Positions 1 to 64,000 of a stretch of DNA of 64,000 bases are shown here, piece after piece. The position numbers and the translations under genes were made by a program. The stretch comes from Streptomyces sp. CB02959 (GTDB taxonomy: Bacteria > Actinomycetota > Actinomycetes > Streptomycetales > Streptomycetaceae), in NCBI RefSeq assembly GCF_002803155.1, contig NZ_NNBP01000038.1:1-64000 (forward strand), given 5' to 3'. How positions within the stretch are numbered: position 1 is the stretch's first letter; each line of letters begins with the position of its first letter. Under the pieces are notes generated by a model, which did not search any database, had not been told where the DNA came from, and was given only the letters and a program-made list of their open reading frames with translations.

Positions 1-440
1 CACGCTACGAGGGGAGGGACACTCCGCTCCCGGAAGCCGGTGAGCGGCAGCCCCTCGCGGCGCTTGACGAGGATCAGCACCTTGGTCGCGGCGCTGCCGG
101 CGTCGCTTCCGGCGACCAGCTCGTGGGCGTCGGTGTCCAGCGCCACGGTGCGCCAGAACGCGGCCCACTTCGGCTCGTCCGGCCGCGCGCCCTCCAGGAA
201 CTCCGGGCTCTGCAGGGAGGCGAGCTGCTCCGCCTCGTTCTCCAGCCAGATCTCGGCCACCCCGCTCCACAGCGGGTCGTCCTCGTCGCCGGGCCGGGGG
301 ATACGGGTGTCGACGCAGTACCGCTTGATCTGCGGGATCTCGGCCGCGTACCGGACCGCGTGCTGCTCGACCCAGTAGCGCTGGAACTCCTCCTCTGACA
401 TGCCGGGCTTGGGGTGGGCCAGGATGATCTGGTGGATCAC
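1..440 (-). CDS. EthD-domain protein, 3' end beyond the window
   Basis: The frame is open from a GTG at 440 to the left edge, so the C-terminus lies outside the window. AGGAGAG precedes the GTG. The N-terminus (IHQIILAHPKPGMSEEEFQR, then YWVEQHA and IPQIKRY) is the ferredoxin-like EthD fold found in small dimeric proteins that assist or catalyse steps on aromatic and polyketide substrates. The gene lies 36 bp behind a muconolactone-isomerase-like gene on the same strand and is probably co-transcribed with it. EthD membership is clear from the motifs; the substrate is unknown. Confidence 0.75.
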   Translation of the reverse strand, partial: MIHQIILAHPKPGMSEEEFQRYWVEQHAVRYAAEIPQIKRYCVDTRIPRPGDEDDPLWSGVAEIWLENEAEQLASLQSPEFLEGARPDEPKWAAFWRTVALDTDAHELVAGSDAGSAATKVLILVKRREGLPLTGFRERSVPPLVA

Positions 441-476
441 GTAACTCTCCTTGCCGGGAAAGAACTTGAAGAACAG

Positions 477-785
477 TCAGACCTGGTAGCGGGCGTTGAC
501 GTCGTCCGCGAAGCCGAGGTAGTCGCGCAGCGGCCAGACCACCTCGAACTCCAGGTATTCGCGCATCGGCAACCGGCCCAGTGCGGTGCGGTCGAGCTCC
601 TCGGCGTTCTCGCAGTCCACGACGGCGATGACGCGCTTCTGGGCGGCGACCTTCCAGATGCCCACGACCATGCCGGAGTCGATCGTCTCCTTGGCGTGGA
701 CGGTCTCCTCGGCCTCGACCTCCCAGAGCTGGTCGAGCGAGATGCGCCCTTCGTGGTTCCACTTCATCTGCACGTAGAACAGCAC
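477..785 (-). CDS. Muconolactone delta-isomerase-like protein
   Basis: The 102-residue protein matches the length of the muconolactone isomerase (MIase) family. It has the typical opening (MLFYVQMKWNHEG), a central IWKVAAQKRVIAVVDCENAEEL and the PMREYLEFEV end of the alpha/beta sandwich. The start is GTG at 785 behind GGAGTCACC. Family members isomerise muconolactone in the beta-ketoadipate pathway, but many Streptomyces paralogues sit near polyketide or redox genes and have no proven reaction. It probably forms an operon with the following EthD gene. A second, diverged MIase-like gene lies at 8498. Assignment is to the family, not to the reaction. Confidence 0.75.
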   Translation of the reverse strand: MLFYVQMKWNHEGRISLDQLWEVEAEETVHAKETIDSGMVVGIWKVAAQKRVIAVVDCENAEELDRTALGRLPMREYLEFEVVWPLRDYLGFADDVNARYQV

Positions 786-812
786 GGTGACTCCGTAAGT
801 CCGTGAGAGGGG

Positions 813-1313
813 TCAGGTGATGCGGGCCGGGGCGGGCGCCGCGAGGGCGTCCGTCAGGGCGCGGGTGAGGAGGTGGGCGGCGCCCAGGCTCTCGCGGGCG
901 ATGTCCGCCGGTGTCCTGCCGTCGTGGCCGGTGAGGTCCGGGCGGGCACCGGCGTCGATCAGCACCCGCGCGCACTCCTCGTGGCCGTGCCACAGGGCGT
1001 CGTGGAGCGGGGTGTAGCCGTTGGTGATGCCCTGGAAGTCCAGGTCGATGCCGGGCTCCTTGACGAGCAGGGAGGTGATGCCGGTGTGGCCGTTGTAGAC
1101 CGCCTTGTGCAGCGGGACGGCGCCGAAGGTCGGCTCGGTGGCGTTGAGGTCGGCGCCGGCCGCGATCAGTTCCCGGGCGATCTCCTCGTGTCCGTCACGG
1201 CAGGCCACCAGCAGCGGGGTGTGCGCGTCGTTGAAGCCGTTGACGACCGGGAAGCGGGCGTCGACCTCGGCGCCGTCGGCGAGCTGCCGCCGTACCGCGT
1301 CCAGGTCGCCGGC
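813..1313 (-). pseudogene. Ankyrin-repeat protein, 5' end missing
   Basis: On the minus strand the sequence encodes about four ankyrin repeats with the usual TPLLVACRDGHEEIAREL, PLHKAVYNGHTGI and TPLHDALWHGHEECARVL consensus, and it ends in a normal stop at 813. Reading upstream, the similarity starts abruptly at GDLDAVRRQL near 1313. There the opposite strand begins to encode a piece of D-2-hydroxyacid dehydrogenase. No plausible start codon with a ribosome-binding site is seen at the junction. I infer that the first few codons and the promoter were removed by the rearrangement that placed the dehydrogenase fragment here. Confidence 0.7.
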
Positions 1314-1675
1314 GACTGGGGTTCTCTGCTCGAAGGCGCCCACCTCACCTACCTCTCCGAGCACTTGGGCGGTCCCGCGGAGGTGATCGTCGCACTGCAG
1401 CCGTTCGACAAAGTCGTCGCGATGCGCGAGCGCGGCCCCTTCCCCGCCGAGGTGCTCGACAGGCTGCCGAACCTGCGCCTGCTGGTGACCACGGGCCAGG
1501 CCAACGCACAGCGCTCTGCGGACCGTCCTCACCCCCGCACTTGGGCTATGTGACCGCTGGCACCTACGAGATCTTCTACCGCGACGCACTCGGCGACATC
1601 CTCGCCTACGCCTACGCCTACGCCTACGCCTACGCCTACGCCTCCGGCGTACCGGTCCGCCTACTCACGCCGTGA
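1313..1675 (+). pseudogene. D-2-hydroxyacid dehydrogenase remnant, middle deleted and frameshifted
   Basis: Two separate pieces of a D-isomer-specific 2-hydroxyacid dehydrogenase are joined. The N-terminal piece (LQPFDKVVAMRERGPFPAEV, then LDRLPNLRLLVTTGQ) runs to about 1515. The C-terminal piece (PHLGYVTAGTYEIFYRDALG, then DI) follows at about 1535 in another frame. The NAD-binding domain, roughly 200 residues, is absent. The frame changes at a run of five C (1532-1537), where one C too many is present. The end carries the (GCCTAC)6 repeat before GVPVRLLTP and the stop. The gene cannot make an active enzyme. Confidence 0.8.
1604..1639 (+). repeat. Hexanucleotide microsatellite, GCCTAC x 6
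   Basis: Six perfect head-to-tail copies of GCCTAC lie inside the dehydrogenase remnant, where they encode six Ala-Tyr pairs. A seventh copy with one mismatch (GCCTCC) follows. In intact homologues this position is a short non-repetitive helix before the C-terminal strand, so the array is probably a slippage expansion in a sequence no longer under selection. Confidence 0.9.
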
Positions 1676-1725
1676 CCGGACCGCGCCTCGACACCCCCAC
1701 ACACGAACAAGGAAAGGGCCTCACC

Positions 1726-2634
1726 ATGACCACCAGCGGGCAGACCACCACCGCCCATCCGCAGCACGATCCCACCGACGGTTCGGGGGGCCGCCTGCCG
1801 CACCTGTGGACGCGGACCTTGGGTGACCTCACCCTCACCTACATCCCCGACGCCGGCGTCCACATGATCCCCACCCGGGTCTACCCCGCCTCCACCGAGC
1901 AGGACTGGAACGGCCACGGTCCCCACATGACGGGCGCGGGCCACCTGGCCATGGGATGCGGCGCACTGCTCGTCGAGCGAGTCGGAGGGCGCCTGCTCCT
2001 GGACGCCGGCCACGGCCGCATCTCGGGCGAGCACCCCGAGCACTTCCAACACGCCTTCGACCACGTACAGAGCCTCCCCGATCATCTGGAACGCCTGGGC
2101 GTCGACCCGGCCACGCTGGAAACGGTGGCCTTCACCCACCTGCACGACGACCACACCGGATGGGCCCGGCCGGACGCCGTCGCCGACCCGCGCAGCCTGT
2201 GCCCCAACGCGCGCTGGTTCGTCGGGGCAGGAGAACTGCGGGGCCTGGACCCCGCCGGCGGCCCACGGCTCGCCGGACAGTGCGAACGGACCACAGTCGT
2301 CGCCGACGGAACGGAGATCACCGAGGGAGTACGTGCCTGGACGCTGCCCGGGCACACCCCAGGGCACACGGCCTGGATCCTCGATACCGGTGACGGCCGA
2401 CGGATCGTGGCCTTCGGCGACGCCATGCACTCACCCGTCCAGATCCAGCACCCCGACTGGGAAGTCGTCCTCGACAACGACCGAGCCGAGGCCGAAGCCT
2501 CGCGCCGCCGACTCGTGCAATTCCTGTCCCAGGACGACGCCTTCGGCTTCGGCGTGCACTTCGCCGACCAGCAACTCGGAACCGTAGACGCCGGCCACTG
2601 GCGCCCTTGGGACGACAAGACCGACAACCGGTAA
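1726..2634 (+). CDS. MBL-fold metallo-hydrolase
   Basis: The 302-residue protein carries the metallo-beta-lactamase-fold signature THLHDDHTGW (HxHxDH), followed by the later metal ligands in LPGHTPGHTAW and AFGDAMHSP, and a final His in the C-terminal third. It resembles the quorum-quenching lactonase-like and glyoxalase-II-like branch of hydrolases. The start is ATG 1726 because GGAAAGGG lies 7 bp upstream; an in-frame ATG at 1672 has no such site. It follows the dehydrogenase remnant and shows no clear operon partner. The substrate is unknown. Confidence 0.85.
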   Translation: MTTSGQTTTAHPQHDPTDGSGGRLPHLWTRTLGDLTLTYIPDAGVHMIPTRVYPASTEQDWNGHGPHMTGAGHLAMGCGALLVERVGGRLLLDAGHGRISGEHPEHFQHAFDHVQSLPDHLERLGVDPATLETVAFTHLHDDHTGWARPDAVADPRSLCPNARWFVGAGELRGLDPAGGPRLAGQCERTTVVADGTEITEGVRAWTLPGHTPGHTAWILDTGDGRRIVAFGDAMHSPVQIQHPDWEVVLDNDRAEAEASRRRLVQFLSQDDAFGFGVHFADQQLGTVDAGHWRPWDDKTDNR

Positions 2635-2639
2635 GCCTC

Positions 2640-3336
2640 CCACCTGCTGCGGCCTCGACATGAAGCACGTCAAGCACCATCTCCTGGGCGACGTCGACCT
2701 CGTCGAACTGCGGCTCGGGCACCGGGCGACGGCGGCCGGGCGGGGCTACTGGCGGAGCGGCGGAGACGTTGCCGTCGGGCCGCACGGCCGCGGTCGCGGC
2801 TCCGGGCCGGGGCGCGACGATCGCCTGCGTGGGGAAGAGCCGGACTCCCTTGCTGCCCCTCCGTGTGGGCGTCCATGGCCAGGTGCGCGAAGTCCCGGGC
2901 GCCGGATAACAGACGCTCGAACGGGATCGGCGATCCCAAGGCACGACGGCAGCGACCAGTTTGGCACGCCCGCAGGTGGTTTCCACCACAGCCTCACGAG
3001 GTGGAGTGACGGCCACAGCGGCACAAACCTGGTCCAGGCCCGCAACGACAGAGTGAGGCAAGCGACTTGGCCATGTGCGCCTTGATGATGCTCGCGAGGA
3101 TCGGGATCCGGTCGTACGGTGCGAGGACTTCGGCGATGGTTTGGGTCAGTTCGTCGAAAGCGGCGACCTATGCAGGCGTTTGCTCTCCTTCTTCCATCCC
3201 ATCCATGGTCAACTCCTGCGCACTTTGAGCCAACTTGCAGCGGCTGGGCCCGATCACCGACAGGAAGGTTGTCGTGTTCGCGACGAACTCGTCTACTGCG
3301 TGCAGCAGTTCAAACTCAAGGAGGCGTAGCAGTCTG
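2640..3336. other. Gene-poor stretch with a decayed minus-strand reading frame
   Basis: There is no intact gene here. On the minus strand, about 3220 to 3060, a coding-like stretch reads MEEGEQTPA, then a stop, then VAAFDELTQTIAEVLAPYDR and IPILASIIKAHMAKSL. The stop (TAG near 3170) sits where the flow suggests Trp, so a nonsense mutation is likely. I do not recognise the family. Other open frames between 2660 and 3060 look like chance GC-rich frames. The stretch directly before 3337 holds the snapalysin ribosome-binding site. Confidence 0.4.
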
Positions 3337-3927
3337 ATGATCAAGCGTATAGCCGCCCTGACGGCGCTCATCCCGGCCATGTTGGGCACTGCGGTCGGTG
3401 CTGCTTCGGCGCACCCCGCGGCGCACGCGACCTCCTCTGTGGTCACCTTGACCTACGACGCCAGTGGTGCCGGTCAGTGGGCGGGCTCGATCAAGCAAGC
3501 CGTGCAAAACTGGAACGACGCGGTGCACAACGTGCGCTTGGAGCCGGCGAGCACCTCCGCCTCGGCCGACTTCGTCTACGAGGCGACCAGCGGGTGGCCG
3601 CAGACCACGTTGGGCCCGATCTTCCCCGGCGGCAACGGTGACGTGCAGCTGGGTCAGCAGGCGGTCGACGAGGGCTACGACACGACCCGGATCGCGGCGC
3701 ACGAAACCGGGCACATCCTCGGGCTGCCCGATGACTACAGCGGGCCCTGCTCAGAGCTCATGTCCGGCCACGGCCCCGGCACCTCCTGCACGAATGCCAA
3801 GCCGAACGCGGCCGAGGCGGCACAGGTCGACAAGAACTACGCCGCCGGCACGCCAGCCGTGCGCCCGCATCACCACCAGGTGGTGATCGACATCTGGTCC
3901 GGCCGGGTGCTCACCGGCTCGCGCTGA
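3337..3927 (+). CDS. snpA: Snapalysin-family secreted zinc protease (M7)
   Basis: The protein is 196 residues. A signal peptide (MIKRIAALTALIPAMLGTAV, cleaved after an ASA/AHA site) precedes the small neutral protease domain. The motif HETGHILGLPDDYSGPCSEL is HExxHxxGxxD, the metzincin variant with Asp as third zinc ligand that is peculiar to snapalysin. It is followed by SCTNAKPNAAEAAQV as in the family. AAGGAGG sits 13 bp before ATG 3337. About 20 extra residues with several His follow the usual C-terminus. The divergent LysR activator normally found beside snpA is absent. Confidence 0.9.
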   Translation: MIKRIAALTALIPAMLGTAVGAASAHPAAHATSSVVTLTYDASGAGQWAGSIKQAVQNWNDAVHNVRLEPASTSASADFVYEATSGWPQTTLGPIFPGGNGDVQLGQQAVDEGYDTTRIAAHETGHILGLPDDYSGPCSELMSGHGPGTSCTNAKPNAAEAAQVDKNYAAGTPAVRPHHHQVVIDIWSGRVLTGSR

Positions 3928-4064
3928 CGGGGAAGCAGGTCAGGCTCGCTCAACACCGTTGGCCTACGCCGGCCTACAGGGTCGTGCCCGGTGTAGGGAA
4001 CAGCAAGGCGGCGTGACCATCGGACAGAGGACGCCCCGCTCCTGCGCGGCGTACCCGCCGGTGG

Positions 4065-4427
4065 TCACCAGCGGGTAGGGGTGCCGATAGCGAGGACGTC
4101 GGCCAGGAGCCGGGGCACGATGAGCACGGCGTTCTTGGCGAACCGCTTGCGGGGCTGAAACGCAAGCATCGGCCCGAGGTGGTCGATGATCCGGTCCGCC
4201 GCCGACTTCGACACCCCGAACAGCGGCGCGAGCTGGCGCATCGTCAAGTTCGTCCGCCAGTAGGCCGCGACCAGCAGTGCCCGGTCCTCCAGCGGAAGGC
4301 TCCACGGCCGGCCCTTGCGGACTGCGTCCGCGCCTTCACAACGCAGAACCATCACCAGCTTCCAGAAGGTACGTGGGCTCAGCCCGGTGAACGGGGCTAT
4401 CCAGGAAAGCTCCGACGCCGTGATCAC
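4065..4427 (-). mobile_element. IS5-family transposase, N-terminal fragment
   Basis: From GTG 4427 the minus strand encodes the N-terminal helix-turn-helix portion of a Streptomyces IS5-group transposase (ELSWIAPFTGLSPRTFWKLV; TMRQLAPLFGVSKSAADRII; RKRFAKNAVLIV). The product stops at 4065 after about 120 residues, before any DDE catalytic residue, so it is a truncated and inactive copy. No right terminal repeat is evident between here and the snapalysin stop codon. A matching IS end lies beyond the acetyltransferase gene at 5070-5127. Confidence 0.75.
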
Positions 4428-4526
4428 ACCAGTCACCCCAAGATCATCCCCTGGGGCAGAGCCGCTCTGCACGATGTGCCGCGGAATCCGATGGCGCGCC
4501 GCAGCTCCGGCGTCAAGAATCGCCGG

Positions 4527-5054
4527 ATGCATGAAGTGAAGCTGTCCGACGGGATCACCACTCTGTCCCCGCTGCGCCTGGGCGATGCGGAGGAGCACCT
4601 CGCGGGGGAGGATGAGGCGCTGGTTCGCCGGCTCAGCGGCGGTCCCGGCACACGCGAGGGCGTCGAAGCCTACATCTGGCACTGCCGGGAACAGTGGGAT
4701 TCGGCCGGCCCGCTCCGCACTTTCGGCATCCGGGTGGGTACCGACGAGGCGCTCGCGGGGACGATCGACCTGCGGTTCGCAGCAGAGGGCTTGTCTCCCG
4801 GCCAGGTGAATGTCGCCTACGGCCTTTACCCGTCCTGGAGGGGGCGCGGCCTGGCCACCCGCGCGGTCATCCTGGTCTCTCGATACGCGGCAAGTGAGGG
4901 AGCGAAGGAGGCGGTGATCCGGGTAGAGCCGGAGAACGCCGCGTCTGCCGCAGTCGCCCGCCGGGCGGGGTCTACTCCCGGCAAGCAGACACACGGCGCG
5001 GACGGGACACGGCTCGACTGGTACATCCGGGACCTGCGCACCGATACCCACTGA
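4527..5054 (+). CDS. GNAT-family N-acetyltransferase (RimJ/RimL-like)
   Basis: The 175-residue protein has the GNAT order: an N-terminal LSPLRLGDAEEHL strand, GTIDLRF, the acetyl-CoA-binding loop PSWRGRGLATRAV (RxGxGxA-type), and VIRVEPENAASAAVARRAG (the usual N-x-x-S helix). I chose ATG 4527; an in-frame ATG at 4491 behind a weak GGAA is possible. The gene lies between an IS5 transposase fragment and an IS5-type terminal sequence, as if it had been captured inside the element's leader. The substrate is unknown. Confidence 0.75.
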   Translation: MHEVKLSDGITTLSPLRLGDAEEHLAGEDEALVRRLSGGPGTREGVEAYIWHCREQWDSAGPLRTFGIRVGTDEALAGTIDLRFAAEGLSPGQVNVAYGLYPSWRGRGLATRAVILVSRYAASEGAKEAVIRVEPENAASAAVARRAGSTPGKQTHGADGTRLDWYIRDLRTDTH

Positions 5055-5069
5055 TGACCCTGGTGCCCT

Positions 5070-5127
5070 CAAGCCAGCATGAGCGCTTATGGCGAAGCGT
5101 GACCAGCGATTACGGGACACCCCTTAG
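5070..5127 (-). repeat. IS5-type element end
   Basis: Read on the minus strand, the sequence begins CTAAGGGGTGTCCCGTAATC and continues through the leader usual for Streptomyces IS5-group elements to about 5070. The inner IR core GTGTCCCGTAA recurs at 11817-11835 with one change (GGGCTGTCCCGTAA). Both copies are preceded by CTAA, matching the YTAR target preference of this IS group. No transposase is attached directly; the only related coding sequence is the fragment at 4065-4427, on the other side of the acetyltransferase. Confidence 0.6.
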
Positions 5128-5768
5128 GCCCGGTACGGAAGCCAGAGATCGCCATTTACGATCTTGGCCTTTGGGCTAGTGGAGAGGTCCCAGACGATCG
5201 ACTGGGGCGGAACGGGGCCCTTGTTCGAGGTGACCTTGATGTTGCACATCTTGAGGTACTCCTCGGCTGGATACTGGCCCCCATGGGGATCGCCGAATGC
5301 CTCGATGTACTGGCAAATCCCGGTCACTGGTTCGGGCCACGTCTGCTCACAAGCCGTCTTGGGCGGGTACTCCGTGCCGTCTTCGCGTTCGAAGAACACT
5401 CGGTACGTGTACTTTCCGCCTGGCGTGATCTCCTTGAGCTTGATCACGCCGACAACCGTGTCACCGACCTCGACGTCATAGTCATCGCCCTTGACGCTTT
5501 CGTCCCCGTGGATGGCGTACGTGTGCAGATACCACTTGAGTTTGGGGTATCCAGCGTGGAAGGCGAGCACGGGCTGAAGAACGGAACCACCTCCGGGCCA
5601 GAGATAGATAAAGACGTCGGGGTTGCTCACGTCCTTCGGGATGCTGGGGACGACCCAGGTAGTCCGCATCTCCGTCAGGTACTCACCCTCGGGAAGCTTC
5701 GCCCAAGCGTGATGGTGGTTGTCTCCACGCTCGGGGGCACTGAGCGGCGCTGCCCAACGGTCGTTCAT
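5124..5768 (-). CDS. Hypothetical protein, possible beta-sandwich of the G1-peptidase/lectin type
   Basis: The 214-residue protein has no signal peptide. It starts at ATG 5768 behind GAGGAG. The pattern WVVPSIPKDVSNPDVFIYLW, then GGGSVLQPVLAFHAG, KWYLHTYAIHG and VEVGDTVVGVIKL resembles the strand order of G1-peptidase-like (eqolisin-like) or lectin beta-sandwiches, but the similarity is weak and catalytic Gln/Glu cannot be assigned. Its stop codon TAA lies in the CTAA flanking the IS5-type end, so the natural C-terminus may have been removed. Function unknown. Confidence 0.6.
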   Translation of the reverse strand: MNDRWAAPLSAPERGDNHHHAWAKLPEGEYLTEMRTTWVVPSIPKDVSNPDVFIYLWPGGGSVLQPVLAFHAGYPKLKWYLHTYAIHGDESVKGDDYDVEVGDTVVGVIKLKEITPGGKYTYRVFFEREDGTEYPPKTACEQTWPEPVTGICQYIEAFGDPHGGQYPAEEYLKMCNIKVTSNKGPVPPQSIVWDLSTSPKAKIVNGDLWLPYRA

Positions 5769-6078
5769 CTTCTGCTCCTCGGATCAGATATCCACAGAAG
5801 CGGAGCATGTGCACCACTTCGTCGCGGCTGCTGGCGTGCTTGTAGATGGCCTACGGGGCGCGGCGCGCACCCATAGGCTGCCACTGCCTGCCGTGTGAGC
5901 GCGCACCAACTCGCCGCGTCTTGCCGCACGATCCACGCCCCCAGTCGTAGACGACGTCGCCACGTGATGTGCTACTGGACACAACGGACCCGACCAGCGA
6001 CAAGTCCACCTCGCTCAGGACTACACACTGGCACTGGCTCTGCGAGTCCTCAGCCGTCGAGGCACTGCACCATCCGAC
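5769..6078. other. No gene seen
   Basis: About 310 bp between the hypothetical gene and the decayed IS1380 element. No reading frame here has plausible codon use, a ribosome-binding site or a recognisable motif. The first bases upstream of 5768 must hold the promoter of the minus-strand gene. Confidence 0.4.
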
Positions 6079-6405
6079 GCTTAGCCTCGGGCTTTCACGA
6101 GGAGTGCTGTCGGGCTCGTGATCGAGAAAGCAGAAAGTGCCCCTGAGCTGCAACGATAGGACTTGCTGAGGGTCCTGTACGTGGTAGCGAAAGAGGCACT
6201 TCCCAGGTGAAGAAGAGTAGCGGGTGCTACCCGCGTGTCCGTGTCGGGAGTGGCGGTCGCGGGGTGGTTGCCCAGGCTGGCTCGGTGCTGCTGGTCGAGA
6301 CGGTCAGCACGTCAGGTCTGAGCGGTGCGATATCAGCGGCGTTGGCGCCGTAGCGCAAGCCCCAGGCGGGGGACGATCCGAGCAAGACTCTGCCGGATGT
6401 GCCTT
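6079..6405 (+). mobile_element. Decayed IS1380-family element, left end
   Basis: The stretch corresponds to the left end and first transposase codons of the intact IS1380 copy at 9843-11493. It has an IR-like GCTTAGCCTCGGGCTTTCAC at 6080, the shared AAAGCAGAAAGTGCC, GGCACTTCCCAG before the GTG at 6207, and then VKKSSGCYPRVRV against VKKRIGSYPRVRV. A TAG at 6351 replaces the TGG (Trp) of the intact copy. Similarity fades at about 6405, and the remaining 300-plus codons are gone. Confidence 0.8.
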
Positions 6406-6595
6406 TAGAACTCCCAACAGAGTGGCTCGAAGACGGGGGTGAGCCGGGTGGCGGTCACTCGACGCCGTTGCCGCGTTGACGGCTGCCGCCCTCCGATCCG
6501 GCCAAAGGGAGGACCTGGCTACCTAGGCCCGGCTTGCCCCGGGTCGGTTGTGGCACGGAGTGCCTAGGCTGTCACCGCTACGGAAGGGCGGTGCC

Positions 6596-7000
6596 ATGGA
6601 TGCTGACTCCCGAACCAGGGCCGCGATCGAGGAGCACTGGTGGGCCTAGGAACGCGGGAACACCGAAGCCGAGCACGCCATCTACGCCACGGACGCGATC
6701 CTGGACTACCCGCAGTCAGGCGAGCGGTTCCGGGGCAGAGCGGCGATCTCGGCGCAGCGCGGCGGGCACCCGGCCGACCGGCACTTCACCGTCCAGCGGA
6801 TCACCGGCCATGCGCATCTGTGGGTGAGCGAATGCCTCATCACCTACGACGGTGTGCCTTCGTATTCGGTGAGCATCATGGAATTCGCCGACCAGCACGT
6901 GGTGCACGAGACGCAGTACTTCGCCGACCCCTTCGGCGTGCCGGCCCGGCGGGCCGCGCTCGCGGAGCCGATGCCGGGCCGGACCATTGCCGGAGCCTGA
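6596..7000 (+). pseudogene. SnoaL/NTF2-like protein with an internal stop
   Basis: The frame starts at ATG 6596 behind GGAAGG and ends at TGA 7000. It encodes a 134-residue SnoaL-like protein (DADSRTRAAIEEHW; AEHAIYATDAILDYPQSGER; FRGRAAISAQRGGHP; SYSVSIMEFADQHVVHETQY). Codon 18 is TAG (6647-6649), where family flow suggests Ser (TCG). The rest is undamaged, so decay is recent, or a GTG further in is used. Such proteins are cyclases or small isomerases with a cone-shaped pocket. The region 6406-6595 contains nothing recognisable. Confidence 0.75.
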
Positions 7001-7173
7001 TTCTTGGGCTTGCTCGGGCCGGCCGGGTGACGAGCCTGTGACCGGCACCACGGCCGCGGTCAGCGGTATGTCCATGTTCTCCCCCCTGGCCTGCACGCAC
7101 GGGGCCATCGCGTCCCGATCCGGCCGACGGCCGGACCGCATTCGGCATATCGTCACCCCAAAGGAAGACGTTC

Positions 7174-8040
7174 ATGCACACGATCGATCTCGCCTACGTC
7201 GGGCGGGGCCCGCACGAGGAACTGGTCACCTACATCGCTGACCAGCAGGACTTCTACGCCGACGAGGGCGTCCACGTCGCACTGCGCGACGGCTGCACCT
7301 GGGACGCGGAGCGGCTGCGCCGCGGCGCAGTCATCGGACTCGGCCGGACACTGCTGTCCCGGCTGAACGATGGCATCCCCTGGGTCGCGCTCAATGTCAA
7401 CACCGCCCACCCGCTGTTCTGGTTCCTCGCCCGCTCCGGCCTGGCCTCCCTGGCCGACCTGGCCGGCCAACGGCTGGCGGTAACCCCTCCCCACACCGGC
7501 CCCGGGGTCTTCACCCGGATCATTCTGCGACAAGCCGGCCTCGACCCGGACCACGACGTGCAGAGCATCGTCCGCTGGCCCGGCGACTACAGCATGGACC
7601 TGCGCCGGCTGCACAACGGGAGTATCGACGGCGCCGTGGTCGGCGACACCATGGCACCAGAGGCGATCGCCGCCGAGCACAGCTGGCAGGTGCTGGCCTT
7701 TGTCGGCGACCACTTCCAGATTCCCACCGTGGGCGTGGCTGTCGACCCCACCTACACCGACCCGGAGGACCCCGCGGTCCAGGCGGTCGTACGAGCCCAC
7801 CGGCGCGCCCTGCAGGTGATCCACAACGACCCCGACACCACGCTGCGGTACCTGCAGACCTTCCTCGGCCGACACACCGCGGACGAAGTCCGAGCGCACT
7901 ACGAGAAGTTCATCGCACCGTATTTCACCACCGACGGCCAAACCGACCTCGCCGCCGCAGACACCGCGATCACCACGGTCGCCGCCGAACTCGGCGTCCC
8001 CGCCACCTTCACTGCAGCCGAGTTCTACCGCACCGTTTAG
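7174..8040 (+). CDS. NMT1/THI5-like substrate-binding protein, no signal peptide
   Basis: The 288-residue protein opens IDLAYVGRGPHEELVTYIAD and contains the NMT1-type pattern: DQQDFYADEGVHVALRDG, then LASLADLAGQRLAVTPPHTG and FTRIILRQAGLDPDHDV, with an aromatic-rich second lobe (QIPTVGVAVDPTYTDPEDPA). This is the periplasmic-binding-protein type II fold of thiamin-precursor or sulfonate transporters and of pyrimidine synthases. It has no signal peptide or lipobox and no ABC permease or ATPase nearby, so it may act in the cytoplasm. AAGGAAG precedes ATG 7174. Confidence 0.8.
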   Translation: MHTIDLAYVGRGPHEELVTYIADQQDFYADEGVHVALRDGCTWDAERLRRGAVIGLGRTLLSRLNDGIPWVALNVNTAHPLFWFLARSGLASLADLAGQRLAVTPPHTGPGVFTRIILRQAGLDPDHDVQSIVRWPGDYSMDLRRLHNGSIDGAVVGDTMAPEAIAAEHSWQVLAFVGDHFQIPTVGVAVDPTYTDPEDPAVQAVVRAHRRALQVIHNDPDTTLRYLQTFLGRHTADEVRAHYEKFIAPYFTTDGQTDLAAADTAITTVAAELGVPATFTAAEFYRTV

Positions 8041-8280
8041 TCGTCGAAGGTAGTCAGTGAGCGGCTGACCACCTGGCCGGCCTGGAAGATGCACCACGCC
8101 GCGGCGGCAAGTGCCCCGACACGCTGGGCCACACCTACGACGGCACCCTGGACGGCGCGTGCTCCGTGATGCTGCAGGTCGAGGGGCACTTTCGCAGTGT
8201 CGTTGACCGACGCGATGAGCTCCGGATCGGCCGGGACCCACAGGGTCGGCATTTCCGCCGGGACACATACCAGGGACGGC
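8037..8280 (-). pseudogene. Unrecognised coding remnant
   Basis: The minus strand between about 8280 and 8037 has high third-position GC and a protein-like composition (MPTLWVPADPELIASVNDTA; AWCIFQAGQVVSRSLTTFDD, then stop). It overlaps the last bases of the binding-protein gene. No ribosome-binding site or clear start is visible, and the region upstream to 8483 carries coding-like pieces in a different frame. I read this as the tail of a broken gene. The family is not recognised. Confidence 0.35.
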
Positions 8281-8497
8281 AGGTCTCCGGCATACCGGTC
8301 CTCGCGACCCGATCGCCACGCAACCGGTCGAAGATGCAGTCGTAGACATCCAGGCGGCAGGCGCACCCCCCCAAAGCGGCCTGTTTGCGTGCGGGCAGAA
8401 CCGACTCTTCCGGCACCCGCAGAGCGCCTCGCACACGGTCGCGAAGCCCTGCGTCCCCCGAAGAAACAAGCCTGAAGAAACAAGAGAGGAAGAGACC

Positions 8498-8791
8498 ATG
8501 AAGGAGTTCCTGGTCGAGCTGACCGCCCGCGTGCCCGAGGGGACCGACCAAGCAGAAGTCGACCGGCGCCGCGCCGCCGAAGCTGTGCGAGCCAAGGAAC
8601 TCGCCGCCGAAGGTCACTTGTTCCGGCTGTGGCGCCCGGTCGGGGAGGACCGTGTCATCGGCGTGTGGCGCGCCGACGACGAGGCGGAGTTGCGTGAAAA
8701 GGTCCTCGGAAGCCTGCCCATGTGGCCTTGGGCGACGGCGGTAATCACCGCCCTGCAGCCGCACCCCAACGATCCGGACCTGACCGAATGA
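8498..8791 (+). CDS. Muconolactone delta-isomerase-like protein
   Basis: The 97-residue protein opens MKEFLVELTARVPEG and has the family core AKELAAEGHLFRLWRPVGED, then RVIGVWRADDEAELREKVLG and SLPMWPWATAVITAL. It follows GAGAGGAAG, 7 bp before ATG 8498. It resembles muconolactone isomerase and the small dimeric alpha/beta proteins derived from it. It is probably in an operon with the NmrA-like gene 158 bp downstream. It is only distantly similar to the copy at 477-785. Confidence 0.8.
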   Translation: MKEFLVELTARVPEGTDQAEVDRRRAAEAVRAKELAAEGHLFRLWRPVGEDRVIGVWRADDEAELREKVLGSLPMWPWATAVITALQPHPNDPDLTE

Positions 8792-8949
8792 GTCTTCTGG
8801 TGCGGCACCTCACTGCCACCCCTCGCTGTGCCAATCAGGACCACCGCACTGAAGCGGGAGTCCATGCCTTGAGGTTGAGAAACCGTTCGCTTACCGAACC
8901 GGAGACAGGGGTTCCGCGATCGACAGCGGCCCCGGACGGAGGCAGACCC

Positions 8950-9840
8950 ATGTCTGAGAAGAACCATGCCACGGTGGCAGTCACCGGGGTGACCGGGGCG
9001 CTGGGCGGCCGGATCGCGGCCCGACTCGCGAGCCACGGCGTCCCCCAGCTCCTCGTCGGACGCAGCCCCGACCGCATGCCCGAACTGCCAGGCGCCCAGC
9101 GGCGCGGTCCGGCCGCCTACGCCGATGCCTCCGCCATGCGCAAGGCGCTCGAGGGCGCGTCGACCCTCATCCTGGTCTCCGGACACCGCACAGGGCGCCG
9201 GCTGGAGGAACACGCCACCGCAGTCGAGGCCGCGATCGCGGTCGGCGTGGACCGGGTCCTGTACGTATCCCTCGTCGGCGCAGCGCCCGCCGCCACCTAC
9301 ACCAACGCCCGCGACCAGTGGCTCACCGAACAGTTCCTGGCAGGGGCCGGGATCCGCCACACGGTGCTCCGGGCGGGCTTCTACACCTCGACGCCGGCCG
9401 CCCTCGCCAACGAGGAGTTCGTCGTGAGCGGCCCCGCGAGCACCGGCCGGGCCGCCTTCGTCACCCACGAGGACATCGCCGACGTGATCACGGCCGTCGC
9501 CCTCGACGAGGGTCCCCGCTCCGAGCACGACGGCGCAACACTTGAGATCACCGGGCCCGAGGCCCTGACCCTCGACGAAGCGGTCAACAGGATCGCCGCA
9601 GCCACCGGCCGGCCCTACCGCTTCGAACCCGAAACCCTCGAGGACGCCTTCACACGGCGATGGCGCCTGGGCATGAGCGGGGAACAGATCGAGACCTGGA
9701 TCTCGTGGTACCAGGCGATCGAGAGGGGCGAGATTTCCGTGGTCACCGACGTCGTCCCCCGGCTCACCGGCTCACCAGCGACCCCGATCTCGGACGCAGC
9801 CTGGTGGCCCGCGCCGAAGACAGCGCGCGGTACCCGCTGA
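8950..9840 (+). CDS. NmrA-like NAD(P)-binding reductase (atypical SDR)
   Basis: The 296-residue protein begins with a dinucleotide-binding loop TVAVTGVTGALGGRIAARLA (GxxGxxG) and has the NmrA/QOR2-type order: YADASAMRKALEGASTLILV, VDRVLYVSLVGAAP, RHTVLRAGFYTS, and a C-terminal half that places the substrate. The catalytic YxxxK is not evident, as usual for the NmrA branch. ACGGAGG precedes ATG 8950. The IS1380 element starts 2-3 bp after its TGA, so the stop may be supplied by the insertion and a few native residues may be lost. Confidence 0.8.
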   Translation: MSEKNHATVAVTGVTGALGGRIAARLASHGVPQLLVGRSPDRMPELPGAQRRGPAAYADASAMRKALEGASTLILVSGHRTGRRLEEHATAVEAAIAVGVDRVLYVSLVGAAPAATYTNARDQWLTEQFLAGAGIRHTVLRAGFYTSTPAALANEEFVVSGPASTGRAAFVTHEDIADVITAVALDEGPRSEHDGATLEITGPEALTLDEAVNRIAAATGRPYRFEPETLEDAFTRRWRLGMSGEQIETWISWYQAIERGEISVVTDVVPRLTGSPATPISDAAWWPAPKTARGTR

Positions 9841-9842
9841 TC

Positions 9843-11493
9843 TCGCGCTTTGACGAAGCGGCCTGTCCGGCCACTGATCAAAAAAGCAGAAAGTGCCTCT
9901 GACCAGTGAGAATGAGGACTGTTGAGGTCTTTGTTCCCGCCGCCGTCGGAGGCACTTCCCAGGTGAAGAAGCGTATCGGGTCCTACCCGCGTGTCCGCGT
10001 CGAGGCCGGCGGGGCAGTGGTCTCGCGGGCGGGAGCCGTGCTGCTGGTCGACACAGTCCGCAAGACCGGGCTGGACCAGGCGATATCAACGGCGCTGTCG
10101 CCCTGGCGCAAGCCCCGCGCGGTGCACGATCCGGGCAAAATCCTGCTGGATGTGGCACTCGCGGTCGCACTCGGCGGAGACTGCCTTGCTGACGTGGGAA
10201 TTGTGCGGGCCGAACCGGGCCTGTTCGGGCCGGTGGCATCCGATCCGACCGTCTCCCGTCTCATAGACACCCTCGCCACGGCGGGAGACAAGGCCCTGGC
10301 AGCAGTCCGCTCGGCACGCGCTGAGATCCGTGAATACGTATGGAAGTTGGCCGGTGTCTCGGCGCCGAATGCCGACGGACAGGTGATCGTCGATCTGGAC
10401 GGGGTGTTCGTTCTTGCGCACTCCGAGAAGCAGGACGCCGCCGCGACGTGGACGAAGACGTTCGGGCATCACCCGCTGATGGGCTTCGTCGACCACGGAG
10501 CGGGCGGCAGCGGGGAGCCGGTGGCGGCCTTGCTACGGCCCGGCAACGCGGGCTCCAACACCGCCGCCGACCACATCGAAACCGCCCAACTCGCCCTGGC
10601 CCAGCTGCCCAAGAAGTACCGGCGCGGACGCCAGACGCTGATCCGCTGTGATTCGGGCGGTGGCACCCATGAGTTCGTGGCCTGGCTGACGAAGCGTGGC
10701 CGGTGGCTGTCGTACTCGGTCGGGATGACCATCACCGACGCCATCCACCAGGCCGTCCTCAAGGTTCCCGCGTCCGCCTGGACGGTGGCCGTCGAGCCCG
10801 ACGGCGAGGTCCGCGACTGTGCCTGGGTGGCTGAGCTGGACGGCGACGTGCTCAAAGACTGGCCCACGGGCATGCGGCTGATCGTCCGCAAGGAACGCCC
10901 GCACCCCGGCGCCCAGTTGCGCTTCACCGACCTCGACGGCAACCGGCTCACCTGCTTCGCGACCAACACGAAAGGAGGCCAGCTCGCCGACCTCGAACTG
11001 CGTCACCGCAGGCGGGCCCGCTGCGAGGACCGCATCCGTGCCGCCCGCGCCACCGGCCTGCGCAACCTGCCCCTGCACGACACGGCACAGAACCGGATCT
11101 GGCTGGAGATCGTGTCCCTCGCACTCGACCTCCTCGCCTGGATGCCGATGCTCGCGCTGACCGGCGAGGCCCGCCGCTGGGAACCGAAGAAGCTCCGGCT
11201 TCGGCTGTTCTCCGCCGCCGCCCAACTCGTCACCACCGCCCGCCGCCGGTACCTAAGATTCGCGGCCCACTGGCCCTGGACCCACCTCATCACGGACGCG
11301 ACCGAATGGCTCCGCGCCCTCCCGAACCTTGGCTGACCAGCAGATCCACCCGTCCCGACGAGCCCGAACCAGCCCTCCGGAACCGTGGAACCCGGCGCCC
11401 ACCCGACGCGACAGCCGGGCCCTCACCCTGCCCAACAAGCCGAAACGGCCCGCCAGATGAACCAACGAGCCGTCACGAAAGATCGAGGCTAAG
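9843..11493 (+). mobile_element. IS1380-family insertion sequence
   Basis: The element is about 1.65 kb around one intact transposase gene. The right end, read inward (GCTTAGCCTCGATCTTTCGT), closely matches the left end of the decayed copy at 6080. The left end near 9843 (CTCGCGCTTTGACG) is a weaker match, so this boundary is approximate. The right end lies inside a small minus-strand gene whose 3' part is lost; the left end lies against the NmrA stop codon. Whether a target duplication exists could not be decided. Confidence 0.75.
9963..11336 (+). CDS. IS1380-family transposase
   Basis: The 457-residue protein starts at GTG 9963 (KKRIGSYPRVRVEAGGAV). It has the family's N-terminal region and a DDE-type nuclease core: IVDLDGVFVLAHSEKQDAAA with the first Asp, LIRCDSGGGTHEFVAWL with the second, and a C-terminal NLPLHDTAQNRIWLEIVSLA that carries the Glu. 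The C-terminal YLRFAAHWPWTHLITDA is also typical. Length is normal and there is no internal stop, so it could be active. It catalyses cut-and-paste transposition of its own element. Confidence 0.9.
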   Translation: MKKRIGSYPRVRVEAGGAVVSRAGAVLLVDTVRKTGLDQAISTALSPWRKPRAVHDPGKILLDVALAVALGGDCLADVGIVRAEPGLFGPVASDPTVSRLIDTLATAGDKALAAVRSARAEIREYVWKLAGVSAPNADGQVIVDLDGVFVLAHSEKQDAAATWTKTFGHHPLMGFVDHGAGGSGEPVAALLRPGNAGSNTAADHIETAQLALAQLPKKYRRGRQTLIRCDSGGGTHEFVAWLTKRGRWLSYSVGMTITDAIHQAVLKVPASAWTVAVEPDGEVRDCAWVAELDGDVLKDWPTGMRLIVRKERPHPGAQLRFTDLDGNRLTCFATNTKGGQLADLELRHRRRARCEDRIRAARATGLRNLPLHDTAQNRIWLEIVSLALDLLAWMPMLALTGEARRWEPKKLRLRLFSAAAQLVTTARRRYLRFAAHWPWTHLITDATEWLRALPNLG

Positions 11494-11697
11494 CGTTGTG
11501 GAGAACTGCCGCGCGTCCCTGTGAAGCTCCGTATAGCAGCTGCGCCGCAGCTCGCGGTGCTCGCGGGCCTCCTCGAAAGCACGGGTCATCTCCAGCTCAC
11601 ATCGCTTGGCCCGGTCAGCACCACGCTGGGTAAGCAGCGCGCCCCCGAGCGTTCCCCCGACACCGGCGATCGCGATCAGTACCGCACCGACATCCAT
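11494..11697 (-). pseudogene. Small conserved Streptomyces protein truncated by IS1380
   Basis: From ATG 11697 the product is MDVGAVLIAIAGVGGTLGGA, then LLTQRGADRAKRCELEMTRA and a charged helix (FEEAREHRELRRSCYTELHR, then DARQFST). It consists of an N-terminal hydrophobic or membrane segment followed by a coiled-coil-like cytoplasmic helix. The native frame runs into the right end of the IS1380 element at about 11493 and stops 20 bp later, so the C-terminal half is missing. Full-length relatives are small proteins of unknown function. Confidence 0.65.
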
Positions 11698-11816
11698 CCG
11701 ATCACCCTAACGGCCATCCCCGTGGGAGCCGTTGGCGCCCGGTGCAAGAGGGGACGGCGGCTCGCCGGAAACGACGGATTCGGGCAATCCGAACGGGCAA
11801 TGCAGCGCCTTCGAGA

Positions 11817-11835
11817 GTTACGGGACAGCCCTTAG
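11817..11835 (-). repeat. Solo IS5-type inverted-repeat end
   Basis: Read on the minus strand it is CTAAGGGCTGTCCCGTAAC, nearly identical to the end at 5070-5127. No IS5 transposase adjoins it. The left end of the IS1182 element follows at the next base, so IS1182 inserted directly at this old IS border. Confidence 0.6.
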
Positions 11836-13676
11836 CTTGACTCTGTCGGGGATCTTGGAGTTGCCGAGGTCAGCTGCCCAGGGTTCGCCAGGACTTCAGC
11901 CGGGGTATCTCGCGCTGGTCGAGGTAGTCCTGGAAGGCAGTTGGTCGGCGGGGTGTGGGTGTTTCCTCGGCCGGTGGCAGTCCGCTGAGGCGCTCGATGT
12001 TGACGGCGATGGCCGTCAGGACGTGCTGGATGTGGGCCTTTCCCTGTCCTCGGTAACGGCAGCGCCGCATGCCGTGTCCGTGGGCGAACTCGTTGACCGT
12101 GCCCTCCACTCCGGAGCGGACCGCGTAACGGGTCTTCCACTCGGGCGTCTGTTGCTCGGTACGGACGCGAAGTTGCAGGTCGCGGAGCTCCCGCGGAGGA
12201 AAGCCCACAGTGCGCGCACTGTCTGCGGTGGTGGTGCACTGCGCGCGGGCCGGGCAGGGGCGGCACTGGCTCTTGGTGAACCTGGCCACGATCAGCGGGG
12301 CCGCGGTGGGTGAGGAGGTTGGGTAGGGGCCGTGCCAGCCCTGGCTGACCTGTCCCTGGGGGCAGGTGACCTGCTGATGGACGTAGTCGATGTGGAAGTC
12401 GTCCCGGGCAAAGCCCTCGTTTCGGCGGTGTTGGCGGGTGGGGTTGCTCCGGAGCGGCCCGGAGACGGTGACCTGGTGTTCACGGGTGGCTTGTGCCAGG
12501 TGGGGCAGGGAGGTATAGCCGGCGTCGACCAGGTGCTCGGCGGGCAGCAGCCCGCGACGCGCCAGGCGGGTGTGGATGCCGGGCAGGACCTGACTGTCGT
12601 GGGTGGTGGCCGCGGTGGTGGCCACATCCGTGATCACGTTGGGGCCATCGGGAGCACAGGTCTCGGTCAGATGAGCGGCGAACCCCTTCCAGCTGATGAT
12701 GTGTCCGTGCCGTGCATAGCGGGCCGAGGTGTCGTAGGGCGAGACGATCGCCCGGGACGAGGGCGGCAGTCCGGGCCCGCCTTCCTTCTCGGAGGTGCGC
12801 CAGCGCAGGTGCCCTGCGGAGTCACGGTGGTAGCTCTGCACCATGATCTGGCGCAGGGCCTGGAGGCGAGGGCCGGACGTGTGGTCTGTTCCGTGCCGGT
12901 GGAAGTGTTCCAGGAGCTGGACGGCGTCGTTTCCGGTGGCGAGGATCCTGGTCTTGGGCTTGGTGGGGTTCTTGCCCAGGCGGACCGGTCGGCCGTAGCG
13001 GAGCCCCCAGTCCTCGTCGACCAGATCGTCGAGCAGGTGCGGGGACGTGCCGGCGACTTCTTCGAGTGCGGCGCGGACCGCCTCGGTGATCAGCTCCAAG
13101 CGGGTCAGGTCACGCACCGCGGCCAGGACGTGGGTGGAATCGGTGCGCTGCGTGGTGCGCTCCCGCACCAGTCCGGCCTCCTTGAGACGGGCCAGTGCGA
13201 GGTCGAGGAGCCGGTCAGCACGGTCGTCTTCAGCGAGACGGTCGCGGAAGTCGGCCAGCACGCTGTGGTGGAAACCTGGATCGTCCAGCTCCATGGCCAT
13301 CGCGTACTTGAAGTCGATGCGGCAGCGAACCGCCTCGGCTGCCTGCCGGTCCGACAGGCCGAGCAGGAACTGCAGCACACAGACGGTGGCCAGTTGAGCA
13401 GGCGAGAGACCCGGGCGCCCGTCCTGCGGATACCAGTCGGCGAAGTCCTCGTCGCACCACAGCCCATCCAGCCGGTCGCGTACCCATATCGCCGTCGTGC
13501 CAGCCGGGTTGCTCGCCCGCGCAACCTGCGCGGTCAGAGGCGGGACTTGCTCACCGGAACGGGGGCGAAGGGACAACGGGCACCTCGACAGCTGCATCGG
13601 TCGGCGGAACGACCCGAGCATGCCCGTTGACCATGCTGCCGCACCGGGAAACTCCAAGATCCCCGACAGAGTCAAG
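11836..13676 (-). mobile_element. IS1182-family insertion sequence, complete
   Basis: The 1,841-bp element is bounded by perfect 27-bp inverted repeats at 11836-11862 and 13650-13676 (outer bases CTTGACTCTGTCGGGGATCT). It contains one intact transposase gene on the minus strand. No convincing target duplication is visible: TTAG on the left against GTAG on the right. It sits between a solo IS5-type end and a lactococcin-972-like gene, whose stop codon lies 11 bp outside the element. Confidence 0.9.
11870..13621 (-). CDS. IS1182-family transposase
   Basis: The protein of about 583 residues starts at ATG 13621 or 13597; neither has a clear ribosome-binding site. The N-terminal domain ([60 protein letters not shown] with the first catalytic Asp) is followed by [30 protein letters not shown] (second Asp), a zinc-finger-like [10 protein letters not shown], and [20 protein letters not shown] (Glu). 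All DDE residues are present and no stop interrupts the frame. An open frame continues upstream to 13990 but crosses the terminal repeat and is not part of the gene. Confidence 0.9.
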
Positions 13677-13686
13677 GTAGCTAAGC

Positions 13687-13935
13687 TCAGTAAACGCCCC
13701 AGTACGCGTTGCAGGTGCAGGCAGCGCCCGCCGTGACGACCGCCTTGGCCCAGACGTCCGGGTTCGCAATGGACTTGTCGGTACCGCCCGCCATGACAGC
13801 GCTGGCCGAGTGCTTCTTGCTCGGGTGAATGTAGTTCGAGTAGCAGTGCTTCCCATCGAGGCCGGCTGCCGTAGTCCTGTAGTTCCAGGTGCCGCCACCA
13901 ACGTCGCCACCAACGCCGCCCCCGGTCGCAGCGCG
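13687..13935 (-). pseudogene. Lactococcin-972-family bacteriocin, signal peptide lost
   Basis: The minus strand encodes the mature region of a lactococcin-972-type peptide: [62 protein letters not shown], stop. The GGTWxY start, the SNYxHPxKxHS motif and the C-terminal Trp/Tyr are the family marks. Such peptides are secreted through a cleaved signal peptide, but the sequence upstream of about 13935 has no hydrophobic segment and reads better as coding on the other strand. The usual immunity ABC transporter is absent; IS1182 occupies the downstream side. Confidence 0.65.
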
Positions 13936-13966
13936 GAGCGCCGGCTGGCGGGCGGTGGGCGGGCGA

Positions 13967-14053
13967 CGCATCCGGCGCGGCTACGGCCATCCGTTGACCA
14001 GTCTCGCCACGCTGGGAGCCGACATCACCACCATCCGGGAGGCCCGCCCATGA
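13967..14053 (+). pseudogene. Tail of an unidentified gene, overlapping the next start
   Basis: A plus-strand frame reading [25 protein letters not shown] ends in TGA at 14051-14053, overlapping the ATG of the serine hydrolase (ATGA). This suggests translational coupling in the ancestral operon. Only about 28 codons remain; the 5' part is lost where the bacteriocin remnant begins. Family not recognised. Confidence 0.4.
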
Positions 14054-15075
14054 CCGCGATCACCGACGCCGAGGCCGCGCGCCTGCACGAGACCCTGACC
14101 ACCGTCGTGGACGACGGGGCCACACCGGGCGGCGTCATCATCTGCGGCACCCCCGATCAGCAGCCGCACGTTCTCACAGCCGGCGTCATCGCGCCCGAAC
14201 TGGGTGAGGCCGCTCCCGGCGCCACGACGGTCTACGACCTGGCGTCACTGACCAAGGTCGTCGCCACCTGGCCGATGGTCGGACAGGCCGTGGCGGAAGG
14301 GCGCGTGGAACTCGACGGCCCGGTGCGGGCCTACCTGCCCCCGATGGCGGGTCGGGCACCGAGCGGTGAAGCGACCATCCGGCAACTCCTCACCCACACG
14401 AGTGGGCTGCGGGCCTCGACGCGGCTGGACCAGTACCGGGGCGAAACCGCACCGCTGCACGAACTGCTGTGCCGCGAGCCGCTGGAGGGCACGCCGGGCG
14501 AGCACCGCTACATCAATCGCGGATACATCCTCCTGGGCCTGGCGCTCTCCCACGTCCACGGCCGCCCGCTCCATGAGATCGCGGCTGACATGTGGCATGG
14601 AATGGGCCTGGGCGCCACCCAGTTCGGACCGGTCGGCCGGGGCGCGAACGTGGCGCCGACCGAACAGCGCCTGTCGGGGGCTCCCCGCATCTGGGGCGCC
14701 GCGCACGATGAGAACGCCGCCCTCCTCGGGGGCGTGGCCGGGCACGCCGGCGTCTTCTCGACCGCGGCCGACCTGGCCACCTACGCGCAGTGGCTGCTGC
14801 GCTCCTACCTGAACAACGAGTCGGGAGCGTGGCTGCGCTCCAGCCTGGAGCCGCAGGCGACCATCGAACCGGGCATCGAGCGCGGACTGTCGTGGATCAC
14901 CGCCGGTGGACGGCAGGTCGCCTATCACCACGGATGGACCGGAACGAGCCTCTACCTCGCGCCGGCCAGCGGCCGGTACCTGGTCCTGTGCACCAACGCC
15001 GTCTATGGCGGCGCCGCGCGCACGCGCATCCGGCCCGTAAGGGACCTTGCGCTCAAGACGCTCAGTGTGCCGTGA
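14050..15075 (+). CDS. Serine hydrolase, class C beta-lactamase/esterase family
   Basis: The 341-residue protein has the penicillin-binding fold signatures: the nucleophile motif SLTK ([14 protein letters not shown]), YIN in [15 protein letters not shown] for the YxN motif, and [13 protein letters not shown] for the third motif. No signal peptide is present, so it acts in the cytoplasm. Such enzymes include esterases and D-amino-acid peptidases rather than true beta-lactamases. The start ATG 14050 overlaps the stop of a truncated upstream gene. In 15076-15333 nothing is seen apart from GC-rich inverted-repeat sequence. Confidence 0.8.
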
Positions 15076-15333
15076 GGAGAGGGTGCGGACGCGTTACTTG
15101 CTCATCGCACCACCCTCCGTCTCGGCGGCCCCGCCGAGGCTCCGCCGCCGACAGGCGGCTGCTCCTCCAGCTGTTCCTGCGTGCGCCAGCCGTAGCCGGC
15201 CGACGGTACCGGTGACCCACCGAGTCCCGCCCTCGGGTTCAGCCGCCGAGCACGCGGCACGGCCACGGGGCGGGGCCCGGTCGGGCACCGCCCCGAACGG
15301 ACACGCCGATCGCCCCGAGCTCGTGAACGGGTG

Positions 15334-16143
15334 CTAGATCCGCGACTTCCGCTCCGAGTGCCATGCTGCCCCGGCCAGAGCCCGCGCCGACCGGAACACC
15401 GAGAGCTGTTCGTGTCGACGATAGAGGTTCCAGTTGTACGGGACGAGCGACAGCTTGTTCGACGAGAGCGACCCGGCCCGCTGCGCCCGGTACACGGCCA
15501 ACGGATCCCGCAGCGCCCGCGCGGGAGTCCCATCCCGCATGATCGACAACCAGAGCGCGTAGTCCTGCCTCTTCGGCATGTCCGGCATCAGCCTCGTCCC
15601 GACCACCTTGCGGTCGTACATGGCGGTCAGGGCGCCGATGTGGTCCTGAACCAGCATCGCGCTGTGGTCCACGCGCTCCGGTGCCCACACCACACGCCCG
15701 TTCGGGACGAAATCAGCGGCCTCGCCCGCGTACAGGGCGTCCATCTTGTAGTAGGAGGTGAACGTGAGGGGCGTCCCGGCCGTCGCGGCGAAGGCGAGCT
15801 GTTTCTCGACCTTCGTCGGGAGCCACATGTCATCGCTGTCGAGGAAGGCGATGTAGTCACCCCGGGCTCGCGCGATGGCCAGATTGCGGGCCTGGGCCGC
15901 GCCCCCCTGCCGGACCGCCGCCTCCGGCAGGACCCGCTCGTCCTGCCGAGCCAGCTCTCCGAGCAGATCCATCGAACCGTCCGAGGACACGTCGTCCGTG
16001 ATCAGCAGTTCGAGGTCGGTGTGGGTCTGCGCAAGCACCGACCGAACTGCGGGCCCGAGCGTGGCCGCCGAATTGTGCACAGGCATCACCACAGAAACCA
16101 GGGGCACAGCAGTGCTCCTTACCAACCCAGTTGGAGTCGTCAT
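15334..16143 (-). CDS. Family 2 glycosyltransferase
   Basis: The 269-residue GT2 enzyme has PLVSVVMPVHNSAATLGPAV at the N-terminus, LELLITDDVSSDGSMDLL, and the metal-binding FLDSDDMWLP (DxD). It then has MLVQDHIGALTAMYDRKVVG and MPKRQDYALWLSIMRDG, where the E/QD acts near the catalytic site. This is the small capsular or teichoic-type GT-A fold, with a nucleotide-sugar donor. I chose ATG 16143; an in-frame TTG at 16164 is possible. It has no operon partner, and the acceptor is unknown. Confidence 0.85.
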   Translation of the reverse strand: MTTPTGLVRSTAVPLVSVVMPVHNSAATLGPAVRSVLAQTHTDLELLITDDVSSDGSMDLLGELARQDERVLPEAAVRQGGAAQARNLAIARARGDYIAFLDSDDMWLPTKVEKQLAFAATAGTPLTFTSYYKMDALYAGEAADFVPNGRVVWAPERVDHSAMLVQDHIGALTAMYDRKVVGTRLMPDMPKRQDYALWLSIMRDGTPARALRDPLAVYRAQRAGSLSSNKLSLVPYNWNLYRRHEQLSVFRSARALAGAAWHSERKSRI

Positions 16144-16585
16144 GAAAGTGTTGTCGCCGACCAAGGCTACGTGGGACTGCCGCCCGCCGTGCGCGCCGGC
16201 GGGCTTCTCTGGGGTCGCGTTTGCCAGGTGGACGGTGTGCCAGCCCCCCGGGTACGGTCCGACCGAACGAGGCTCGGCTGTGGGGGAGTTGACGGTGATG
16301 GCGGCGGTGGCCGGCCTGCAGCAGCCTAGGCGGAGGCCTTGGTCGCGTATCGGGCGGACCGTGGTCTCGACCAGAGCACGCAGCTGGTCGCCGTGGGCCC
16401 GGTGCTCCTGTACGGGCGGCCCATGAGGAGACAGCGCATGTTTGGCCGGTGGTCCCCACGAAAGCAGTAGCGGAGACCGGCTGTCGAGGATGCCTGGATG
16501 ACTCGCCCGACGGTCGGGGCGTCACGGGAGCCATCCGTGGCCCAGCGTCGCCCCGCCCCGCCTCGCCCCGTACTGGCTGCGCTCG
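16144..16585. other. No gene seen
   Basis: About 440 bp lie between the glycosyltransferase start and the cupin stop. Open frames occur on both strands, but none has a start with a ribosome-binding site or a motif I recognise. The glycosyltransferase promoter should lie in the part next to 16143. Confidence 0.35.
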
Positions 16586-17191
16586 TCAGCCGGGCAGCTG
16601 GCTATTCGACGTTGTCCGGTCAGACAGGTGTGGGTCGGCGTTGGGCTGATGCCGGACAGCGGCATCCAGTTGGACGAATGCCACCCGGCAGACCTCGTCG
16701 GCGCGGTTGACCCACGCGTGGTCCGTGCCGCGCTGAACGACGGTGCTGCCGGGCCTGAGCACCACCTCGGAGTTCCCGACGACCAACGTGATCTCGCCGG
16801 TGATCACGACACCAAAATCAACCGTTTCAGTGCGGTGCATGGCCGGGTGTGGTGAGTCGCCGCGGCCGGTGAAGGCTTCCGCGCCGCCGATCTCCGCGAA
16901 CGCGTCCTTCGCGCGGTTCAGGTCCAGCGGCTGCTTGGACTCGGGCGGGAAGTCGACAATTCGGAAGAGGCTACCGCCGGGTGGGGGCGCCAGCGTGAGC
17001 GGTCCGGTAGTCGGGTCCGACCCGTTGACCATCGACAACGGGTCGGACCCGTCGTCCGTCCAGATCTCGTGGAATGTGGCCCCGGAGGCTTCGACCGTGA
17101 CGACGGTCGGTAAGTGCCCGGCGCTGCTGATGACGGATTCGCCCTGGGGGTTGACCTCGGTCACCACACGCTCGATAGGCGGATAGCTCAT
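16586..17191 (-). CDS. Cupin-domain protein
   Basis: The 201-residue protein starts at ATG 17191 behind AGGAGA. The C-terminal half is one cupin barrel: HRTETVDFGVVITGEITLVV (motif 1, with His and Glu) and VLRPGSTVVQRGTDHAWVNR (motif 2, with the metal-binding His). The N-terminal half (LPTVVTVEASGATFHEIWTD) resembles the first strands of a bicupin. Such proteins are often metal-dependent dioxygenases, isomerases or sensors. No reaction can be assigned. Confidence 0.8.
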   Translation of the reverse strand: MSYPPIERVVTEVNPQGESVISSAGHLPTVVTVEASGATFHEIWTDDGSDPLSMVNGSDPTTGPLTLAPPPGGSLFRIVDFPPESKQPLDLNRAKDAFAEIGGAEAFTGRGDSPHPAMHRTETVDFGVVITGEITLVVGNSEVVLRPGSTVVQRGTDHAWVNRADEVCRVAFVQLDAAVRHQPNADPHLSDRTTSNSQLPG

Positions 17192-17426
17192 GGTTCTCCT
17201 ACTCGATGGACGTCGTGGCGTGGCGGTTTGCCGAAGAGCTCTACCCACACGACGTGGCTCTCCGACTGCTGGAGCCGTTCGACTCCGGACGAAGTCAGCC
17301 CGACTGGCCCGCGTATGGGGATGGCCGGTGGCCGGCACCACACCCTCTGGATGTCGGACGGGCAACGTCCTCTGCAGGCGGGGCGTGCCGCCTACGGCTG
17401 CTCCGCCACCCTCGGGGTGTGGCCGG

Positions 17427-17606
17427 CTAGTACCCGGCGGGCGTCTCCCACTCCGGGGTTTCCGTGACATCGGGCGCCGTGACATCGGGCGCCGTGACGT
17501 AATGCGCGGCCGCGGGGAACGCGGTGGGCGGTGCGCCAGTCGGCGCGGTGGTTTTCGGCCACGCACCATGGCGCTCTGGCAGCCGGAGGCGCGGGTGCTC
17601 CACCAT
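17427..17606 (-). CDS. Possible small protein with a Pro-Asp-Val-Thr repeat
   Basis: A 59-codon minus-strand frame (ATG 17606) ends AHYVTAPDVTAPDVTETPEW, ETPAGY, stop. The TAPDV unit is duplicated through a 15-bp direct repeat in the DNA (about 17468-17498). There is no ribosome-binding site in front of the ATG. It lies just upstream of, and divergent from, the peptide-methyltransferase pair at 17646. It may be a peptide gene, or only a chance frame across a tandem repeat. The rest of 17192-17645 shows nothing else. Confidence 0.25.
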   Translation of the reverse strand: MVEHPRLRLPERHGAWPKTTAPTGAPPTAFPAAAHYVTAPDVTAPDVTETPEWETPAGY

Positions 17607-17645
17607 GGCAGTGAGCGGCGTGATGACATCGAAGGAGGGGCGCTT

Positions 17646-17768
17646 GTGGCCAAGCACGAGAAGCCGGAGAAGCCGCTGTCGGAGGGGAAACCGCCGCCCG
17701 GGAATTCGGACGGTCAGGTGCCGCCTCCGCCTTCGCCGACGGGGAAGCGTCGGAAGGACGACGACTGA
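17646..17768 (+). CDS. 40-residue Lys/Pro/Asp-rich peptide coupled to a methyltransferase
   Basis: GTG 17646 follows a full-strength AAGGAGG at 17632, and the stop TGA overlaps the ATG of the next gene (TGATG). The product reads MAKHEKPEKPLSEGKPPPGN, then SDGQVPPPPSPTGKRRKDDD. It is hydrophilic, with no Cys and no signal peptide. It contains one Asp-Gly step (NSDGQ), the classic site of isoaspartate or aspartimide formation, and the partner downstream is a PCMT-like enzyme. It could be a modified peptide precursor or a small helper protein; no homologue family is known to me with certainty. Confidence 0.6.
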   Translation: MAKHEKPEKPLSEGKPPPGNSDGQVPPPPSPTGKRRKDDD

Positions 17769-18916
17769 TGGGTCGTCTCTCCGACCTCCAGTCGGGGTTG
17801 GGCCGCGCCATGGAGGAGCAGGGGCTGTGGCCGGCGGACTCCCCGTGGGTCCGCCGAGTCGCCGAGACCTACCCCCGCCACCAGTTCGCGCCTCAGCGGC
17901 TGTGGACGTGGAACGGGCAGGAATACGTGGTCGTTGACCGCGCCGTCGATCCTGAGGGCTGGGGCCGGCTGCTGTACGCCGGGCCGTACGAGTCGACCGT
18001 CACCCAGGTCACCTCCGGGCTACCCACCTCCAGCCTGTCGTGCGAGTCCGTCGTCGCCGACATGCTCGACTCACTGGACCTCCAGGCCGGCCACAGCACG
18101 CTGGAGCTCGGCGCTGCGACTGGCCGCAACTCAAGGCTCCTCGCGGCCCAGACCGGCCCCGACCACGTCGTCACCGTTGAGTTCGACCCGCACCTGGCCG
18201 CGGCCGCCACCGCCAACCTCGAAGCCACCGGCGGCGGAGTCGAGGTCTGCATCGGCGACGGCAACTCCGGCACGCCGGACGGGCGCCGGTACGACCGCGT
18301 CATCTCCACCTACGCCGTCGAGATGGTCCCATGGGCCTGGGTGGAGCAGACCCACCCCGGAGGCCGCATCGTCACACCCTGGGGGCGACTCGGGCACGTC
18401 GCCCTGAAGGTGGCGGCCGACGGCCAATCGGCTCGCGGCTGGATCCAGGGACTCGCGATGTTCATGCCCTCTCGCGGCACTGCAGCGACCCTGAGCTGGG
18501 AGCAGGTGCGCGACGGACACCCCGTTGCCGCGGAAGCGCCGTTCGGCAGGGACCTCGCTCTCCTTCACGAGGACGCCAACGTCCTCTTCGGACTGCGGGT
18601 CATCTGCCCTGACCTCCAGGTCCGCACCGCGGCGACGGAGGACGGCCGGGTCGCGTGGGTGCACGACGGACGGTCCTCCTGGGCACGCATCGAGCAGAAC
18701 GGCCAGGGGCCGGCGGTTGCACAGCAGGGCGGCCAGCGATGCCTGGCTGACGAATTGACCGCCGGCTGGCGCGAATGGGAGAGGGCCGGTGGCCCGGCGG
18801 TCTACGACTTCGGCATGACGCGTACCCCCGAGGCCCAGTACCTGTGGGCGCACCACCCCGAGACGGGGCCGCGCTGGGGTGACCGCGAGCTGACCGGGGG
18901 CGTCCTGACCGCGTGA
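17768..18916 (+). CDS. Protein-L-isoaspartate O-methyltransferase-like enzyme, RiPP-type long form
   Basis: The 382-residue protein has the PCMT core: YPRHQFAPQRLW, then LPTSSLSCESVVADMLDSLD in place of the usual TSSQPS motif, the SAM site STLELGAATGRNSRLLA, VVTVEFDPHLAAAA, and GGRIVTPWGRLGHVALKVAA. About 150 residues beyond the 210-220 of housekeeping PCMT follow, ending WREWERAGGPAVYDFGMTRT. This layout resembles methyltransferases of ATP-grasp, lanthipeptide and FxLD peptide systems. It would methylate an Asp carboxylate using SAM. No ATP-grasp or lanthionine synthetase is nearby. Confidence 0.75.
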   Translation: MGRLSDLQSGLGRAMEEQGLWPADSPWVRRVAETYPRHQFAPQRLWTWNGQEYVVVDRAVDPEGWGRLLYAGPYESTVTQVTSGLPTSSLSCESVVADMLDSLDLQAGHSTLELGAATGRNSRLLAAQTGPDHVVTVEFDPHLAAAATANLEATGGGVEVCIGDGNSGTPDGRRYDRVISTYAVEMVPWAWVEQTHPGGRIVTPWGRLGHVALKVAADGQSARGWIQGLAMFMPSRGTAATLSWEQVRDGHPVAAEAPFGRDLALLHEDANVLFGLRVICPDLQVRTAATEDGRVAWVHDGRSSWARIEQNGQGPAVAQQGGQRCLADELTAGWREWERAGGPAVYDFGMTRTPEAQYLWAHHPETGPRWGDRELTGGVLTA

Positions 18917-19025
18917 AGCCGGCCCGCGCTCCACGGTGGGCGCCTGCCGGCCGCCGTGCCGGGCTGTTGCGGTACTGCCCGCCCTCACGCCGGGCGTCCG
19001 GGGCACGGTACCTATCGGGGCATGC

Positions 19026-19266
19026 TCGCCCGACGACCCGTTCGACTACCTGTTCATCCGTTCCAGCGGCCACATCGGCTCGCTGATGCCCCTCATCGAC
19101 CGCGGCTGCCAGCGAGCCTGTCCGCACCGGCGCCGAGCGCCTGGACGAGGAACTTCTGAGCCGCGTCAAGATCGACCAGGCGGCCCACCTGGCCCAGGAC
19201 GACGTACGCAATCTCCTGAAGGGACAGCGCTACCGGCGGGTACGCCAGAAGGTGGCTCGCCGGTGA
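19026..19266 (+). pseudogene. TniB-like transposition ATPase, C-terminal fragment, frameshifted
   Basis: The remnant reads DDPFDYLFIRSSGHIGSLMP, LIDRGCQRA, then after a +1 shift near 19120 VRTGAERLDEELLSRVKIDQ, AAHLAQ. The SGHIGSLMxLIxRGCQRA stretch and the following helix are typical of the C-terminal part of TniB/TnsC-like AAA ATPases of Tn7/Tn5053-type transposons. The N-terminal Walker motifs are missing. The stop overlaps the start of the next remnant (GTGA), preserving the ancestral tniB-tniQ coupling. Confidence 0.6.
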
Positions 19267-19648
19267 CGCACGCGCGGACCCGTCCGATCCGCCTCGCCCC
19301 ACAGCCGGGCGAGGCACTCGACTCCTGATGGGAGGCGATCGCCTACCGGCTGGGCACCACCATCGGCGACGTCCTCGCCTCGATGGGGCTGCTGCCCCGT
19401 GGTGCCTGTCGGCCCGTGGAGTCGGGCATGTTGCGCCGCCTGATCACTCTCCTCGACACGGACCAGGCGGTGGCCATCTCATGGTCGGCGGCCCTACTCC
19501 GGCGCAGGCGCAGGCGCAGGCCATGACCCTGGCCCGTGAACGCACCTGCCGCGAGCTCGCCGAGGAGACCGGCTTCTCGCTCGGAATGATCAGCTGTCTG
19601 GGCCGCCGACATGACCTGCCTGGTCGCCGACCTGCCCAGAAGCGGTGA
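19263..19648 (+). pseudogene. TniQ-like target-selection protein, N-terminal fragment, broken
   Basis: GTG 19263 opens THARTRPIRLAPQPGEALDS, then TGA, then WEAIAYRLGTTIGDVLASMG. The PxPGEALDSWxEAxAxRL motif is the TniQ/TnsD N-terminus, and TGA replaces TGG (Trp). A further frameshift near 19520 follows a GGCGCA repeat and leads into AQAQAMTLARERTCRELAEE. No zinc-finger C-terminal domain remains. Together with the TniB remnant it marks an extinct Tn7-like element; no transposase (TniA/TnsB) is seen. Confidence 0.6.
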
Positions 19649-19654
19649 CCTGCC

Positions 19655-20572
19655 TCAGCGGGCCGGGAAGCTGTAGGTGTAGCCCTGGGTATCCAGCTGA
19701 TCCAGCAGCTTGGCGAGCGCCGCGACGCTCTGCGAGCGATCGCCACCGCCGTCGTGCATCAGGATGATCGAGCCTGGGTGCAGGTGCCGGTTGATGTTCT
19801 GCAGGATGCACTCGGCGCCCGGTCGCTTCCAGTCGTCGGAGTCGTCGCTCCAGCCGATCGGCCGAAGTCCGTGCTGGGCGGCGATGCCGCGGATGGCGGG
19901 AGTGAAGTCACCGCCGGGTGCCCGGTAGTACCAGAGCTTGGCCCCGGGACCGGCCGCGTCGGATATCTGCTGCTGGGCGTCGGCTATTTCGTGGACGTTG
20001 TAGTCCAGCGGCATGCGGCTCTGCCGCTCGTTGTGGTGTACCGAGTGGTCGCACAGCCGGTCGCCGGCGGCGACTATCGACTTGGTGAGCTCGGGGTGAC
20101 GCTGCGCGTTCGGACCGATCTCGCAGAACGTGGCCTTGGCATGGTGCTGGGCCAGGAGCGCCAGTACCTGCGGCGTCCAGCGCGGGTCCGGGCCGTCGTC
20201 GAAGGTCAGCGCGACGGACTTGCCGCCGTGCTGGGTGCTGCGTTCGAGCGCGTTACTCACTGTGAACTTGCTCGGCGGGCTGGTGGGAGCGATGTCCGGG
20301 CCACTTGGTGAGGCGGTGGCCGAGGGGGAAGGAGAGGGGGAAGGCGATGAGGGCGACGGTGCGGCGCTCGATGTGGAGGTCGACGTGCTGTGCGACGGGG
20401 TCGGGGAAGGGGAGGCCGAACCGGTGGCGACGGGGGGCGGGGAAGGCGCGGCGGACGGCGTCCCGGCGCCCAGCGACGCCTGCGCCGCATGCGTTCCGCA
20501 CGCCGCCAGGGTGGCTCCGGTGAGCACCATCGCGACGGTGGCTGCCGCCTTCTTCGCACTGGCCAATGCCAC
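19655..20572 (-). CDS. Polysaccharide deacetylase lipoprotein (CE4)
   Basis: The 305-residue protein starts at GTG 20572, with GGAGGG 8 bp upstream. A lipoprotein signal (VAMVLTGATLAACG, lipobox LAAC) is followed by about 70 Ser/Pro/Thr-rich residues as a cell-wall spacer. The NodB domain then follows: SVALTFDDGPDPRWTPQVLA (first metal Asp), HSVHHNERQSRM (metal His pair), WYYRAPGGDFTP, and ILMHDGGGDRSQSVAAL (catalytic His). All CE4 motifs are intact. It should remove acetyl groups from peptidoglycan or chitin oligomers outside the cell, anchored by its lipid. Confidence 0.9.
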   Translation of the reverse strand: MALASAKKAAATVAMVLTGATLAACGTHAAQASLGAGTPSAAPSPPPVATGSASPSPTPSHSTSTSTSSAAPSPSSPSPSPSPSATASPSGPDIAPTSPPSKFTVSNALERSTQHGGKSVALTFDDGPDPRWTPQVLALLAQHHAKATFCEIGPNAQRHPELTKSIVAAGDRLCDHSVHHNERQSRMPLDYNVHEIADAQQQISDAAGPGAKLWYYRAPGGDFTPAIRGIAAQHGLRPIGWSDDSDDWKRPGAECILQNINRHLHPGSIILMHDGGGDRSQSVAALAKLLDQLDTQGYTYSFPAR

Positions 20573-20605
20573 AGCAGGTCCCTCCAGCGGCACACCGGCG
20601 GGCAT

Positions 20606-21500
20606 GCCTGTTCAGCGGTGATGTGGTGGTGTCTTGCGCACGGCAGGGACGGGGGCGGGCTGTGCCGGTGTCATCGCCGGATCGGGCCCGCGTTGACGGA
20701 TTCGGCAGCCGGTGCGCCTGCTCCTGGTTCGCCTACGCTCTGTGGCGAAATGGGGATGAATAGTCCGCTTTGTGCGCTATGTCTAAATCGTAGAGGAATC
20801 CGGAGCTGCAACCCAGGGGCTCGCTGTGTGAGCTACGTCCCGTTCGGACCTGCGGCGATGCGTACCTTCTCAGGGCGGTGCCAGGAGGCCCGTGCGGCAC
20901 GTCGTCCTGCACTGCTTCCCACTACGGCCCGTCCAGCAGCCGGGCCCCGCGCGTCGGACCAGCGGTTCGACGGGAGACGAACAGTCGCGCCGCCCGAGCG
21001 GCCGGTGCGACGACCGGATCTCGGCGATCATGTCCGCCATCCGCTCCCACGGGTCCGGGCGATGTCACAGGCGCGCTGCCTCGCGCGGCGGCCTCGCCTC
21101 GGTCGCTTCCGTCGGGGCGTGCAGCCATAGTCGCTGACCGTGTTCCGTGACCATCTGGATCACGGCCATGCGGGGAGCGGGCACGACGCCTCCCCTGCGG
21201 ATCGGAAATGTCGTGCTGATGGCGGTAGGGCAGTCGGCGGCGGGCGGAAGGGGCGCGCGAAGACCCGCAGCGAAGCAACAGCTGCCGTTTGTCGCTGACC
21301 AGCAGCCCCCCGCGGCCCTGGCCGCGCAGCGTCCGCGGCGGCTCGGGCGGCCGCCACGGAGCCCGGCCCCCGTGGCTCGCTGCGGGTTCCCGGCTGACCG
21401 GGCATGCCGAAGGACCACCTGGGCGAGCCGCCCCAACGGGGGCTTGTCCAGGCCGTCCCGTCTGCGCTGGGCTGGACACCGCGATCCGAACAGCCCAGCC
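20606..21500. other. No gene seen
   Basis: About 900 bp without a convincing gene. A somewhat AT-richer stretch near 20750-20820 could be a promoter. Several GC-rich frames are open, but their products are Arg/Pro/Ser-rich, have no motif and have no ribosome-binding site. A 34-codon minus-strand frame at 21065-21169 (MAVIQMVTEHGQRLWLHAPT...) may be a remnant. Confidence 0.35.
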
Positions 21501-21519
21501 GCTGTGTAGGAGACCCAGC

Positions 21520-22290
21520 ATGCGTACTTTCGAGATCGGACAGACGCTGGTGCGGCGCGACGTGCACCGCACAGGTCGCGTATGGAGCGAGCACGCCCTG
21601 CGCGTCCTCGCCGACACGAACCAGGCCCTGGTGACCGCCTGCATGCCGGGCGCCGAGACACGCTGGCCCACTCTGTACGCCAGAGCCCGCACCGCAGGCG
21701 ACCCGACGGCGCGCATCAAGGCGTTCGACGCGATGACGGCGGGGGAGTGGGGCCTGGTGCCTGGCCAGTGGCAGGAGACAGAGCTTCGGATGTGGAAGCC
21801 GCCGGGCGCGTGGTTCAGCGTCAACGCCTTCTATACACCAGCCGGGCTGCGGAACTGGTACGTGAACTTCGAGCACCCCACGACCCGGACCACCGACGGA
21901 TTCGACACCTTCGACCTTGCCGTGGACCTGGTCATCGCCCCGGACCTACAGAGGTGGGAGTGGAAGGACGAGGACGAGTACGCCCACGCAAGGCGCCTCG
22001 GCATCATCAGTGACCAGGAGCACCAAGCCGTCGACGCCGCCCGCACACAGATCTTCGCGATGCTCCGTGAACAGTCAGGGCCTTTCGCCGACGTCGCCTC
22101 GTGGACGTCCTGGCGGTGGCAGCCGGCCTGGCCCGCTCCGTGTCTGCCGCATCCAAGGCCGTCGGGTTCACACACGACGCCATCGTCATCCTCCTGTAAC
22201 GGTGGCGCAGTTGGTACGGACTGTCAGGGCCGCACACAGGAAGCCGAGTTGTCCTGGCACCAGCCACCTGGTGGGCGCCCCATCTCGTAG
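21520..22290 (+). CDS. DUF402-family protein
   Basis: The ATG at about 21520 follows TAGGAGACCC. The product has the DUF402 (FomD-like phosphohydrolase fold) marks: WKPPGAWFSVNAFYTPAGLR, NWYVNFEHPTTRT, DTFDLAVDLVIAPDLQRWEW, KDEDEYAHARRLGIISD. The Asp/Glu cluster binds metal, and family members hydrolyse nucleoside diphosphates or AMP conjugates. The last 40 or so residues (after TSWRWQPAWPAPCLP) look unlike the family and extend over a minus-strand gene, so a frameshift near 22140 may have lengthened the protein. Confidence 0.75.
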   Translation: MRTFEIGQTLVRRDVHRTGRVWSEHALRVLADTNQALVTACMPGAETRWPTLYARARTAGDPTARIKAFDAMTAGEWGLVPGQWQETELRMWKPPGAWFSVNAFYTPAGLRNWYVNFEHPTTRTTDGFDTFDLAVDLVIAPDLQRWEWKDEDEYAHARRLGIISDQEHQAVDAARTQIFAMLREQSGPFADVASWTSWRWQPAWPAPCLPHPRPSGSHTTPSSSSCNGGAVGTDCQGRTQEAELSWHQPPGGRPIS

Positions 22291-22526
22291 AAGCCCTGCA
22301 CCAGCCCGACGAGAACGGCGATGGATACCGCGAGGCACGCGGAAAGGACCGCCCACAGGACGATCTTCTTGGCCTTGCCCCGATCGATGCCACCCTTCCG
22401 CGGTAGGTGCCGGGGGCGCGGCGCAGCCTGCGGCTTGTCAGGGTCGGGCAGTGGTGCTCCGGTGTGACGGCCGACGCTGCCCGCATCCGTAGCGAGAAAG
22501 GCATCCGGTGGGGCGGTCGACCGCAT
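22224..22526 (-). CDS. Small single-pass membrane protein, hypothetical
   Basis: A minus-strand frame of about 100 residues has a Pro-rich N-terminus (PDPDKPQAAPRPRHLPRKGG), a basic anchor (DRGKAKK) and one strong membrane segment (IVLWAVLSACLAVSIAVLVG), then a short tail with two Cys. The start is uncertain: ATG 22526 fits, an ATG at 22613 is also open, and neither has a good ribosome-binding site. It overlaps the doubtful end of the DUF402 gene. Function unknown. Confidence 0.45.
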   Translation of the reverse strand: MRSTAPPDAFLATDAGSVGRHTGAPLPDPDKPQAAPRPRHLPRKGGIDRGKAKKIVLWAVLSACLAVSIAVLVGLVQGFYEMGRPPGGWCQDNSASCVRP

Positions 22527-22625
22527 GCTGCTGCGACTTGACCTACGGCGCGGCCCGCAACGCCGCCGCAATCTGGACTCGACGTTCCACACGCCACCCG
22601 GGATGGTCTCCAAGCCGCTGCATGG

Positions 22626-23272
22626 TCACGTCAGGCCGAACCATGGCAGGCATTCCGGCAGCCCCTCCATCTTCACCGGGACCAGCTGGTGTTGCTGCCA
22701 CTGTTCGGCAGTGAGGCGGAGCCTGCGCAGCACGGCGGGCTCAGCGCGTACGGCATGACGTTCGATGCCGTCCTCGTGATAGCCGAGCTTGCGCGAAACC
22801 GCCAGCGAGGCTGCGCTGTCTGCATACGCCCCAGAGACAGCGTGCTGTGCACCGAGTCCGGCGAAGGCCAGGTGGAGGACGGCCGCGCGCATCTCAGTCC
22901 CCAGGCCCTGGCGGTGATAAGCCCTGCCCAGCCAGGAGCCAGTGCCCACTTCACGGCGGACCGAAAGATCCCGAGCACCGATGCCCTGCGTACCCACGAC
23001 GGTGCCGTCTCTCACGACCGCCAGGTTCAGCTCCCACTTCTCCGGCTGCCACTCACCCCAGGAGCGCCAGTGGTACTGCAGGACACTTCGAGCACGCTGC
23101 TCGGGCCCGACATCGGTCCATGCCACGGTGAACGGCTGCACCGCCGGATCATGCACGCCATCGGCGGCCACGAAGCCAACGCGGCGAGATCATCCAGGTT
23201 CGGCAACCGAAGCTCCAGCCGCGGTGTGGTCAACCGCAGGCCCGCAAGCGGCCAGTGGGTCAGCAGGGTCAT
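22626..23272 (-). pseudogene. GNAT acetyltransferase split by a frameshift
   Basis: From ATG 23272 the minus strand reads MTLLTHWPLAGLRLTTPRLE, LRLPNLDDLAALA, the normal N-terminus of a RimJ/RimL-type acetyltransferase. Near 23172 the protein continues in another frame as AADGVHDPAVQPFTVAWTDV through YHWRSWGEWQPEKWELNLAV, GTGSWLGRAYHRQGLGTEMR (acetyl-CoA loop) and SRKLGYHEDGIERHAVRAEP. One indel separates the two halves. Otherwise the gene is full length, so this may be a sequencing error or a very recent mutation. Confidence 0.7.
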
Positions 23273-23638
23273 GGCCAGGGATTCTTCTCGCTCCCAGCCA
23301 TCGCGACCACTGGATTTCGAGGGGAGGCGTGTTGCGGAGGCTGTTTCCTGCGCCCCTAGCATGGTGGACCTCTTCGGTCGACACGCTTTAGTTGTGGTCG
23401 GCGGCCAAGTCGACAACCCACCTCCCTGCCGGTCACCGTAACGGAGCGGTGGTGAAGGGGCGTTGAGATCGCTGAAGGGGATCCGGGGGAGGGGCGGGTG
23501 AGGCATCATGGGTACCTCGCATCGCCCGAGGGCATCGGTGCAGGTCGTCAGGTCCCCGCCCAACGGGCTCCGGGCGCCGCCCCGCACCGACCGCGCGCCC
23601 GTCCCGGGCGGTTCACCTACGGCCCTGGGGGAGGGGCA

Positions 23639-23905
23639 GTGAGCAACTCCGCGGCATACCGGTGGTCCTACGTGGACGTGGAAGCCGAACGGTGCCGGGA
23701 ACCGCGCGCCCGATTGGGGCAGGAGACCGCCCGCGCTCGCGAACTCCAGGGACAGGCCCGGTCGCTGCGCCGGGTGCACCGCACCGCGGCGGTCGACGTG
23801 CCCGCCGTCACCGTGTCGTCGCACGCCGGCTCCGAGGAGCTCGGCGCGGCGCTGGAGTCGGCCTGCCGGGCCAACCAGCGAGCCGAGGTCGAACTCGCCC
23901 GATGA
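23639..23905 (+). CDS. Small coiled-coil protein, hypothetical
   Basis: GTG 23639 follows GGGGAGGGG and gives 88 residues (SNSAAYRWSYVDVEAERCRE; RLGQETARARELQGQARSLR; SEELGAALESACRANQRAEV). Most of it is predicted by eye to be charged amphipathic helix with heptad-like spacing. The stop overlaps the ATG of a second small frame (ATGA), which in turn leads to the kinase-like gene, so the group looks like one operon. Family and function are not recognised. Confidence 0.6.
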   Translation: MSNSAAYRWSYVDVEAERCREPRARLGQETARARELQGQARSLRRVHRTAAVDVPAVTVSSHAGSEELGAALESACRANQRAEVELAR

Positions 23906-24178
23906 CCGCCGACGCCGTCCGGTTCACCGGCGTCCCCCGTCCCGGCGAACTCAGCGCACTGGGAGAGGGCTTGGCGGATCGCGGCGTGACCTTCCAGGAG
24001 AACTCATGGCGATGGCCGGGGAGACCACCGAGTACGAGCGGGAGAACGCCACCGGGCACGCCGCCGGGCATGAGGCCGGGCGCGCCACCGCTCCGCCGGG
24101 GGGAACCACCGGCTCCGACTCGCCCGGGACGTCGAGGTGGCCCGCGCCGCCCTCGACGAGCACGGTGCGCCCTGCTGA
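23902..24178 (+). pseudogene. Second small helical protein, apparently frameshifted
   Basis: ATG 23902 opens MTADAVRFTGVPRPGELSAL, GEGLADRGVTFQEN. After about 24000 the coding signal moves to another frame (MAMAGETTEYERENATGHAA), then near 24080 to a third (RDVEVARAALDEHGAPC, stop at 24178). Pieced together it is a helical protein of about 92 residues, like the preceding gene. The two shifts make it a pseudogene as sequenced; sequencing error in GC runs cannot be excluded. Confidence 0.4.
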
Positions 24179-24239
24179 ACAGCCCCGCGACCCGCCCCCG
24201 CACGCACCCGGCACCGCGACGCCGGAACGAGGAACGCTC

Positions 24240-27200
24240 ATGGCCGACATGCCGACCGAAGACCCAGCAGGCGACGCCGGGACGCCCCAGCGGAGCCCGA
24301 GTCCACCGACCCGGAAACAGCACCGTGACACCGTGCCCCCGAAGCCGACGAGCCCGCCGCCCCGCCAACAGGACCCGGACGCCGCCCCACCCCGACCCAC
24401 GAACCCGCCGACCCGCGTCCAACACCCCGAGGCCGTCTCCCCGGACGCCCCCACCCGCCCCAACCCGCCCCGCGTCGACCCGCCCACCCGCCGCGAGGCC
24501 GGCAACACCGCGCACCGCGAGTTCCCACCGGGCCTGCGGGACCGCTACGAACCCCACGGCGTGGCCGGTGCCGGCAGTGAGGGCACCGTCTGGCACGTGC
24601 GGCGGCTGGCCGACGGCTCCGACGCGGCGGTGAAGGTCGCCCACCCGGGCCAGATCATGGACATGGACACCCTCGAACATCTCGCGACACCGGAGTTCCG
24701 GCGCCACGTGCCCCGTATCCACGACTTCGGGGAGATAGCGGTCGGCCCCGCCGTGTGCGGCTGGGTGGCGATGGAGTACCTGCCCACGACCCTCGACGAC
24801 CACCTCGCCCGGCAACTGCGCGGCGACCAGCGGCGCGACGACCGCCCCCGGACCGAACACACCGTCCGCGAACTGGCCGATCTCCTGGACTTCTGGCAGA
24901 CCCGCATCGACCGCAACCCACTGGACCTGAAGCCCGCCAACATCCTCGTCAGGCAACGCCCCGACGGGCCACCGGAGTTCGTCGTCGCGGACTTCGGCGG
25001 CATCGCCAAGTTCACCGCGAGCCAGAGCTACCGCGACTTCCAGATCACCGCCCTCTACATGGCGCCCGAACAGATCGTCCACCAGAACCTCAAGGCCACC
25101 CCCTGGTGGACTCTCGGCCTGGTGCTGTACCAGGTGTTCACGGGCCGCCCGCTGTACGTCCTCGACGACGACGCCCGGATCACCGACGAGGCATGGACCC
25201 GGGGACTGATCCTGCACAGCGAGGTCAACCTCGGCGCGGTCACCGACGCCCGGCAGAACCTGCTGCTCCAGGGCCTGTTGACCAAGGACCCCGACGACCG
25301 GTGGACCGCGGCCGAGATCCACCGGTGGCTCAAGGGCGAGACCCCGGACGTCGTCCGGCCCTCCGCCCCCGACGCCCCGACCGCCGCCCGGCATGCCAAC
25401 CGGCCGATCACCTTCCGCGGCCAGGCCCACCACGAAGCCGAGAGCCTGGCCGCGGCCATGGCCCAGCACTCGGAGGCGGCCGCGAAGTGGCTCATGAAGG
25501 AGGGCGGGCCGCGCCTGGCGGCCTGGCTGCGCGAGGACCTGTCGGACACCGCCTACGACAGTGAGCAGCTGCTCACCCTCAACCGGGGCCGGGACGGGCA
25601 GCGCCTGGTGCGCGCCGCGGTCGCCGCGCTGGCCTTCGTCGCCGTCTTCGCGCCCACCGCGACCCCGCAGTACCGGGGGCGGCGGGTGGACGCGGAGGGC
25701 ATCGCCCGGATCGCCCAGGGCGGCGAGGCGGTCGGATTCGTCGAGGAACTCCTGGCGGCCTCCGTGCCCACCGTCGCCGCCGGCTTCGTCTGCGGCCACG
25801 AGCAGTGCACCGAGGGACGCTGCCGGGTACTGCTCACCCTCGCCGACGAACTGCCCCGCACCCTCGACCGGATCCGCGCCGAGGCCCGCACGCTCAAGCG
25901 CCGCGGCGACCCCCAGAACGACGGCGCCCTGAACACCTATGAGACGAACTTCGCCTACGGCCTGGCCGCGGCCCTGATCGTGCACCCCGGCGACCGCCGG
26001 CGGGCCCTGGTGCCGCTGGCCGGACTGCCGGGCGTACTCGCCCCGCTGGCCGCCAAGGCGCCGGTGGCCCTCCTGGTGGTCCTCGCCCACTTCGGCGCAG
26101 TGCGCCACCAGGCGCTCGCCGTACTGCGCCGCCGCCGGGAGGACGCCGGATTCCTCCGGAGGTGGGCGGACCTGCACCGCCGGGCGGCAGCCGGGGATCC
26201 GGCCACCGTGCCCGGGCGGGCTGCCCTGATCGCCGCCGCCGCGCTGCTGCCCCGGGTGCTCAGGGCCGATGCGCTCGGCACCGACCACCAATTGGCCTTC
26301 CGCGAGTGGTGGTCGGCCACTCGGATCCCCCTGGCGCAGCGGCTGATCGCCGCCGCCACCCTCTGCACCCTGTTGTGGCTGCTGATCTGGTCCGGCGCGG
26401 TGTTCCGGTCCGTCTACGACGCCGACCTCGGCTGGGCGGCACTGTGGCCCGACGACGCCCTGGTCGGCTCGCTCACCCGTGCCGCGAACGCCGCCATCAC
26501 GACCCAGGCCGGGTTGTGTGCGGTGGCGGTCGCCGGTGCGCTGGCCTTCGCGGCGGCCCCCACTCGGCTCAACCGCCCCCTGCTGCTGGCCGTCGCGCTC
26601 CTCGCCGGCTACCTCGGCTACGCCCGCCCGCACCTCCCCCCGCTCGACCTGCTGCACCTGGGCGACGACCTGGCGGAGCGCCTGCGCCACCTGGAGGGCG
26701 GCTGGCGCAGCGGGAACGGCCTGGTGGCCCTCGTCGTCTTCCCGCTGGGCTGCGTGGCGTTGGGCGGCCTGGCCCACTGGCTGCTGGGACAGGCCCGCGC
26801 GGCGGAGGAGACCCAGGCCGGACTGCGCCGCGACCGGGCGGAGCGCCGACGGGTCCGGGCCGGGCTCCCCGCGCGCCCGCACTCCGATGCCCGGCAGTGG
26901 CGGAACGGGGCGGACGGCACCCGGGACCGCGTCCAGTTCGGCCTGGCCGCGCTGCTGACCCTGATCACCGTGCTGTGGGCGGCCGTCGAGATCCGGGTCG
27001 CCCTCCTCAGCGGGGAACACCACACTCTCGCCTCCTGGGGGACCGGTCAGCAGGGCGCCTCCTACCAGTCGCAGTACCTGCTGGTCTGCGCCGCGATCTG
27101 TGCCGCGGCGGCGCTGTGCCGACCGGCGGGCGCCCGCCGGGTGGTGGGGTGGGCCGTCGTCGCCGTCGCGGCGCTCGGCCTGCTGCCGCCGCCGGTCGAA

Positions 27201-27362
27201 CCGGCCCAGGCGCTGAGCGTGCCGGTACTGCACGACTTCTTCGCCGACCTCGCCGCCACCTGGGGGCACGGCGCGTTCTGGGCGGCGCTGCTGCTCGCCC
27301 TGCCGCTGAGCGTGTACGCGGGTGGCTTCGCGATACGCCGCACCCGGCGTGCCGGGCGATGA
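24240..27362 (+). CDS. Serine/threonine-kinase-like protein with multi-pass membrane C-terminus
   Basis: The 1,040-residue protein starts at ATG 24240 behind GAGGAA. About 100 Pro/Arg-rich residues precede a kinase domain (about 101-366). It has a glycine loop GVAGAGSEGTVWHV, DAAVKVAHP (the ATP Lys), the catalytic loop NPLDLKPANILV in which the usual HRD His-Arg is replaced, VADFGGIAKF (DFG) and YMAPEQI. A Cys-rich patch CGHEQCTEGRC lies near 517, and about eight hydrophobic segments occupy residues 700-1,030. It should sit in the membrane with the kinase in the cytoplasm. The altered HRD leaves activity open, although Asp, Lys and Asn are kept. Confidence 0.8.
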   Translation: MADMPTEDPAGDAGTPQRSPSPPTRKQHRDTVPPKPTSPPPRQQDPDAAPPRPTNPPTRVQHPEAVSPDAPTRPNPPRVDPPTRREAGNTAHREFPPGLRDRYEPHGVAGAGSEGTVWHVRRLADGSDAAVKVAHPGQIMDMDTLEHLATPEFRRHVPRIHDFGEIAVGPAVCGWVAMEYLPTTLDDHLARQLRGDQRRDDRPRTEHTVRELADLLDFWQTRIDRNPLDLKPANILVRQRPDGPPEFVVADFGGIAKFTASQSYRDFQITALYMAPEQIVHQNLKATPWWTLGLVLYQVFTGRPLYVLDDDARITDEAWTRGLILHSEVNLGAVTDARQNLLLQGLLTKDPDDRWTAAEIHRWLKGETPDVVRPSAPDAPTAARHANRPITFRGQAHHEAESLAAAMAQHSEAAAKWLMKEGGPRLAAWLREDLSDTAYDSEQLLTLNRGRDGQRLVRAAVAALAFVAVFAPTATPQYRGRRVDAEGIARIAQGGEAVGFVEELLAASVPTVAAGFVCGHEQCTEGRCRVLLTLADELPRTLDRIRAEARTLKRRGDPQNDGALNTYETNFAYGLAAALIVHPGDRRRALVPLAGLPGVLAPLAAKAPVALLVVLAHFGAVRHQALAVLRRRREDAGFLRRWADLHRRAAAGDPATVPGRAALIAAAALLPRVLRADALGTDHQLAFREWWSATRIPLAQRLIAAATLCTLLWLLIWSGAVFRSVYDADLGWAALWPDDALVGSLTRAANAAITTQAGLCAVAVAGALAFAAAPTRLNRPLLLAVALLAGYLGYARPHLPPLDLLHLGDDLAERLRHLEGGWRSGNGLVALVVFPLGCVALGGLAHWLLGQARAAEETQAGLRRDRAERRRVRAGLPARPHSDARQWRNGADGTRDRVQFGLAALLTLITVLWAAVEIRVALLSGEHHTLASWGTGQQGASYQSQYLLVCAAICAAAALCRPAGARRVVGWAVVAVAALGLLPPPVEPAQALSVPVLHDFFADLAATWGHGAFWAALLLALPLSVYAGGFAIRRTRRAGR

Positions 27363-27530
27363 CGCCGCCACCCGCGCCGCCCACCCCACGACCCGCACAC
27401 CGCCCACCACCACTTGGCCGAGATCGACGCCGCCCTGGGCGGCGGCACCGTCGCACCTGATGTCCGGCACCTCGTCGAGCGGGACCGCCCCCAGCTCGAA
27501 CACGGCCTGGTCCAGCTGAAGTTCACCCCT
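27359..27530 (+). pseudogene. Remnant of a small gene coupled to the kinase gene
   Basis: An ATG at 27359 overlaps the kinase stop (ATGA) and opens MTPPPAPPT. After one shift near 27385 the coding-like sequence is DPHTAHHHLAEIDAALGGGT, VAPDVRHLVERDRPQLEHGL. It fades at about 27530. It was probably the fourth gene of the coiled-coil/kinase operon. No family is recognised. Confidence 0.35.
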
Positions 27531-28106
27531 GGACGCCCACCTCGGCCTCGCCCCCGACGGGGCGGAAGGAACGGCGGACTCCGGTCATCTTTCGGTCCGC
27601 GAGATCCTGCACCAGCCCCAGGGTCGCCCGTCCGGAGCGCCGGGCCGGCGCCGCCCTGGGCGGGATCCACGGCACCGCGTACGGCGGGACACCCCGACCG
27701 GCTCCCGCGTCCGCGCTCCCGGCGATGCGCGAGTCGTCCCAAGGCCGTGCGCATTCCGGCGGCAGTGCTGCGGAAGTGCGATCTCGCCGCACGGGGCTGA
27801 TTCCCTATCACGCACCCGACCCAAGAATTACTAGAAGAATGAATGGAACCTGGGAGCCGGTCCGATGACTGGCTGAAAAACTGTGTGGTGAGCCAGGTCA
27901 CCGCGAATTGCGGAACCAGATGGATGTACGGGGCATCCGGTGTGATCCCGGTTGGTAAAGAGATCGTTTACCGCCCCACCGCGTGTTAGTCGGCGCTTCG
28001 TTCATGACATACCATCGCTGAGCGAAGTACCCAGTGCGGAAAGGCGTACGGGAACGACCCCGACCGGGTCCGCCCCCACCTTCCGTCACTGTTCCCCCAC
28101 CACGAG
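27531..28106. other. Intergenic region before the lux-like operon; no gene seen
   Basis: From about 27800 onward the base composition becomes AT-richer than its surroundings, as expected of a promoter region. It contains GGTAAA-N7-TTTACC at 27954-27972 and a second imperfect dyad (CTTCGTTC/GAGCGAAG, about 27995-28030). The part before 27800 is GC-rich without a plausible gene. Confidence 0.45.
27954..27972. promoter_or_regulatory. Dyad GGTAAA-N7-TTTACC, possible operator
   Basis: A perfect 6-bp inverted repeat with a 7-bp spacer lies about 190 bp upstream of the first gene of the lux-like operon, in an AT-rich stretch. Its size suits a dimeric regulator. No regulator gene is adjacent, so assignment is by position only. 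Confidence 0.35.
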
Positions 28107-28133
28107 CCGGTGCCGCACACCCCGCGGCACCGG
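28107..28133 (+). promoter_or_regulatory. Strong hairpin in the leader of the lux-like operon
   Basis: CCGGTGCCGC and GCGGCACCGG form a perfect 10-bp stem around a 7-nt loop, 30 bp before ATG 28164 and clear of its ribosome-binding site (AGGAAAG). It could be an attenuator, a transcript-stabilising leader or a terminator of upstream transcription; no U-run follows. Confidence 0.5.
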
Positions 28134-28163
28134 TTCATCGGAATGCGAAAAAACAGGAAAGTA

Positions 28164-29450
28164 ATGCCCGTTCAACAATTAACGGAACTCATACGCTTCG
28201 TGCGTCGCAACTCACCCTTCTATCGGGAGCTGTACGCCGGCCTCCCGGACCGCGTGGACGAGTTGACGGACTTACCGGTCGTCCCGCACGACGCATTCTG
28301 GCGAGCCAACACGCCACGCAACAACAGCCTTTTGACTGGACCGCTCGACGAGGCGGTGGTTTTCAAGAGTGGCGGCACCACCGGTGCACCGAAGTTCTCC
28401 GTCTATACACGTGAAGAATGGCGAGAATTCACCTCCGCGTTCGGTGGAGGACTCGTCGAAGCCGGGCTCCGGCCCGGACATCGGGTCGCCGACCTCTTCT
28501 ACGCGGGTGAGCTCTACGCAAGCTTCACCTTCATCCTGGACTCCCTCCACCGGACACCCGTCGCCAACGTCCGGCTGCCGATAGGCGGCGGCGCACCGCT
28601 CGAATCGACCGTGCACACGCTGGCGGAATTCGACGTCGACGTCATCGCCGGCACCACCACGACACTCTGCGGCCTTGCCGACCACCTCGTACGGAACGGG
28701 CACCAACTCCCCGACGTGCGGATCCTGTTCTTCGGCGGCGAGGGACTCTTCGAAGACCAGCGGCCGCTGCTCCGCAAGGCGTTCCCTTGCGCGGAGGCCC
28801 GCTCCATCGGCTACGCCGGTGTCGACTCCGGGCTGCTCGGACAGGCCGTCCCGGGACCCGACCCCCGCATCCACCGCGCGTTCACGCCGTACACCGTCGT
28901 CGAGATCCTCGACGAGCACACCGGTGAACCGGTCACCCGCGAGGGCGTTGCCGGCCGCGTCGTCGTCACCGACCTGCGCCGGCGGCTGATGCCGATCGTC
29001 CGGTACCCCGTGGGCGACCGGGCGGAGTGGACCGACGCCGCCGCCGGGCACTTCCGCATCCTCGGCCGGGCCGAGGAAGGCGTCCGCATGGGCGCGGTGT
29101 CCCTCTACACCCAGGACGTGCACGACCTGGTGCGCGCAGCCGACCCGACCGGCCAGGTGATCGGCACACAACTCGTGGTGCGCCGCTGGGACGGCCGGGA
29201 CGGACTGGTCCTGCGGCTGGCGGTGGACGGGGACCCGACCGCCGCCGGGGACGGGGAGCCGAGCGACCTCGGACACCTCGCCGCGGCCATCGCCAAGGAG
29301 ATCCTCGCGGCCCGCCCGATGTACGCCGAGGAGGTCGAAGCGGCCCGCATCCACCCGATCGCCGTGGAGTGGGTCCGGCACGACGGACTCGTCGTCAACG
29401 CACGGACCGGCAAGCTGCTGCGGGTCATCGACGAACGGCCGCACTCATGA
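28164..29450 (+). CDS. PaaK-like adenylate-forming enzyme
   Basis: The 428-residue protein belongs to the phenylacetate-CoA-ligase-like branch of the ANL superfamily. It has VVFKSGGTTGAPKFSVYTRE (ATP P-loop), VADLFYAGELYASFTFILDS, VRILFFGGEGLFEDQRPLLR, RLMPIVRYPVGDRAEW (the ribose-binding D) and a C-terminal NARTGKLLRVIDERP with the mobile-domain Lys. It would make an acyl-adenylate from a carboxylic acid and may pass it to CoA, an amine or a carrier. It is the first gene of a five-gene operon and overlaps the transporter by 4 bp. It is homologous to the C-terminal half of the fifth gene. Confidence 0.8.
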   Translation: MPVQQLTELIRFVRRNSPFYRELYAGLPDRVDELTDLPVVPHDAFWRANTPRNNSLLTGPLDEAVVFKSGGTTGAPKFSVYTREEWREFTSAFGGGLVEAGLRPGHRVADLFYAGELYASFTFILDSLHRTPVANVRLPIGGGAPLESTVHTLAEFDVDVIAGTTTTLCGLADHLVRNGHQLPDVRILFFGGEGLFEDQRPLLRKAFPCAEARSIGYAGVDSGLLGQAVPGPDPRIHRAFTPYTVVEILDEHTGEPVTREGVAGRVVVTDLRRRLMPIVRYPVGDRAEWTDAAAGHFRILGRAEEGVRMGAVSLYTQDVHDLVRAADPTGQVIGTQLVVRRWDGRDGLVLRLAVDGDPTAAGDGEPSDLGHLAAAIAKEILAARPMYAEEVEAARIHPIAVEWVRHDGLVVNARTGKLLRVIDERPHS

Positions 29451-30778
29451 CCGCCACCTCGACCCCGCGCCGTCTCCCGGTGGTCCTGCGCAACCGGGCC
29501 TTCGGTGCGGTCTGGGTCGCACAGGTCCTCACCCAGGCCGCGGGCCGGATGTTCCAGGTCGGCGTGGTGTGGTGGCTGGTCGGCCACGCCGTCGGCGGCG
29601 CAGGCGACCGCGGCCTCGCCTCGGGGGTGTTCCTGGCGGTGAGCACGCTGCCCGCGGTGGCGCTCGCCCCGCTGGTGGCCTCCGTCATCGCCCGCTGCCC
29701 GCACCGCACGGTGCTGGGCGCGTCGGCCGCGCTGGCGGGCCTGGTCGCCGCCGCCACCGCCGGATGGACGTACCTCGGCTCGCCGCCCATGGTGGTGGCC
29801 TACGGTGCCGCGCTGCTGCTGGCCGGCTGCCAGGCCCTCTTCGACCCGTGTCTGACCACGTCCGTTCCCGCACTCGTCGACGACGCCGACATCGAGGCCG
29901 CGACCGGGTTCGAACTCGCCACCCAGTCACTGGCCGGCCTGGCCGGCGGGCTGCTCGGACCCCTCGTGGTGGACGCCTGGGACCTGACGGGCATCGTCTC
30001 CGGGTGCGCCGGCGCCTATCTCGCCGCGGCCGCTTTGGTGGCCGTCACCCGCTTCCCCCGAAGCGGCGCGGCGGAGGACGACCAGGCCCCGGCCGACGGC
30101 GCACCGCCCCGGCGGACGCTCCGTCAGATCCTGGCGGACCACCCGTTCATCCGGCGGGTGCTGCTCTGCTTCGCCGCGGTCAACGTCTTCTCCACCGCCC
30201 TCTACGTTGTCATGCCCCTGTATACGCGCGCCGTGCTGCACGCGCACGGTTCCACCGCGGCCGCGTTGGAGACGGCGCTGGGCATCGGCACCCTGCTCGG
30301 CTCGTTCAGCGGCGCGCGCCTGCCCGGATCGGCCACCACCGTCGGCGGGGCCTGCCTGGCACTGCTGGCCGTGGCACTCGGGACACCGGGCCTGCTCACG
30401 GACCGGAGCGCGGTCGTCGGAGCGCTGGTCGTCGCGGGCTGGTGTGTGGGGGCGATCGGCGTGCGGTTCGTCGCGCTGTTCCAACGACTGGTCCCGGCCG
30501 CGGACAAGCCCGGCTTCTTCGCCGTGATGCAGGCCCTGCTCGGCGCGACCTTCCCGCTGTCCTCCCTGTTCTTCGGCGCACTCGGCGACCACCTGTCGCC
30601 GCGGACCCTGTGCCTGATCCAGGCCGTCGGACTCCTCCCGCTCGCCGCGGCGCTGTGGTGGACCGGGCGGCGCGCGGACGCACCCCCGGAGGCCGCCGAA
30701 CGCGCCCCGGCCGCGTCCGGCCCGCCCGCACCCGCTCCCGCGACCGCCGGCAGCACGCCGCTGGGGGAGGCCCGGTGA
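29447..30778 (+). CDS. MFS transporter
   Basis: The 443-residue membrane protein has 12 likely segments and an MFS-3/enterobactin-exporter-like pattern (RNRAFGAVWVAQVLTQAAGR at the N-terminus; ALGIGTLLGSFSGARLPGSA in the second half). The last 40 residues are Pro/Ala-rich and cytoplasmic. The start ATG overlaps the upstream stop and the end overlaps the next GTG, so translation is coupled. Its place inside the operon suggests export of the pathway product or self-protection. Confidence 0.85.
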   Translation: MTATSTPRRLPVVLRNRAFGAVWVAQVLTQAAGRMFQVGVVWWLVGHAVGGAGDRGLASGVFLAVSTLPAVALAPLVASVIARCPHRTVLGASAALAGLVAAATAGWTYLGSPPMVVAYGAALLLAGCQALFDPCLTTSVPALVDDADIEAATGFELATQSLAGLAGGLLGPLVVDAWDLTGIVSGCAGAYLAAAALVAVTRFPRSGAAEDDQAPADGAPPRRTLRQILADHPFIRRVLLCFAAVNVFSTALYVVMPLYTRAVLHAHGSTAAALETALGIGTLLGSFSGARLPGSATTVGGACLALLAVALGTPGLLTDRSAVVGALVVAGWCVGAIGVRFVALFQRLVPAADKPGFFAVMQALLGATFPLSSLFFGALGDHLSPRTLCLIQAVGLLPLAAALWWTGRRADAPPEAAERAPAASGPPAPAPATAGSTPLGEAR

Positions 30779-31989
30779 CCACCACCCTCCGCCCCGCCGC
30801 ACCCCAGGACATCGCCGAACTACGGCAGTTGTACTTCGAGGTGTACGGCCACGGCTACCCGGTGGCCCTCGGCAGCGACCCCACCGAGATGCACCGGCTG
30901 ATCACCGACCCGCACAGCCACTGGCTCACCGCACGCCGCACCGACACCGGCGAACTGGCCGGCTCCGTGGTCGTCCAGACCGACCCGGGCAACCGCGTCG
31001 GCAAACTCGTCGGTCTCGCGGTCCACCCGCGCCAACGCCAGTGCGGACTGGCCAGCCGACTGACCGGAGCGGTCACCGCCGACGCCTTCGCCGCCGGCAC
31101 CCTCGACTCCATCCACACCACCGTCCGTATGGTCACCCAGGCCCCGCAACGCGTCGTCGCCCGCAACGGATACCGGCCGCTGGGCCTGCTGCCCAACGCC
31201 GCCGACGTCTCCGGCTGCGAGACCCTGGCCCTGTTCGCCTGCTACGCCGACGGCGTCCTCGAACGCCGGGAACCGGTGACCGCCGTTCCCCGGGCCCTGC
31301 TGCCCCTGCTGGAAGCGGCCGAGGAGAGCATCGGCATCCCCTGCACCGCGGTCCTTCCCCTCACCGGCGCGGACATTGCTCCGCTGCTGCCGCACCCGCG
31401 CGGCGCCCCGACGGCCGACTCGTCCCCGGGCGCCCTCCTGACCGCCCCCGTGGCCGCCCGGCCCACCACCCGCACCCCCATCGAGGTGATCACCGCACCC
31501 GGCTTCGTCCGCCGCCGCTTCCGCGAGCTGTTCCCCGACCCCGCGGGCGCCTACTCGCCGCTGCGGACCCCGAACACGGTACTGACGACGCCGGACGGCG
31601 AGTTCGAGATCTACGCCGACCTCGATCCGGCGGCCGGCAGCTGCGCCCTCGTCGCCGTGCACCCGTACCCGTCGGCCGCCACCCGGGCCCTCGACTCGCT
31701 GATGACCGCGCTCACCCGGGCCGGCGCCGACTACGTCGAGACGCTGGTGCCGCTGTCCGACACCGCCGCACTGCACGCCTTCCTCTCCGCCGGCTTCGTC
31801 CCCAGCGCCGGCTACCCGGCCATGCGCCGGGTCGGCGACCGCTTCCACGACTACGTCGTCCTCTCCCGCACCGACCGACAGATCGACTTCCGGACCACAG
31901 CCGTCAGCCCGCTGATCCAGCCGTACCTGAGCGCGTACCTGACCGCCTGGACGTCGACCTACCTGCCCCAGCACGAGGTTGTCCGATGA
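30775..31989 (+). CDS. Tandem GNAT-domain protein
   Basis: The 404-residue protein starts at GTG 30775 behind GGGGGAGG. The first GNAT domain (about 1-170) reads TLRPAAPQDIAELRQLYFEV and GKLVGLAVHPRQRQCGLASR, the latter matching the acetyl-CoA loop region (Q/RxxGxA/S). The second (about 230-390) has FVRRRFRELFPDP, SCALVAVHPYPSAATRALDS and HAFLSAGFVPSAGYPAMRRV, without a clear acyl-CoA loop. The first half may acylate an amine of the pathway and the second half may be structural. It resembles no characterised enzyme that I can name. Confidence 0.7.
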   Translation: MTTTLRPAAPQDIAELRQLYFEVYGHGYPVALGSDPTEMHRLITDPHSHWLTARRTDTGELAGSVVVQTDPGNRVGKLVGLAVHPRQRQCGLASRLTGAVTADAFAAGTLDSIHTTVRMVTQAPQRVVARNGYRPLGLLPNAADVSGCETLALFACYADGVLERREPVTAVPRALLPLLEAAEESIGIPCTAVLPLTGADIAPLLPHPRGAPTADSSPGALLTAPVAARPTTRTPIEVITAPGFVRRRFRELFPDPAGAYSPLRTPNTVLTTPDGEFEIYADLDPAAGSCALVAVHPYPSAATRALDSLMTALTRAGADYVETLVPLSDTAALHAFLSAGFVPSAGYPAMRRVGDRFHDYVVLSRTDRQIDFRTTAVSPLIQPYLSAYLTAWTSTYLPQHEVVR

Positions 31990-33149
31990 ACCCGCATCTC
32001 GCCCCCGTCGAGGTCCCCGACCCCGCGGCCCTCGCCACCGTCCAACGCCTCTGCGACCTCCCGTCGCCCTACACCACCGGGCCCGAGGCCGACGCCCTGT
32101 TCGCCGCCGCGATGGCCGAGTCGCACGCCTGGCACGCCGAGCGCTCCCCGCTGTTCCGCGCCCTCCTCGACGACACCCCGGAGGCCCCGGCCCCCACCGT
32201 CGGCGCGCAGACCCGCACCCCGCTCCTGCACGCCAACTTCTTCAAGCGCCACGAAGTGCTCTCCATCCCTCGCGAGGAGGTCTTCCTGCACCTGACCTCC
32301 TCCGGCACCACCGGCCAGAAGTCGCAGATGTTCTACGACCGGTGGACCATCCGCGCCGCCCAACGCATGGTCGCCCGCATCTTCGACCACTACGGCTGGA
32401 TCACCCCCGACCAGCCCGTCAACTACCTGCTCTACAGCTACGAGCCGGCCCCCGACGTGCGCCTGGGCACCTCCTTCACCGACAACTACCTCTGCGACTT
32501 CGCGCCCGCCCGGCACACCACCCACGCCCTGCGGCACACCGGCACCGGCCACGCTTTCGACGTGCACGGCTGCATCGACGCCCTGCACCGCTACGCCGAC
32601 GACGGCCTGCCGGTCCGGATCCTGGGCTTCCCGGCGTTCCTGCACTTCACCCTGGAACGCATGCGGGCCGCCGGCATCCCGCCGCTCCAGCTCCCGCCGG
32701 GCTCCCTGGTGCTCCTCGGCGGCGGCTGGAAGGGCCACGCCGACCGGCAGATCGCCAAGGAGGAGTTCTACGACGGGGTGACCCGGCAACTCGGCATCCC
32801 CCCGGAGCGGATCCGGGACACCTACGGCTCCGTCGAACACTGCGTGCCGTACGTCGAGTGCACCCACCACCGCCTGCACGTGCCGGTCTGGTCCCGCGCC
32901 GCGGTACGGGACACCCGCACCCTGCAGCCACTGCCGTACGGCCGACCCGGCTACCTCCACCTGGTCTCCCCGTACATCACCTCGGTGCCGGCGCAGAGCG
33001 TCGTCATGGGCGACCTGGCCTCCCTGCACCCCGGGGACGCGTGCCCCTGCTCCCTGGCCACCCCGTGGTTCACGATCCACGGCCGCGCCGGGGTGAGCCG
33101 CAACCGCAGCTGTGCGGTGGCCGCCGCAGAACTCCTGAAGGGAATGTGA
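31986..33149 (+). CDS. LuxE-like acyl-protein synthetase
   Basis: The 387-residue protein matches the LuxE family (acyl-protein synthetase of the fatty-acid reductase complex). It has PLLHANFFKRHEVLSIPREE, EVFLHLTSSGTTGQKSQMFY (the SSGTTG phosphate loop), VNYLLYSYEPAPDVRLGTSF, GSLVLLGGGWKGHADRQIAK and RIRDTYGSVEHCVPYVECTH. LuxE activates a carboxylic acid as acyl-AMP and transfers it to itself and then to LuxC. The next gene encodes a LuxC domain, so the same relay is likely. The acyl chain is unknown. The start overlaps the upstream stop. Confidence 0.85.
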   Translation: MNPHLAPVEVPDPAALATVQRLCDLPSPYTTGPEADALFAAAMAESHAWHAERSPLFRALLDDTPEAPAPTVGAQTRTPLLHANFFKRHEVLSIPREEVFLHLTSSGTTGQKSQMFYDRWTIRAAQRMVARIFDHYGWITPDQPVNYLLYSYEPAPDVRLGTSFTDNYLCDFAPARHTTHALRHTGTGHAFDVHGCIDALHRYADDGLPVRILGFPAFLHFTLERMRAAGIPPLQLPPGSLVLLGGGWKGHADRQIAKEEFYDGVTRQLGIPPERIRDTYGSVEHCVPYVECTHHRLHVPVWSRAAVRDTRTLQPLPYGRPGYLHLVSPYITSVPAQSVVMGDLASLHPGDACPCSLATPWFTIHGRAGVSRNRSCAVAAAELLKGM

Positions 33150-35749
33150 TGATCAGCGAACTCCACTTCTGGCAGGGCGAGTTCATCGCCGAGACCGAGG
33201 CGGCCGAACGCCTCGCCGAGCTGCCGGACCTCGTCCGACGCGCCCTGGCGGAGCCGCTGTCCACCGAGACGGTCCTGATCGCCTGCGACACCGTCAGCCG
33301 CGCCCTCCAGCAGCCGCACAGCGACGTCCACACCCGACTCCTGGCCCAACTGACCGGCCCCGCAGGCGCGACACCCCCCGATCCCGAGGAGGCCGCCGCC
33401 ACCCTCGCCGAACTCGCGGACGCCCTCGCCCGCCCGGCCCTGGAGCGCAAACTCCGGCGCGAACTCGGCGGCCCGCGCCCGGAGCGGTTCACCCGCCCCG
33501 ACGCCCGCGAGACCGTCTACGAGGCATGGGCCCCGGTGGGTCTGCTCGTCCACATCGCCCCCGGCAACGCGGCCGCGGTCGCCTCGCTGAGCGTGGTGGA
33601 GGGCCTCCTCGCCGGCAACGTGAACGTGCTGAAGACCAGCAGCAGCGACACCGCGCTCGCCCCGCACCTGCTCGCCGAACTGGCCGCCGCCGACCCCACC
33701 GGAGCCGTCGGCCGCCGGATCGTCGCACTGCGCTTCCCGTCCAGCCGACAGGACCTGATGCGGCTGATGTGCGAGCCCGCCGACGCGGTGGCCGTGTGGG
33801 GCGGCGAGGACGCCGTGCGGGGCGTCGCGGCCCTCGTCCCGCCCGGCTGCCGGCTCGTCGAATGGGGCCACAAGATCTCGTTCGCCTACCTGACCCGCGA
33901 GGCCGCCACGGACCGGGCCGCCCTCACCGCGCTCGCCTCCGACGTCTGCCGGGCCGAGCAGCAGGCGTGTTCCAGCCCGCAGGTCGTCTACCTGGACGTC
34001 GAACCGGACGCCGAGCCGGACACCCAACCGGACGGTGCCGCCCCGGTCGCCGCCACCCGCGAGGCGCTCTTCGCCTTCGCGGAGCAGTTCGCCGCCGTAC
34101 TGGACGAGGTCTCCGCCAAACACCCCGGCCCGCGCGGCGCGGACGACGCGGCCGAGCAGGCCGAGATCACCACCACCGAACTGGTCGCCCGGGCCGAGCA
34201 GCACCTCGGCCTGACCAAGGTCCTCACCGCCGACGACGGGAGCTGGCGGGTCCTCGCCGACACCCGCCCGGCCCTCACCGCCTCCCCCCTCCACCGCACC
34301 GTCTGGATCAAACCCCTGCCCCGCCGCGACATCCTCGCGACCCTGCGGCCCATGCGCCGCTACCTCCAGACCGCCTCCGTGGCCGGCACCCGCGCCGACA
34401 TCGCCCAGCTGTCCCGCACGCTCATCGCCGCCGGCGTCCAGCGGATCACCCCGCTCGGCGCCATGCTCGACAGCTACCACGGCGAACCCCACGACGGCGT
34501 CTACGCCCTCCAGCGCTACAGCCGACGGGTAAGCGTCCAGGCCACCGGCGCCGAATTCGCCACCACCCCGTGCCTGGACGACCTGATCGCCCCCACCGCC
34601 CCGCCCGCCGCGCCCACCGGCCCGCTGATGGACAAGGCGGCGGCCCAGGCCCGACTGAGCTCCCTCGCACCGCACCACGCCCAGCTGTACTTCCGCAGCG
34701 GAGGAACCACCGGCACGCCGGCCCTGTCCGTCTTCACCTGCGACGACTACGACACGCAGATGCGCGCGTCGGCGCACGGCCTGCTCGCCGCGGGCTTCGA
34801 CCCGGCCCACGACCGCGCCGCCAACCTCTTCTACAGCGGCAGCATGTACGGCAGCTTCATCAGCTTCTTCTCCATCCTCGAACGCCTGGGCGCCACCCAG
34901 ATCCCGATGGCCGCCGGCCCCGACCACGAGGCGATAGCGGAGGCCCTCGTCGAGTACCAGGTGGACACCCTCTTCGGGATGCCGTCCTACCTGTGGCAGC
35001 TGTTCCACACCCAAGCCGAGCGACTGCGGTCCTACGGCGGCATCCGCAAGGTGTTCTACGGCGGTGAGCACTTCACCGCCGAACAACGCCGCATCCTCAC
35101 CGAGACCTTCGGCGTGCAGGTGATCCGCTCCGCCGCCTACGGAAGCACCGACCTGGGCCCGCTCGGCTACCAGTGCACCCACGCCCGGGGCACCGAACAC
35201 CACGTCCTGACCGACCTGCACACACTGGAGATCCTCGACCCGCAGGAGGACCGCCCGGTACCCCAGGGCCAGCCGGGCAGGCTCGTCTTCACCACCCGCA
35301 CCAGGGCAGGCCAGCACCTGGAGCGCTACCAGATCGGCGACCTGGGCCGCGCCGTCGACGGGGTGTGCCCCTGCGGTAGCCACACCCCGCGCATCGAACT
35401 CCTCGGCCGCTACGGCGAGGTGTTCCGCATGGGCACCTACCACTTCAACTACCGCCGCTTCACCCAGGTCGCCGAGGAACACCTCCAGTACCGCGGTGAG
35501 CTGCAACTCGTCCTGACCAACGAGACCGGCCGCGAACACCTCACCGTCCGCCTCGACGACCGCTACGCCCCCGAACCGGACACCGCCCGCACGGCACTGC
35601 TGGCCCACATCCCCGAACTCGGCTCCGCGGTCGGCCCGGAGGCCCTCCTGACCTGCACCGTCGAAACCGCCCCCACGCCCGCCTTCGAACGCACCCCCAC
35701 CAGCGGCAAACTCCGCACCGTCATCGACCGCCGGACGCCGACCGCCTGA
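33149..35749 (+). CDS. LuxC acyl reductase fused to a PaaK-like adenylation domain
   Basis: The 866-residue protein starts at ATG 33149 (TGATG overlap). Residues 1-470 are LuxC-like: EAWAPVGLLVHIAPGNAAAV, LLAGNVNVLKTSSSDTALAP, and the catalytic Cys274 in EQQACSSPQVVYLD. LuxC reduces acyl-enzyme to aldehyde with NADPH. Residues 495-866 form a PaaK-like ANL domain (AQLYFRSGGTTGTPALSVFT; RKVFYGGEHFTAEQRRILTE; VCPCGSHTPRIELLGRYGEV, a Cys pair; RTPTSGKLRTVI with the final Lys). Joining the acyl-activating and reducing modules in one chain is unusual, since luminous bacteria use separate LuxE and LuxC. Confidence 0.85.
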   Translation: MISELHFWQGEFIAETEAAERLAELPDLVRRALAEPLSTETVLIACDTVSRALQQPHSDVHTRLLAQLTGPAGATPPDPEEAAATLAELADALARPALERKLRRELGGPRPERFTRPDARETVYEAWAPVGLLVHIAPGNAAAVASLSVVEGLLAGNVNVLKTSSSDTALAPHLLAELAAADPTGAVGRRIVALRFPSSRQDLMRLMCEPADAVAVWGGEDAVRGVAALVPPGCRLVEWGHKISFAYLTREAATDRAALTALASDVCRAEQQACSSPQVVYLDVEPDAEPDTQPDGAAPVAATREALFAFAEQFAAVLDEVSAKHPGPRGADDAAEQAEITTTELVARAEQHLGLTKVLTADDGSWRVLADTRPALTASPLHRTVWIKPLPRRDILATLRPMRRYLQTASVAGTRADIAQLSRTLIAAGVQRITPLGAMLDSYHGEPHDGVYALQRYSRRVSVQATGAEFATTPCLDDLIAPTAPPAAPTGPLMDKAAAQARLSSLAPHHAQLYFRSGGTTGTPALSVFTCDDYDTQMRASAHGLLAAGFDPAHDRAANLFYSGSMYGSFISFFSILERLGATQIPMAAGPDHEAIAEALVEYQVDTLFGMPSYLWQLFHTQAERLRSYGGIRKVFYGGEHFTAEQRRILTETFGVQVIRSAAYGSTDLGPLGYQCTHARGTEHHVLTDLHTLEILDPQEDRPVPQGQPGRLVFTTRTRAGQHLERYQIGDLGRAVDGVCPCGSHTPRIELLGRYGEVFRMGTYHFNYRRFTQVAEEHLQYRGELQLVLTNETGREHLTVRLDDRYAPEPDTARTALLAHIPELGSAVGPEALLTCTVETAPTPAFERTPTSGKLRTVIDRRTPTA

Positions 35750-35768
35750 TCCTCCAACGGCGGCGGAC

Positions 35769-35795
35769 GGGGGCGCGGCACCGCGTCGCGCCCCC
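35769..35795 (+). terminator. Terminator-like hairpin after the lux-like operon
   Basis: GGGGGCGCG and CGCGCCCCC form a 9-bp stem around a 9-nt loop, 20 bp after the stop at 35749. There is no U-run, as is common for Streptomyces terminators. Confidence 0.6.
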
Positions 35796-35799
35796 CACC

Positions 35800-36010
35800 G
35801 CACCGTGGGCCGGGAAGGCCCGGGCGGTGACGTACGCGGCCGTACCGGCCACGGCGACGGCCAGCCATTCCCCACGGCCGTCCAGGGCGACCAGCGCGAT
35901 CAGCAGCAGGGCGTACCAGGAATAGCCGGGGCTGAGGAGCAGGAAGGCGCTTCCGGTCACCAACAGGGCGCCGCGACGGCCAGCACAGGCAGTGCCCAGG
36001 CACCCGGCAG
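35800..36010 (-). pseudogene. C-terminal scrap of a membrane mannosyltransferase (GT87/DUF2029-like)
   Basis: On the minus strand VTGSAFLLLSPGYSWYALLL, IALVALDGRGEWLAVAVAGT resembles the last membrane helices of DUF2029/alpha-mannosyltransferases, including the P-x-Y-x-WYALL motif. Flanking sequence in the same frame is not membrane-like and no start is present. It seems to be a leftover at the boundary between the lux-like operon and the transporter. Confidence 0.5.
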
Positions 36011-36116
36011 GACCAGCTGGAGCAGTGCGTACCGGCTGGTCCTGGCCGGACCGTCGCGGTAGCCCTGCCGCGGCGTCGCGGGGGCGGCGCACGTCGGACA
36101 GGGCGCCCGGCTGCCG

Positions 36117-37733
36117 CTACTCGTCGGAGAGCGTGAGACTCGGGACCCGCCAGGCCGCGATCAGGAAGGCGACCAGGGTCACCGCGGCGCCGGTGAGGAA
36201 GACCAGGCGCATCGAGGACACGTAGCCCTGGAGGAAGGGCAGCGCCGCACCGGGGTCGAGGGCGCGGAGGAAGGCGGAGTCCTGGAGTTCGAGGGCGCCG
36301 CCCGGGCGCAGGACCCCCGCCAGGGCGTGCGCGTTGTCGGGCCGGGCCAGCAGCCGGCCGTAGGCGGGGTCGTGCCGGGCCGCGGCGAGCCGGTCGGCGA
36401 TGTGGCCGGCCGCCGTGCTGAACAGGATCGACAGGAAGGCCGCGGTGCCGATCGTGCCGCCGTTGGAGCGGAAGAAGTTCACCGATGCGGTGGCCGCGCC
36501 CATGTCGGTGCGGGGTATCTCGCACTGCGCGAGCGTGGTCAGCGTCTGCATCGACGCGCCGAGCCCCGCGCCCATCAGCGCCATGCCGACCATCGCCTGC
36601 CACAGCGGGCTGTCCTCCCGCAAGGTGGCGAAGACGAGCATCGCGGCGGTCAACGAGCCCGCACCGGCGACGAGATGGACCTTGAACCGGCCGGTGCGGG
36701 CGATCAGCCGCCCCACCAGCAGTGTGATCGCGAGGTTCGCGGCGACCGTGGGGAGGGTGGCCAGACCGGCCGCCATGGGCGTCATGCCGCGGACGAGCTG
36801 GAGGTAGAGCGGCAGCGTCGTCATCGCGCCGAACATGCCGATGCCGACGACGAAGTGCAGCCCGACGCCGAGCCGGAAGGTGCGGATGCGGAACAGGCGC
36901 AGCGGTATCAGTGCGGCGTCCCCCATCCGTCGCTCCACCACGACGAACGCGACGAGGCCCAACCCGCCTATCGCGTAGGCCAGCAGCGCCTGCGGCGCGT
37001 CCCATCCCCAGGTGCGTCCCTGTTCGGCGACGGTCAGCAGCGGCACCAGTCCGACGGTGAGGGCGAGCGCGCCGGGGTAGTCGAGCCGGTGCCGCACCGG
37101 TTGGTGGGGGAAGCGCAGCACGCGGACGATCGCCACGGCGGCCGCGACGGCGAGCGGCACGTTGATCAGGAAGATCCAGCGCCAGCCGGCGATGCCCAGC
37201 AGCGTGGCCCGGTCCGCGAACGCGCCGCCCACCAGCGGGCCGACGATGCTGGCGCCGCCGAAGACGGCCATGAAGTAGCCCTGGTAGCGGCCCCGTTCGC
37301 GCGGGGTGGTGATGTCGGCCACTATCGTCATCGCCAGGGATATCAGTCCCCCGCCGCCGATGCCCTGGACCGCGCGGAAGGCCGCGAGTTCGTAGATCGA
37401 TCCGGCCGTGCCGCACAGCAGTGAGCCGGCCGTGAACAGGGCGATCGCGGCGAGGTACACGGGCCGGCGGCCGTGGATGTCGGAGAGCTTGCCGTACAGC
37501 GGCGTCGCGATGGTGGCGGTGATGAGGTACGCGGTGGTCACCCATGCCTGGGACGTCAGCCCGTGCAGGTCGTCGGCGATGGTCCGCAGAGCGGCGGCGA
37601 CCACCGTCTGGTCCAGTGCCCCGAGGAACATGCTGAGCACCAACCCGGACATGACGGCGGTGATCTGCCGGTGGCTGAGCCGCGCGGGTGCGTCCCCGGC
37701 CGTGCCCTGTTGTCGGGCGTCGGAGAAGGTCAC
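36117..37733 (-). CDS. DHA2-family multidrug efflux MFS transporter
   Basis: The 538-residue protein starts at GTG 37733 behind AAGGACC. It has 14 likely membrane segments and the DHA2 motifs: SMFLGALDQTVVAAALRTIA (motif D1), GKLSDIHGRRPVYLAAIALF (motif A), RAVQGIGGGGLISLAMTIVA (motif B), and FMAVFGGASIVGPLVGGAFA (motif C, the antiporter signature). It should export drugs by proton antiport. It lies 80 bp downstream of the glycosyltransferase on the same strand, so the two probably share a transcript and may deal with the same compound. Confidence 0.9.
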   Translation of the reverse strand: MTFSDARQQGTAGDAPARLSHRQITAVMSGLVLSMFLGALDQTVVAAALRTIADDLHGLTSQAWVTTAYLITATIATPLYGKLSDIHGRRPVYLAAIALFTAGSLLCGTAGSIYELAAFRAVQGIGGGGLISLAMTIVADITTPRERGRYQGYFMAVFGGASIVGPLVGGAFADRATLLGIAGWRWIFLINVPLAVAAAVAIVRVLRFPHQPVRHRLDYPGALALTVGLVPLLTVAEQGRTWGWDAPQALLAYAIGGLGLVAFVVVERRMGDAALIPLRLFRIRTFRLGVGLHFVVGIGMFGAMTTLPLYLQLVRGMTPMAAGLATLPTVAANLAITLLVGRLIARTGRFKVHLVAGAGSLTAAMLVFATLREDSPLWQAMVGMALMGAGLGASMQTLTTLAQCEIPRTDMGAATASVNFFRSNGGTIGTAAFLSILFSTAAGHIADRLAAARHDPAYGRLLARPDNAHALAGVLRPGGALELQDSAFLRALDPGAALPFLQGYVSSMRLVFLTGAAVTLVAFLIAAWRVPSLTLSDE

Positions 37734-37812
37734 GTGTGGTCCTTGGGGTGGGCGGTTGGGGTTTCGAAGGGGCCGGGGGACGGGGCGTGGCTCCCGTCCC
37801 CGGCACATTGGA

Positions 37813-39027
37813 CTACCGGCTACCGGCGAGCCCTTCCAGGTCACCGACGGCGTGCTCGACGCCCGGCAGCGTCAGCATCGCCAGTTGCGCCGACCGGGCG
37901 CGCGACCGCGGTGCCGGGTCGGCGAGGAGCTTGCGGCAGGTGTCCGCGATGCCGGCCGCGCTGCGGTCGGTGAGGTGGCGGCCCAGGCCCAGCTCCTCCA
38001 CGCGGTCCGCGTTGGCGTACTGGTCCCCGAAGTGCGGCAGGACCGCCAGCGGCGTGGCGGTGCGCATCGCCTCGCGGATGCTGTTGAAACCGCCGTGGGT
38101 GAGGAAGAGGTCGACGGACTCCAGCAGCAGCGGCTGCGGGACCCTTTCGACGACGCGCACGTGGTCGGGCAGCCCCGTGGTGTCCAGCGACATCCCGGAC
38201 GTCGACACGACGACCGTGCAGTCGTCGAACTCCGCCAACGCCTCCGTTATCGTGCGCAGGCTCTCGCTGCCGTCCGGCATCTCGACGGGCAGCGGCACGG
38301 ACCGGCCGCCGTTGCGGGCGTGCAGGACCGGGAGGGCGGTGCCGATGGCGGCGTACACCAGCGGCCGGTCCGTGGGCAGTTCGGCCGCCCACTCGGGCAG
38401 CACGCCGCGGCGTTCGACGTCCACCGTCTGCCGGTAGGCCCACGTCTGGGGCAGGTGCTGGGCGAAGGAGAAGGCGGACGGTACGTAGTCGACGCGACCG
38501 TGCGCGACGACGGACAGCGGGTCGTCGTGCACGGGCAGGTCCAGCTCCGCGCGCCGCTCGTTGAGCTGGGGGAGCACCTGCACGGGGTCCAGGATGTTGC
38601 TGAAGCCGGAGGGCGTCGGCAGCTGCGGAACGCCCAGCAGCTCTGCGGTGAGCACGGCACCCATGTCCATGCCGTCCCGCAGGATCAGATCGGGGCGGAA
38701 GTCACGGGCGAGGGGCAGCAGGATGTCCAGGTGCGTTTTGACGCCCGGTCCGGCCACGCTGCGCAGCATCAGGCGGTTCAGCTCCGCCATTCGCTCCGCC
38801 TCGTCGGTGGTTGCCTGGAGGTCGGCGAGGTAGGGCGCCAGTCCGGCGGTCGGGTCGAATTCCGGTAGGACGGCCCGTACTTCGACGTCGTCGTCGCGGA
38901 AGACGGGGGCGAGGACATCGGTGGTGACCACCAGCACCTGATGTCCGGCCTCGGCCAGGGCGCGCAGGAGGGGCAACTGGGCACGCCCGTGGGAGGGGCT
39001 GCCGAGCGTGGTGCACAGAACCTGCAT
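37813..39027 (-). CDS. GT1 glycosyltransferase (macrolide/UGT-like)
   Basis: The 404-residue GT-B enzyme has MQVLCTTLGSPSHGRAQLPL, LRALAEAGHQVLVVT at the N-terminus and the nucleotide-sugar signature RVVERVPQPLLLESVDLFLT, HGGFNSIREAMRTATPLAVL, PHFGDQYANADRVEELGLGR at the C-terminus. It transfers a sugar from a UDP/TDP donor to a small hydrophobic acceptor. AGAAAGG precedes ATG 39027. It lies between a transporter and a UDP-glucose dehydrogenase, so UDP-glucuronate is a likely donor, which is inference. Confidence 0.9.
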   Translation of the reverse strand: MQVLCTTLGSPSHGRAQLPLLRALAEAGHQVLVVTTDVLAPVFRDDDVEVRAVLPEFDPTAGLAPYLADLQATTDEAERMAELNRLMLRSVAGPGVKTHLDILLPLARDFRPDLILRDGMDMGAVLTAELLGVPQLPTPSGFSNILDPVQVLPQLNERRAELDLPVHDDPLSVVAHGRVDYVPSAFSFAQHLPQTWAYRQTVDVERRGVLPEWAAELPTDRPLVYAAIGTALPVLHARNGGRSVPLPVEMPDGSESLRTITEALAEFDDCTVVVSTSGMSLDTTGLPDHVRVVERVPQPLLLESVDLFLTHGGFNSIREAMRTATPLAVLPHFGDQYANADRVEELGLGRHLTDRSAAGIADTCRKLLADPAPRSRARSAQLAMLTLPGVEHAVGDLEGLAGSR

Positions 39028-39147
39028 GGCGGGAGCCTTTCTCTAGGAATTTCTTCGATGCTGGGGACGGGGAGGGCAGACGGCCGGCCGACCCGAGCGG
39101 TCAACGGACCCGTCGGGGCACGAGCGGAACGCCGGCCGCCCCACGTT

Positions 39148-40467
39148 TCACGCCACCCGGGCCGGTGCCGCCGTGCGTCCGATGCCCCGCCAGTTCAGCC
39201 CGGCCCGGGCGAGCCGGTCGGCGTCGAGCAGGTTGCGGAAGTCGTGGACCTCGTGGCCGGCCATCCGTGCGGCGATCGCGGCCCAGTCGAGGTCGCGCAA
39301 CTCGGGCCACTCGGTGAGGACGACGCAGGCCGCGGCCCCGTCTGCCGCCCGCACCGGATCGTCGACGAGCTCGACAAGATCGCTCAGGTCGGGCCGCTCC
39401 TCGCGCAACGCCGGGTCGAACGCCGTGAGTTCGGCGCCCCGTTCACGCAGCAGCCGGGCGACGGCGAGCGCGGGCGAGTCGCGCAGGTCGGAGGTGCCGG
39501 CCTTGAACGTCAGGCCGTACAGGGCGATGCGTACGCCGCGCAGGGAGCCGTCGGTGCTGCCGCACGCGGCGGTGACCCGCTCGACGAGCCGGCGCTGGTG
39601 GGTGACGTTGGTCTCGATGGTGGCGCTGAGCAGGGGGAAGTCGACGCCGGCCTGGTCGCACGCGGTCAGCAGGGCGTGGGTGTCCTTGGGCAGGCAGGAG
39701 CCGCCCCAACCGGGCCCGGGCCGCAGGAACGCGGAGCCGATCCGCGGATCGCGCCCGATGCCCTCGGTGACGTCGCTGATGTCCGCGCCGAAGCGCTCGC
39801 AGACGGTGGCGAGGTTGTTGGCGAAGGACAGCTTCATCGCGAGGAAGAAGTTCGCCGCGTACTTGGTCAGTTCGGCACTGGCCGGATCGGTGAGCACCAG
39901 GGGAGCGTCGAGTCCGGCGTACAGGTCGGCCACCCGCCGGGCCGCGTCCTGGTCGGCGGCGCCGATCACGATGCGGTCGGGGTGCAGGAAGTCGTGGACG
40001 GCGCGGCCCTCGCGCAGGAACTCGGGATTGCTGACCACCGCCACGTCCGCCCGATCCAGCAGCGCGGCGACGCGCTCGCTGGTGCCGACCGGCACGGTGG
40101 ACTTGTTGACGACGACGCAGCCGGTGGGCAGTACGTCGCGGATCTGGTCGGCGACGGCCTCCACGGCGGCGAGGTCGGCCGCACCGCCCGCACCCATGGG
40201 CGTGGGCAGGCACAGGAACACCACCTCGGCCTCGGCGACGGCTGCCGCGGTGTCACCGGTGAACTCCAACAACCCGGCGTCCAGGGCGTCTCGGACGGTC
40301 CCGGGCAGGTCGGGTTCGAGGATGTCGACCCGGGCTTGGCGCAGCCGCTCGACCTTGTGCGGGTCGGCGTCCGCGCACACCACCCGGTGGCCGAGCGAGG
40401 CCAGGCAGGCGCCGGTGGTCAGTCCGACGTATCCGGTTCCGATCACGGCAACGCGTCGAGCAGGCAC
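39148..40467 (-). CDS. UDP-glucose 6-dehydrogenase
   Basis: The 439-residue protein has the full UDP-Glc/GDP-Man dehydrogenase layout. An NAD site RRVAVIGTGYVGLTTGACLA comes first, followed by FLCLPTPMG, VNKSTVPVGTSERVAALL, NPEFLREGRAVHDFLHPDRI, SAELTKYAANFFLAMKLSFA, the catalytic Cys in PGWGGSCLPKDTHAL, and the C-terminal YGLTFKAGTSDLRDSPALAV. It oxidises UDP-glucose to UDP-glucuronate with 2 NAD+. The start is GTG 40467. The gene is first in a likely unit with the glycosyltransferase and transporter, and it is divergent from a TetR gene. Confidence 0.9.
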   Translation of the reverse strand: MPARRVAVIGTGYVGLTTGACLASLGHRVVCADADPHKVERLRQARVDILEPDLPGTVRDALDAGLLEFTGDTAAAVAEAEVVFLCLPTPMGAGGAADLAAVEAVADQIRDVLPTGCVVVNKSTVPVGTSERVAALLDRADVAVVSNPEFLREGRAVHDFLHPDRIVIGAADQDAARRVADLYAGLDAPLVLTDPASAELTKYAANFFLAMKLSFANNLATVCERFGADISDVTEGIGRDPRIGSAFLRPGPGWGGSCLPKDTHALLTACDQAGVDFPLLSATIETNVTHQRRLVERVTAACGSTDGSLRGVRIALYGLTFKAGTSDLRDSPALAVARLLRERGAELTAFDPALREERPDLSDLVELVDDPVRAADGAAACVVLTEWPELRDLDWAAIAARMAGHEVHDFRNLLDADRLARAGLNWRGIGRTAAPARVA

Positions 40468-40610
40468 AGCAGATCACCATTTCCGATCGTGGGGGGTGCA
40501 TGCGTGCGGCGGCTGTGGCGGTGCGCGGGTCGGCGCGCGCCGCCGCGCCGCGCGGGCGACCTGGCACGGGCCGAACCCGTCGGCACCGTCCCGGTATGGC
40601 AAGCACTCAA

Positions 40611-40675
40611 GTCATCAATCGTTGAACTGGTTCAGGTATGTCATGTGGCCCGAAAAGAAGTCAACGATTGATGAC
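40611..40675. promoter_or_regulatory. Two-site operator between the dehydrogenase and TetR genes
   Basis: GTCATCAATCGTTGA at 40611-40625 is repeated exactly as its reverse complement at 40661-40675, 35 bp apart. Each arm contains the near-palindrome TCAA-N3-TTGA. The region between divergent genes and the dimer-sized sites fit TetR autoregulation and control of the dehydrogenase-glycosyltransferase unit. Confidence 0.7.
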
Positions 40676-40759
40676 ATTGGCCGGTGACTTTGAGACAGCC
40701 GCCGCAGACTGGAACATGGGCTCATGACGCACGGGGCGCGACGACGGAGGTGCAGTGAC

Positions 40760-41548
40760 GTGACGGGAGTGCAGAACGGGCGGACGGCAAAGGTGGTGGC
40801 CCGTAGGCGCTCGGCCTCGGCCACCCGCACCGCGCTCAGGGCCGCCGCGTCCTTCCGCTTCGGCAAGTACGGCTACGAGGGCACCAGCGTGCGCGACATC
40901 GCGGGCGACGTCGGGGTGGACGCCGCGCTCGTCTACCGCTACTTCGGCTCGAAGGAAGCACTGTTCAACGACGTGGCCTGCATGGGCAAGATGTTCGAGC
41001 CGCTGCTCCAGGAGCCGGTCGAGGCGATCCCCGACTGGTTCTGCGCGCTGCTCGCGGGCGCGCCGACGGAGGGCGACTTCCCGCACCCCGTGCTGTCCGT
41101 GTTGCGCTCCAACGGCCGCGACGAGGCGGTGGGGCGGCTGCGCGAGGACTACACGGAGGTGTTCTCCAATCGACTGGCCGCGCGTCTCGGCGGCGCCGAC
41201 GCGGCCCTGCGCGCGGAACTCCTGGCGGCCTGGATGCTCGGCACCAGTCTGATGCGCACGGAGATCCGCTCCCCCGCCCTGGCATCGGCTTCGGACGCCA
41301 CTCTGGAGCAGTACCTGCGGGCCGGCATCGAGGTCCTGCTGGCCCCGGCCGCGGAGCACGGCGACGCCGGGTCGGCCGCCGCCGCGGACGGCGAGTGCCC
41401 CGCGACGGCGCGCATCCCCGGCTGCGCCGACGGCCACGAAGAGCCCGACGGGCCCGCGGGGAGCGAGGCGCACGAGGGCTGCGTCCGCGACCGCGCGGAA
41501 CGCTTCAACGGCAGTTGTCCCGACAACTGCCCGATTGGCCGGGACTGA
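40760..41548 (+). CDS. TetR-family regulator
   Basis: The 262-residue protein has the TetR N-terminal HTH: RTALRAAASFRFGKYGYEGT, SVRDIAGDVGVDAALVYRYF, GSKEALFNDV. The C-terminal domain (LLQEPVEAIPDWFCALLAGA onward) binds an unknown ligand. About 50 acidic, Cys-containing residues at the end (CPATARIPGCADGHEE; NGSCPDNC) extend past the usual TetR length. GTG 40760 is preferred, with GGAGG upstream; ATG 40724 is an alternative. It is divergent from the UDP-glucose dehydrogenase, with paired operators between. Confidence 0.85.
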   Translation: MTGVQNGRTAKVVARRRSASATRTALRAAASFRFGKYGYEGTSVRDIAGDVGVDAALVYRYFGSKEALFNDVACMGKMFEPLLQEPVEAIPDWFCALLAGAPTEGDFPHPVLSVLRSNGRDEAVGRLREDYTEVFSNRLAARLGGADAALRAELLAAWMLGTSLMRTEIRSPALASASDATLEQYLRAGIEVLLAPAAEHGDAGSAAAADGECPATARIPGCADGHEEPDGPAGSEAHEGCVRDRAERFNGSCPDNCPIGRD

Positions 41549-41608
41549 CCGGCGCCGCCCCGCGCCCGCCGTTCACCACCCGCGCCCCGTACGCCCCCCT
41601 ACGGCCCG

Positions 41609-42286
41609 TCAGAGGCAGTCCGGGTGGCCCCAACCACGCGGCCCCTTGGCCACCTTCGTGCCGGCCTCGTAGGCTCCGCGGCACGCGCCGCAGTGGCCGG
41701 GGAACTTCGCCTTGATGGTGGCGCCCTTCCCGGTGCGCCGGGCGGACCGAGCCGGTGCGCCCGCTCCGCCGCCGGGCCGTTGCAGCGCTTCGGCCCGAGG
41801 CCCCGGAACCGTCAGGTCCCCCCGGGACGTGCCGGCGGCCTGCTGGGTCACGGCGGCGGTGCTGGCCGCCTGGTCGGCGATGGCGTTCAACGGGTCGCCG
41901 TCGACCTGGTGCGCCGGCACGTAGCGGAACTCCACGGCGCGCCCGTCCAACAGCGCGTCGATGCGCACCACGAGCTCGCGGTTGGCGACCGGCTTCTTGG
42001 ACGCCGTCAGCCAGCCGTTCCGCTTCCAGCCGGCGATCCACTTGGTCACCGCGTTCATCGCGTACTGGGAGTCCATGCGGATCTCCAGCGGCAGTGCGGC
42101 GTCCGTGGCTTCCAACAGCTCGGCCAGGGCGGTCAATTCGGCGACGTTGTTGGTTGCCGTCCCCAACGGGCCGGCCTCCCAGCGCGTGGGGTTCCCCTCG
42201 GCGTCGGCGGCGACCCAGGCCCAGGCGGCACGCCCGGGATTACCTTTGCTGGCCCCGTCACAGGCAGCGATGATGCGATCGGACAT
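41609..42286 (-). CDS. rnhA: Ribonuclease HI with Cys/His C-terminal extension
   Basis: The 225-residue protein has the RNase H catalytic set: IIAACDGASKGNPGRAAWAW (first Asp), NNVAELTALAELLEA (Glu), EIRMDSQYAMNAVTKWIAGW (Asp) and HQVDGDPLNAIADQAAS (His/Asp). It cleaves RNA in RNA-DNA hybrids. After residue 150 a Pro/Ala/Gln linker leads to GHCGACRGAYEAGTKVAKGP, RGWGHPDCL, a possible CxxC...HxxC zinc site. It starts at ATG 42286, with a weak GGGG. It is convergent with the TetR gene before it. Confidence 0.9.
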   Translation of the reverse strand: MSDRIIAACDGASKGNPGRAAWAWVAADAEGNPTRWEAGPLGTATNNVAELTALAELLEATDAALPLEIRMDSQYAMNAVTKWIAGWKRNGWLTASKKPVANRELVVRIDALLDGRAVEFRYVPAHQVDGDPLNAIADQAASTAAVTQQAAGTSRGDLTVPGPRAEALQRPGGGAGAPARSARRTGKGATIKAKFPGHCGACRGAYEAGTKVAKGPRGWGHPDCL

Positions 42287-42338
42287 CCCCAGATCATGCC
42301 ACGTCCGACGACGGCCGAGCCACGTCGCACCGCCATGC

Positions 42339-42376
42339 ATAGACATTGTCTACCCGCCCCTGGTAGACAGTGTCTA
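42339..42376. promoter_or_regulatory. Twin TAGACA-N-TGTCTA operators over the TetR start
   Basis: TAGACATTGTCTA (42339-42351) and TAGACAGTGTCTA (42364-42376) are perfect 13-bp palindromes 25 bp apart, and they also form a larger dyad together. The second ends on the A of the TetR start codon ATG 42376, so bound repressor would block transcription or initiation directly. Strong autoregulation of the TetR-MFS pair is likely. Confidence 0.8.
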
Positions 42377-43035
42377 TGCAGAGTGGGAATTCCCTTCGGG
42401 AGCGCTTGGTCGACGTCGGGGTGGAGCTCGTCCTGACGGAGGGCTCGACGTCGCTCGGACTGCGCGAGATCGCGCGCCGGGCAGGCGTGTCGCACGGGGC
42501 ACCCCGTCGGTACTTCCCGACGCACCACGCGTTGCTCTCCGCGATCGCCCGCCGCGGCTTCGCGGACCTCGGCGCCGAGTTCACCGCCGCGCTCGCCGCC
42601 GCGACGACGCCGCGCGCCCAGTTGCAGGCCGTGGCCCGGGCCTACGTCGGGTACGCACTGGAACGGCGCGGCATGTTCGAGTTGATGTTCCGCCACGACC
42701 TGCTCGACAGCACGCAGCAAGGCTCCGACCCGCCCCGGCTGCGGGAGACGACCCTGCCGCTCTTCGAGCGCGTCGTCGCCCTCGTCGCCCAATGCAGAGC
42801 GGAACGGCACCGGGCAGCGGAAGAGCCGCCCACCGTCACGGCCGCCGCCCTGTGGTCCAACCTGCACGGCCTCGCACAGCTGTGGGCGTGGGGCAGCCTG
42901 CCACTCGTGCTCGAAGCCGAACCGCCCGGCGCCGCGCGACACGACGCCGGGCCGGAGCAGCCCGCCCCACTCGACGCACTCGACCCACTCCTCACGCGGG
43001 TGCTCGACGCGCACCTGGGTCCGGTGGGCCCGTGA
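42376..43035 (+). CDS. TetR-family regulator, transporter-linked
   Basis: The 219-residue protein has the TetR HTH (RLVDVGVELVLTEGSTSLGL, REIARRAGVSHGAPRRYFPT) and a TetR_C_33/WHG-like ligand domain (ALERRGMFELMFRHDLLDST; ALWSNLHGLAQLWAWGSLPL). No Shine-Dalgarno sequence precedes ATG 42376 and the operator runs into the start codon, so the transcript may be leaderless. Its end overlaps the MFS gene (GTGA). It probably represses itself and the transporter until a toxic ligand binds. Confidence 0.9.
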   Translation: MQSGNSLRERLVDVGVELVLTEGSTSLGLREIARRAGVSHGAPRRYFPTHHALLSAIARRGFADLGAEFTAALAAATTPRAQLQAVARAYVGYALERRGMFELMFRHDLLDSTQQGSDPPRLRETTLPLFERVVALVAQCRAERHRAAEEPPTVTAAALWSNLHGLAQLWAWGSLPLVLEAEPPGAARHDAGPEQPAPLDALDPLLTRVLDAHLGPVGP

Positions 43036-44495
43036 CCGCTCCCTCGCGGCGACCCGTCGCACTGCTGGTCAGCGTCGCCGGAGCGATGCTCGTCGCGCTG
43101 GACGGGACGGTGCTGCTGGTGGCGCAACCCGGTCTGCGCCACGATCTCGGCGCGGACGTGGCACGGGTCCAGTGGACGAGCACCGGCTATCTGCTCGCGG
43201 TCGCCTCGCTCCTCGTCATCGCCGGACGACTCGGTGACCGGTACGGGCACCAGCGCCTGCTCTTCACCGGGGTGCTCGGCTTCGGGGCCGCCTCGGCCGG
43301 GATCGCGCTCGCCCCGTCGATCGGCTGGGTCATCGGCCTGCGTGCCGCCCAGGGCGTGTTCGGCGCGCTGCTGCAACCAGCGACCCTCGCGTTGTTGCGG
43401 CTGACCTACCCACCGGACCGACTCGGTGCGGCGGTCGCGCTCCGCACCAGCGCGATCGCCGTGGCCGCCGGCGCCGGTCCGGTCCTCGGCGGCGTCCTCG
43501 TCGTACACCTGGGCTGGCGTGCCGTGTTCTGGGCCAATGTGCCCGTGGCGGCGCTGATCGCCGCACTCGCGCTGACCGTCCGCCCGCCGGTGCCGCGTCC
43601 GGCGCGCGCTGCGCGGCTCGACCTCACCGGCGCGGCCCTCCTCGCGACCGTGCTCGCCCTCCTGGTCCACACGCTGACCGGCGTACCGGAGCACGGCTGG
43701 ACCGCCGCACCGACGCTGTGCGGCCTCGCGGCCGTCGGGACCCTCACCGTCGTGCTCGTCCGACACGAACGCCGGATCGCGGACCCGGTCGTGCCGCGTG
43801 CCGTGGCGCGGTCCGTGCCGGTGACGGCGTCGATGGCACTCCTGCTCGCCGCCTCCGCCGGCCTGTTCGGCGCGCTGTTCACGGCCACGTTCGCCCTCCA
43901 GGACGTGCTGCGCCTCGACCCGCTCACCAGCGGCCTGCGCGTCCTTCCGCTGACCGTGTTGATGGTCCTCGGCGCGCCCCTCGCCGGCGCGGCGCTGCGT
44001 CGCCACGGCCCGCGTCGCAGCGCGCTGGCCGGAACGGCCCTCCTCGCCGTCGGCGTCGCCGGGCTGTCCCGGCTCGACGCGACCAGCGCCTGGTGGGCCA
44101 TGGGCGCGGCCTTCGCCGTGATGGGCGCGGGGTTCGCCACCGTGATGGTCACCGCCACGGGCACCGTGGTCGGTGACGCACCGCCCGGCTGTGCGGGGGT
44201 CGTCGGCGGACTGAAGCAGACGGCCGTGAACGTCGGCCCGACGCTCGGCATCGCCGTCGCCGCCAGTACGGCCGCAACACCGGCCCACGGCTCGACCGAC
44301 AGCGCCGCCGCGTTCGCCGGAGCCATGAGCACCGCCCTGTTGCTCCTGGCCGGCTGCGCGGCTCTCGGCCTCCTCCCGGCGGCACTGCTACCCGGCCGCA
44401 CCACCGACCGCGCGCACCCCGAGACACCGGCCCGAGAAGGCGTTGCGGAAGGGGTCGCGTCCGCCGCCAAAGAGGCGTCGATCGCGACCAGTTGA
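43032..44495 (+). CDS. MFS drug transporter (DHA2-like)
   Basis: The 487-residue membrane protein starts at GTG 43032 inside the TetR stop. The N-terminus VALLVSVAGAMLVALDGTVL, LLVAQPGLRHDLGADVARVQ is the LDxTVVxVALP-type DHA2 motif D1. GRLGDRYGHQRLLFTGVLGF (motif A) and AVAAGAGPVLGGVLVVHLGW (motif C) follow. About 14 segments are present. It probably gives export-based resistance under control of the preceding TetR. Confidence 0.9.
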   Translation: MTAPSRRPVALLVSVAGAMLVALDGTVLLVAQPGLRHDLGADVARVQWTSTGYLLAVASLLVIAGRLGDRYGHQRLLFTGVLGFGAASAGIALAPSIGWVIGLRAAQGVFGALLQPATLALLRLTYPPDRLGAAVALRTSAIAVAAGAGPVLGGVLVVHLGWRAVFWANVPVAALIAALALTVRPPVPRPARAARLDLTGAALLATVLALLVHTLTGVPEHGWTAAPTLCGLAAVGTLTVVLVRHERRIADPVVPRAVARSVPVTASMALLLAASAGLFGALFTATFALQDVLRLDPLTSGLRVLPLTVLMVLGAPLAGAALRRHGPRRSALAGTALLAVGVAGLSRLDATSAWWAMGAAFAVMGAGFATVMVTATGTVVGDAPPGCAGVVGGLKQTAVNVGPTLGIAVAASTAATPAHGSTDSAAAFAGAMSTALLLLAGCAALGLLPAALLPGRTTDRAHPETPAREGVAEGVASAAKEASIATS

Positions 44496-44563
44496 GCGTC
44501 AGCGGGGGCACCCGACCGCAGGACGGATGGCGCGGCGGGCGATACCGCGACCCGAACAAGGCC

Positions 44564-44598
44564 GTGGCCCGGGTACGCGGGGTGCGTACCCGGGCCAC
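44564..44598. terminator. Bidirectional terminator hairpin, 15-bp perfect stem
   Basis: GTGGCCCGGGTACGC and GCGTACCCGGGCCAC pair perfectly around a GGGGT loop. The hairpin lies between the convergent MFS (stop 44495) and SRPBCC (stop 44630) genes. Confidence 0.85.
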
Positions 44599-44629
44599 GT
44601 GGCCGGGAGCCGCGGTGGCGGCGGTGGTG

Positions 44630-45049
44630 TCAGCCGGCGAGGGTCGCGTGGAGGGCGTCGAGGCCGTCGGCGTAGATCCCGGTGAACAGGTCGACGACCT
44701 CCTGCTCGGTCGCGTTGTCGGGGTTGAAGCGGCCGGACCACTGGACCTCGGCGACGTCGTCGCGGCCGGGGACCGCGTGGACGCGGAGGGTGGAGACGTA
44801 CCCGTTGACCGGGAAGGGCGCCTGGAGGATGGCGTAGCTGTACTGGCGCTCGGTCTCGTTGAAGTCGACGAGGCGCTCGATGACGACCTCGCCCTCGGGG
44901 TTCTTGAGGCGGCGGACGCGGCCGCCTTCGAGGGCGGTGCTCTCGGGGATGTAGGGCAGCCAGTCGGGCAGGGCGTCGAAGCCGCCGATGAGGCTCCACA
45001 CCTTGTCGGGCGAGGCGGGGACGATGCGGCTGACGGAGGTGGAGGCCAT
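44630..45049 (-). CDS. SRPBCC-family protein (polyketide cyclase/dehydrase-like)
   Basis: The 139-residue protein has the START/Bet v1-like fold seen in polyketide cyclases and the MxaD type: SVSRIVPASPDKVWSLIGGF, DALPDWLPYIPESTALEGGR, VIERLVDFNETERQYSYAIL, and a long C-terminal helix TEQEVVDLFTGIYADGLDAL. AGGAGA precedes ATG 45049. It binds a hydrophobic ligand in a deep cavity; no catalytic residue can be assigned. It lies directly behind a broken aldo/keto reductase with which it probably once formed an operon. Confidence 0.85.
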   Translation of the reverse strand: MASTSVSRIVPASPDKVWSLIGGFDALPDWLPYIPESTALEGGRVRRLKNPEGEVVIERLVDFNETERQYSYAILQAPFPVNGYVSTLRVHAVPGRDDVAEVQWSGRFNPDNATEQEVVDLFTGIYADGLDALHATLAG

Positions 45050-45093
45050 GATCGATTCTCCTGGATTGCGGTGCTGGGGTGGGGGCGTGCTGG

Positions 45094-45669
45094 TCAGGCG
45101 CCGTTGGGCAGCGGGGCGGCGAGGCTGACAAGGCCGGCGGCGCGCCTGCCAGAACGCGGCCGGGACGGTCTCGTGGAGGGCGGCGACGTCCTCGGCGATG
45201 CGGCTCGGGCGGGTGGCGCCGGGGATGACCGCGGCGGCCGCCGGGTGGGCGAGCGAGAACTGGAGGGCGGCGGCCTTGATGGAGACGCCGTGCTTCTCGG
45301 CCAGGGCCTTCAGGCGGGAGACCTTCTCCACGATCTCCGGCGGGGCCTGCTGGTACTCGAAGTGCGCGCCGCCGGCCAGGACGCCGGGCCGAGATCGCGG
45401 GCGCCCTCCTCCTTCTCGTCGAGGATGACGCGGCCGACCTTGGTGGACAGGACGTAGGCGTCGCGCGGCTTGGTGGCGAGGACTTCGCCGAGGCGGGACT
45501 CGGACAGGCCCGCGCCGTAGAAGGGGGCGGTGTCGAAGTAGCGGACGCCCTGGTCCCAGGCAGCCTCGACGGTGGCGGCGGCCTCCTCGTCGGGGATCGC
45601 GCGGAACATGTTGCCGAGGGGGGCGGTGCCGAAGCCGAGCCGGCCGGGAAGGATGTGCTTGAGGGACAT
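45094..45669 (-). pseudogene. Aldo/keto reductase with its middle deleted
   Basis: From ATG 45669 the minus strand encodes the AKR N-terminus (RLGFGTAPLGNMFRAIPDEE, AWDQGVRYFDTAPFYGAGLS with catalytic Asp/Tyr, DAYVLSTKVGRVI). Near 45385 it jumps in another frame to the C-terminal quarter (GVLAGGAHFEYQQAPPEIVE; AALQFSLAHPAAAAVIPGAT; EDVAALHETVPAAFW). A last shift leads to RAAGLVSLAAPLPNGA and stop at 45094. About 140 central residues, including the catalytic His region, are missing. Inactive. Confidence 0.8.
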
Positions 45670-46103
45670 GACGGTGCCTTGCCTTGTGATCGGTGCCGTG
45701 GTGCCGGGGTGTGGGGGCATCCCCGGCGGGCGGGGTAGAGGCATGAGTGGACGGATGCCTCGACGGGTCGGCGGCTGCGCGGGAGGGGCCGCGGCAGTGG
45801 ATGCGCGGCGGCGCCCGGACGGAGCCGGAGGTGCGGCGCAAATAGATGCAGAAGCGCCTTACATGCAATGACAATAGTTGCAGACGCTTGCTAATGCAAG
45901 TGGCTGCCGCGGCGCCGGGCCCGTCCGGCCCGAGTGCCGGACCTGTGAGGCGCGGCGCCTTCCCGCCACCGACCCCACTGCGATCCGGGCAGGCCCGCAA
46001 GCCGCAGGCGGCCGCACCATGACAGTCCGCCGTCCGACAGCCACCGAGGACGACCCCGCGGATATGCCGGGCCTCCGACTCAGAGGACGGCCGGGCCCCC
46101 GAC
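45670..46103. other. Intergenic region with an AT-rich dyad near 45,845-45,900; no gene seen
   Basis: About 430 bp without a plausible gene. Around 45845-45900 the composition drops to AT-rich and holds CTTGCTAATGCAAG (5-bp arms) and several ATGCA/TGCAA half-sites. This looks like a regulated promoter, probably for the broken aldo/keto reductase or for a lost divergent regulator. Confidence 0.4.
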
Positions 46104-46877
46104 TCAGGGGACGATCGTGGGAAGGAGGCCGCCGTCGACGCCGAGCGCCCGGCCCGTGGTCGCCGAGGCCTGCTCGGAAGCCACGTACGTGATCATGCTG
46201 GCCACCTCGTGGGGGCGGATCAGGCGTCGGAGCAGGGACGCGGCCGCACGGTTCTCGGCCAGGTAGCGCCGCTCCTGCTCGGCGGGGTCCAGGCCGGGGT
46301 AGAGCTCGTCGAACATGGCCAGCACGCCGTCGCTCATCGTCGGTCCGGAGAGCACGCAGTTCACCGTGACCCCGGTCCCGGCGACCTCCTGGGCCATGCC
46401 CCGGGAGACCGCCAGCTGCGCCGTCTTGGTCATCCCGTACTGGACCATGTCCGGCGGCGTCTGGACGCCCGCCTCACTGCTGACGAAGATCACGCGACCC
46501 CAGCCGCGGCCGACCATCCGCGGCGCGTAGTGGCGGGCCAGGCGCACGCCGGAGAGCACGTTGACCTCGTAGAAGCGCAGCCAGTCCGCGTCGGGGATCT
46601 CGAAGACGGGCTTGGTCTCGAAGATGCCGGTGTTGTTGACCAGGATGTCGACGTCGGGCAGTTGCCGGATCAGCTCGGTCGTTCCTTCGGCGGTGCCGAC
46701 GTCGGCGGCGATGCCGTGGCCGCCGATCCGCTTCGCCGTCTCGGCGACGCGGTCGGCGTTGCGGCCGTTGACCACGACGTCGGCACCGGCGGCGGCCAGG
46801 GCCTGCGCGGCCGCCGCGCCGATTCCCGCTGTCGACCCGGTGACCAGCGCGGTACGTCCCTTGAGATCGATCTGCAT
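46104..46877 (-). CDS. SDR-family oxidoreductase
   Basis: The 257-residue classical SDR has the cofactor loop GRTALVTGSTAGIGAAAAQA (TGxxxGIG), DVDILVNNTGIFETKPVFEI (NNxG), VIFVSSEAGVQTPPDMVQYG, MTKTAQ (catalytic Ser, YxxxK) and VTVNCVLSGPTMSDGVLAMF. Arg39-type positions (NGRNADRV) suggest NADPH. It starts at ATG 46877, with AGGAG 8 bp upstream. It lies 53 bp after the 6-phosphogluconate dehydrogenase on the same strand. Substrate unknown. Confidence 0.9.
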   Translation of the reverse strand: MQIDLKGRTALVTGSTAGIGAAAAQALAAAGADVVVNGRNADRVAETAKRIGGHGIAADVGTAEGTTELIRQLPDVDILVNNTGIFETKPVFEIPDADWLRFYEVNVLSGVRLARHYAPRMVGRGWGRVIFVSSEAGVQTPPDMVQYGMTKTAQLAVSRGMAQEVAGTGVTVNCVLSGPTMSDGVLAMFDELYPGLDPAEQERRYLAENRAAASLLRRLIRPHEVASMITYVASEQASATTGRALGVDGGLLPTIVP

Positions 46878-46930
46878 CGCAGGAGCACCTCCCCATGGGT
46901 GGGTTGCGGCCCGCCGACGGCAGGCCGCGG

Positions 46931-48385
46931 CTACGCGGCCCCGCCGTCCGTCCGCACCTCGGGACGGCCGGGCTCGGCCCAGCGGGTGTGGAAGGTGCCC
47001 GCTCGGTCGGTGCGGCGGTACGTGTGGGCGCCGAAGAAGTCGCGCTGCCCCTGGATCAGGGCGGCCGGCAGGTGCTCGCTGCGCAGGGTGTCGTAGAAGG
47101 CGAGCGCGGTGGAGAACGCCGGCACGGGGATGCCCTGCCGGGCCGCGCTCGCCACGACCGTGCGCCAGGCCGTCTGGGCGTCGGAGACCTCCGCCGCGAA
47201 CTGCTCCTCGGCGAGCAGGCCGACCAGGCTGGGGTTGGCGGCGTGGGCGGCGCGGATCCGGTCGAGGAACGCGGCGCGGATGATGCAGCCGCCGCGCCAG
47301 ATCTTCGCCACCGCTCCGAGGTCGATGTCCCAGCCGAACTCGGCCGCGCCATCGCGGATCATGGTCCACCCCTGGTCGTAGGCGATGACCTTCGACGCGT
47401 AGAGGGCCTGCTCGACGTCCTGGGTGAAGCGGTCGGCCTCCTGCGGGCTCATCGCGTGCGGGGTGCCGCCGGGCAGCGGCCGGTAGACCTCGCGCAGCTC
47501 GGCCCGGGAGGAGGCGACCCGGGCGAAGGTGGCCTGGGCGATGGCGGTGACCGGGGAGCCGAGGTCGAGGGCGGTCTGCACGGTCCAGCGCCCGGTGCCC
47601 TTCTGCTCCGCGGCGTCCCGGACGATGTCGACGAAGGGCTTGCCGGTGTCGGCGTCGGTGTGGGCGAGGACCTCGGCGGTGATCTCGATCAGGTAGGAGT
47701 CGAGGCGCCCCTGGTTCCAGCGCCTGAAGATCTCGGCGATCTCGGTGGGGGCGTACCCGCCGACCGCGCGCAGGAGGTGGTACGCCTCGGCGATGAGCTG
47801 CATGTCGGCGTACTCGATGCCGTTGTGCACCATCTTCACGAAGTGGCCGGCGCCGTCGGTGCCGATATGGGTGCAACAGGGATCGCCGTCCACGTGGGCG
47901 CTGATCTTCTCCAGCATGGGGCCGAGGACCGTGTAGGACTCGGCGGAGCCGCCGGGCATGATCGAGGGGCCGTGCAGCGCGCCCTCCTCACCTCCGGAGA
48001 CGCCACTGCCGACGAAGTGGATGCCGCGCTCGCGCAGCGACTGCTCGCGGCGGCGGGTGTCGGCGAAGTGCGCGTTGCCGCCGTCGATGATCATGTCGCC
48101 CGGCTCCAGCAGTGGGGCGAACTCCTCGATGACCGCGTCGGTGGGCCGGCCGGCCTTCACCATCGTCAACAGCCGGCGCGGACGCTCCAGTGCGGCCACG
48201 AAGTCCTGCGGCGACTCCGCCGGGACGAACGTGCCCTCGTGGCCGAACTCCTCGACCAGGGCCCGGGTCCGGGCGGAGGTGCGGTTGTGCACCGCGACCG
48301 TGTAGCCGTTGCGGGCGAAGTTCCGCGCCAGGTTGCGGCCCATGACCGCCAGCCCTGTCACGCCGATCTGTGCCGATGCCTCCAT
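46931..48385 (-). CDS. gnd: 6-phosphogluconate dehydrogenase, decarboxylating
   Basis: The 484-residue protein is the long-form enzyme: IGVTGLAVMGRNLARNFARN (NADP site), IIDGGNAHFADTRRREQSL, GIHFVGSGVSGGEEGALHGP, the substrate helix HFVKMVHNGIEYADMQLIAE (catalytic Lys/His/Asn), ATFARVASSRAEL, and the C-terminal FFGAHTYRRTDRAGTFHTRW. It oxidises 6-phosphogluconate to ribulose-5-phosphate and CO2, giving NADPH. GGGAGGAAG precedes ATG 48385. This may be a second, accessory copy to the housekeeping gene. Confidence 0.95.
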   Translation of the reverse strand: MEASAQIGVTGLAVMGRNLARNFARNGYTVAVHNRTSARTRALVEEFGHEGTFVPAESPQDFVAALERPRRLLTMVKAGRPTDAVIEEFAPLLEPGDMIIDGGNAHFADTRRREQSLRERGIHFVGSGVSGGEEGALHGPSIMPGGSAESYTVLGPMLEKISAHVDGDPCCTHIGTDGAGHFVKMVHNGIEYADMQLIAEAYHLLRAVGGYAPTEIAEIFRRWNQGRLDSYLIEITAEVLAHTDADTGKPFVDIVRDAAEQKGTGRWTVQTALDLGSPVTAIAQATFARVASSRAELREVYRPLPGGTPHAMSPQEADRFTQDVEQALYASKVIAYDQGWTMIRDGAAEFGWDIDLGAVAKIWRGGCIIRAAFLDRIRAAHAANPSLVGLLAEEQFAAEVSDAQTAWRTVVASAARQGIPVPAFSTALAFYDTLRSEHLPAALIQGQRDFFGAHTYRRTDRAGTFHTRWAEPGRPEVRTDGGAA

Positions 48386-48499
48386 GGCAGCGCTTCCTCC
48401 CTCGGACCCTCCGGAATGCGTGCGGACAGGCACCGCGGCCGTCCGGGCCGGGCGTTCAGGTCCATCGGCGCGCTCCACGCACGCGAACGAGCGCCTTGG

Positions 48500-48770
48500 G
48501 CGCCCGGAATAAAGGATCGCCAGCGGACCGTGGGGCCGCGCGGTGTGTTGGCCCGTTCGGATGAACTCCGCCACCTCGTCCGGCACTTCGTACGCCTCCG
48601 GGAAGCAGCCCATGCGCCGGTACGACCCGGCGGGCGAGCCGGTGCTCGTCGGAGTCCGTGGCCATCTCCGCCCAGGCCCGCTCCTCCTCGGACGGCGTGC
48701 AGAACACATGCCGGCCCCACCGGACGCGCCGCACGCGCCCGCGCGGGGTCATCGCGGCGGCGTCGCCGGG
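48500..48770 (-). other. Possible small gene with a frameshift, unrecognised
   Basis: On the minus strand one frame reads MTPRGRVRRVRWGRHVFCTP, SEEERAWAEMATDSDEHRLA and another continues GSYRRMGCFPEAYEVPDEVA, EFIRTGQ. Joined by one shift near 48630 they make a plausible protein of about 75 residues upstream of gnd. No family is recognised, and the start lacks a strong ribosome-binding site. The remaining bases up to 48903 hold nothing clear. Confidence 0.35.
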
Positions 48771-48903
48771 AGAGGATCGGAACAGCGGAACCTGGGACGG
48801 AGCCGAGTCCCTGGCGGCGGCGACAGGGACCAACGCTCAGGACTTCAAGGGCGTCCCAAGGCGGTTTGTCGGCTCGCCTTGGCGGGACCCCTTCGTCGCT
48901 TCG

Positions 48904-49803
48904 TCAGCCCAACGCGCCGACGAGTGCGGGCACATCGGCGAACGCGGCGTCGGCCGGCTGCCCGCAGACCTTGCCCGCGGTCTCCCCGGCGAAGCTGAAC
49001 ACCCCGACCAGTTCCGGGCCGCGTCGCCCCCAGACGACCAGGGGACTGCCGCTGTCCCCGAAGCACATGGTGGTCCGGCCACCGGCCAGATCGCGGGCGC
49101 AGAACATCGATGCCTCATCGACCACCGCCGGGGTCTGGGCGGCGCACTGGGCGTGGGTCCGGACGGTCAGGTCGCCGCGGCGCAGCACATCGCCGCGGAT
49201 CTCCTTGCCTGGCCGGGACGGGTCCGGTGCGGCCGTGGTGCCGTGACTGAAGATCGACACGGGGGTGCCGGGGGCCGGCCGGTGCTGGGCGAGGGGAAGC
49301 GGTGCGACGTCGCGCACCGGTGCGGTGAGCCGGATCTCGGCCAGGTCGTAGGCGGCCGACGACAGCTCCGGGGCCCGGGGGTCGGCGGGGGAGGGGAGCA
49401 GTTCGTACCGCGGGTGGAGGGTGACGCCGCCGATGTCGCGCACGGTGCCGGGGTCCTGGGAGAGCACCGAGGAACCGATGTGCACCTCCGCCTTCCGGAA
49501 GTCCACGCCGTCGAGACAGTGCGCGGCGGTGAGCACCCGGTCCGGGGCGACGAGTGCCCCGCCGCACGAGGCGCGGTTGAGCAGGGGCGCGTCGCCCTTG
49601 ATCGCCAGTGTCGCCAGCCAGGGAGCCGCACCCCGCTGCGGCAGCTGTGTGCCGCCCGACATGGCCTGTGCCGGGCCGGCCGTGCCCAGGACCGCGGCCA
49701 CGCCGACCATGGCCGCGCCGACCGCCGCCCCGGCCCGTGCCCGCCGGGCCGTCCGCCGCCGGCGACCCGCCGCGCCCTCCGCACGTACCACTTCGCTGTT
49801 CAT
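48904..49803 (-). CDS. Secreted trypsin-like serine protease (S1)
   Basis: The 299-residue preproprotein has a twin-Arg-rich N-region and hydrophobic core (AGAAVGAAMVGVAAVLGTAG, PAQA) and then the S1 domain. The catalytic triad is in LTAAHCLDG (His), YDLAEIRLTAPV (Asp) and CFGDSGSPLVVWGRRGPELV (Ser). The N-terminal MSGGTQLPQRGAAPWLATLA replaces the usual IVGG activation site, so zymogen processing differs. The Cys pairs of the fold are present. It should be secreted. GGGAG precedes ATG 49803. Confidence 0.9.
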   Translation of the reverse strand: MNSEVVRAEGAAGRRRRTARRARAGAAVGAAMVGVAAVLGTAGPAQAMSGGTQLPQRGAAPWLATLAIKGDAPLLNRASCGGALVAPDRVLTAAHCLDGVDFRKAEVHIGSSVLSQDPGTVRDIGGVTLHPRYELLPSPADPRAPELSSAAYDLAEIRLTAPVRDVAPLPLAQHRPAPGTPVSIFSHGTTAAPDPSRPGKEIRGDVLRRGDLTVRTHAQCAAQTPAVVDEASMFCARDLAGGRTTMCFGDSGSPLVVWGRRGPELVGVFSFAGETAGKVCGQPADAAFADVPALVGALG

Positions 49804-50095
49804 GTCGCTCCCGTACTCGGCTGTGCCGGATCGATCTCTGCTGAACGTCGATGTCCGAACGTAGTGGCGGGAGTTGGCGGTCGTCGTCAGACCACGGTCG
49901 CGTCCGCCGTCATCCTGCGGACGCACCGACCCTGACCTTTCTCAGGGTGGGTCCCGGGCTCGTCCCGCCCGGCCGCTGGGCGCAGGTGCGGATGTCGCCC
50001 GGCAGGGCGACCCGGCGATCGTCACCGTCCGCAAAGCGGCCCGCGGCAGGCCGCTTGCGGGCGCCGAGAAGTAAGAGGTAAAAGCATTCGGCATT

Positions 50096-50114
50096 TGCCT
50101 AACAGCTTTAGGCA
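50096..50114. promoter_or_regulatory. TetR operator-like dyad TGCCTAA-N5-TTAGGCA
   Basis: A perfect 7-bp inverted repeat lies 36 bp before the TetR start ATG 50151, with a further half-site-like CAGGCA nearer the start. Position and symmetry suit autoregulation. The region 49804-50095 holds the protease promoter and no gene. Confidence 0.65.
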
Positions 50115-50150
50115 TGCGCATAATCACTTCAGGCAAGCGAAGGGGAAGAC

Positions 50151-50723
50151 ATGGCAGCGCGGGTAGGACTGACCACGGAACGCCTGACCCGGGCGGGAGC
50201 GGAGCTGGCCGACGAGGTCGGCTTCGAGCAGGTGACCGTCTCCGAGCTGGCCAGGCGGTTCGACGTCAAGGCTGCGAGCCTGTACTCGCACCTGAAGAAC
50301 TCTCATGACCTCAAGACCCGGATCGCCCTCCTCGCCCTGGAGGAACTCGCCGACCGGGCCGCGGACGCCCTGGCCGGCCGGGCCGGCAAGGACGCCCTGG
50401 CCGCCTTCGCGAACGTCTACCGCGACTACGCCCGGGAGCACCCCGGCCGCTACGCCGCGGCCCGGTTCCGGCTCGCCCCGGAGACGGCGGCCGCCAGCGC
50501 CGGCGTCCGGCACGCCCAGATGACCCGGGCGATCCTGCGCGGCTACGACCTGCCGGAACCGGAGCAGACCCACGCGGTCCGGATGCTGGGCAGCGTCTTC
50601 CACGGCTACGTGAGCCTGGAGCTGGCCGGCGGGTTCAGCCACAGCGCCCCGGACGCGGGGGAGACGTGGACACGCATCGTGGACGCCCTCGACGCCCTGC
50701 TGCGGAACTGGCCCACGCCCTGA
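50151..50723 (+). CDS. TetR-family regulator with WHG domain
   Basis: The 190-residue protein has the TetR HTH LTRAGAELADEVGFEQVTVS, ELARRFDVKAASLYSHLKNS and the TetR_C_33/WHG C-terminal domain (DALAAFANVYRDYAREHPGR; GSVFHGYVSLELAGGF). GGGGAAG precedes ATG 50151. It is a close paralogue of the regulator at 60161-60754 over its whole length. It is followed after 89 bp by an SGNH hydrolase on the same strand, its likely target. Confidence 0.9.
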   Translation: MAARVGLTTERLTRAGAELADEVGFEQVTVSELARRFDVKAASLYSHLKNSHDLKTRIALLALEELADRAADALAGRAGKDALAAFANVYRDYAREHPGRYAAARFRLAPETAAASAGVRHAQMTRAILRGYDLPEPEQTHAVRMLGSVFHGYVSLELAGGFSHSAPDAGETWTRIVDALDALLRNWPTP

Positions 50724-50812
50724 CCACCACAGCGTCGCGCCCATCGGAGCCGACTGCCCCGTGCCGCCGCACCCGAACACACCCGCCGCACTTCGACGAA
50801 CAGGTTGAGGCG

Positions 50813-51994
50813 ATGAACGCCAAGCATGACTGGATCACCACCCCGCTGACCGCCGACATCCTGCGCGGCGCCCTGGAGTGGGAGCGCACCGAGCATGGAC
50901 TGCTCCCGCACCGACTGCCCTCCCGGGCCCGCGCCCAGTGCGACGACGGGCAGCTCGCCATGGCCGAATCCCAACCCTCCGGCGTACGGCTGGTCTTCCG
51001 CACCCGGGCCACCGCCATCGAACTGGACACGCTCCCCACCAAGCGGGTCTACGTCGGCGCCCCGCCCCGCCCCGACGGCTTCTACGACCTGCTCGTCGAC
51101 GGCCGCCTGGCCCGCCAGGCAAGCGTGACCGGCGGCAACACCCTGACCATCGACATGGCCAAGGGGACCGCTCAGCACGCGTCCGGCCCGAGCGGAACCC
51201 TCCGCTTCGCCGACCTGCCCGACGGCGTCAAGGACATCGAGCTCTGGTTGCCGTACGGCGAGACCACCGAGCTCCTCGCCCTGCGCACCGACGCCCCGAT
51301 CGAGCCCGTGCCGGACCAGGGGCGCAAAGTGTGGCTGCACCACGGCAGTTCGATCAGCCATGGCACGGACGCGGCCGGCCCCACCACCATCTGGCCCGCA
51401 CTCGCGGCCTCCCTGGGCGGTGTGGAACTGATCAACCTGGGCTTCGGCGGCGGTGCCCTGCTCGACCCGTTCACCGCCCGCGCCCTGCGGGACACCCCCG
51501 CGGACCTGATCAGCGTCAAGATCGGCATCAACGTGGTCAACGCCGACCTGATGCGCCTGCGCGCCTTCACCCCCGCCGTCCACGGCTTCCTCGACACCAT
51601 CCGCGAGGGCCATCCCACCGCGCCGCTGCTGGTCGTCTCGCCCATCCTGTGCCCCATCCACGAGGACACCCCCGGCCCCAGCGCACCGGACTTCGCCGCC
51701 CTCAGCGCCGGACGCCTGCGCTTCCGGGCCGCGGGCGATCCGGCGGAGCGCGCGAGCGGAAAGCTGACCCTCACCGGCATCCGGGACGCACTGGCCCGGA
51801 TCGTGCAGCAGCGCGCGGCCGACGACCCCCACCTGTACTACCTCGACGGCCGCGACCTCTACGGCCGGTCCGACTCCGCCGAACTGCCGCTGCCCGACGA
51901 ACTCCATCCGGACGCCGCCACGCACCGCCGCATGGGCGAACGCTTCGCCGAGCTGGCCTTCACCGCCAACGGTCCCTTCGCCCACGGCGCCTGA
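50813..51994 (+). CDS. SGNH/GDSL hydrolase with N-terminal beta-domain
   Basis: The 393-residue protein has an N-terminal beta-sandwich (about 1-175: VRLVFRTRATAIELDTLPTK; TLRFADLPDGVKDIELWLPY) and a SGNH lipase/esterase domain. Block I is KVWLHHGSSISHGTDAAGPT with nucleophile Ser, block II has INLGFGGGALLDPF (Gly), block III has KIGINVVN (Asn), and DELHPDAATHRRMGERF holds the Asp/His. There is no signal peptide. GTTGAGG precedes ATG 50813. It probably deacylates a small ester or sugar. Confidence 0.85.
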   Translation: MNAKHDWITTPLTADILRGALEWERTEHGLLPHRLPSRARAQCDDGQLAMAESQPSGVRLVFRTRATAIELDTLPTKRVYVGAPPRPDGFYDLLVDGRLARQASVTGGNTLTIDMAKGTAQHASGPSGTLRFADLPDGVKDIELWLPYGETTELLALRTDAPIEPVPDQGRKVWLHHGSSISHGTDAAGPTTIWPALAASLGGVELINLGFGGGALLDPFTARALRDTPADLISVKIGINVVNADLMRLRAFTPAVHGFLDTIREGHPTAPLLVVSPILCPIHEDTPGPSAPDFAALSAGRLRFRAAGDPAERASGKLTLTGIRDALARIVQQRAADDPHLYYLDGRDLYGRSDSAELPLPDELHPDAATHRRMGERFAELAFTANGPFAHGA

Positions 51995-52011
51995 GGTCGG
52001 GCCCGCCGAGG

Positions 52012-52575
52012 CTACGACCGTGTCTCGGTCGGGTGGTCCGGCTCGGCCCCGGCCTCGGCCGGGAAGAGGATCGGACTGAGCAGGTACGGTGCGCGGTCCG
52101 CCGTCGGCCGGTTGGCGAGGCGCGGCCAGAGGACCGTGAGCAACTCGCCGCTCAGCTCGGAGAGTTCGGACGGGCTGAGCCAGAACGTGCCCTGGCGGTA
52201 GGAGACCCCGTCCGCGACCGGGTCGGCGCCGTCGCGGTCCAGGTACGCGTTGAACTCCGCGATCAGCACGGCCATGGCGGCGACGAAGCCCCGCCGATGG
52301 TCGTCCAGCGACATCGCGGCGGCTGCCTCGGCGTCGACGACGGGGCGGTCCTGCCGCAGCCGGTAGTGCCGCTCGACGGCCCCCCGCACCCGCTGCTCCT
52401 CGGCGACCTCCAGGAAGTCCGCCTCGACCAGCAGTCCGACCTGCCGGTACATGGTCACCTTCGGGACCTCGGGCATGCGCGCGCACAGCTGGGTGGTGGT
52501 CAGCACCCGGCCGCCGGAGAACGCGTGCACCACGCGCAGGCGCACCGGGTGGAGGAGCAGTTCGGTGATGTCCAT
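52012..52575 (-). CDS. Winged-helix transcriptional regulator (ArsR/PadR-like)
   Basis: The 187-residue protein has an N-terminal winged helix MDITELLLHPVRLRVVHAFS, TTTQLCARMPEVPKVTMYRQ, VGLLVEADFLEVAEEQRVRG and a C-terminal helical domain. It is divergent from the alpha/beta hydrolase at 52640, with 64 bp between, which makes that gene its likely target. It converges with the SGNH hydrolase, with 17 bp between stops. Confidence 0.8.
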   Translation of the reverse strand: MDITELLLHPVRLRVVHAFSGGRVLTTTQLCARMPEVPKVTMYRQVGLLVEADFLEVAEEQRVRGAVERHYRLRQDRPVVDAEAAAAMSLDDHRRGFVAAMAVLIAEFNAYLDRDGADPVADGVSYRQGTFWLSPSELSELSGELLTVLWPRLANRPTADRAPYLLSPILFPAEAGAEPDHPTETRS

Positions 52576-52584
52576 GGCTCTACT

Positions 52585-52618
52585 TTTCCATGAGCGATAC
52601 CATTATCTAAATTGGAAA
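52585..52618. promoter_or_regulatory. Candidate operator TTTCCA-N22-TGGAAA
   Basis: An inverted pair of hexamers lies in the short AT-rich gap between the divergent winged-helix regulator and hydrolase genes. The TATCTA between the arms could be a -10 element. Confidence 0.4.
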
Positions 52619-52639
52619 CGTAAGGCTGCGGAGGGGAAC

Positions 52640-53506
52640 ATGCGCCAGGAAACGGGGCGGGCAGTGCGGGTGAACGGCCGGACCGTGCACGTCGAGGAGT
52701 CCGGTGAGGGGCCGGACTGGGTGGTCTTCGAAGCCGGCCAGGGACTGGGACGCACCAGCTGGGACGCGGTGCTGCCGCTGCTGGCGGACCGCGCACGGCT
52801 GGTCGCCTACGACCGGGCCGGCTTCGGCCGCAGCGGCCGGACGGCGGCGTGCCTGGACATCGACGACCTGGCCGCGGACCTGGTCGCCATGGTCGAGGCG
52901 GTCGTCCCCGACCGGTTCGTACTCGTCGCCCACAGCATGGGCGGGCTGGTCGCCCGACGCGCGGCGGAGAGCCTGCAACCACGGCTCCGCGGACTGCTGC
53001 TGGTCGATCCGACCCCGGAGAGCGCGCCGGTCTACGACACGTTCGACCAGACCGCGGCGAAGGTGGACCGCGCACTGAGCGTCACGCAGCAGCTGGTCCG
53101 CTTCCGCCCGCTGGCCCGGATGGCCAGCGGGAACATCCGCCGGGTCTTCCCCGCGGACACCTACGCGACCATGCTCGCCGAGGACTTCGTCCCCGACGGC
53201 ATCGCTCAGACACGGAAGGAGATGCGGGCCGTCGCCGCGGCCATCCCGCGACTCCGCGCCGAACCGCCCGCGCTCCCCACCTGCCCCACGGTCCTGCTCT
53301 CGGCATCCCGCCCCGCCAAGGGCCGGGCCGCGCAGCACGCCGCCATCGCCGAGCACCAGCGACGTTGGATCGACACGCTGCCGGACGGACGGTTCGAAGA
53401 GGTCGACGCCGGCCACCTGCTCCAGGCCGAACGGCCGGACACCGTCGCGGACCGCGTCGGGCACCTCCTCGACCGGGTCCCGGGCCGGTCCGCACCGCCT
53501 GCCTGA
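52640..53506 (+). CDS. Alpha/beta hydrolase
   Basis: The 288-residue protein has the alpha/beta-hydrolase marks: WVVFEAGQGLGRTSWDAVLP (oxyanion region), LVAYDRAGFGRSGRT, the nucleophile elbow FVLVAHSMGGLVARRAAESL (GxSxG as HSMGG), and a final His in EEVDAGHLLQAERPDTVADR. The acid residue is probably in LLSASRP or just after it. GGAGGGG precedes ATG 52640. No signal peptide. Substrate unknown. Confidence 0.9.
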   Translation: MRQETGRAVRVNGRTVHVEESGEGPDWVVFEAGQGLGRTSWDAVLPLLADRARLVAYDRAGFGRSGRTAACLDIDDLAADLVAMVEAVVPDRFVLVAHSMGGLVARRAAESLQPRLRGLLLVDPTPESAPVYDTFDQTAAKVDRALSVTQQLVRFRPLARMASGNIRRVFPADTYATMLAEDFVPDGIAQTRKEMRAVAAAIPRLRAEPPALPTCPTVLLSASRPAKGRAAQHAAIAEHQRRWIDTLPDGRFEEVDAGHLLQAERPDTVADRVGHLLDRVPGRSAPPA

Positions 53507-53658
53507 CGGCCCCGCGCCGCCGATCCAGTCGGGCGCCGCCGCGCTGGTCCCACGACCACGGGACCGCGGCGTTCGCGGGTCACCACGGGGCGTCGTCCCA
53601 AGTCGCCACGGGTCCACCGCCCGCCCCGCGCACCTGCCTGCCGGAGTGTCAGGAGGCG

Positions 53659-54558
53659 TCAACGCTCGCCCAGTACCGCCCGGATGACGTGTCGGGCGTT
53701 GTCCGCCATCGCCGGGTTCGTCCGCCGGTAGTACGGCAGCGCGATGAGCGCCTGGGAGAGCGTTCGCGCCCGGCCCCGGTCCCAGGTCGCGTCGTCCACA
53801 CCGAGCGCCGTACGGAAGACCTGCCTGGCCCCGTCCGGCAGCAGGTTCCACGCCGGGAACAGATCGCAGGCCGGATCGCCCACCCCCGCGCACCCGAAGT
53901 CGATCACCGACGCCAGCCGGCCGCCGTCCACCAGGAGATTGCCCGGCATCAGATCGGCATGCAGCCACACCGGTGGGCCGTCCCACCCCGGGGCCCGCAG
54001 TCCGTCCTCCCAAACGGCCAGCGCGGCCGCACAGTCCACGCCCTCCTGGGGGATCCCGCGCAGGGCCTCGATCGCCGCCCGGGTCGCCGCGTCGAGCGAG
54101 GCCAACGCCCCTCCTCGGTGGGCCGCCGGCGCGTCGGGCAGGGTGACGTTCCGCATCGCCGCCACGAACGCGGCCAGGTCCTCGGCCAGTCGCACCGGCT
54201 CGTCCAGCGCCCCTGCCTGCGGAACGTCCCCGGCCAGCCATCCGTACACCGACCACGGCGACGGATACCCCTCGGCCGGCTGCCCGGCCCCGAGCACCTC
54301 GGGGATCGCCGCGGGCAGCCGGGGCGCGAGGCGGGGCAGCCACTCCTGCTCCAGCACGACGTCCTCGGCCCCGCCCCGGGTCAACGGCAGTCGTACGACC
54401 ATGCGGTCGCCCAACCGGTACATGGCGTTGACCGTGCCACCGGACGGGATCCGCTCCACCGCCAGCTCCGCCCACTGCGGGAACCGCCCGGCGACCAGCC
54501 GCCGTACCAGGCCGTCGTCGATGGGATACATGCCCGGATGCATCTGCGCTGTGCTCAT
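53659..54558 (-). CDS. Aminoglycoside phosphotransferase (APH)-family kinase
   Basis: The 299-residue protein has the APH fold: RIPSGGTVNAMYRLGDRMVV, RLPLTRGG, and VVLEQEWLPRLAPRLPAAIP with the ATP-binding positions. The catalytic loop is VWLHADLMPGNLLVDGGRLA (HxDxxxxN) and the metal-binding segment is SVIDFGCAGVGDPACDLFPA. It phosphorylates a hydroxyl of a small molecule, which may be an aminoglycoside, a macrolide or a metabolite. ATG 54558 lacks a strong ribosome-binding site. Resistance is possible but cannot be told from sequence. Confidence 0.85.
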   Translation of the reverse strand: MSTAQMHPGMYPIDDGLVRRLVAGRFPQWAELAVERIPSGGTVNAMYRLGDRMVVRLPLTRGGAEDVVLEQEWLPRLAPRLPAAIPEVLGAGQPAEGYPSPWSVYGWLAGDVPQAGALDEPVRLAEDLAAFVAAMRNVTLPDAPAAHRGGALASLDAATRAAIEALRGIPQEGVDCAAALAVWEDGLRAPGWDGPPVWLHADLMPGNLLVDGGRLASVIDFGCAGVGDPACDLFPAWNLLPDGARQVFRTALGVDDATWDRGRARTLSQALIALPYYRRTNPAMADNARHVIRAVLGER

Positions 54559-54711
54559 GGCGCATCATCCGATCGCCGCCCGCCGGCCGGTGTCAAACGC
54601 CTTTCCGGGGACGGCAGCCCGCAGATCGTGCTTACCTCGCAGGTCATCGACCCCTGGGGGGCCGCGTGCCAGGATCACCGGCACACGAGCCCGATCCACC
54701 GGAAGGACACC

Positions 54712-55059
54712 ATGTCCGCCTACGTCATAGGCCATCTCCAAGAGGCCGCCCCGCACCCGGAGATCGCCGAGTACATCGAACGCATCACCGGCACCTTCGA
54801 GCCGTACGGCGGCCGCTTCCTGGTGCACGCGACCCAGCACGAGGTGAAGGAGGGCAGTTGGCCCGGGCACGTCGTGATGATCGGCTTCCCCGGGATCGAC
54901 CAGGCACGGGCCTGGTGGGACTCACCCGCGTACCAGGAGATCGCCCCGCTGCGCTCGCGGCACATCGAGGGCGACATCATCCTGGTCGACGGCGTCTCCG
55001 AGGGCTACGACCCGACGGCCACGGCGAGCGCGCTGCGGGATGCCCTTCCTGCCGGGTAG
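54712..55059 (+). CDS. DUF1330-family protein
   Basis: The 115-residue protein shows the DUF1330 ferredoxin-like pattern: MSAYVIGHLQEAAPHPEIAE, YIERITGTFEPYGGRFLVHA, VVMIGFPGIDQARAWWDSPA, YQEIAPLRSRHIEGDIILVD. GGAAGG precedes ATG 54712. The family is of unknown function and forms small dimers. It is divergent from the APH-like gene. Confidence 0.85.
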   Translation: MSAYVIGHLQEAAPHPEIAEYIERITGTFEPYGGRFLVHATQHEVKEGSWPGHVVMIGFPGIDQARAWWDSPAYQEIAPLRSRHIEGDIILVDGVSEGYDPTATASALRDALPAG

Positions 55060-55087
55060 CCGTCGGTCGCGGCGCCGAGCAACAGGC

Positions 55088-55648
55088 TCAGTGCCGCATG
55101 GGGTTGAGGCAGAGCGTGGTGTCCCCGAGGCGGCCGCCGCGCTCCTCGTACTGGTCGTACTGGTCGGGGCAGGTCCCTCGGGAGCCCGGCCGCAGGACGA
55201 TCTGGTAGTCGGCCTTGGCGTCCTTGCACTCGATGGTGAAGAGCACGGGTTCGCTGTGCGTGCCGCGGTTCTCCAGGCAGTCCCCGATGCGCGCGTCGCG
55301 GGCGACCTTCTCCGGAGGTTTGCCGTCGTCGGTCAGGACGGACAGGACCCAGAAGCCCGTACCGAGCGTTGCCACGACGGCGAGGGCGATCACCGGCCGC
55401 AGCCACGGCCGCCGCGGCGGCCCGGTCGGCGTGAACATGGGTTCACCGGTCCGCTGCGCCGGCCACTGCGGTTGACCGGCGGGACCGTATGCCGGCTGCT
55501 GGCCGTAGGGGAACGCGGCGCCCGGGGGCGGGTTGTGAGGAGCGGGGCCACCGTGGTTGGCGGGCGGTCCGGCCGGCGGACCGTACGGGGCGGGGCCGGG
55601 CTGACCGTAGGGCGCGGGGCCGTTGGGTGGCGGTGAGTATGAGGACAT
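55088..55648 (-). CDS. Proline-rich membrane-anchored protein (LppU/SCO3897-like)
   Basis: The 186-residue protein has about 80 Pro/Gly/Tyr/Gln-rich cytoplasmic residues with repeated APYGxP units. One membrane helix (WLRPVIALAVVATLGTGFWV, LSVL) follows, then an extracellular domain with four Cys (IGDCLENRG; FTIECKDAKADYQIV; GTCPDQYDQY; TTLCLNPMRH). This layout is common in Streptomyces membrane proteins of unknown role. ATG 55648 has no strong ribosome-binding site. Confidence 0.8.
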   Translation of the reverse strand: MSSYSPPPNGPAPYGQPGPAPYGPPAGPPANHGGPAPHNPPPGAAFPYGQQPAYGPAGQPQWPAQRTGEPMFTPTGPPRRPWLRPVIALAVVATLGTGFWVLSVLTDDGKPPEKVARDARIGDCLENRGTHSEPVLFTIECKDAKADYQIVLRPGSRGTCPDQYDQYEERGGRLGDTTLCLNPMRH

Positions 55649-55689
55649 GCGGATTCCCCCGGTTGCTGTGCTGCTGGACCGTCGCACAC

Positions 55690-56078
55690 CGGCGACGTGC
55701 GGTTCGGCGTTCGGTACAGCAGGCTACGAGGTCCCCGCGCAGGAGTGGGAACAGGGGGTGGATGGCGGGAGTCGGTCAGGGTGCGCCGCCACCTCGTCGG
55801 ACGGTGTCTGGCGGAGCACGGGCGAAGCACGGGACGGGCGCTCAAGTTCCTTGCCCAGCGGGCGCGTTGCGATGACGTGAGCAGGGCGAGCTCTATCCCA
55901 ACTATGACGACCGGTCTAGTTATTTTGGATCGGCTGAGGGGTGGGCGCCGGACGCGGGCTCCGACGCAGACTCCGGACGCGCGGTCCGAACGCAGACTCC
56001 GAACTCGGGCTCCGTAGCTGGACTTTGCAGGCGGCGGGTCCCCATGACGTCGGCCCGCTCTCCGTCTGTCCGGCGACG
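55690..56078. other. No gene seen
   Basis: About 390 bp. A short AT-rich patch (55900-55930) may be a promoter. Between 55940 and 56030 short imperfect repeats of CGGACGC and CAGACTCCG occur. No frame looks coding. Confidence 0.35.
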
Positions 56079-57014
56079 TCACGGAGTCAGGACGAGCCGC
56101 CCCCGCAGACCGCCTTCGGCCAGTCGCTCGTGCGCCTCCGCGGCGCGATCCAGCGGCAGCGCGTCGGCGACGCGCAAGGACAGCAGCCCGCGTTCGGCCA
56201 GGGAGGACAGCCCCGCGAGCGCCGGGCCGTGCGCGGCGACCCACTGCTCCTTGACGGTGATGCCGCGCAACGGCACGGGTGCGACACCGTCCCGGACGGA
56301 GACGAAGGACCCCCGGTTGCGCACCGCGGCCAACGCCCGGACCCCGAGCAGCGCTGCGTCGACGGCACCGTCCACGCCGGAGGGGACGACGGCACGGACG
56401 CCTTCGGCGAGATCGGTCGAGCGCGGCACGAACCACTCCGCTCCGGCCGCCCGGACGAAGGGCTCGTCCTCGGTCCCGGCCGCGGCCACCACACGCAGTC
56501 CACGCAGCGCGGCCAGCTCCACCGCGAAGCCACCGACCGCGCCCGCCGCGCCAGTCACCAGCAATGTGGCCCCCGATTGCAGTCCCAGCAGGTCCAGAGC
56601 CTGCAGCGCGGTCAGTCCGTTCAACGGCAGAGTGGCCGCCTCGACGGCGGAGACCCCGGTGGGCGCGGGCGCCACGGCGTCGGCATCGAGGACGACGAAC
56701 TCGGCGTAGGTGCCCAGCGACACGTCCAGCCTGTCCCGCAGACCTATCACCCGGTCGCCGGGGGCGAACTCCGTGACGCCCCCGCCCACCTCGGCCACGC
56801 GGCCGGCGACGTCCCATCCGATGCCGGTGATCTCGCGCGGCGCCATCAGCCCCGCCGTGGCGAGCAGCCCGGAACGCGTGGCGACGTCCACGGGATTGAC
56901 GGCGGCGGCCTCGACCCGGATCCGGACCTGGCCCACGCCGGTCGGGGGCACCGGCACCTCGACGACCTCCAGGGCCCCCGGCCCGCCGAAGGACCTCACG
57001 ACGACTGCACGCAT
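56079..57014 (-). CDS. NADP-dependent quinone oxidoreductase (zinc-free MDR)
   Basis: The 311-residue protein is an MDR-superfamily enzyme without zinc ligands. It has MRAVVVRSFGGPGALEVVEV, RIRVEAAAVNPVDVATRSGL, GWDVAGRVAEVGGGVTEFAP, GDRV, the NADP site ATLLVTGAAGAVGGFAVELA (AAxGxVG) and a C-terminal LAEGGLRGRLVLTP. It reduces quinones or enones with NADPH. It is divergent from an HxlR regulator (115 bp), a pairing typical of quinone-responsive control. Confidence 0.9.
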   Translation of the reverse strand: MRAVVVRSFGGPGALEVVEVPVPPTGVGQVRIRVEAAAVNPVDVATRSGLLATAGLMAPREITGIGWDVAGRVAEVGGGVTEFAPGDRVIGLRDRLDVSLGTYAEFVVLDADAVAPAPTGVSAVEAATLPLNGLTALQALDLLGLQSGATLLVTGAAGAVGGFAVELAALRGLRVVAAAGTEDEPFVRAAGAEWFVPRSTDLAEGVRAVVPSGVDGAVDAALLGVRALAAVRNRGSFVSVRDGVAPVPLRGITVKEQWVAAHGPALAGLSSLAERGLLSLRVADALPLDRAAEAHERLAEGGLRGRLVLTP

Positions 57015-57066
57015 GGTCGGACTCCTCACCTTCGCCCACGAGTTCGGGCACTGCGACGACCCTATG

Positions 57067-57110
57067 GAGAGCTACTCTCTATAGGGAAGTGCGTACTTCA
57101 CAGTGCGTAC
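57067..57110. promoter_or_regulatory. HxlR control region: GAGAG-CTA-CTCTC and twin AGTGCGTAC
   Basis: A perfect dyad GAGAGCTACTCTC (57067-57079) is followed by direct repeats AGTGCGTAC at 57088-57096 and 57102-57110, 14 bp apart. All lie between the divergent oxidoreductase and HxlR genes, where an HxlR dimer is expected to bind. Confidence 0.65.
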
Positions 57111-57128
57111 CGCACCTGAAGGAGAGCC

Positions 57129-57518
57129 ATGGCACCGAACCCTGACGCCCGCGCCGCCTACGACGCGTACCTCGCCGAGTGCCCGGCCCGGCAGTTGCTC
57201 GACCGGATCAGCAACAAGTGGGTCAGCCTGCTCGTCAACGCACTCGCCGACGGCCCGCAGCGCTACAGCGACCTGTCCCGCCAACTGGTCAGCATCAGCC
57301 AGAAGATGCTGACCCAGACCCTCAGGACCCTCGAACGCGACGGTCTCGTCGAACGCACCGTCACCCCCGCCGTGCCCGTCCGCGTCGACTACGCGCTCAC
57401 GCCGCTCGGGAAAGGGCTGCTCCCCGTGATGCAGGCGATCAAGAACTGGGCGGAGGACAACATGGACGAGGTGCTGGCGGCCCGCACCCACTACGACTCC
57501 CAGACCGCAACGGCCTGA
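57129..57518 (+). CDS. HxlR-family transcriptional regulator
   Basis: The 129-residue HxlR winged helix reads CPARQLLDRISNKWVSLLVN, ALADGPQRYSDLSRQLVSIS, QKMLTQTLRTLERDGLVERT, VDYALTPLGKGLLPVMQAIK. It includes the N-terminal Cys that senses electrophiles in several family members. GAAGGAGAG precedes ATG 57129. It very likely controls the divergent quinone oxidoreductase. Confidence 0.9.
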   Translation: MAPNPDARAAYDAYLAECPARQLLDRISNKWVSLLVNALADGPQRYSDLSRQLVSISQKMLTQTLRTLERDGLVERTVTPAVPVRVDYALTPLGKGLLPVMQAIKNWAEDNMDEVLAARTHYDSQTATA

Positions 57519-57593
57519 TCGCGCCGCTGCCTGCCGAACCCCGCGAGGAGAACTCCCCAACAAACCGTCATTGGGCAGCTCGATGACGGGCAA

Positions 57594-59114
57594 TCAGCTG
57601 GCGGAGGCGGTTATCCGTACCTTGGTGCCCGGCCGCGCCGCGGGCAGCCGCACCTTCGCCTGGCCGGACCCGTCCGCGCCCACCACGACGGCCGGACCGG
57701 CCCCGTCGACGGTCACCCGTGCCCCATGGGGGAAGGCCGTGGCCGGTAGGGACAGGAGCGTCCAGGCGCGCCGTGTGGTGCGGTCGGCGGTCAAGGTGAG
57801 GGTGTAGGTCCGGGTGGCCGGAGCGTAGGACTCGGCGCCGGGGATCCCTGCCACCGCGGGGGCGTACGGGGCGAAGGCGGGTTCCTTCCCGGGGGCGGGG
57901 CGGCCGTCGCGGTCGTAGGCGCAGTAGCCGCCGCCGTTGTCGGCGCGGCAGTCGTACCACATCGCCCAGCCTGCGGAGAAGCCGTCCATGGAGGTGACTT
58001 GACGCCGTATCAGGTCGGCGTTCCCGGGTGTGCGGGCCTGCGGTGGGCCCCATTCGCCGACCAGTACCGGGAGCCGATGGGTGGTCGGGTAGCGGCCGAT
58101 GGCGGCTTCGTACTGCTCGATGAAACGACCCGAGGGGTCCCAGTCGGCGCCCGATTCGACCGCGGTGTCGTAGTAGTGCGGGGCGTAGCCCAACCGCGCC
58201 GTGCCGGGGCGCGGGTCGTGGAAGCCGGGCAGGCTGGTGGGGACGCCCTGGCCGACCAGGACGGTGGGTTCGACGAAGAGCCACGCGTCGGGGTCGGCTG
58301 AGCGGACGGCGCCGATCAACCGCCGGTACATGGCCGCCAACCGGCCGCGCTCCAGGGCGGCGGAGGCGCGGATCTGGTCGTCGGGGTCGGTCGGATTCCC
58401 GGGGACCGGCCCGAAGGGCTCGTTGAACAGGTCGTAGCCCAGCAGCGAGCGGTGTCCGCGCAGTGTGGCCGCGACCTTGGCGTAGGCGGCACGCTGGGCG
58501 GCGCGCAGGTCGGGGTCGTCGTAGAGGTGGGTGAAGGCGGCCTGGACGGCGGGCTGGAAGTAGTCCGCGAACCAGTCGTCGGGGTTGGGCTCGAAGGGCA
58601 GCCCGTCGGTGCGGGTGGCCCAGGCGGGGATGCCGTTGTGGCCGAATGCCGGGCCGAAGACGTCCTGGTGCCAGTCGATGAGGACCAGTACCCGGTAGCG
58701 GTCGGCCCAGCCCAGTACCCGGTCGAGGTAGCGCAGGTAGCCGGTGTCGTAGCGGCCGCGGTGTGGTTCGACCTTCTCCCACTGGATGTTGAGCCGCACG
58801 AGGGTGAAACCGTCGCCGGCCAACTGGGCGAGGTGCTCCTCGGTGACCGTGTCGGTCTTGCCGAGGTTGAGCCCGCGGGGGCGGAGGACCCGGCCGTCCC
58901 GGTCGGTGAAGAATGTACGGCCGTCGGGTGAGGTGACGGTGCCGGTGGGGACGGCCCAGGAGGCGGTCGCCTGCCCGTCCCGTGCGGCCGAGGGCGCGGA
59001 CCAGGCGACCGTCCGTGCGTCCGTGGGCGGCCCCGCGGCAGGGCCGGCGGCCGTGACGGCACAGAGTGACGCCAGCCCGAGGGCAAGGGCCATGACGGCG
59101 CGGCGCAGACGCAT
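57594..59114 (-). CDS. Secreted GH5 glycosidase (endoglycosylceramidase-like)
   Basis: The 506-residue protein has a signal peptide (RRAVMALALGLASLCAVTAA). Its GH5 barrel includes VLRPRGLNLGKTDTVTEEHL, the acid/base Glu in LLGYDLFNEPFGPVPGNPTD, YAPHYYDTAVESG and the nucleophile Glu in LPVLVGEWGPPQARTPGNAD. A C-terminal beta-sandwich (TYTLTLTADRTTRRAWTLLS onward) is as in endoglycoceramidases of Rhodococcus and other actinomycetes. GGGAGG precedes ATG 59114. It probably releases glycans from glycolipids or cleaves beta-glucosides outside the cell. Confidence 0.9.
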   Translation of the reverse strand: MRLRRAVMALALGLASLCAVTAAGPAAGPPTDARTVAWSAPSAARDGQATASWAVPTGTVTSPDGRTFFTDRDGRVLRPRGLNLGKTDTVTEEHLAQLAGDGFTLVRLNIQWEKVEPHRGRYDTGYLRYLDRVLGWADRYRVLVLIDWHQDVFGPAFGHNGIPAWATRTDGLPFEPNPDDWFADYFQPAVQAAFTHLYDDPDLRAAQRAAYAKVAATLRGHRSLLGYDLFNEPFGPVPGNPTDPDDQIRASAALERGRLAAMYRRLIGAVRSADPDAWLFVEPTVLVGQGVPTSLPGFHDPRPGTARLGYAPHYYDTAVESGADWDPSGRFIEQYEAAIGRYPTTHRLPVLVGEWGPPQARTPGNADLIRRQVTSMDGFSAGWAMWYDCRADNGGGYCAYDRDGRPAPGKEPAFAPYAPAVAGIPGAESYAPATRTYTLTLTADRTTRRAWTLLSLPATAFPHGARVTVDGAGPAVVVGADGSGQAKVRLPAARPGTKVRITASAS

Positions 59115-59247
59115 GACGGCCTCCCGTTGGCACAGATTTGACGCACGGTCAGATCAGCGGGGGCGGCGCCCGCCGCCCGGATTCTGCGGCACGCGGGACG
59201 CGGAGGGAAGAGGTGTGACGGGGGTACTCCGGTGGGAGAGCCGGAGA

Positions 59248-59277
59248 CTCCCAGGACCCGCGGGAAGGTCCTGGGAG
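59248..59277. terminator. Terminator hairpin, 11-bp stem
   Basis: CTCCCAGGACC and GGTCCTGGGAG pair perfectly around an 8-nt loop, 50 bp beyond the stop of the minus-strand hydrolase at 59328. Confidence 0.75.
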
Positions 59278-59327
59278 CCCGATGGTGAACCCGCGACGGG
59301 CCGCCACCTCGGCCGGACGGACACGCC

Positions 59328-60164
59328 TTAGGCGCGGAAGACCTGGTCGAGTTGCGCGCCGAACTCGGCGGGGTGTGTGGTCAGTCCGATGTGCCCGCCG
59401 GGGAAGTGGCGGAGTTCCTTGCCGAGGCGCTCCGCCAGGAAGGCGGCCGGACGGTAGGACAGTTCGCCGCGTGAGTCCTGACCGCAGGCGAGCACGAGTC
59501 GGTCCGACAGCGCCTCCAGTCGGTGGATGTCCGGGGCGTACGCCATGAAGGCGGGGACGATGCGCCCGACGAAGTACGGGATGTTGGCCATCGTCTGCTC
59601 GGCCCGCGCCGCCGCTTGCGGCGGCAGCTCGACCTCGGCCTTCGGCTCGGTGGTGTCGCCCTCCTTCTTCAGCCCCTCGGCGAGGACGGCCATCGCCGGC
59701 ATGAGCCCCTGGGTACGGAACGTCTCCCGCACCCGCGCGAGGAGCGCCCGGTGTTCGGCGGCGTCCGGGAGGACCTCGACCATCGGGGGCTCATGCGCCA
59801 CGACGCGTTCGACGCGTTCGGGATGGGTGGTGAGCAGGTGCACGGCGGCTATCGCGCCCGAACTGGCCCCGAACACCCGGGCGGGCGCACCGGGCGACAG
59901 CAGTTCCAGCATGCGGAACGCGTCATCGGCGTGCTCGGCCACGTGCTGCTCGGCCTCGGGGTCGTCCAACGTGCTGCGGGACATGCCGCGCGGGTCGTAG
60001 GTGGCGACGGTGTACGCGGCGGCCAGCTCGTCGGCGATTCCGTCGAAGGCGGCCGCGCCGCCGGACCCTCCGGGGATCAGCAGCAAGAGCGGTCCCCGGC
60101 CGCGTACTTCGTAGTGCAGGGTCGCGCCGTCGACGCGCAGGCTGCCGATGGTCGGGTCGGTCAT
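59328..60164 (-). CDS. Alpha/beta hydrolase
   Basis: The 278-residue protein has GPLLLLIPGGSGGAAAFDGI, YTVATYDPRGMSRSTLDDPE, the nucleophile elbow RVFGASSGAIAAVHLLTTHP (GxSxG as GASSG), LVLACGQDSRGEL (acid region) and the final His in LRHFPGGHIGLTTHPAEFGA. Its ATG overlaps the TetR stop (ATGA), so the two are made from one transcript and the regulator probably controls it. Confidence 0.9.
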   Translation of the reverse strand: MTDPTIGSLRVDGATLHYEVRGRGPLLLLIPGGSGGAAAFDGIADELAAAYTVATYDPRGMSRSTLDDPEAEQHVAEHADDAFRMLELLSPGAPARVFGASSGAIAAVHLLTTHPERVERVVAHEPPMVEVLPDAAEHRALLARVRETFRTQGLMPAMAVLAEGLKKEGDTTEPKAEVELPPQAAARAEQTMANIPYFVGRIVPAFMAYAPDIHRLEALSDRLVLACGQDSRGELSYRPAAFLAERLGKELRHFPGGHIGLTTHPAEFGAQLDQVFRA

Positions 60165-60754
60165 GAGTATTCTCCTTCTCCGGACGGAGGCCAGTGCTCC
60201 AGGAGGGTGTGCAGGGCGTCGAGGGTGCGGACCCAGGAGCGCTGCGAAGGGCGCGCGTGCGCGAACCCGCCCGCGGACTCCAGGGCGACGAACCCGTGGA
60301 AGGTGCTGCGCAGCAACCGGACCGCGTCGGTCAGGTCGGGCTCGGCCAGTCCGTAGCCGCGGAGCATGCCGTAGCTCAACTCGACCGCGCGCCGCGGTCC
60401 GTGCGCCTGCGCGGCCAGCTCGGGGTCGATCTGGATCGGGGTCTGCGTCGCCGCGTAGCGGCCCGGATGTTCGCGGGCGTACTCCCGCCAGGCGTTCGCG
60501 AACGCCACCAGTGCGTCCTTGCCCGCCCGCCCGGCGGTCGCCTCCGCGATGCGGATGGTCTTCTCGTCCGCCGCCAGCAGCGCGATCCGCCCGCGCAGAT
60601 CCTCCAGGTTGCGGACGTGCGTGTAGAGACTCGCGTCCTTCACGCCCAGCCGCCGCGCCACCTGGGACATGGTCACGCGGTCGAGCCCGACCTCGTCCGC
60701 CAACTCGGCGCCCGCGATCGTCACCCGCTCCGCCGTCAGTCCGGCCCGCACCAT
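60161..60754 (-). CDS. TetR-family regulator with WHG domain
   Basis: The 197-residue protein has VTIAGAELADEVGLDRVTMS, QVARRLGVKDASLYTHVRNL (HTH) and DALVAFANAWREYAREHPGR, RLLRSTFHGFVALESAGGFA (WHG ligand domain). It is a paralogue of the regulator at 50151 and is likewise followed by a hydrolase. AGGAGGG precedes ATG 60754. Two CCTAGGGGTCCTAG sites lie just upstream for autoregulation. Confidence 0.9.
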   Translation of the reverse strand: MVRAGLTAERVTIAGAELADEVGLDRVTMSQVARRLGVKDASLYTHVRNLEDLRGRIALLAADEKTIRIAEATAGRAGKDALVAFANAWREYAREHPGRYAATQTPIQIDPELAAQAHGPRRAVELSYGMLRGYGLAEPDLTDAVRLLRSTFHGFVALESAGGFAHARPSQRSWVRTLDALHTLLEHWPPSGEGEYS

Positions 60755-60770
60755 GTGCCCTCCTTACGTT

Positions 60771-60804
60771 CCTAGGGGTCCTAGTTTTATCCTAGGGGTC
60801 CTAG
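60771..60804. promoter_or_regulatory. Twin CCTAGGGGTCCTAG operators, 20 bp apart
   Basis: Exact 14-bp copies lie at 60771-60784 and 60791-60804. Each contains the dyad CTAGG-GGT-CCTAG. A 20-bp period places them on one DNA face, fitting two TetR dimers over the promoter of the TetR-hydrolase operon. Confidence 0.8.
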
Positions 60805-60965
60805 GAATGGCAACCGGGTAGTGCTTGCGTGCGGAGTGGCTGTTGCGGGCCGGGGGGTGTCGGCCGGCGGTGCGGCCGTGTCGGCGCCGTGTCGGAACGA
60901 TGTCGGTGCCTTGTCGGCGGCGCCGTCAACGATGGCCGGACGGCACCGATCCCGAGAGGTCCACC

Positions 60966-62207
60966 ATGACGAACACCATCCGAGCGCACCACTCGCGTGC
61001 CACCTCGGTCTTGATTTCCGGCGCGGGCATTGCCGGTACCGCCCTTGCCTACTGGCTGCAGCGCTACGGCTTCCGCGTCACGGTCGTCGAGCGCGCCCCG
61101 GAGCCCCGGGCCGGCGGACAGGCGGTGGACGTGCGCGGCAGCGCCCTCCAAGTCATCGAACGAATGGGGCTCCTGGCGGCCGTCCAGGCACAGCGGACCG
61201 GACTGCGGGGCATGTCGCACGTCGATGCGGACGGCCGCGAGCTGAGCCGTACCGACGAACGGACGGTCAGCGGCGGGTTCATCGACAGCTCCGACGTGGA
61301 GATCCTCCGCGATGACCTGTGCGCCCTGCTGGCACGGGCCGCCGGGCCCGGCGTCGAGTACCTGTTCGGCGACTCGATGAACAGCCTCGTCCAGCACGAG
61401 GACGGCGTCCAGGTCCGCTTCCGCAGCGGCGCCGAGCGGTGCTTCGACCTCGTCGTGGGCGCCGACGGCCTGCACTCGGCCACCCGCCGTCTCGTCTTCG
61501 GCCCCGAGGCCGACTACCTGCACTCGATCGGTACCTACATCGCCGCATGGACTGCCCCCAACCACCTCGGACTCGACCGCTGGGAGGTCTTCCACCGGCC
61601 CCATGCCGACGGCGTGTGGGGCTGCATGGCCATGACCGAGCGGAACAATGCCGAGTTGCGGGTCTTCATCGGTTTCACCTCCGACGAGCCGACCGAACTG
61701 CTGCTGCCACGCGACACCGCGGCGCAGAAGCGGCTGGTGGCGGAGCGCTGCGCCGGGCTGGGTTGGGAGGTGCCGCGCTTCCTCAAGGCCATGTGGGAAT
61801 CGGACGCCTTCCACTACGACGTGGTCGCGCAGATCCGCATGGACCGCTGGTCGCGCGGCCGCGTCGCACTGCTCGGCGACGCCGGGTACTGCTGCTCGCC
61901 GCTCACCGGGCAGGGCAGCAGCGTGGCGCTAACCGCGGCCTACGTGCTCGCCGGGGAACTGCACGCGGCAGGCGGCGATCACCGGGCCGCCCTCACCGCC
62001 TACGAGGAGCAGCTGCGCGGCCACGTGAGCGCCAACCAGGCGCTGCTCGCCCTGGGGGAGAACCTGGTGGCCGACAGCGCGGCAGCCCCGGGCGCAGAGG
62101 GCGGCTCGCACTCCCATCCGGAAGGCGCGGCGGGCTTCGACGCGCCGGCCCCCCAGGCCACGGCGGCCTTCCGCGCCGCCCTGGCCTTCGACCTGCCCGA
62201 CTACTGA
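60966..62207 (+). CDS. FAD-dependent monooxygenase
   Basis: The 413-residue PHBH-type (group A) flavoprotein monooxygenase has TSVLISGAGIAGTALAYWLQ (FAD Rossmann GxGxxG), the DG motif CFDLVVGADGLHSATRRLVF, and GRVALLGDAGYCCSPLTGQG (GD motif). GAGAGG precedes ATG 60966. It uses NADPH and O2 to hydroxylate an aromatic or polyketide, or to modify an antibiotic (TetX-like relatives). The C-terminus carries a His/Ala/Gly-rich tail. No operon partner is seen on its strand. Confidence 0.9.
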   Translation: MTNTIRAHHSRATSVLISGAGIAGTALAYWLQRYGFRVTVVERAPEPRAGGQAVDVRGSALQVIERMGLLAAVQAQRTGLRGMSHVDADGRELSRTDERTVSGGFIDSSDVEILRDDLCALLARAAGPGVEYLFGDSMNSLVQHEDGVQVRFRSGAERCFDLVVGADGLHSATRRLVFGPEADYLHSIGTYIAAWTAPNHLGLDRWEVFHRPHADGVWGCMAMTERNNAELRVFIGFTSDEPTELLLPRDTAAQKRLVAERCAGLGWEVPRFLKAMWESDAFHYDVVAQIRMDRWSRGRVALLGDAGYCCSPLTGQGSSVALTAAYVLAGELHAAGGDHRAALTAYEEQLRGHVSANQALLALGENLVADSAAAPGAEGGSHSHPEGAAGFDAPAPQATAAFRAALAFDLPDY

Positions 62208-62257
62208 CGGCTCCGCGGGGCCTCGAAAGGAGTGGGCGCGGCCTCGCGGGCGGCAGG

Positions 62258-62512
62258 TCAGGGCCTCCTGCGCGCCCGCAACTCCTCGATATACGCGTCG
62301 ACTTCCTGTCGGTCGTATCCCCGCCGGGCCACGTCGAACGCCGGCGGCTCGGCCGGCGGCCCCGCCGGGGACGACCGCTCGACGTACGCCTCGACCTGCT
62401 CACGGTCGTAGCCGCGCCGCACCAGGGAGAACCCGAGGCGACCGTCCGGGCTCCCTGCTTTGCTCCCTGCCTTGCGCGAGAACATCCTGCGCAACCCCCA
62501 TCCGTTCCCCAT
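62258..62512 (-). CDS. Small protein with two DivIVA-like motifs
   Basis: The 84-residue protein has an N-terminal basic segment (MGNGWGLRRMFSRKAGSKAG) and two copies of a 17-residue motif: FSLVRRGYDREQVEAYVE and FDVARRGYDRQEVDAYIE, separated by a Pro/Ala linker. The RRGYDxxxVDxYxx motif is the membrane-binding start of DivIVA/Wag31-type and cell-division-scaffold proteins. AGGAGG precedes ATG 62512. No coiled coil follows, so it may be a membrane-curvature or adaptor peptide. Confidence 0.7.
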   Translation of the reverse strand: MGNGWGLRRMFSRKAGSKAGSPDGRLGFSLVRRGYDREQVEAYVERSSPAGPPAEPPAFDVARRGYDRQEVDAYIEELRARRRP

Positions 62513-62630
62513 GGATTTCCTCCTGACGGAAGGAAAAGTACCCCCCCCTGCGCACCGACGCTTCGGAGCGGCCACCAGGCGCTCGCCTCCCTCGCGGGCA
62601 AGTGCACCGTGGGACCCGACGTCTCACCGT

Positions 62631-62661
62631 TTGACCTGAAGTTTGGTTGAGGTTTTATGTT
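62631..62661 (+). promoter_or_regulatory. SoxR/MerR-type promoter with 19-bp spacer
   Basis: TTGACC (-35, 62631-62636) and TATGTT (-10, 62656-62661) are separated by 19 bp, the over-long spacing that MerR-family activators correct. The spacer holds the near-palindrome CCTGAAGTTTGGTTGAGG, close to SoxR boxes. It lies 57 bp before the SnoaL-like gene. No merR/soxR gene is in the window. Confidence 0.65.
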
Positions 62662-62717
62662 CGGGTCAACGGCCGCCGACCGGGCGACCGTTGACCGGAC
62701 CGACGGAGCGCGCCGCC

Positions 62718-63272
62718 ATGACCACTGTCACCACCACCGATGCCTCGGCCCTTCAGCACCAGATCGCCGTCCTGGTGGACCGGGCCGAAATCACCGGTCT
62801 CATCGACCGCTACCTGCTGAGCCTCGACACGCTGCCCGGTGGCGGCGGCTTCGACGACGACTGGGCCCGTGGCCTGTTCACCGAGGACGTCGTGATCACC
62901 TCGCCGGTGGGGCGGCACCGCGGCATCGCCGGGCTGCCCGAATCCGAACGCGCGACCATGGCGAAGTTCGAGCGGACCCTGCACCTGGGCTCCAACTACC
63001 TCATCGGCCTCGACGGCGACCGGGCCACCGTCCGGTGGAACGCACTGATGACCCATGTCCACCTGGCCTCGACGCAGGCCGCCCGCGGTGCGGAACCAGG
63101 GGGCCACTTCGATGTCGGCGGCACCTTCACCGGCGAGGTCGTCCGGACCGCCGACGGCTGGCGCTTCCGGAGCCTGGACATCCGTGCGGTGTGGACGAGC
63201 GGACAGGGCCCGCTCGTCCTGACGCCGAAGGCCGAGGAGACACTGCGCAGGGTGGGGGCGCAGGCCGCATGA
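62718..63272 (+). CDS. SnoaL/NTF2-like protein
   Basis: The 184-residue protein has the SnoaL_4 layout: VLVDRAEITGLIDRYLLSLD, WARGLFTEDVVITSPVGRHR, SNYLIGLDGDRATVRWNALM, GHFDVGGTFTGEVVRTADGW, RFRSLDIRAVW. Such cone-shaped proteins include cyclases, isomerases and steroid-binding enzymes. The GC-rich GACGGAGCG gives only a weak ribosome-binding site for ATG 62718. A SoxR-type promoter upstream suggests induction by redox-active compounds. Confidence 0.85.
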   Translation: MTTVTTTDASALQHQIAVLVDRAEITGLIDRYLLSLDTLPGGGGFDDDWARGLFTEDVVITSPVGRHRGIAGLPESERATMAKFERTLHLGSNYLIGLDGDRATVRWNALMTHVHLASTQAARGAEPGGHFDVGGTFTGEVVRTADGWRFRSLDIRAVWTSGQGPLVLTPKAEETLRRVGAQAA

Positions 63273-63410
63273 CAACGCCCCACGACGTCGAGTTGACGAC
63301 GGGGGAGGGGCGGTGGTGACGCGAGCCCCGGGTCGGCCCCGAGGCTCGCTCGCGCATCGGCGGGCGCGGACGGGCCCGATGCCGTCCGCGGAGGGGCTGC
63401 GCGCTGCCGG

Positions 63411-64000
63411 TCAGGCAGCTACCGCCTCCACCACGGAGAGCACCGTGTCGGTGGGCACCACGCGGGACAGGCGCAGTCCCGTCGCCTCGAAGAGCGCGGT
63501 GAAGTCCGCCTCGGTGCGTTCGCGGCCGACGAGTGACGCCATCATCATCAGGTCCAGCGCCTTGGACTGATGGGGTGCGTTGCCCGGCGGCACCACCGCA
63601 TCCAGGACCAGGATCCGGCCGCCGGGCCGCAGCGCCCGACGGCAGTTGTCGAGGATGACCGCACTGCGCTCGTCGTCCCAGTCGTGCAGGATCCGCTTGA
63701 TCAGGTAGACGTCGCCGGGGGGCACGGCGGTGAAGAAGTCGCCGTCCGCCAGCGTCCACCGCCCGGTGACCGCCTGCTCGGAGTCCAGGCGGTGCCCGGC
63801 CAGCACGTGCGGCTGGTCGTAGAGGACGCCGTGCAGTCCCGGGTGGCGGCGCAGCACCTCCAGGAGCAGGCCGCCGTGGCCGCCGCCGACGTCGACGACG
63901 GTGCCGACGGCGGGGAAGTCGTAGGCGGCCGCGAGGGGGGCATTCTCGGTGTCGGACATCGCGGCCATGCCGACGTGGAAGACGGCGGCGGTCCGCTCGT
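63411..64000 (-). CDS. SAM-dependent O-methyltransferase, 5' end beyond the window
   Basis: The frame is open to the right edge. It holds the C-terminal catalytic domain of a plant-type (Methyltransf_2, acetylserotonin/carminomycin-like) O-methyltransferase: VGTVVDVGGGHGGLLLEVLR (SAM motif I), DGDFFTAVPPGDVYLIKRIL, HDWDDERSAVILDNCRRALR (catalytic His), PGGRILVLDAVVPPGN, VGRERTEADFTALFEATGLR. The N-terminal dimerisation domain lies outside. It methylates a phenolic or polyketide hydroxyl and may belong to a secondary-metabolite cluster continuing to the right. Confidence 0.85.
   Translation of the reverse strand, partial: ERTAAVFHVGMAAMSDTENAPLAAAYDFPAVGTVVDVGGGHGGLLLEVLRRHPGLHGVLYDQPHVLAGHRLDSEQAVTGRWTLADGDFFTAVPPGDVYLIKRILHDWDDERSAVILDNCRRALRPGGRILVLDAVVPPGNAPHQSKALDLMMMASLVGRERTEADFTALFEATGLRLSRVVPTDTVLSVVEAVAA

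Follow-up and report, generated by a model that had tools for sequence, protein, structure and literature searches.

A five-gene Streptomyces operon with a predicted NRPS-independent route to leupeptin or a very close N-acyl-peptide aldehyde

Five overlapping genes of Streptomyces sp. CB02959 (contig NZ_NNBP01000038.1; the window, that is, the whole stretch of DNA analyzed, comprises 64,000 nucleotides) are predicted, with a probability that we set at about 0.85, to produce leupeptin, or an N-acyl-peptide aldehyde very close to it, by an NRPS-free route and to export the product. The block looks like a streptomycete form of the NRPS-independent leup pathway of Photorhabdus and Klebsiella: a leup-type gene set, here called D, E, A, and C, is adjacent in the window. 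We infer both the identity of these genes as leup genes and the exact product, with its amino acids, in the window strain. Leupeptin, a protease inhibitor in standard laboratory use, was described from actinomycetes in 1969 (reference in PMC8546846), and among the papers found its genes are described from gammaproteobacteria only; no paper among the matches listed assigns a leup-type cluster to Streptomyces, and Li et al. 2020 may already mention this genus. The chemistry put forward by the sequence-only reading (carboxylic acid to aldehyde, N-acylation, and export) fits the enzyme classes and is supported. The same reading held that the product could not be named and might be novel; this view is not supported, as the block resembles a leup-type cluster, at 17-56% identity to the enteric forms, and a close match of the whole block to a characterized cluster is what that reading had itself named as its refutation.

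The operon occupies positions 28164-35749 of the + strand and consists of five ORFs in the order A-B-C-D-E, each junction overlapping by 1 or 4 bases:

28164..29450, + strand: gene A, PaaK-like AMP-forming ligase, 428 aa (Pfam, motifs)
29447..29450, + strand: A/B overlap ATGA
29447..30778, + strand: gene B, MFS transporter of drug-efflux type, 443 aa (MFS_1, 4.7e-20; TIGR00900)
30775..30778, + strand: B/C overlap GTGA
30775..31989, + strand: gene C, tandem-GNAT N-acyltransferase, 404 aa (Acetyltransf_1; fold model)
31986..31989, + strand: C/D overlap ATGA
31986..33149, + strand: gene D, LuxE-family adenylating acyl-protein synthetase, 387 aa (Pfam LuxE; 7xc6)
33147..33151, + strand: D/E overlap TGATG, one shared base
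33149..35749, + strand: gene E, LuxC-type reductase fused to a PaaK-like ligase (Pfam; 7xc6)

These exact coordinates agree with the overlaps that had been read at all the junctions. A scan for promoters and terminators gave matches no commoner than in shuffles. Pfam assigned AMP-binding to A, MFS_1 to B, Acetyltransf_1 to C, LuxE to D, and LuxC plus AMP-binding to E, and revealed no NRPS among the five operon genes. One point is added to the earlier reading: LuxC and a PaaK-like ligase are fused in E, which brings the number of adenylating modules to three, namely A, D, and the C-terminal half of E.

The comparative analysis covered 85 loci (the window, L003-L069, L103, L114, L117, L118, and L141-L153); left out were L070-L081 (no PaaK-like match near), L001, L002, and L082-L101 (duplicates or short stretches), L102 (nearly the same as L114), L104-L113, L115-L116 and later short loci, and L119-L120. 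The conserved neighborhood that the sequence-only reading proposed to search for does exist, the order A-B-C-D-E recurring in 48 of the 85 loci; this five-gene arrangement is far beyond chance, and over several phyla almost all gene orders can be derived from each other by circular permutation. Within the genus, the block was found in 44 of 392 sampled genomes, about one in nine. Gene clustering of 80 loci placed the operon families (A and E forming a single one) in 80, 79, 61, and 61 loci, the next family occurring in 15, and revealed no further widely conserved gene family in the flanks. As only the operon gene families are widely shared, the substrates probably come from primary metabolism.

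Genes D and E would represent the acid-reducing pair. D matches the LuxE of 7xc6 by sequence search (E=1.2e-39), and the fold comparison assigned it a PaaK-like fold, 7xc6 not being among the 50 matches listed; its Cys376 is invariant in all 85 loci and also in four out of four true LuxE proteins, and D is proposed to activate the peptide acid, with Cys376 as the putative acyl-carrying residue. E embeds a LuxC domain (residues 37-459; 7.6e-15 against the LuxC of 7xc6) and a PaaK-like ligase (residues about 502-866), and is proposed to be both the aldehyde-forming reductase and a second ligase. The LuxC catalytic Cys noticed earlier is indeed present as Cys274 and, like His241, is invariant in 85/85 loci. 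The LuxC-PaaK fusion occurs in 80 of the 85; the fused PaaK half is missing from L049, L062, L067 (contig end), L153 (deletion), and L065 (a Bacteroidetes MAG with an unfused LuxC).

The Pfam LuxC and LuxE matches, together with the likeness of D to the LuxE of the 7xc6 complex, might suggest a lux-like fatty aldehyde pathway or a decayed lux operon. Nevertheless, D reaches 70.8 bits against a cut-off of 550 (NF052244) and E 75.4 against 750 (NF052251), both far under the equivalog cut-offs of true LuxE and LuxC, which also argues against a decayed known pathway in the form of a lux relic; in the D tree, true LuxE sits on a remote branch, and the GNAT protein and two ligases would be left unexplained. 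In addition, luxA, luxB, and luxD are absent among the five genes, as had been noticed from the sequence. A lux-type pathway was rejected on the basis of equivalog scores, D tree, and gene content, and we consider it extremely improbable.

A second possibility, our first lead, was an aryl carboxylic acid reductase resembling GriC/GriD of grixazone, in which the LuxC-PaaK fusion would reduce a benzoic acid to the aldehyde. This idea is in agreement with the joining of AMP-binding and reductase domains in E, and with the conversion of 3,4-AHBA into its aldehyde by GriC (AMP-binding) and GriD (reductase) (PMC10179220). However, D adjoins E in 85/85 loci, and two Streptomyces loci (L119, L120), as well as 10 of the 12 Bacillota loci (L070-L081), have D and LuxC as neighbors but no detected PaaK-like gene; D, rather than the PaaK half, thus looks like the reductase's partner. 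The lack of a further widely conserved family in the flanks also speaks against an aryl substrate of this type, and no 3,4-AHBA-type aromatic-acid synthesis gene was found among the ten window genes scanned. This lead was dropped because LuxC is constantly accompanied by D rather than by the PaaK half, and we judge it very improbable.

The leupeptin-type reading assigns a role also to the remaining genes. A is proposed to be a peptide-bond-forming ligase that corresponds to the third gene in the enteric operon; its match to Pfam AMP-binding is weak (26.9 bits; cut-off 29.9), and it possesses an A3-type motif, KSGGTTG, at 68 and Lys417 within RTGK, a position occupied by Lys in 83 of the 84 aligned rows. 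A separate A gene is present in 81 of the 85 loci, the raw count of 84 including L036, L058, and L062, where A finds its best match in the PaaK half of E. B is the putative exporter of the operon product, proposed as such on the basis of its MFS match, which was found at 54 of the 85 loci and was weak (39-76 bits) in the six non-streptomycete ones. C was detected in 82 of the 85; Pfam detects its first GNAT half only, and the predicted fold (mean pLDDT 85) aligns over residues 1-349 to the tandem GNAT 2wpx (Z 13.8, rmsd 5.8, 237 aligned), so that the earlier tandem-GNAT call, as far as its second half is concerned, is supported by a predicted fold.

Leupeptin is acetyl-Leu-Leu-argininal, and the following order of steps is suggested by enzyme class. 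The GNAT protein C, proposed as a putative N-acetylating enzyme, would acetylate the first leucine; the ligase A and the ligase domain at the C-terminus of E would form acyl-AMPs and couple these to the amino group of the following amino acid, yielding the Ac-Leu-Leu-Arg acid, with the assignment of each bond to A or E being presumptive. D would then adenylate this acid and hold it as a thioester on Cys376, from which the acyl group would move to Cys274 in the LuxC part of E; its reduction there with NAD(P)H would give the aldehyde, which B would export. The leupeptin acid is reported to be reduced by an enzyme using ATP and NADH (PMC7714073), which is what D and LuxC would do.

Streptomyces roseus ATCC 31245, which is called a leupeptin producer in PMC10548850, harbors the block (L028) in the order A-B-C-D-E at 66/61/52/74/65% identity to the window proteins, and its in-frame start codons allow the same coupling, with four 4-base overlaps. 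The same source (2023) files Streptomyces leupeptin under the NRPS-made compounds, citing Maxson 2016. An NRPS origin was rejected for S. roseus: its draft genome possesses no NRPS thioester-reductase domain (TIGR01746) over the cut-off (best score 66.5 against 213.35 bits), and its best PF07993 match is an epimerase-type protein; because the genome is a draft, this absence is no proof. The same search in the window's own genome gave three TIGR01746 matches, all on other contigs. Further leupeptin producers were reportedly listed by Aoyagi in 1969.

Leupeptin biosynthesis in Photorhabdus, Xenorhabdus, and Klebsiella is ascribed to the leupABCD genes (Li et al. 2020, via PMC11480411, PMC8283571, and PMC10548850); the P. 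luminescens cluster is a reported source of a leupeptin-derived pyrazinone, and the Klebsiella one yields leupeptin and a lysine analogue (PMC11480411). In K. oxytoca (CP011636.1, 315353-321183), leupABCD spans 5,781 bp from the leupA primer at 315403 to the end at 321183, with a leupA-to-leupB amplicon of 1,235 bp (PMC8283571). The search of 392 genomes of one enteric family gave 23 matches, 15 of them 64-100% identical to D of L117; these 15 loci (L117, L118, L141-L153) exhibit the order D-E-A-C, with a broken E or A in L142 and L153. At 5,778 bp, the L117 operon of four genes agrees with the published leupABCD in gene number, length, and first-gene size; the proposed homology to the K. oxytoca genes draws on this agreement in gene number and lengths. 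No site for the published leup primers was found in the 15 enteric loci (at least 5 mismatches) or, with up to 3 mismatches allowed, in L102; the best sites in other loci had 5 to 9 mismatches. The reverse complement of the leupB primer encodes EQLKDHA, and E of L149 has EQLKETL at residues 19-25, a likeness that is suggestive only. Searches of plasmid and E. coli collections, and of genomes sampled by class, order, family, and genus, did not bring up the Klebsiella leup sequence. An rpoB search for enterics (369 genomes, 26 unscored) gave nothing above 76% identity among the matches listed. True luxE (637-661 bits) was found in four of ten tested genomes that carry a D-E-A-C locus (G1275, G1364, G1428, G1486), adjoining a luciferase gene in both genomes checked, which makes these genomes Photorhabdus-like.

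The same machinery might yield another N-acyl peptide aldehyde, differing in acyl cap, amino acids, or chain length. Indeed, the window ligases A and E share 37% and 39% identity with the Photorhabdus-like form (L144), which may be low enough for a substrate change, and about 65% with those of S. roseus; moreover, enteric leup operons also yield lysine and homoarginine analogues or derivatives (PMC11480411). On the other side, the S. roseus block is conserved at full length and in the same gene order, and in the D tree a single streptomycete clade contains the window together with S. noursei and S. roseus. We regard a different product as unlikely, albeit a real possibility, and retain leupeptin or a very close relative.

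Combining these data, we can speculate that a single mobile, self-contained peptide-aldehyde cassette, with its gene order circularly permuted between lineages (A-B-C-D-E, D-E-A-C, B-C-D-E-A), might have been disseminated across Actinomycetota, Pseudomonadota, Bdellovibrionota, and Thermodesulfobacteriota, with incomplete blocks occurring in Bacteroidota and one archaeal MAG; that its ligases might have changed substrate, so that streptomycetes and predatory Bacteriovorax relatives would make protease-inhibitor aldehydes nobody has isolated; and that classical Streptomyces leupeptin might be made by this route rather than by an NRPS. This joint scenario is tentative, and as a whole we hold it to be rather doubtful. 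If our main reading is correct, leupeptin genes would be named in the original producer genus, the old ATP- and NADH-using leupeptin acid reductase activity would receive its genes, and the block could be used to mine Streptomyces and other bacteria for new protease inhibitors.

Among known systems, the enteric leup operon shares with the window four biosynthetic genes (D, the E fusion, A, and C, as we interpret them), the absence of an NRPS, and the same operon length; a transporter is reported to be adjacent in Klebsiella, whereas in the window the exporter gene lies inside the operon and the order is A-B-C-D-E rather than D-E-A-C. The leup-type proteins are about 17-56% identical, C showing little likeness between the enteric and streptomycete versions (17-23% over the alignment) and being longer in the window (404 aa vs 294-311 aa). 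The S. roseus block shares all five genes, their order, and the coupled junctions, and differs in that the proteins are 52-74% identical. The LuxC-LuxE fatty acid reductase (7xc6) has in common the LuxE-type adenylating partner, with a Cys near its C-terminus, and the LuxC thioester reductase with its Cys; unlike it, LuxC is here fused to a PaaK-like ligase, luciferase and thioesterase are absent, and equivalog scores are low. GriC/GriD likewise pair an AMP-binding enzyme with a reductase giving an aldehyde, to which the window adds the LuxE-like D, the GNAT, a second ligase, and the exporter. Finally, the ligase half of E belongs to the sequence class of the PaaK-like NatL2 and AjiA1 (PDB 6siw, 6wuq), whose substrates are aryl, whereas those of E would be peptides.

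Five consecutive genes of the window, here called A to E, form the block under study; its genome measures 10.36 Mb, and its closest kin by the block are streptomycetes. The coordinates and overlaps proposed in the sequence-only reading are borne out by the reading frames, and the gene classes named in its title also stand, though that title blurred the fusion present in E. The features are the following:

9906-11336, + strand: transposase with a DDE_Tnp_1_4 domain
24006-27362, + strand: protein of 1118 aa that includes a protein kinase domain, just upstream of the block and outside every widely shared flank family
28164-29450, + strand: gene A, PaaK-like AMP ligase (slightly below the Pfam cut-off; scores of 9e-15 or better with PaaK-type profiles of NCBIfam)
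29447-30778, + strand: gene B, MFS efflux protein (domain profiles)
30775-31989, + strand: gene C, GNAT protein (domain profiles)
31986-33149, + strand: gene D, LuxE-family protein (domain profiles)
33149-35749, + strand: gene E, LuxC (residues 37-459) fused to a PaaK-like AMP-binding module (domain profiles)

Kin of E were found at 79 loci, and the set compared here comprises 85 (the window, L003-L069, L103, L114, L117, L118 and L141-L153). D and E occur in all 85, C in 82, a separate A in 81 and an MFS match in 54. The gene orders are A-B-C-D-E (48 loci), D-E-A-C (20), C-D-E-A (6), B-C-D-E-A (5) and others (6, three of which, L036, L062 and L067, end at contig ends). Each of the main orders can be turned into the others by circular permutation, the five-gene exception being D-E-A-C-B at L045, where the MFS match is weak (38.9 bits). 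The cassette has travelled widely. When the genes of 80 loci were clustered, A and E fell together as one family, and the only widely shared families were those of the block (in 80, 79, 61 and 61 loci), the next one occurring in 15; since no other family is widely shared, the block seems to be self-sufficient, drawing its substrates from primary metabolism. Within the genus, a full-length E is present in 44 of the 392 sampled genomes, in one of them (G246) solely as a 53% identical form. A second full-length fusion, 52-53% identical, is present in addition to the usual one in two genomes (G299:C1:8116292-8118823 and G168:C48:3037-5577).

Some of the carriers deserve mention in their own right. 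The predatory Bacteriovorax and its relatives harbor the block (L046, L048, L050-L054, L061, L064, L066 and L068), five such loci having the order B-C-D-E-A with a weak MFS match; a predator producing protease inhibitors would be of interest. D and the fusion also lie on a Methanomassiliicoccaceae archaeal MAG contig (L058:9446-13022), which could reflect bin contamination, and a Bacteroidetes MAG (L065:620-4405) carries A, D and an unfused LuxC consecutively, without the fused PaaK half. On a Streptomyces plasmid (L103), the block is followed by one gene and then by three annotated as family I36 peptidase inhibitors (13455-14822).

As regards the possible mechanism, Cys376 of D, close to the C-terminus, is invariant in 85/85 loci and aligns with the same cysteine in 4/4 true LuxE proteins, where it serves as the acyl site. 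The D profile matches LuxE of PDB 7xc6 (1.2e-39), and the D model has a PaaK-like fold (2y27, Z 27.4, rmsd 2.7, 306 aligned), its final 18 residues, Cys376 included, being of low confidence. All 85 loci keep Cys274 and His241 of E, and the LuxC half matches LuxC of 7xc6 (7.6e-15). D adjoins LuxC, with no PaaK-like gene detected, at L119, L120 and 10 of the 12 loci L070-L081 (in the other two, D and LuxC are 6.4 kb apart at L073, and L074, a 3-kb piece, has LuxC alone). D would thus be the activating partner of a LuxC-type reductase, and A and the C-terminal half of E the putative peptide-forming ligases. Among the aligned rows of A, 83 out of 84 retain the lysine of the C-terminal GK motif, as do 78 out of 85 rows of E (of the seven exceptions, four lack a PaaK half at that place, two others are broken and L012 is different). 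Among the PaaK-like ligases whose structures match E are NatL2 and AjiA1, which presumably form bonds with nucleophiles other than CoA. For C, numerous GNAT structures resemble residues 1-147 (Z about 15), and the alignment with the tandem GNAT 2wpx spans residues 1-349 (Z 13.8, rmsd 5.8, 237 aligned).

At L120, the D-LuxC pair occupies 9146-11721 on the minus strand. Not far from it, at 3930-7049, is an NRPS module with condensation, AMP-binding and carrier domains; the product there might be a peptide aldehyde that an NRPS builds and a free-standing reductase pair reduces. The other Streptomyces pair (L119:9289-11879) has an FMO-like gene and a nucleotide-sugar dehydrogenase among its neighbours, and its genome (G326) also has a full-length E elsewhere.

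The decisive link to leupeptin is that S. roseus ATCC 31245, described as the leupeptin producer in PMC10548850, carries the block: its contig shows A-B-C-D-E with open frames and start codons permitting four 4-base overlaps, the proteins being 66, 61, 52, 74 and 65% identical (A to E) to those of the window. PMC10548850 also describes Streptomyces leupeptin as NRPS-made, citing an earlier paper (Maxson 2016). A profile search found no NRPS thioester-reductase domain above the cut-off in the S. roseus draft genome, its top PF07993 match being an epimerase-type protein; the same search found three such domains in the window's genome, all on contigs other than the window's. According to PMC7714073, the peptide acid is reduced to leupeptin with NADH and ATP. 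The gene set of the block is as expected for this compound, with an enzyme for N-acetylation, two ligases for the bonds, a reductase that would turn the acid into the aldehyde at the expense of ATP, and an exporter.

Gammaproteobacteria, with their leup operon, provide a second link. In the gammaproteobacterial family of G1047, a D-like gene is present in 23 of 392 genomes, at least 64% identical to that of the enteric locus L117 in 15. The order is D-E-A-C in L117, L118 and L141-L153 (E or A broken in L142 and L153). Four of ten tested D-E-A-C genomes (G1275, G1364, G1428 and G1486) also have a true luxE (637-661 bits), adjoined by a luciferase gene in both genomes checked, which fits Photorhabdus. 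Genomes resembling Xenorhabdus and Photorhabdus (L166, L167 and L172-L175) contain one more gene of the LuxE family; it encodes about 400 aa, scores 129-139 bits and is neither luxE nor D. D-E-A genes of the leup type lie on two Salmonella enterica conjugative plasmids (L114:4329-10087 and L102:8827-13704), a GNAT gene after A being annotated on one only, CP054717.

In the tree of D (47 rows), the window clusters with S. noursei (100/99) and shares a single streptomycete clade with S. roseus (100/99); D of the enterics and of the Photorhabdus-like genomes makes up a separate clade with one Pseudomonas (100/100), true LuxE and the enterics' second LuxE-like gene sit on a distant branch, and D of the L119/L120 pairs stands beside S. 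alboflavus. Several long branches were flagged by the program, so the deep order is not settled.

According to PMC11480411, a leupeptin-derived pyrazinone comes from the leup cluster of P. luminescens, and leup of Klebsiella yields leupeptin and a lysine analogue. In K. oxytoca CAV1374, leupABCD runs from the leupA forward primer at 315403 to 321183, i.e., 5,781 bp (PMC8283571), against 5,778 bp for the four genes of L117 (7007-12784); the leupA-into-leupB amplicon of 1,235 bp given in that paper agrees with a leading gene some 1.14 kb long. From gene number and lengths, we infer that leupA, leupB, leupC and leupD would correspond to D, E, A and C. The window proteins resemble their enteric counterparts only moderately (identities of 52-56% for D, 38-40% for E, 35-38% for A and 17-23% for C), which leaves room for a different cap or different amino acids. 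Given this and the NRPS statement in PMC10548850, we hold a leupeptin-type peptide aldehyde to be the product of this strain with a probability of about 0.85 or a little more, leupeptin itself being less certain, though more likely than not. The product had been considered beyond naming; from the S. roseus block and the leup-type D-E-A-C loci, the function can be named as leupeptin-type. The block is a real, well-conserved operon whose genes can be tested for a role in making leupeptin in the genus of its discovery, and the kind of pathway is already known.
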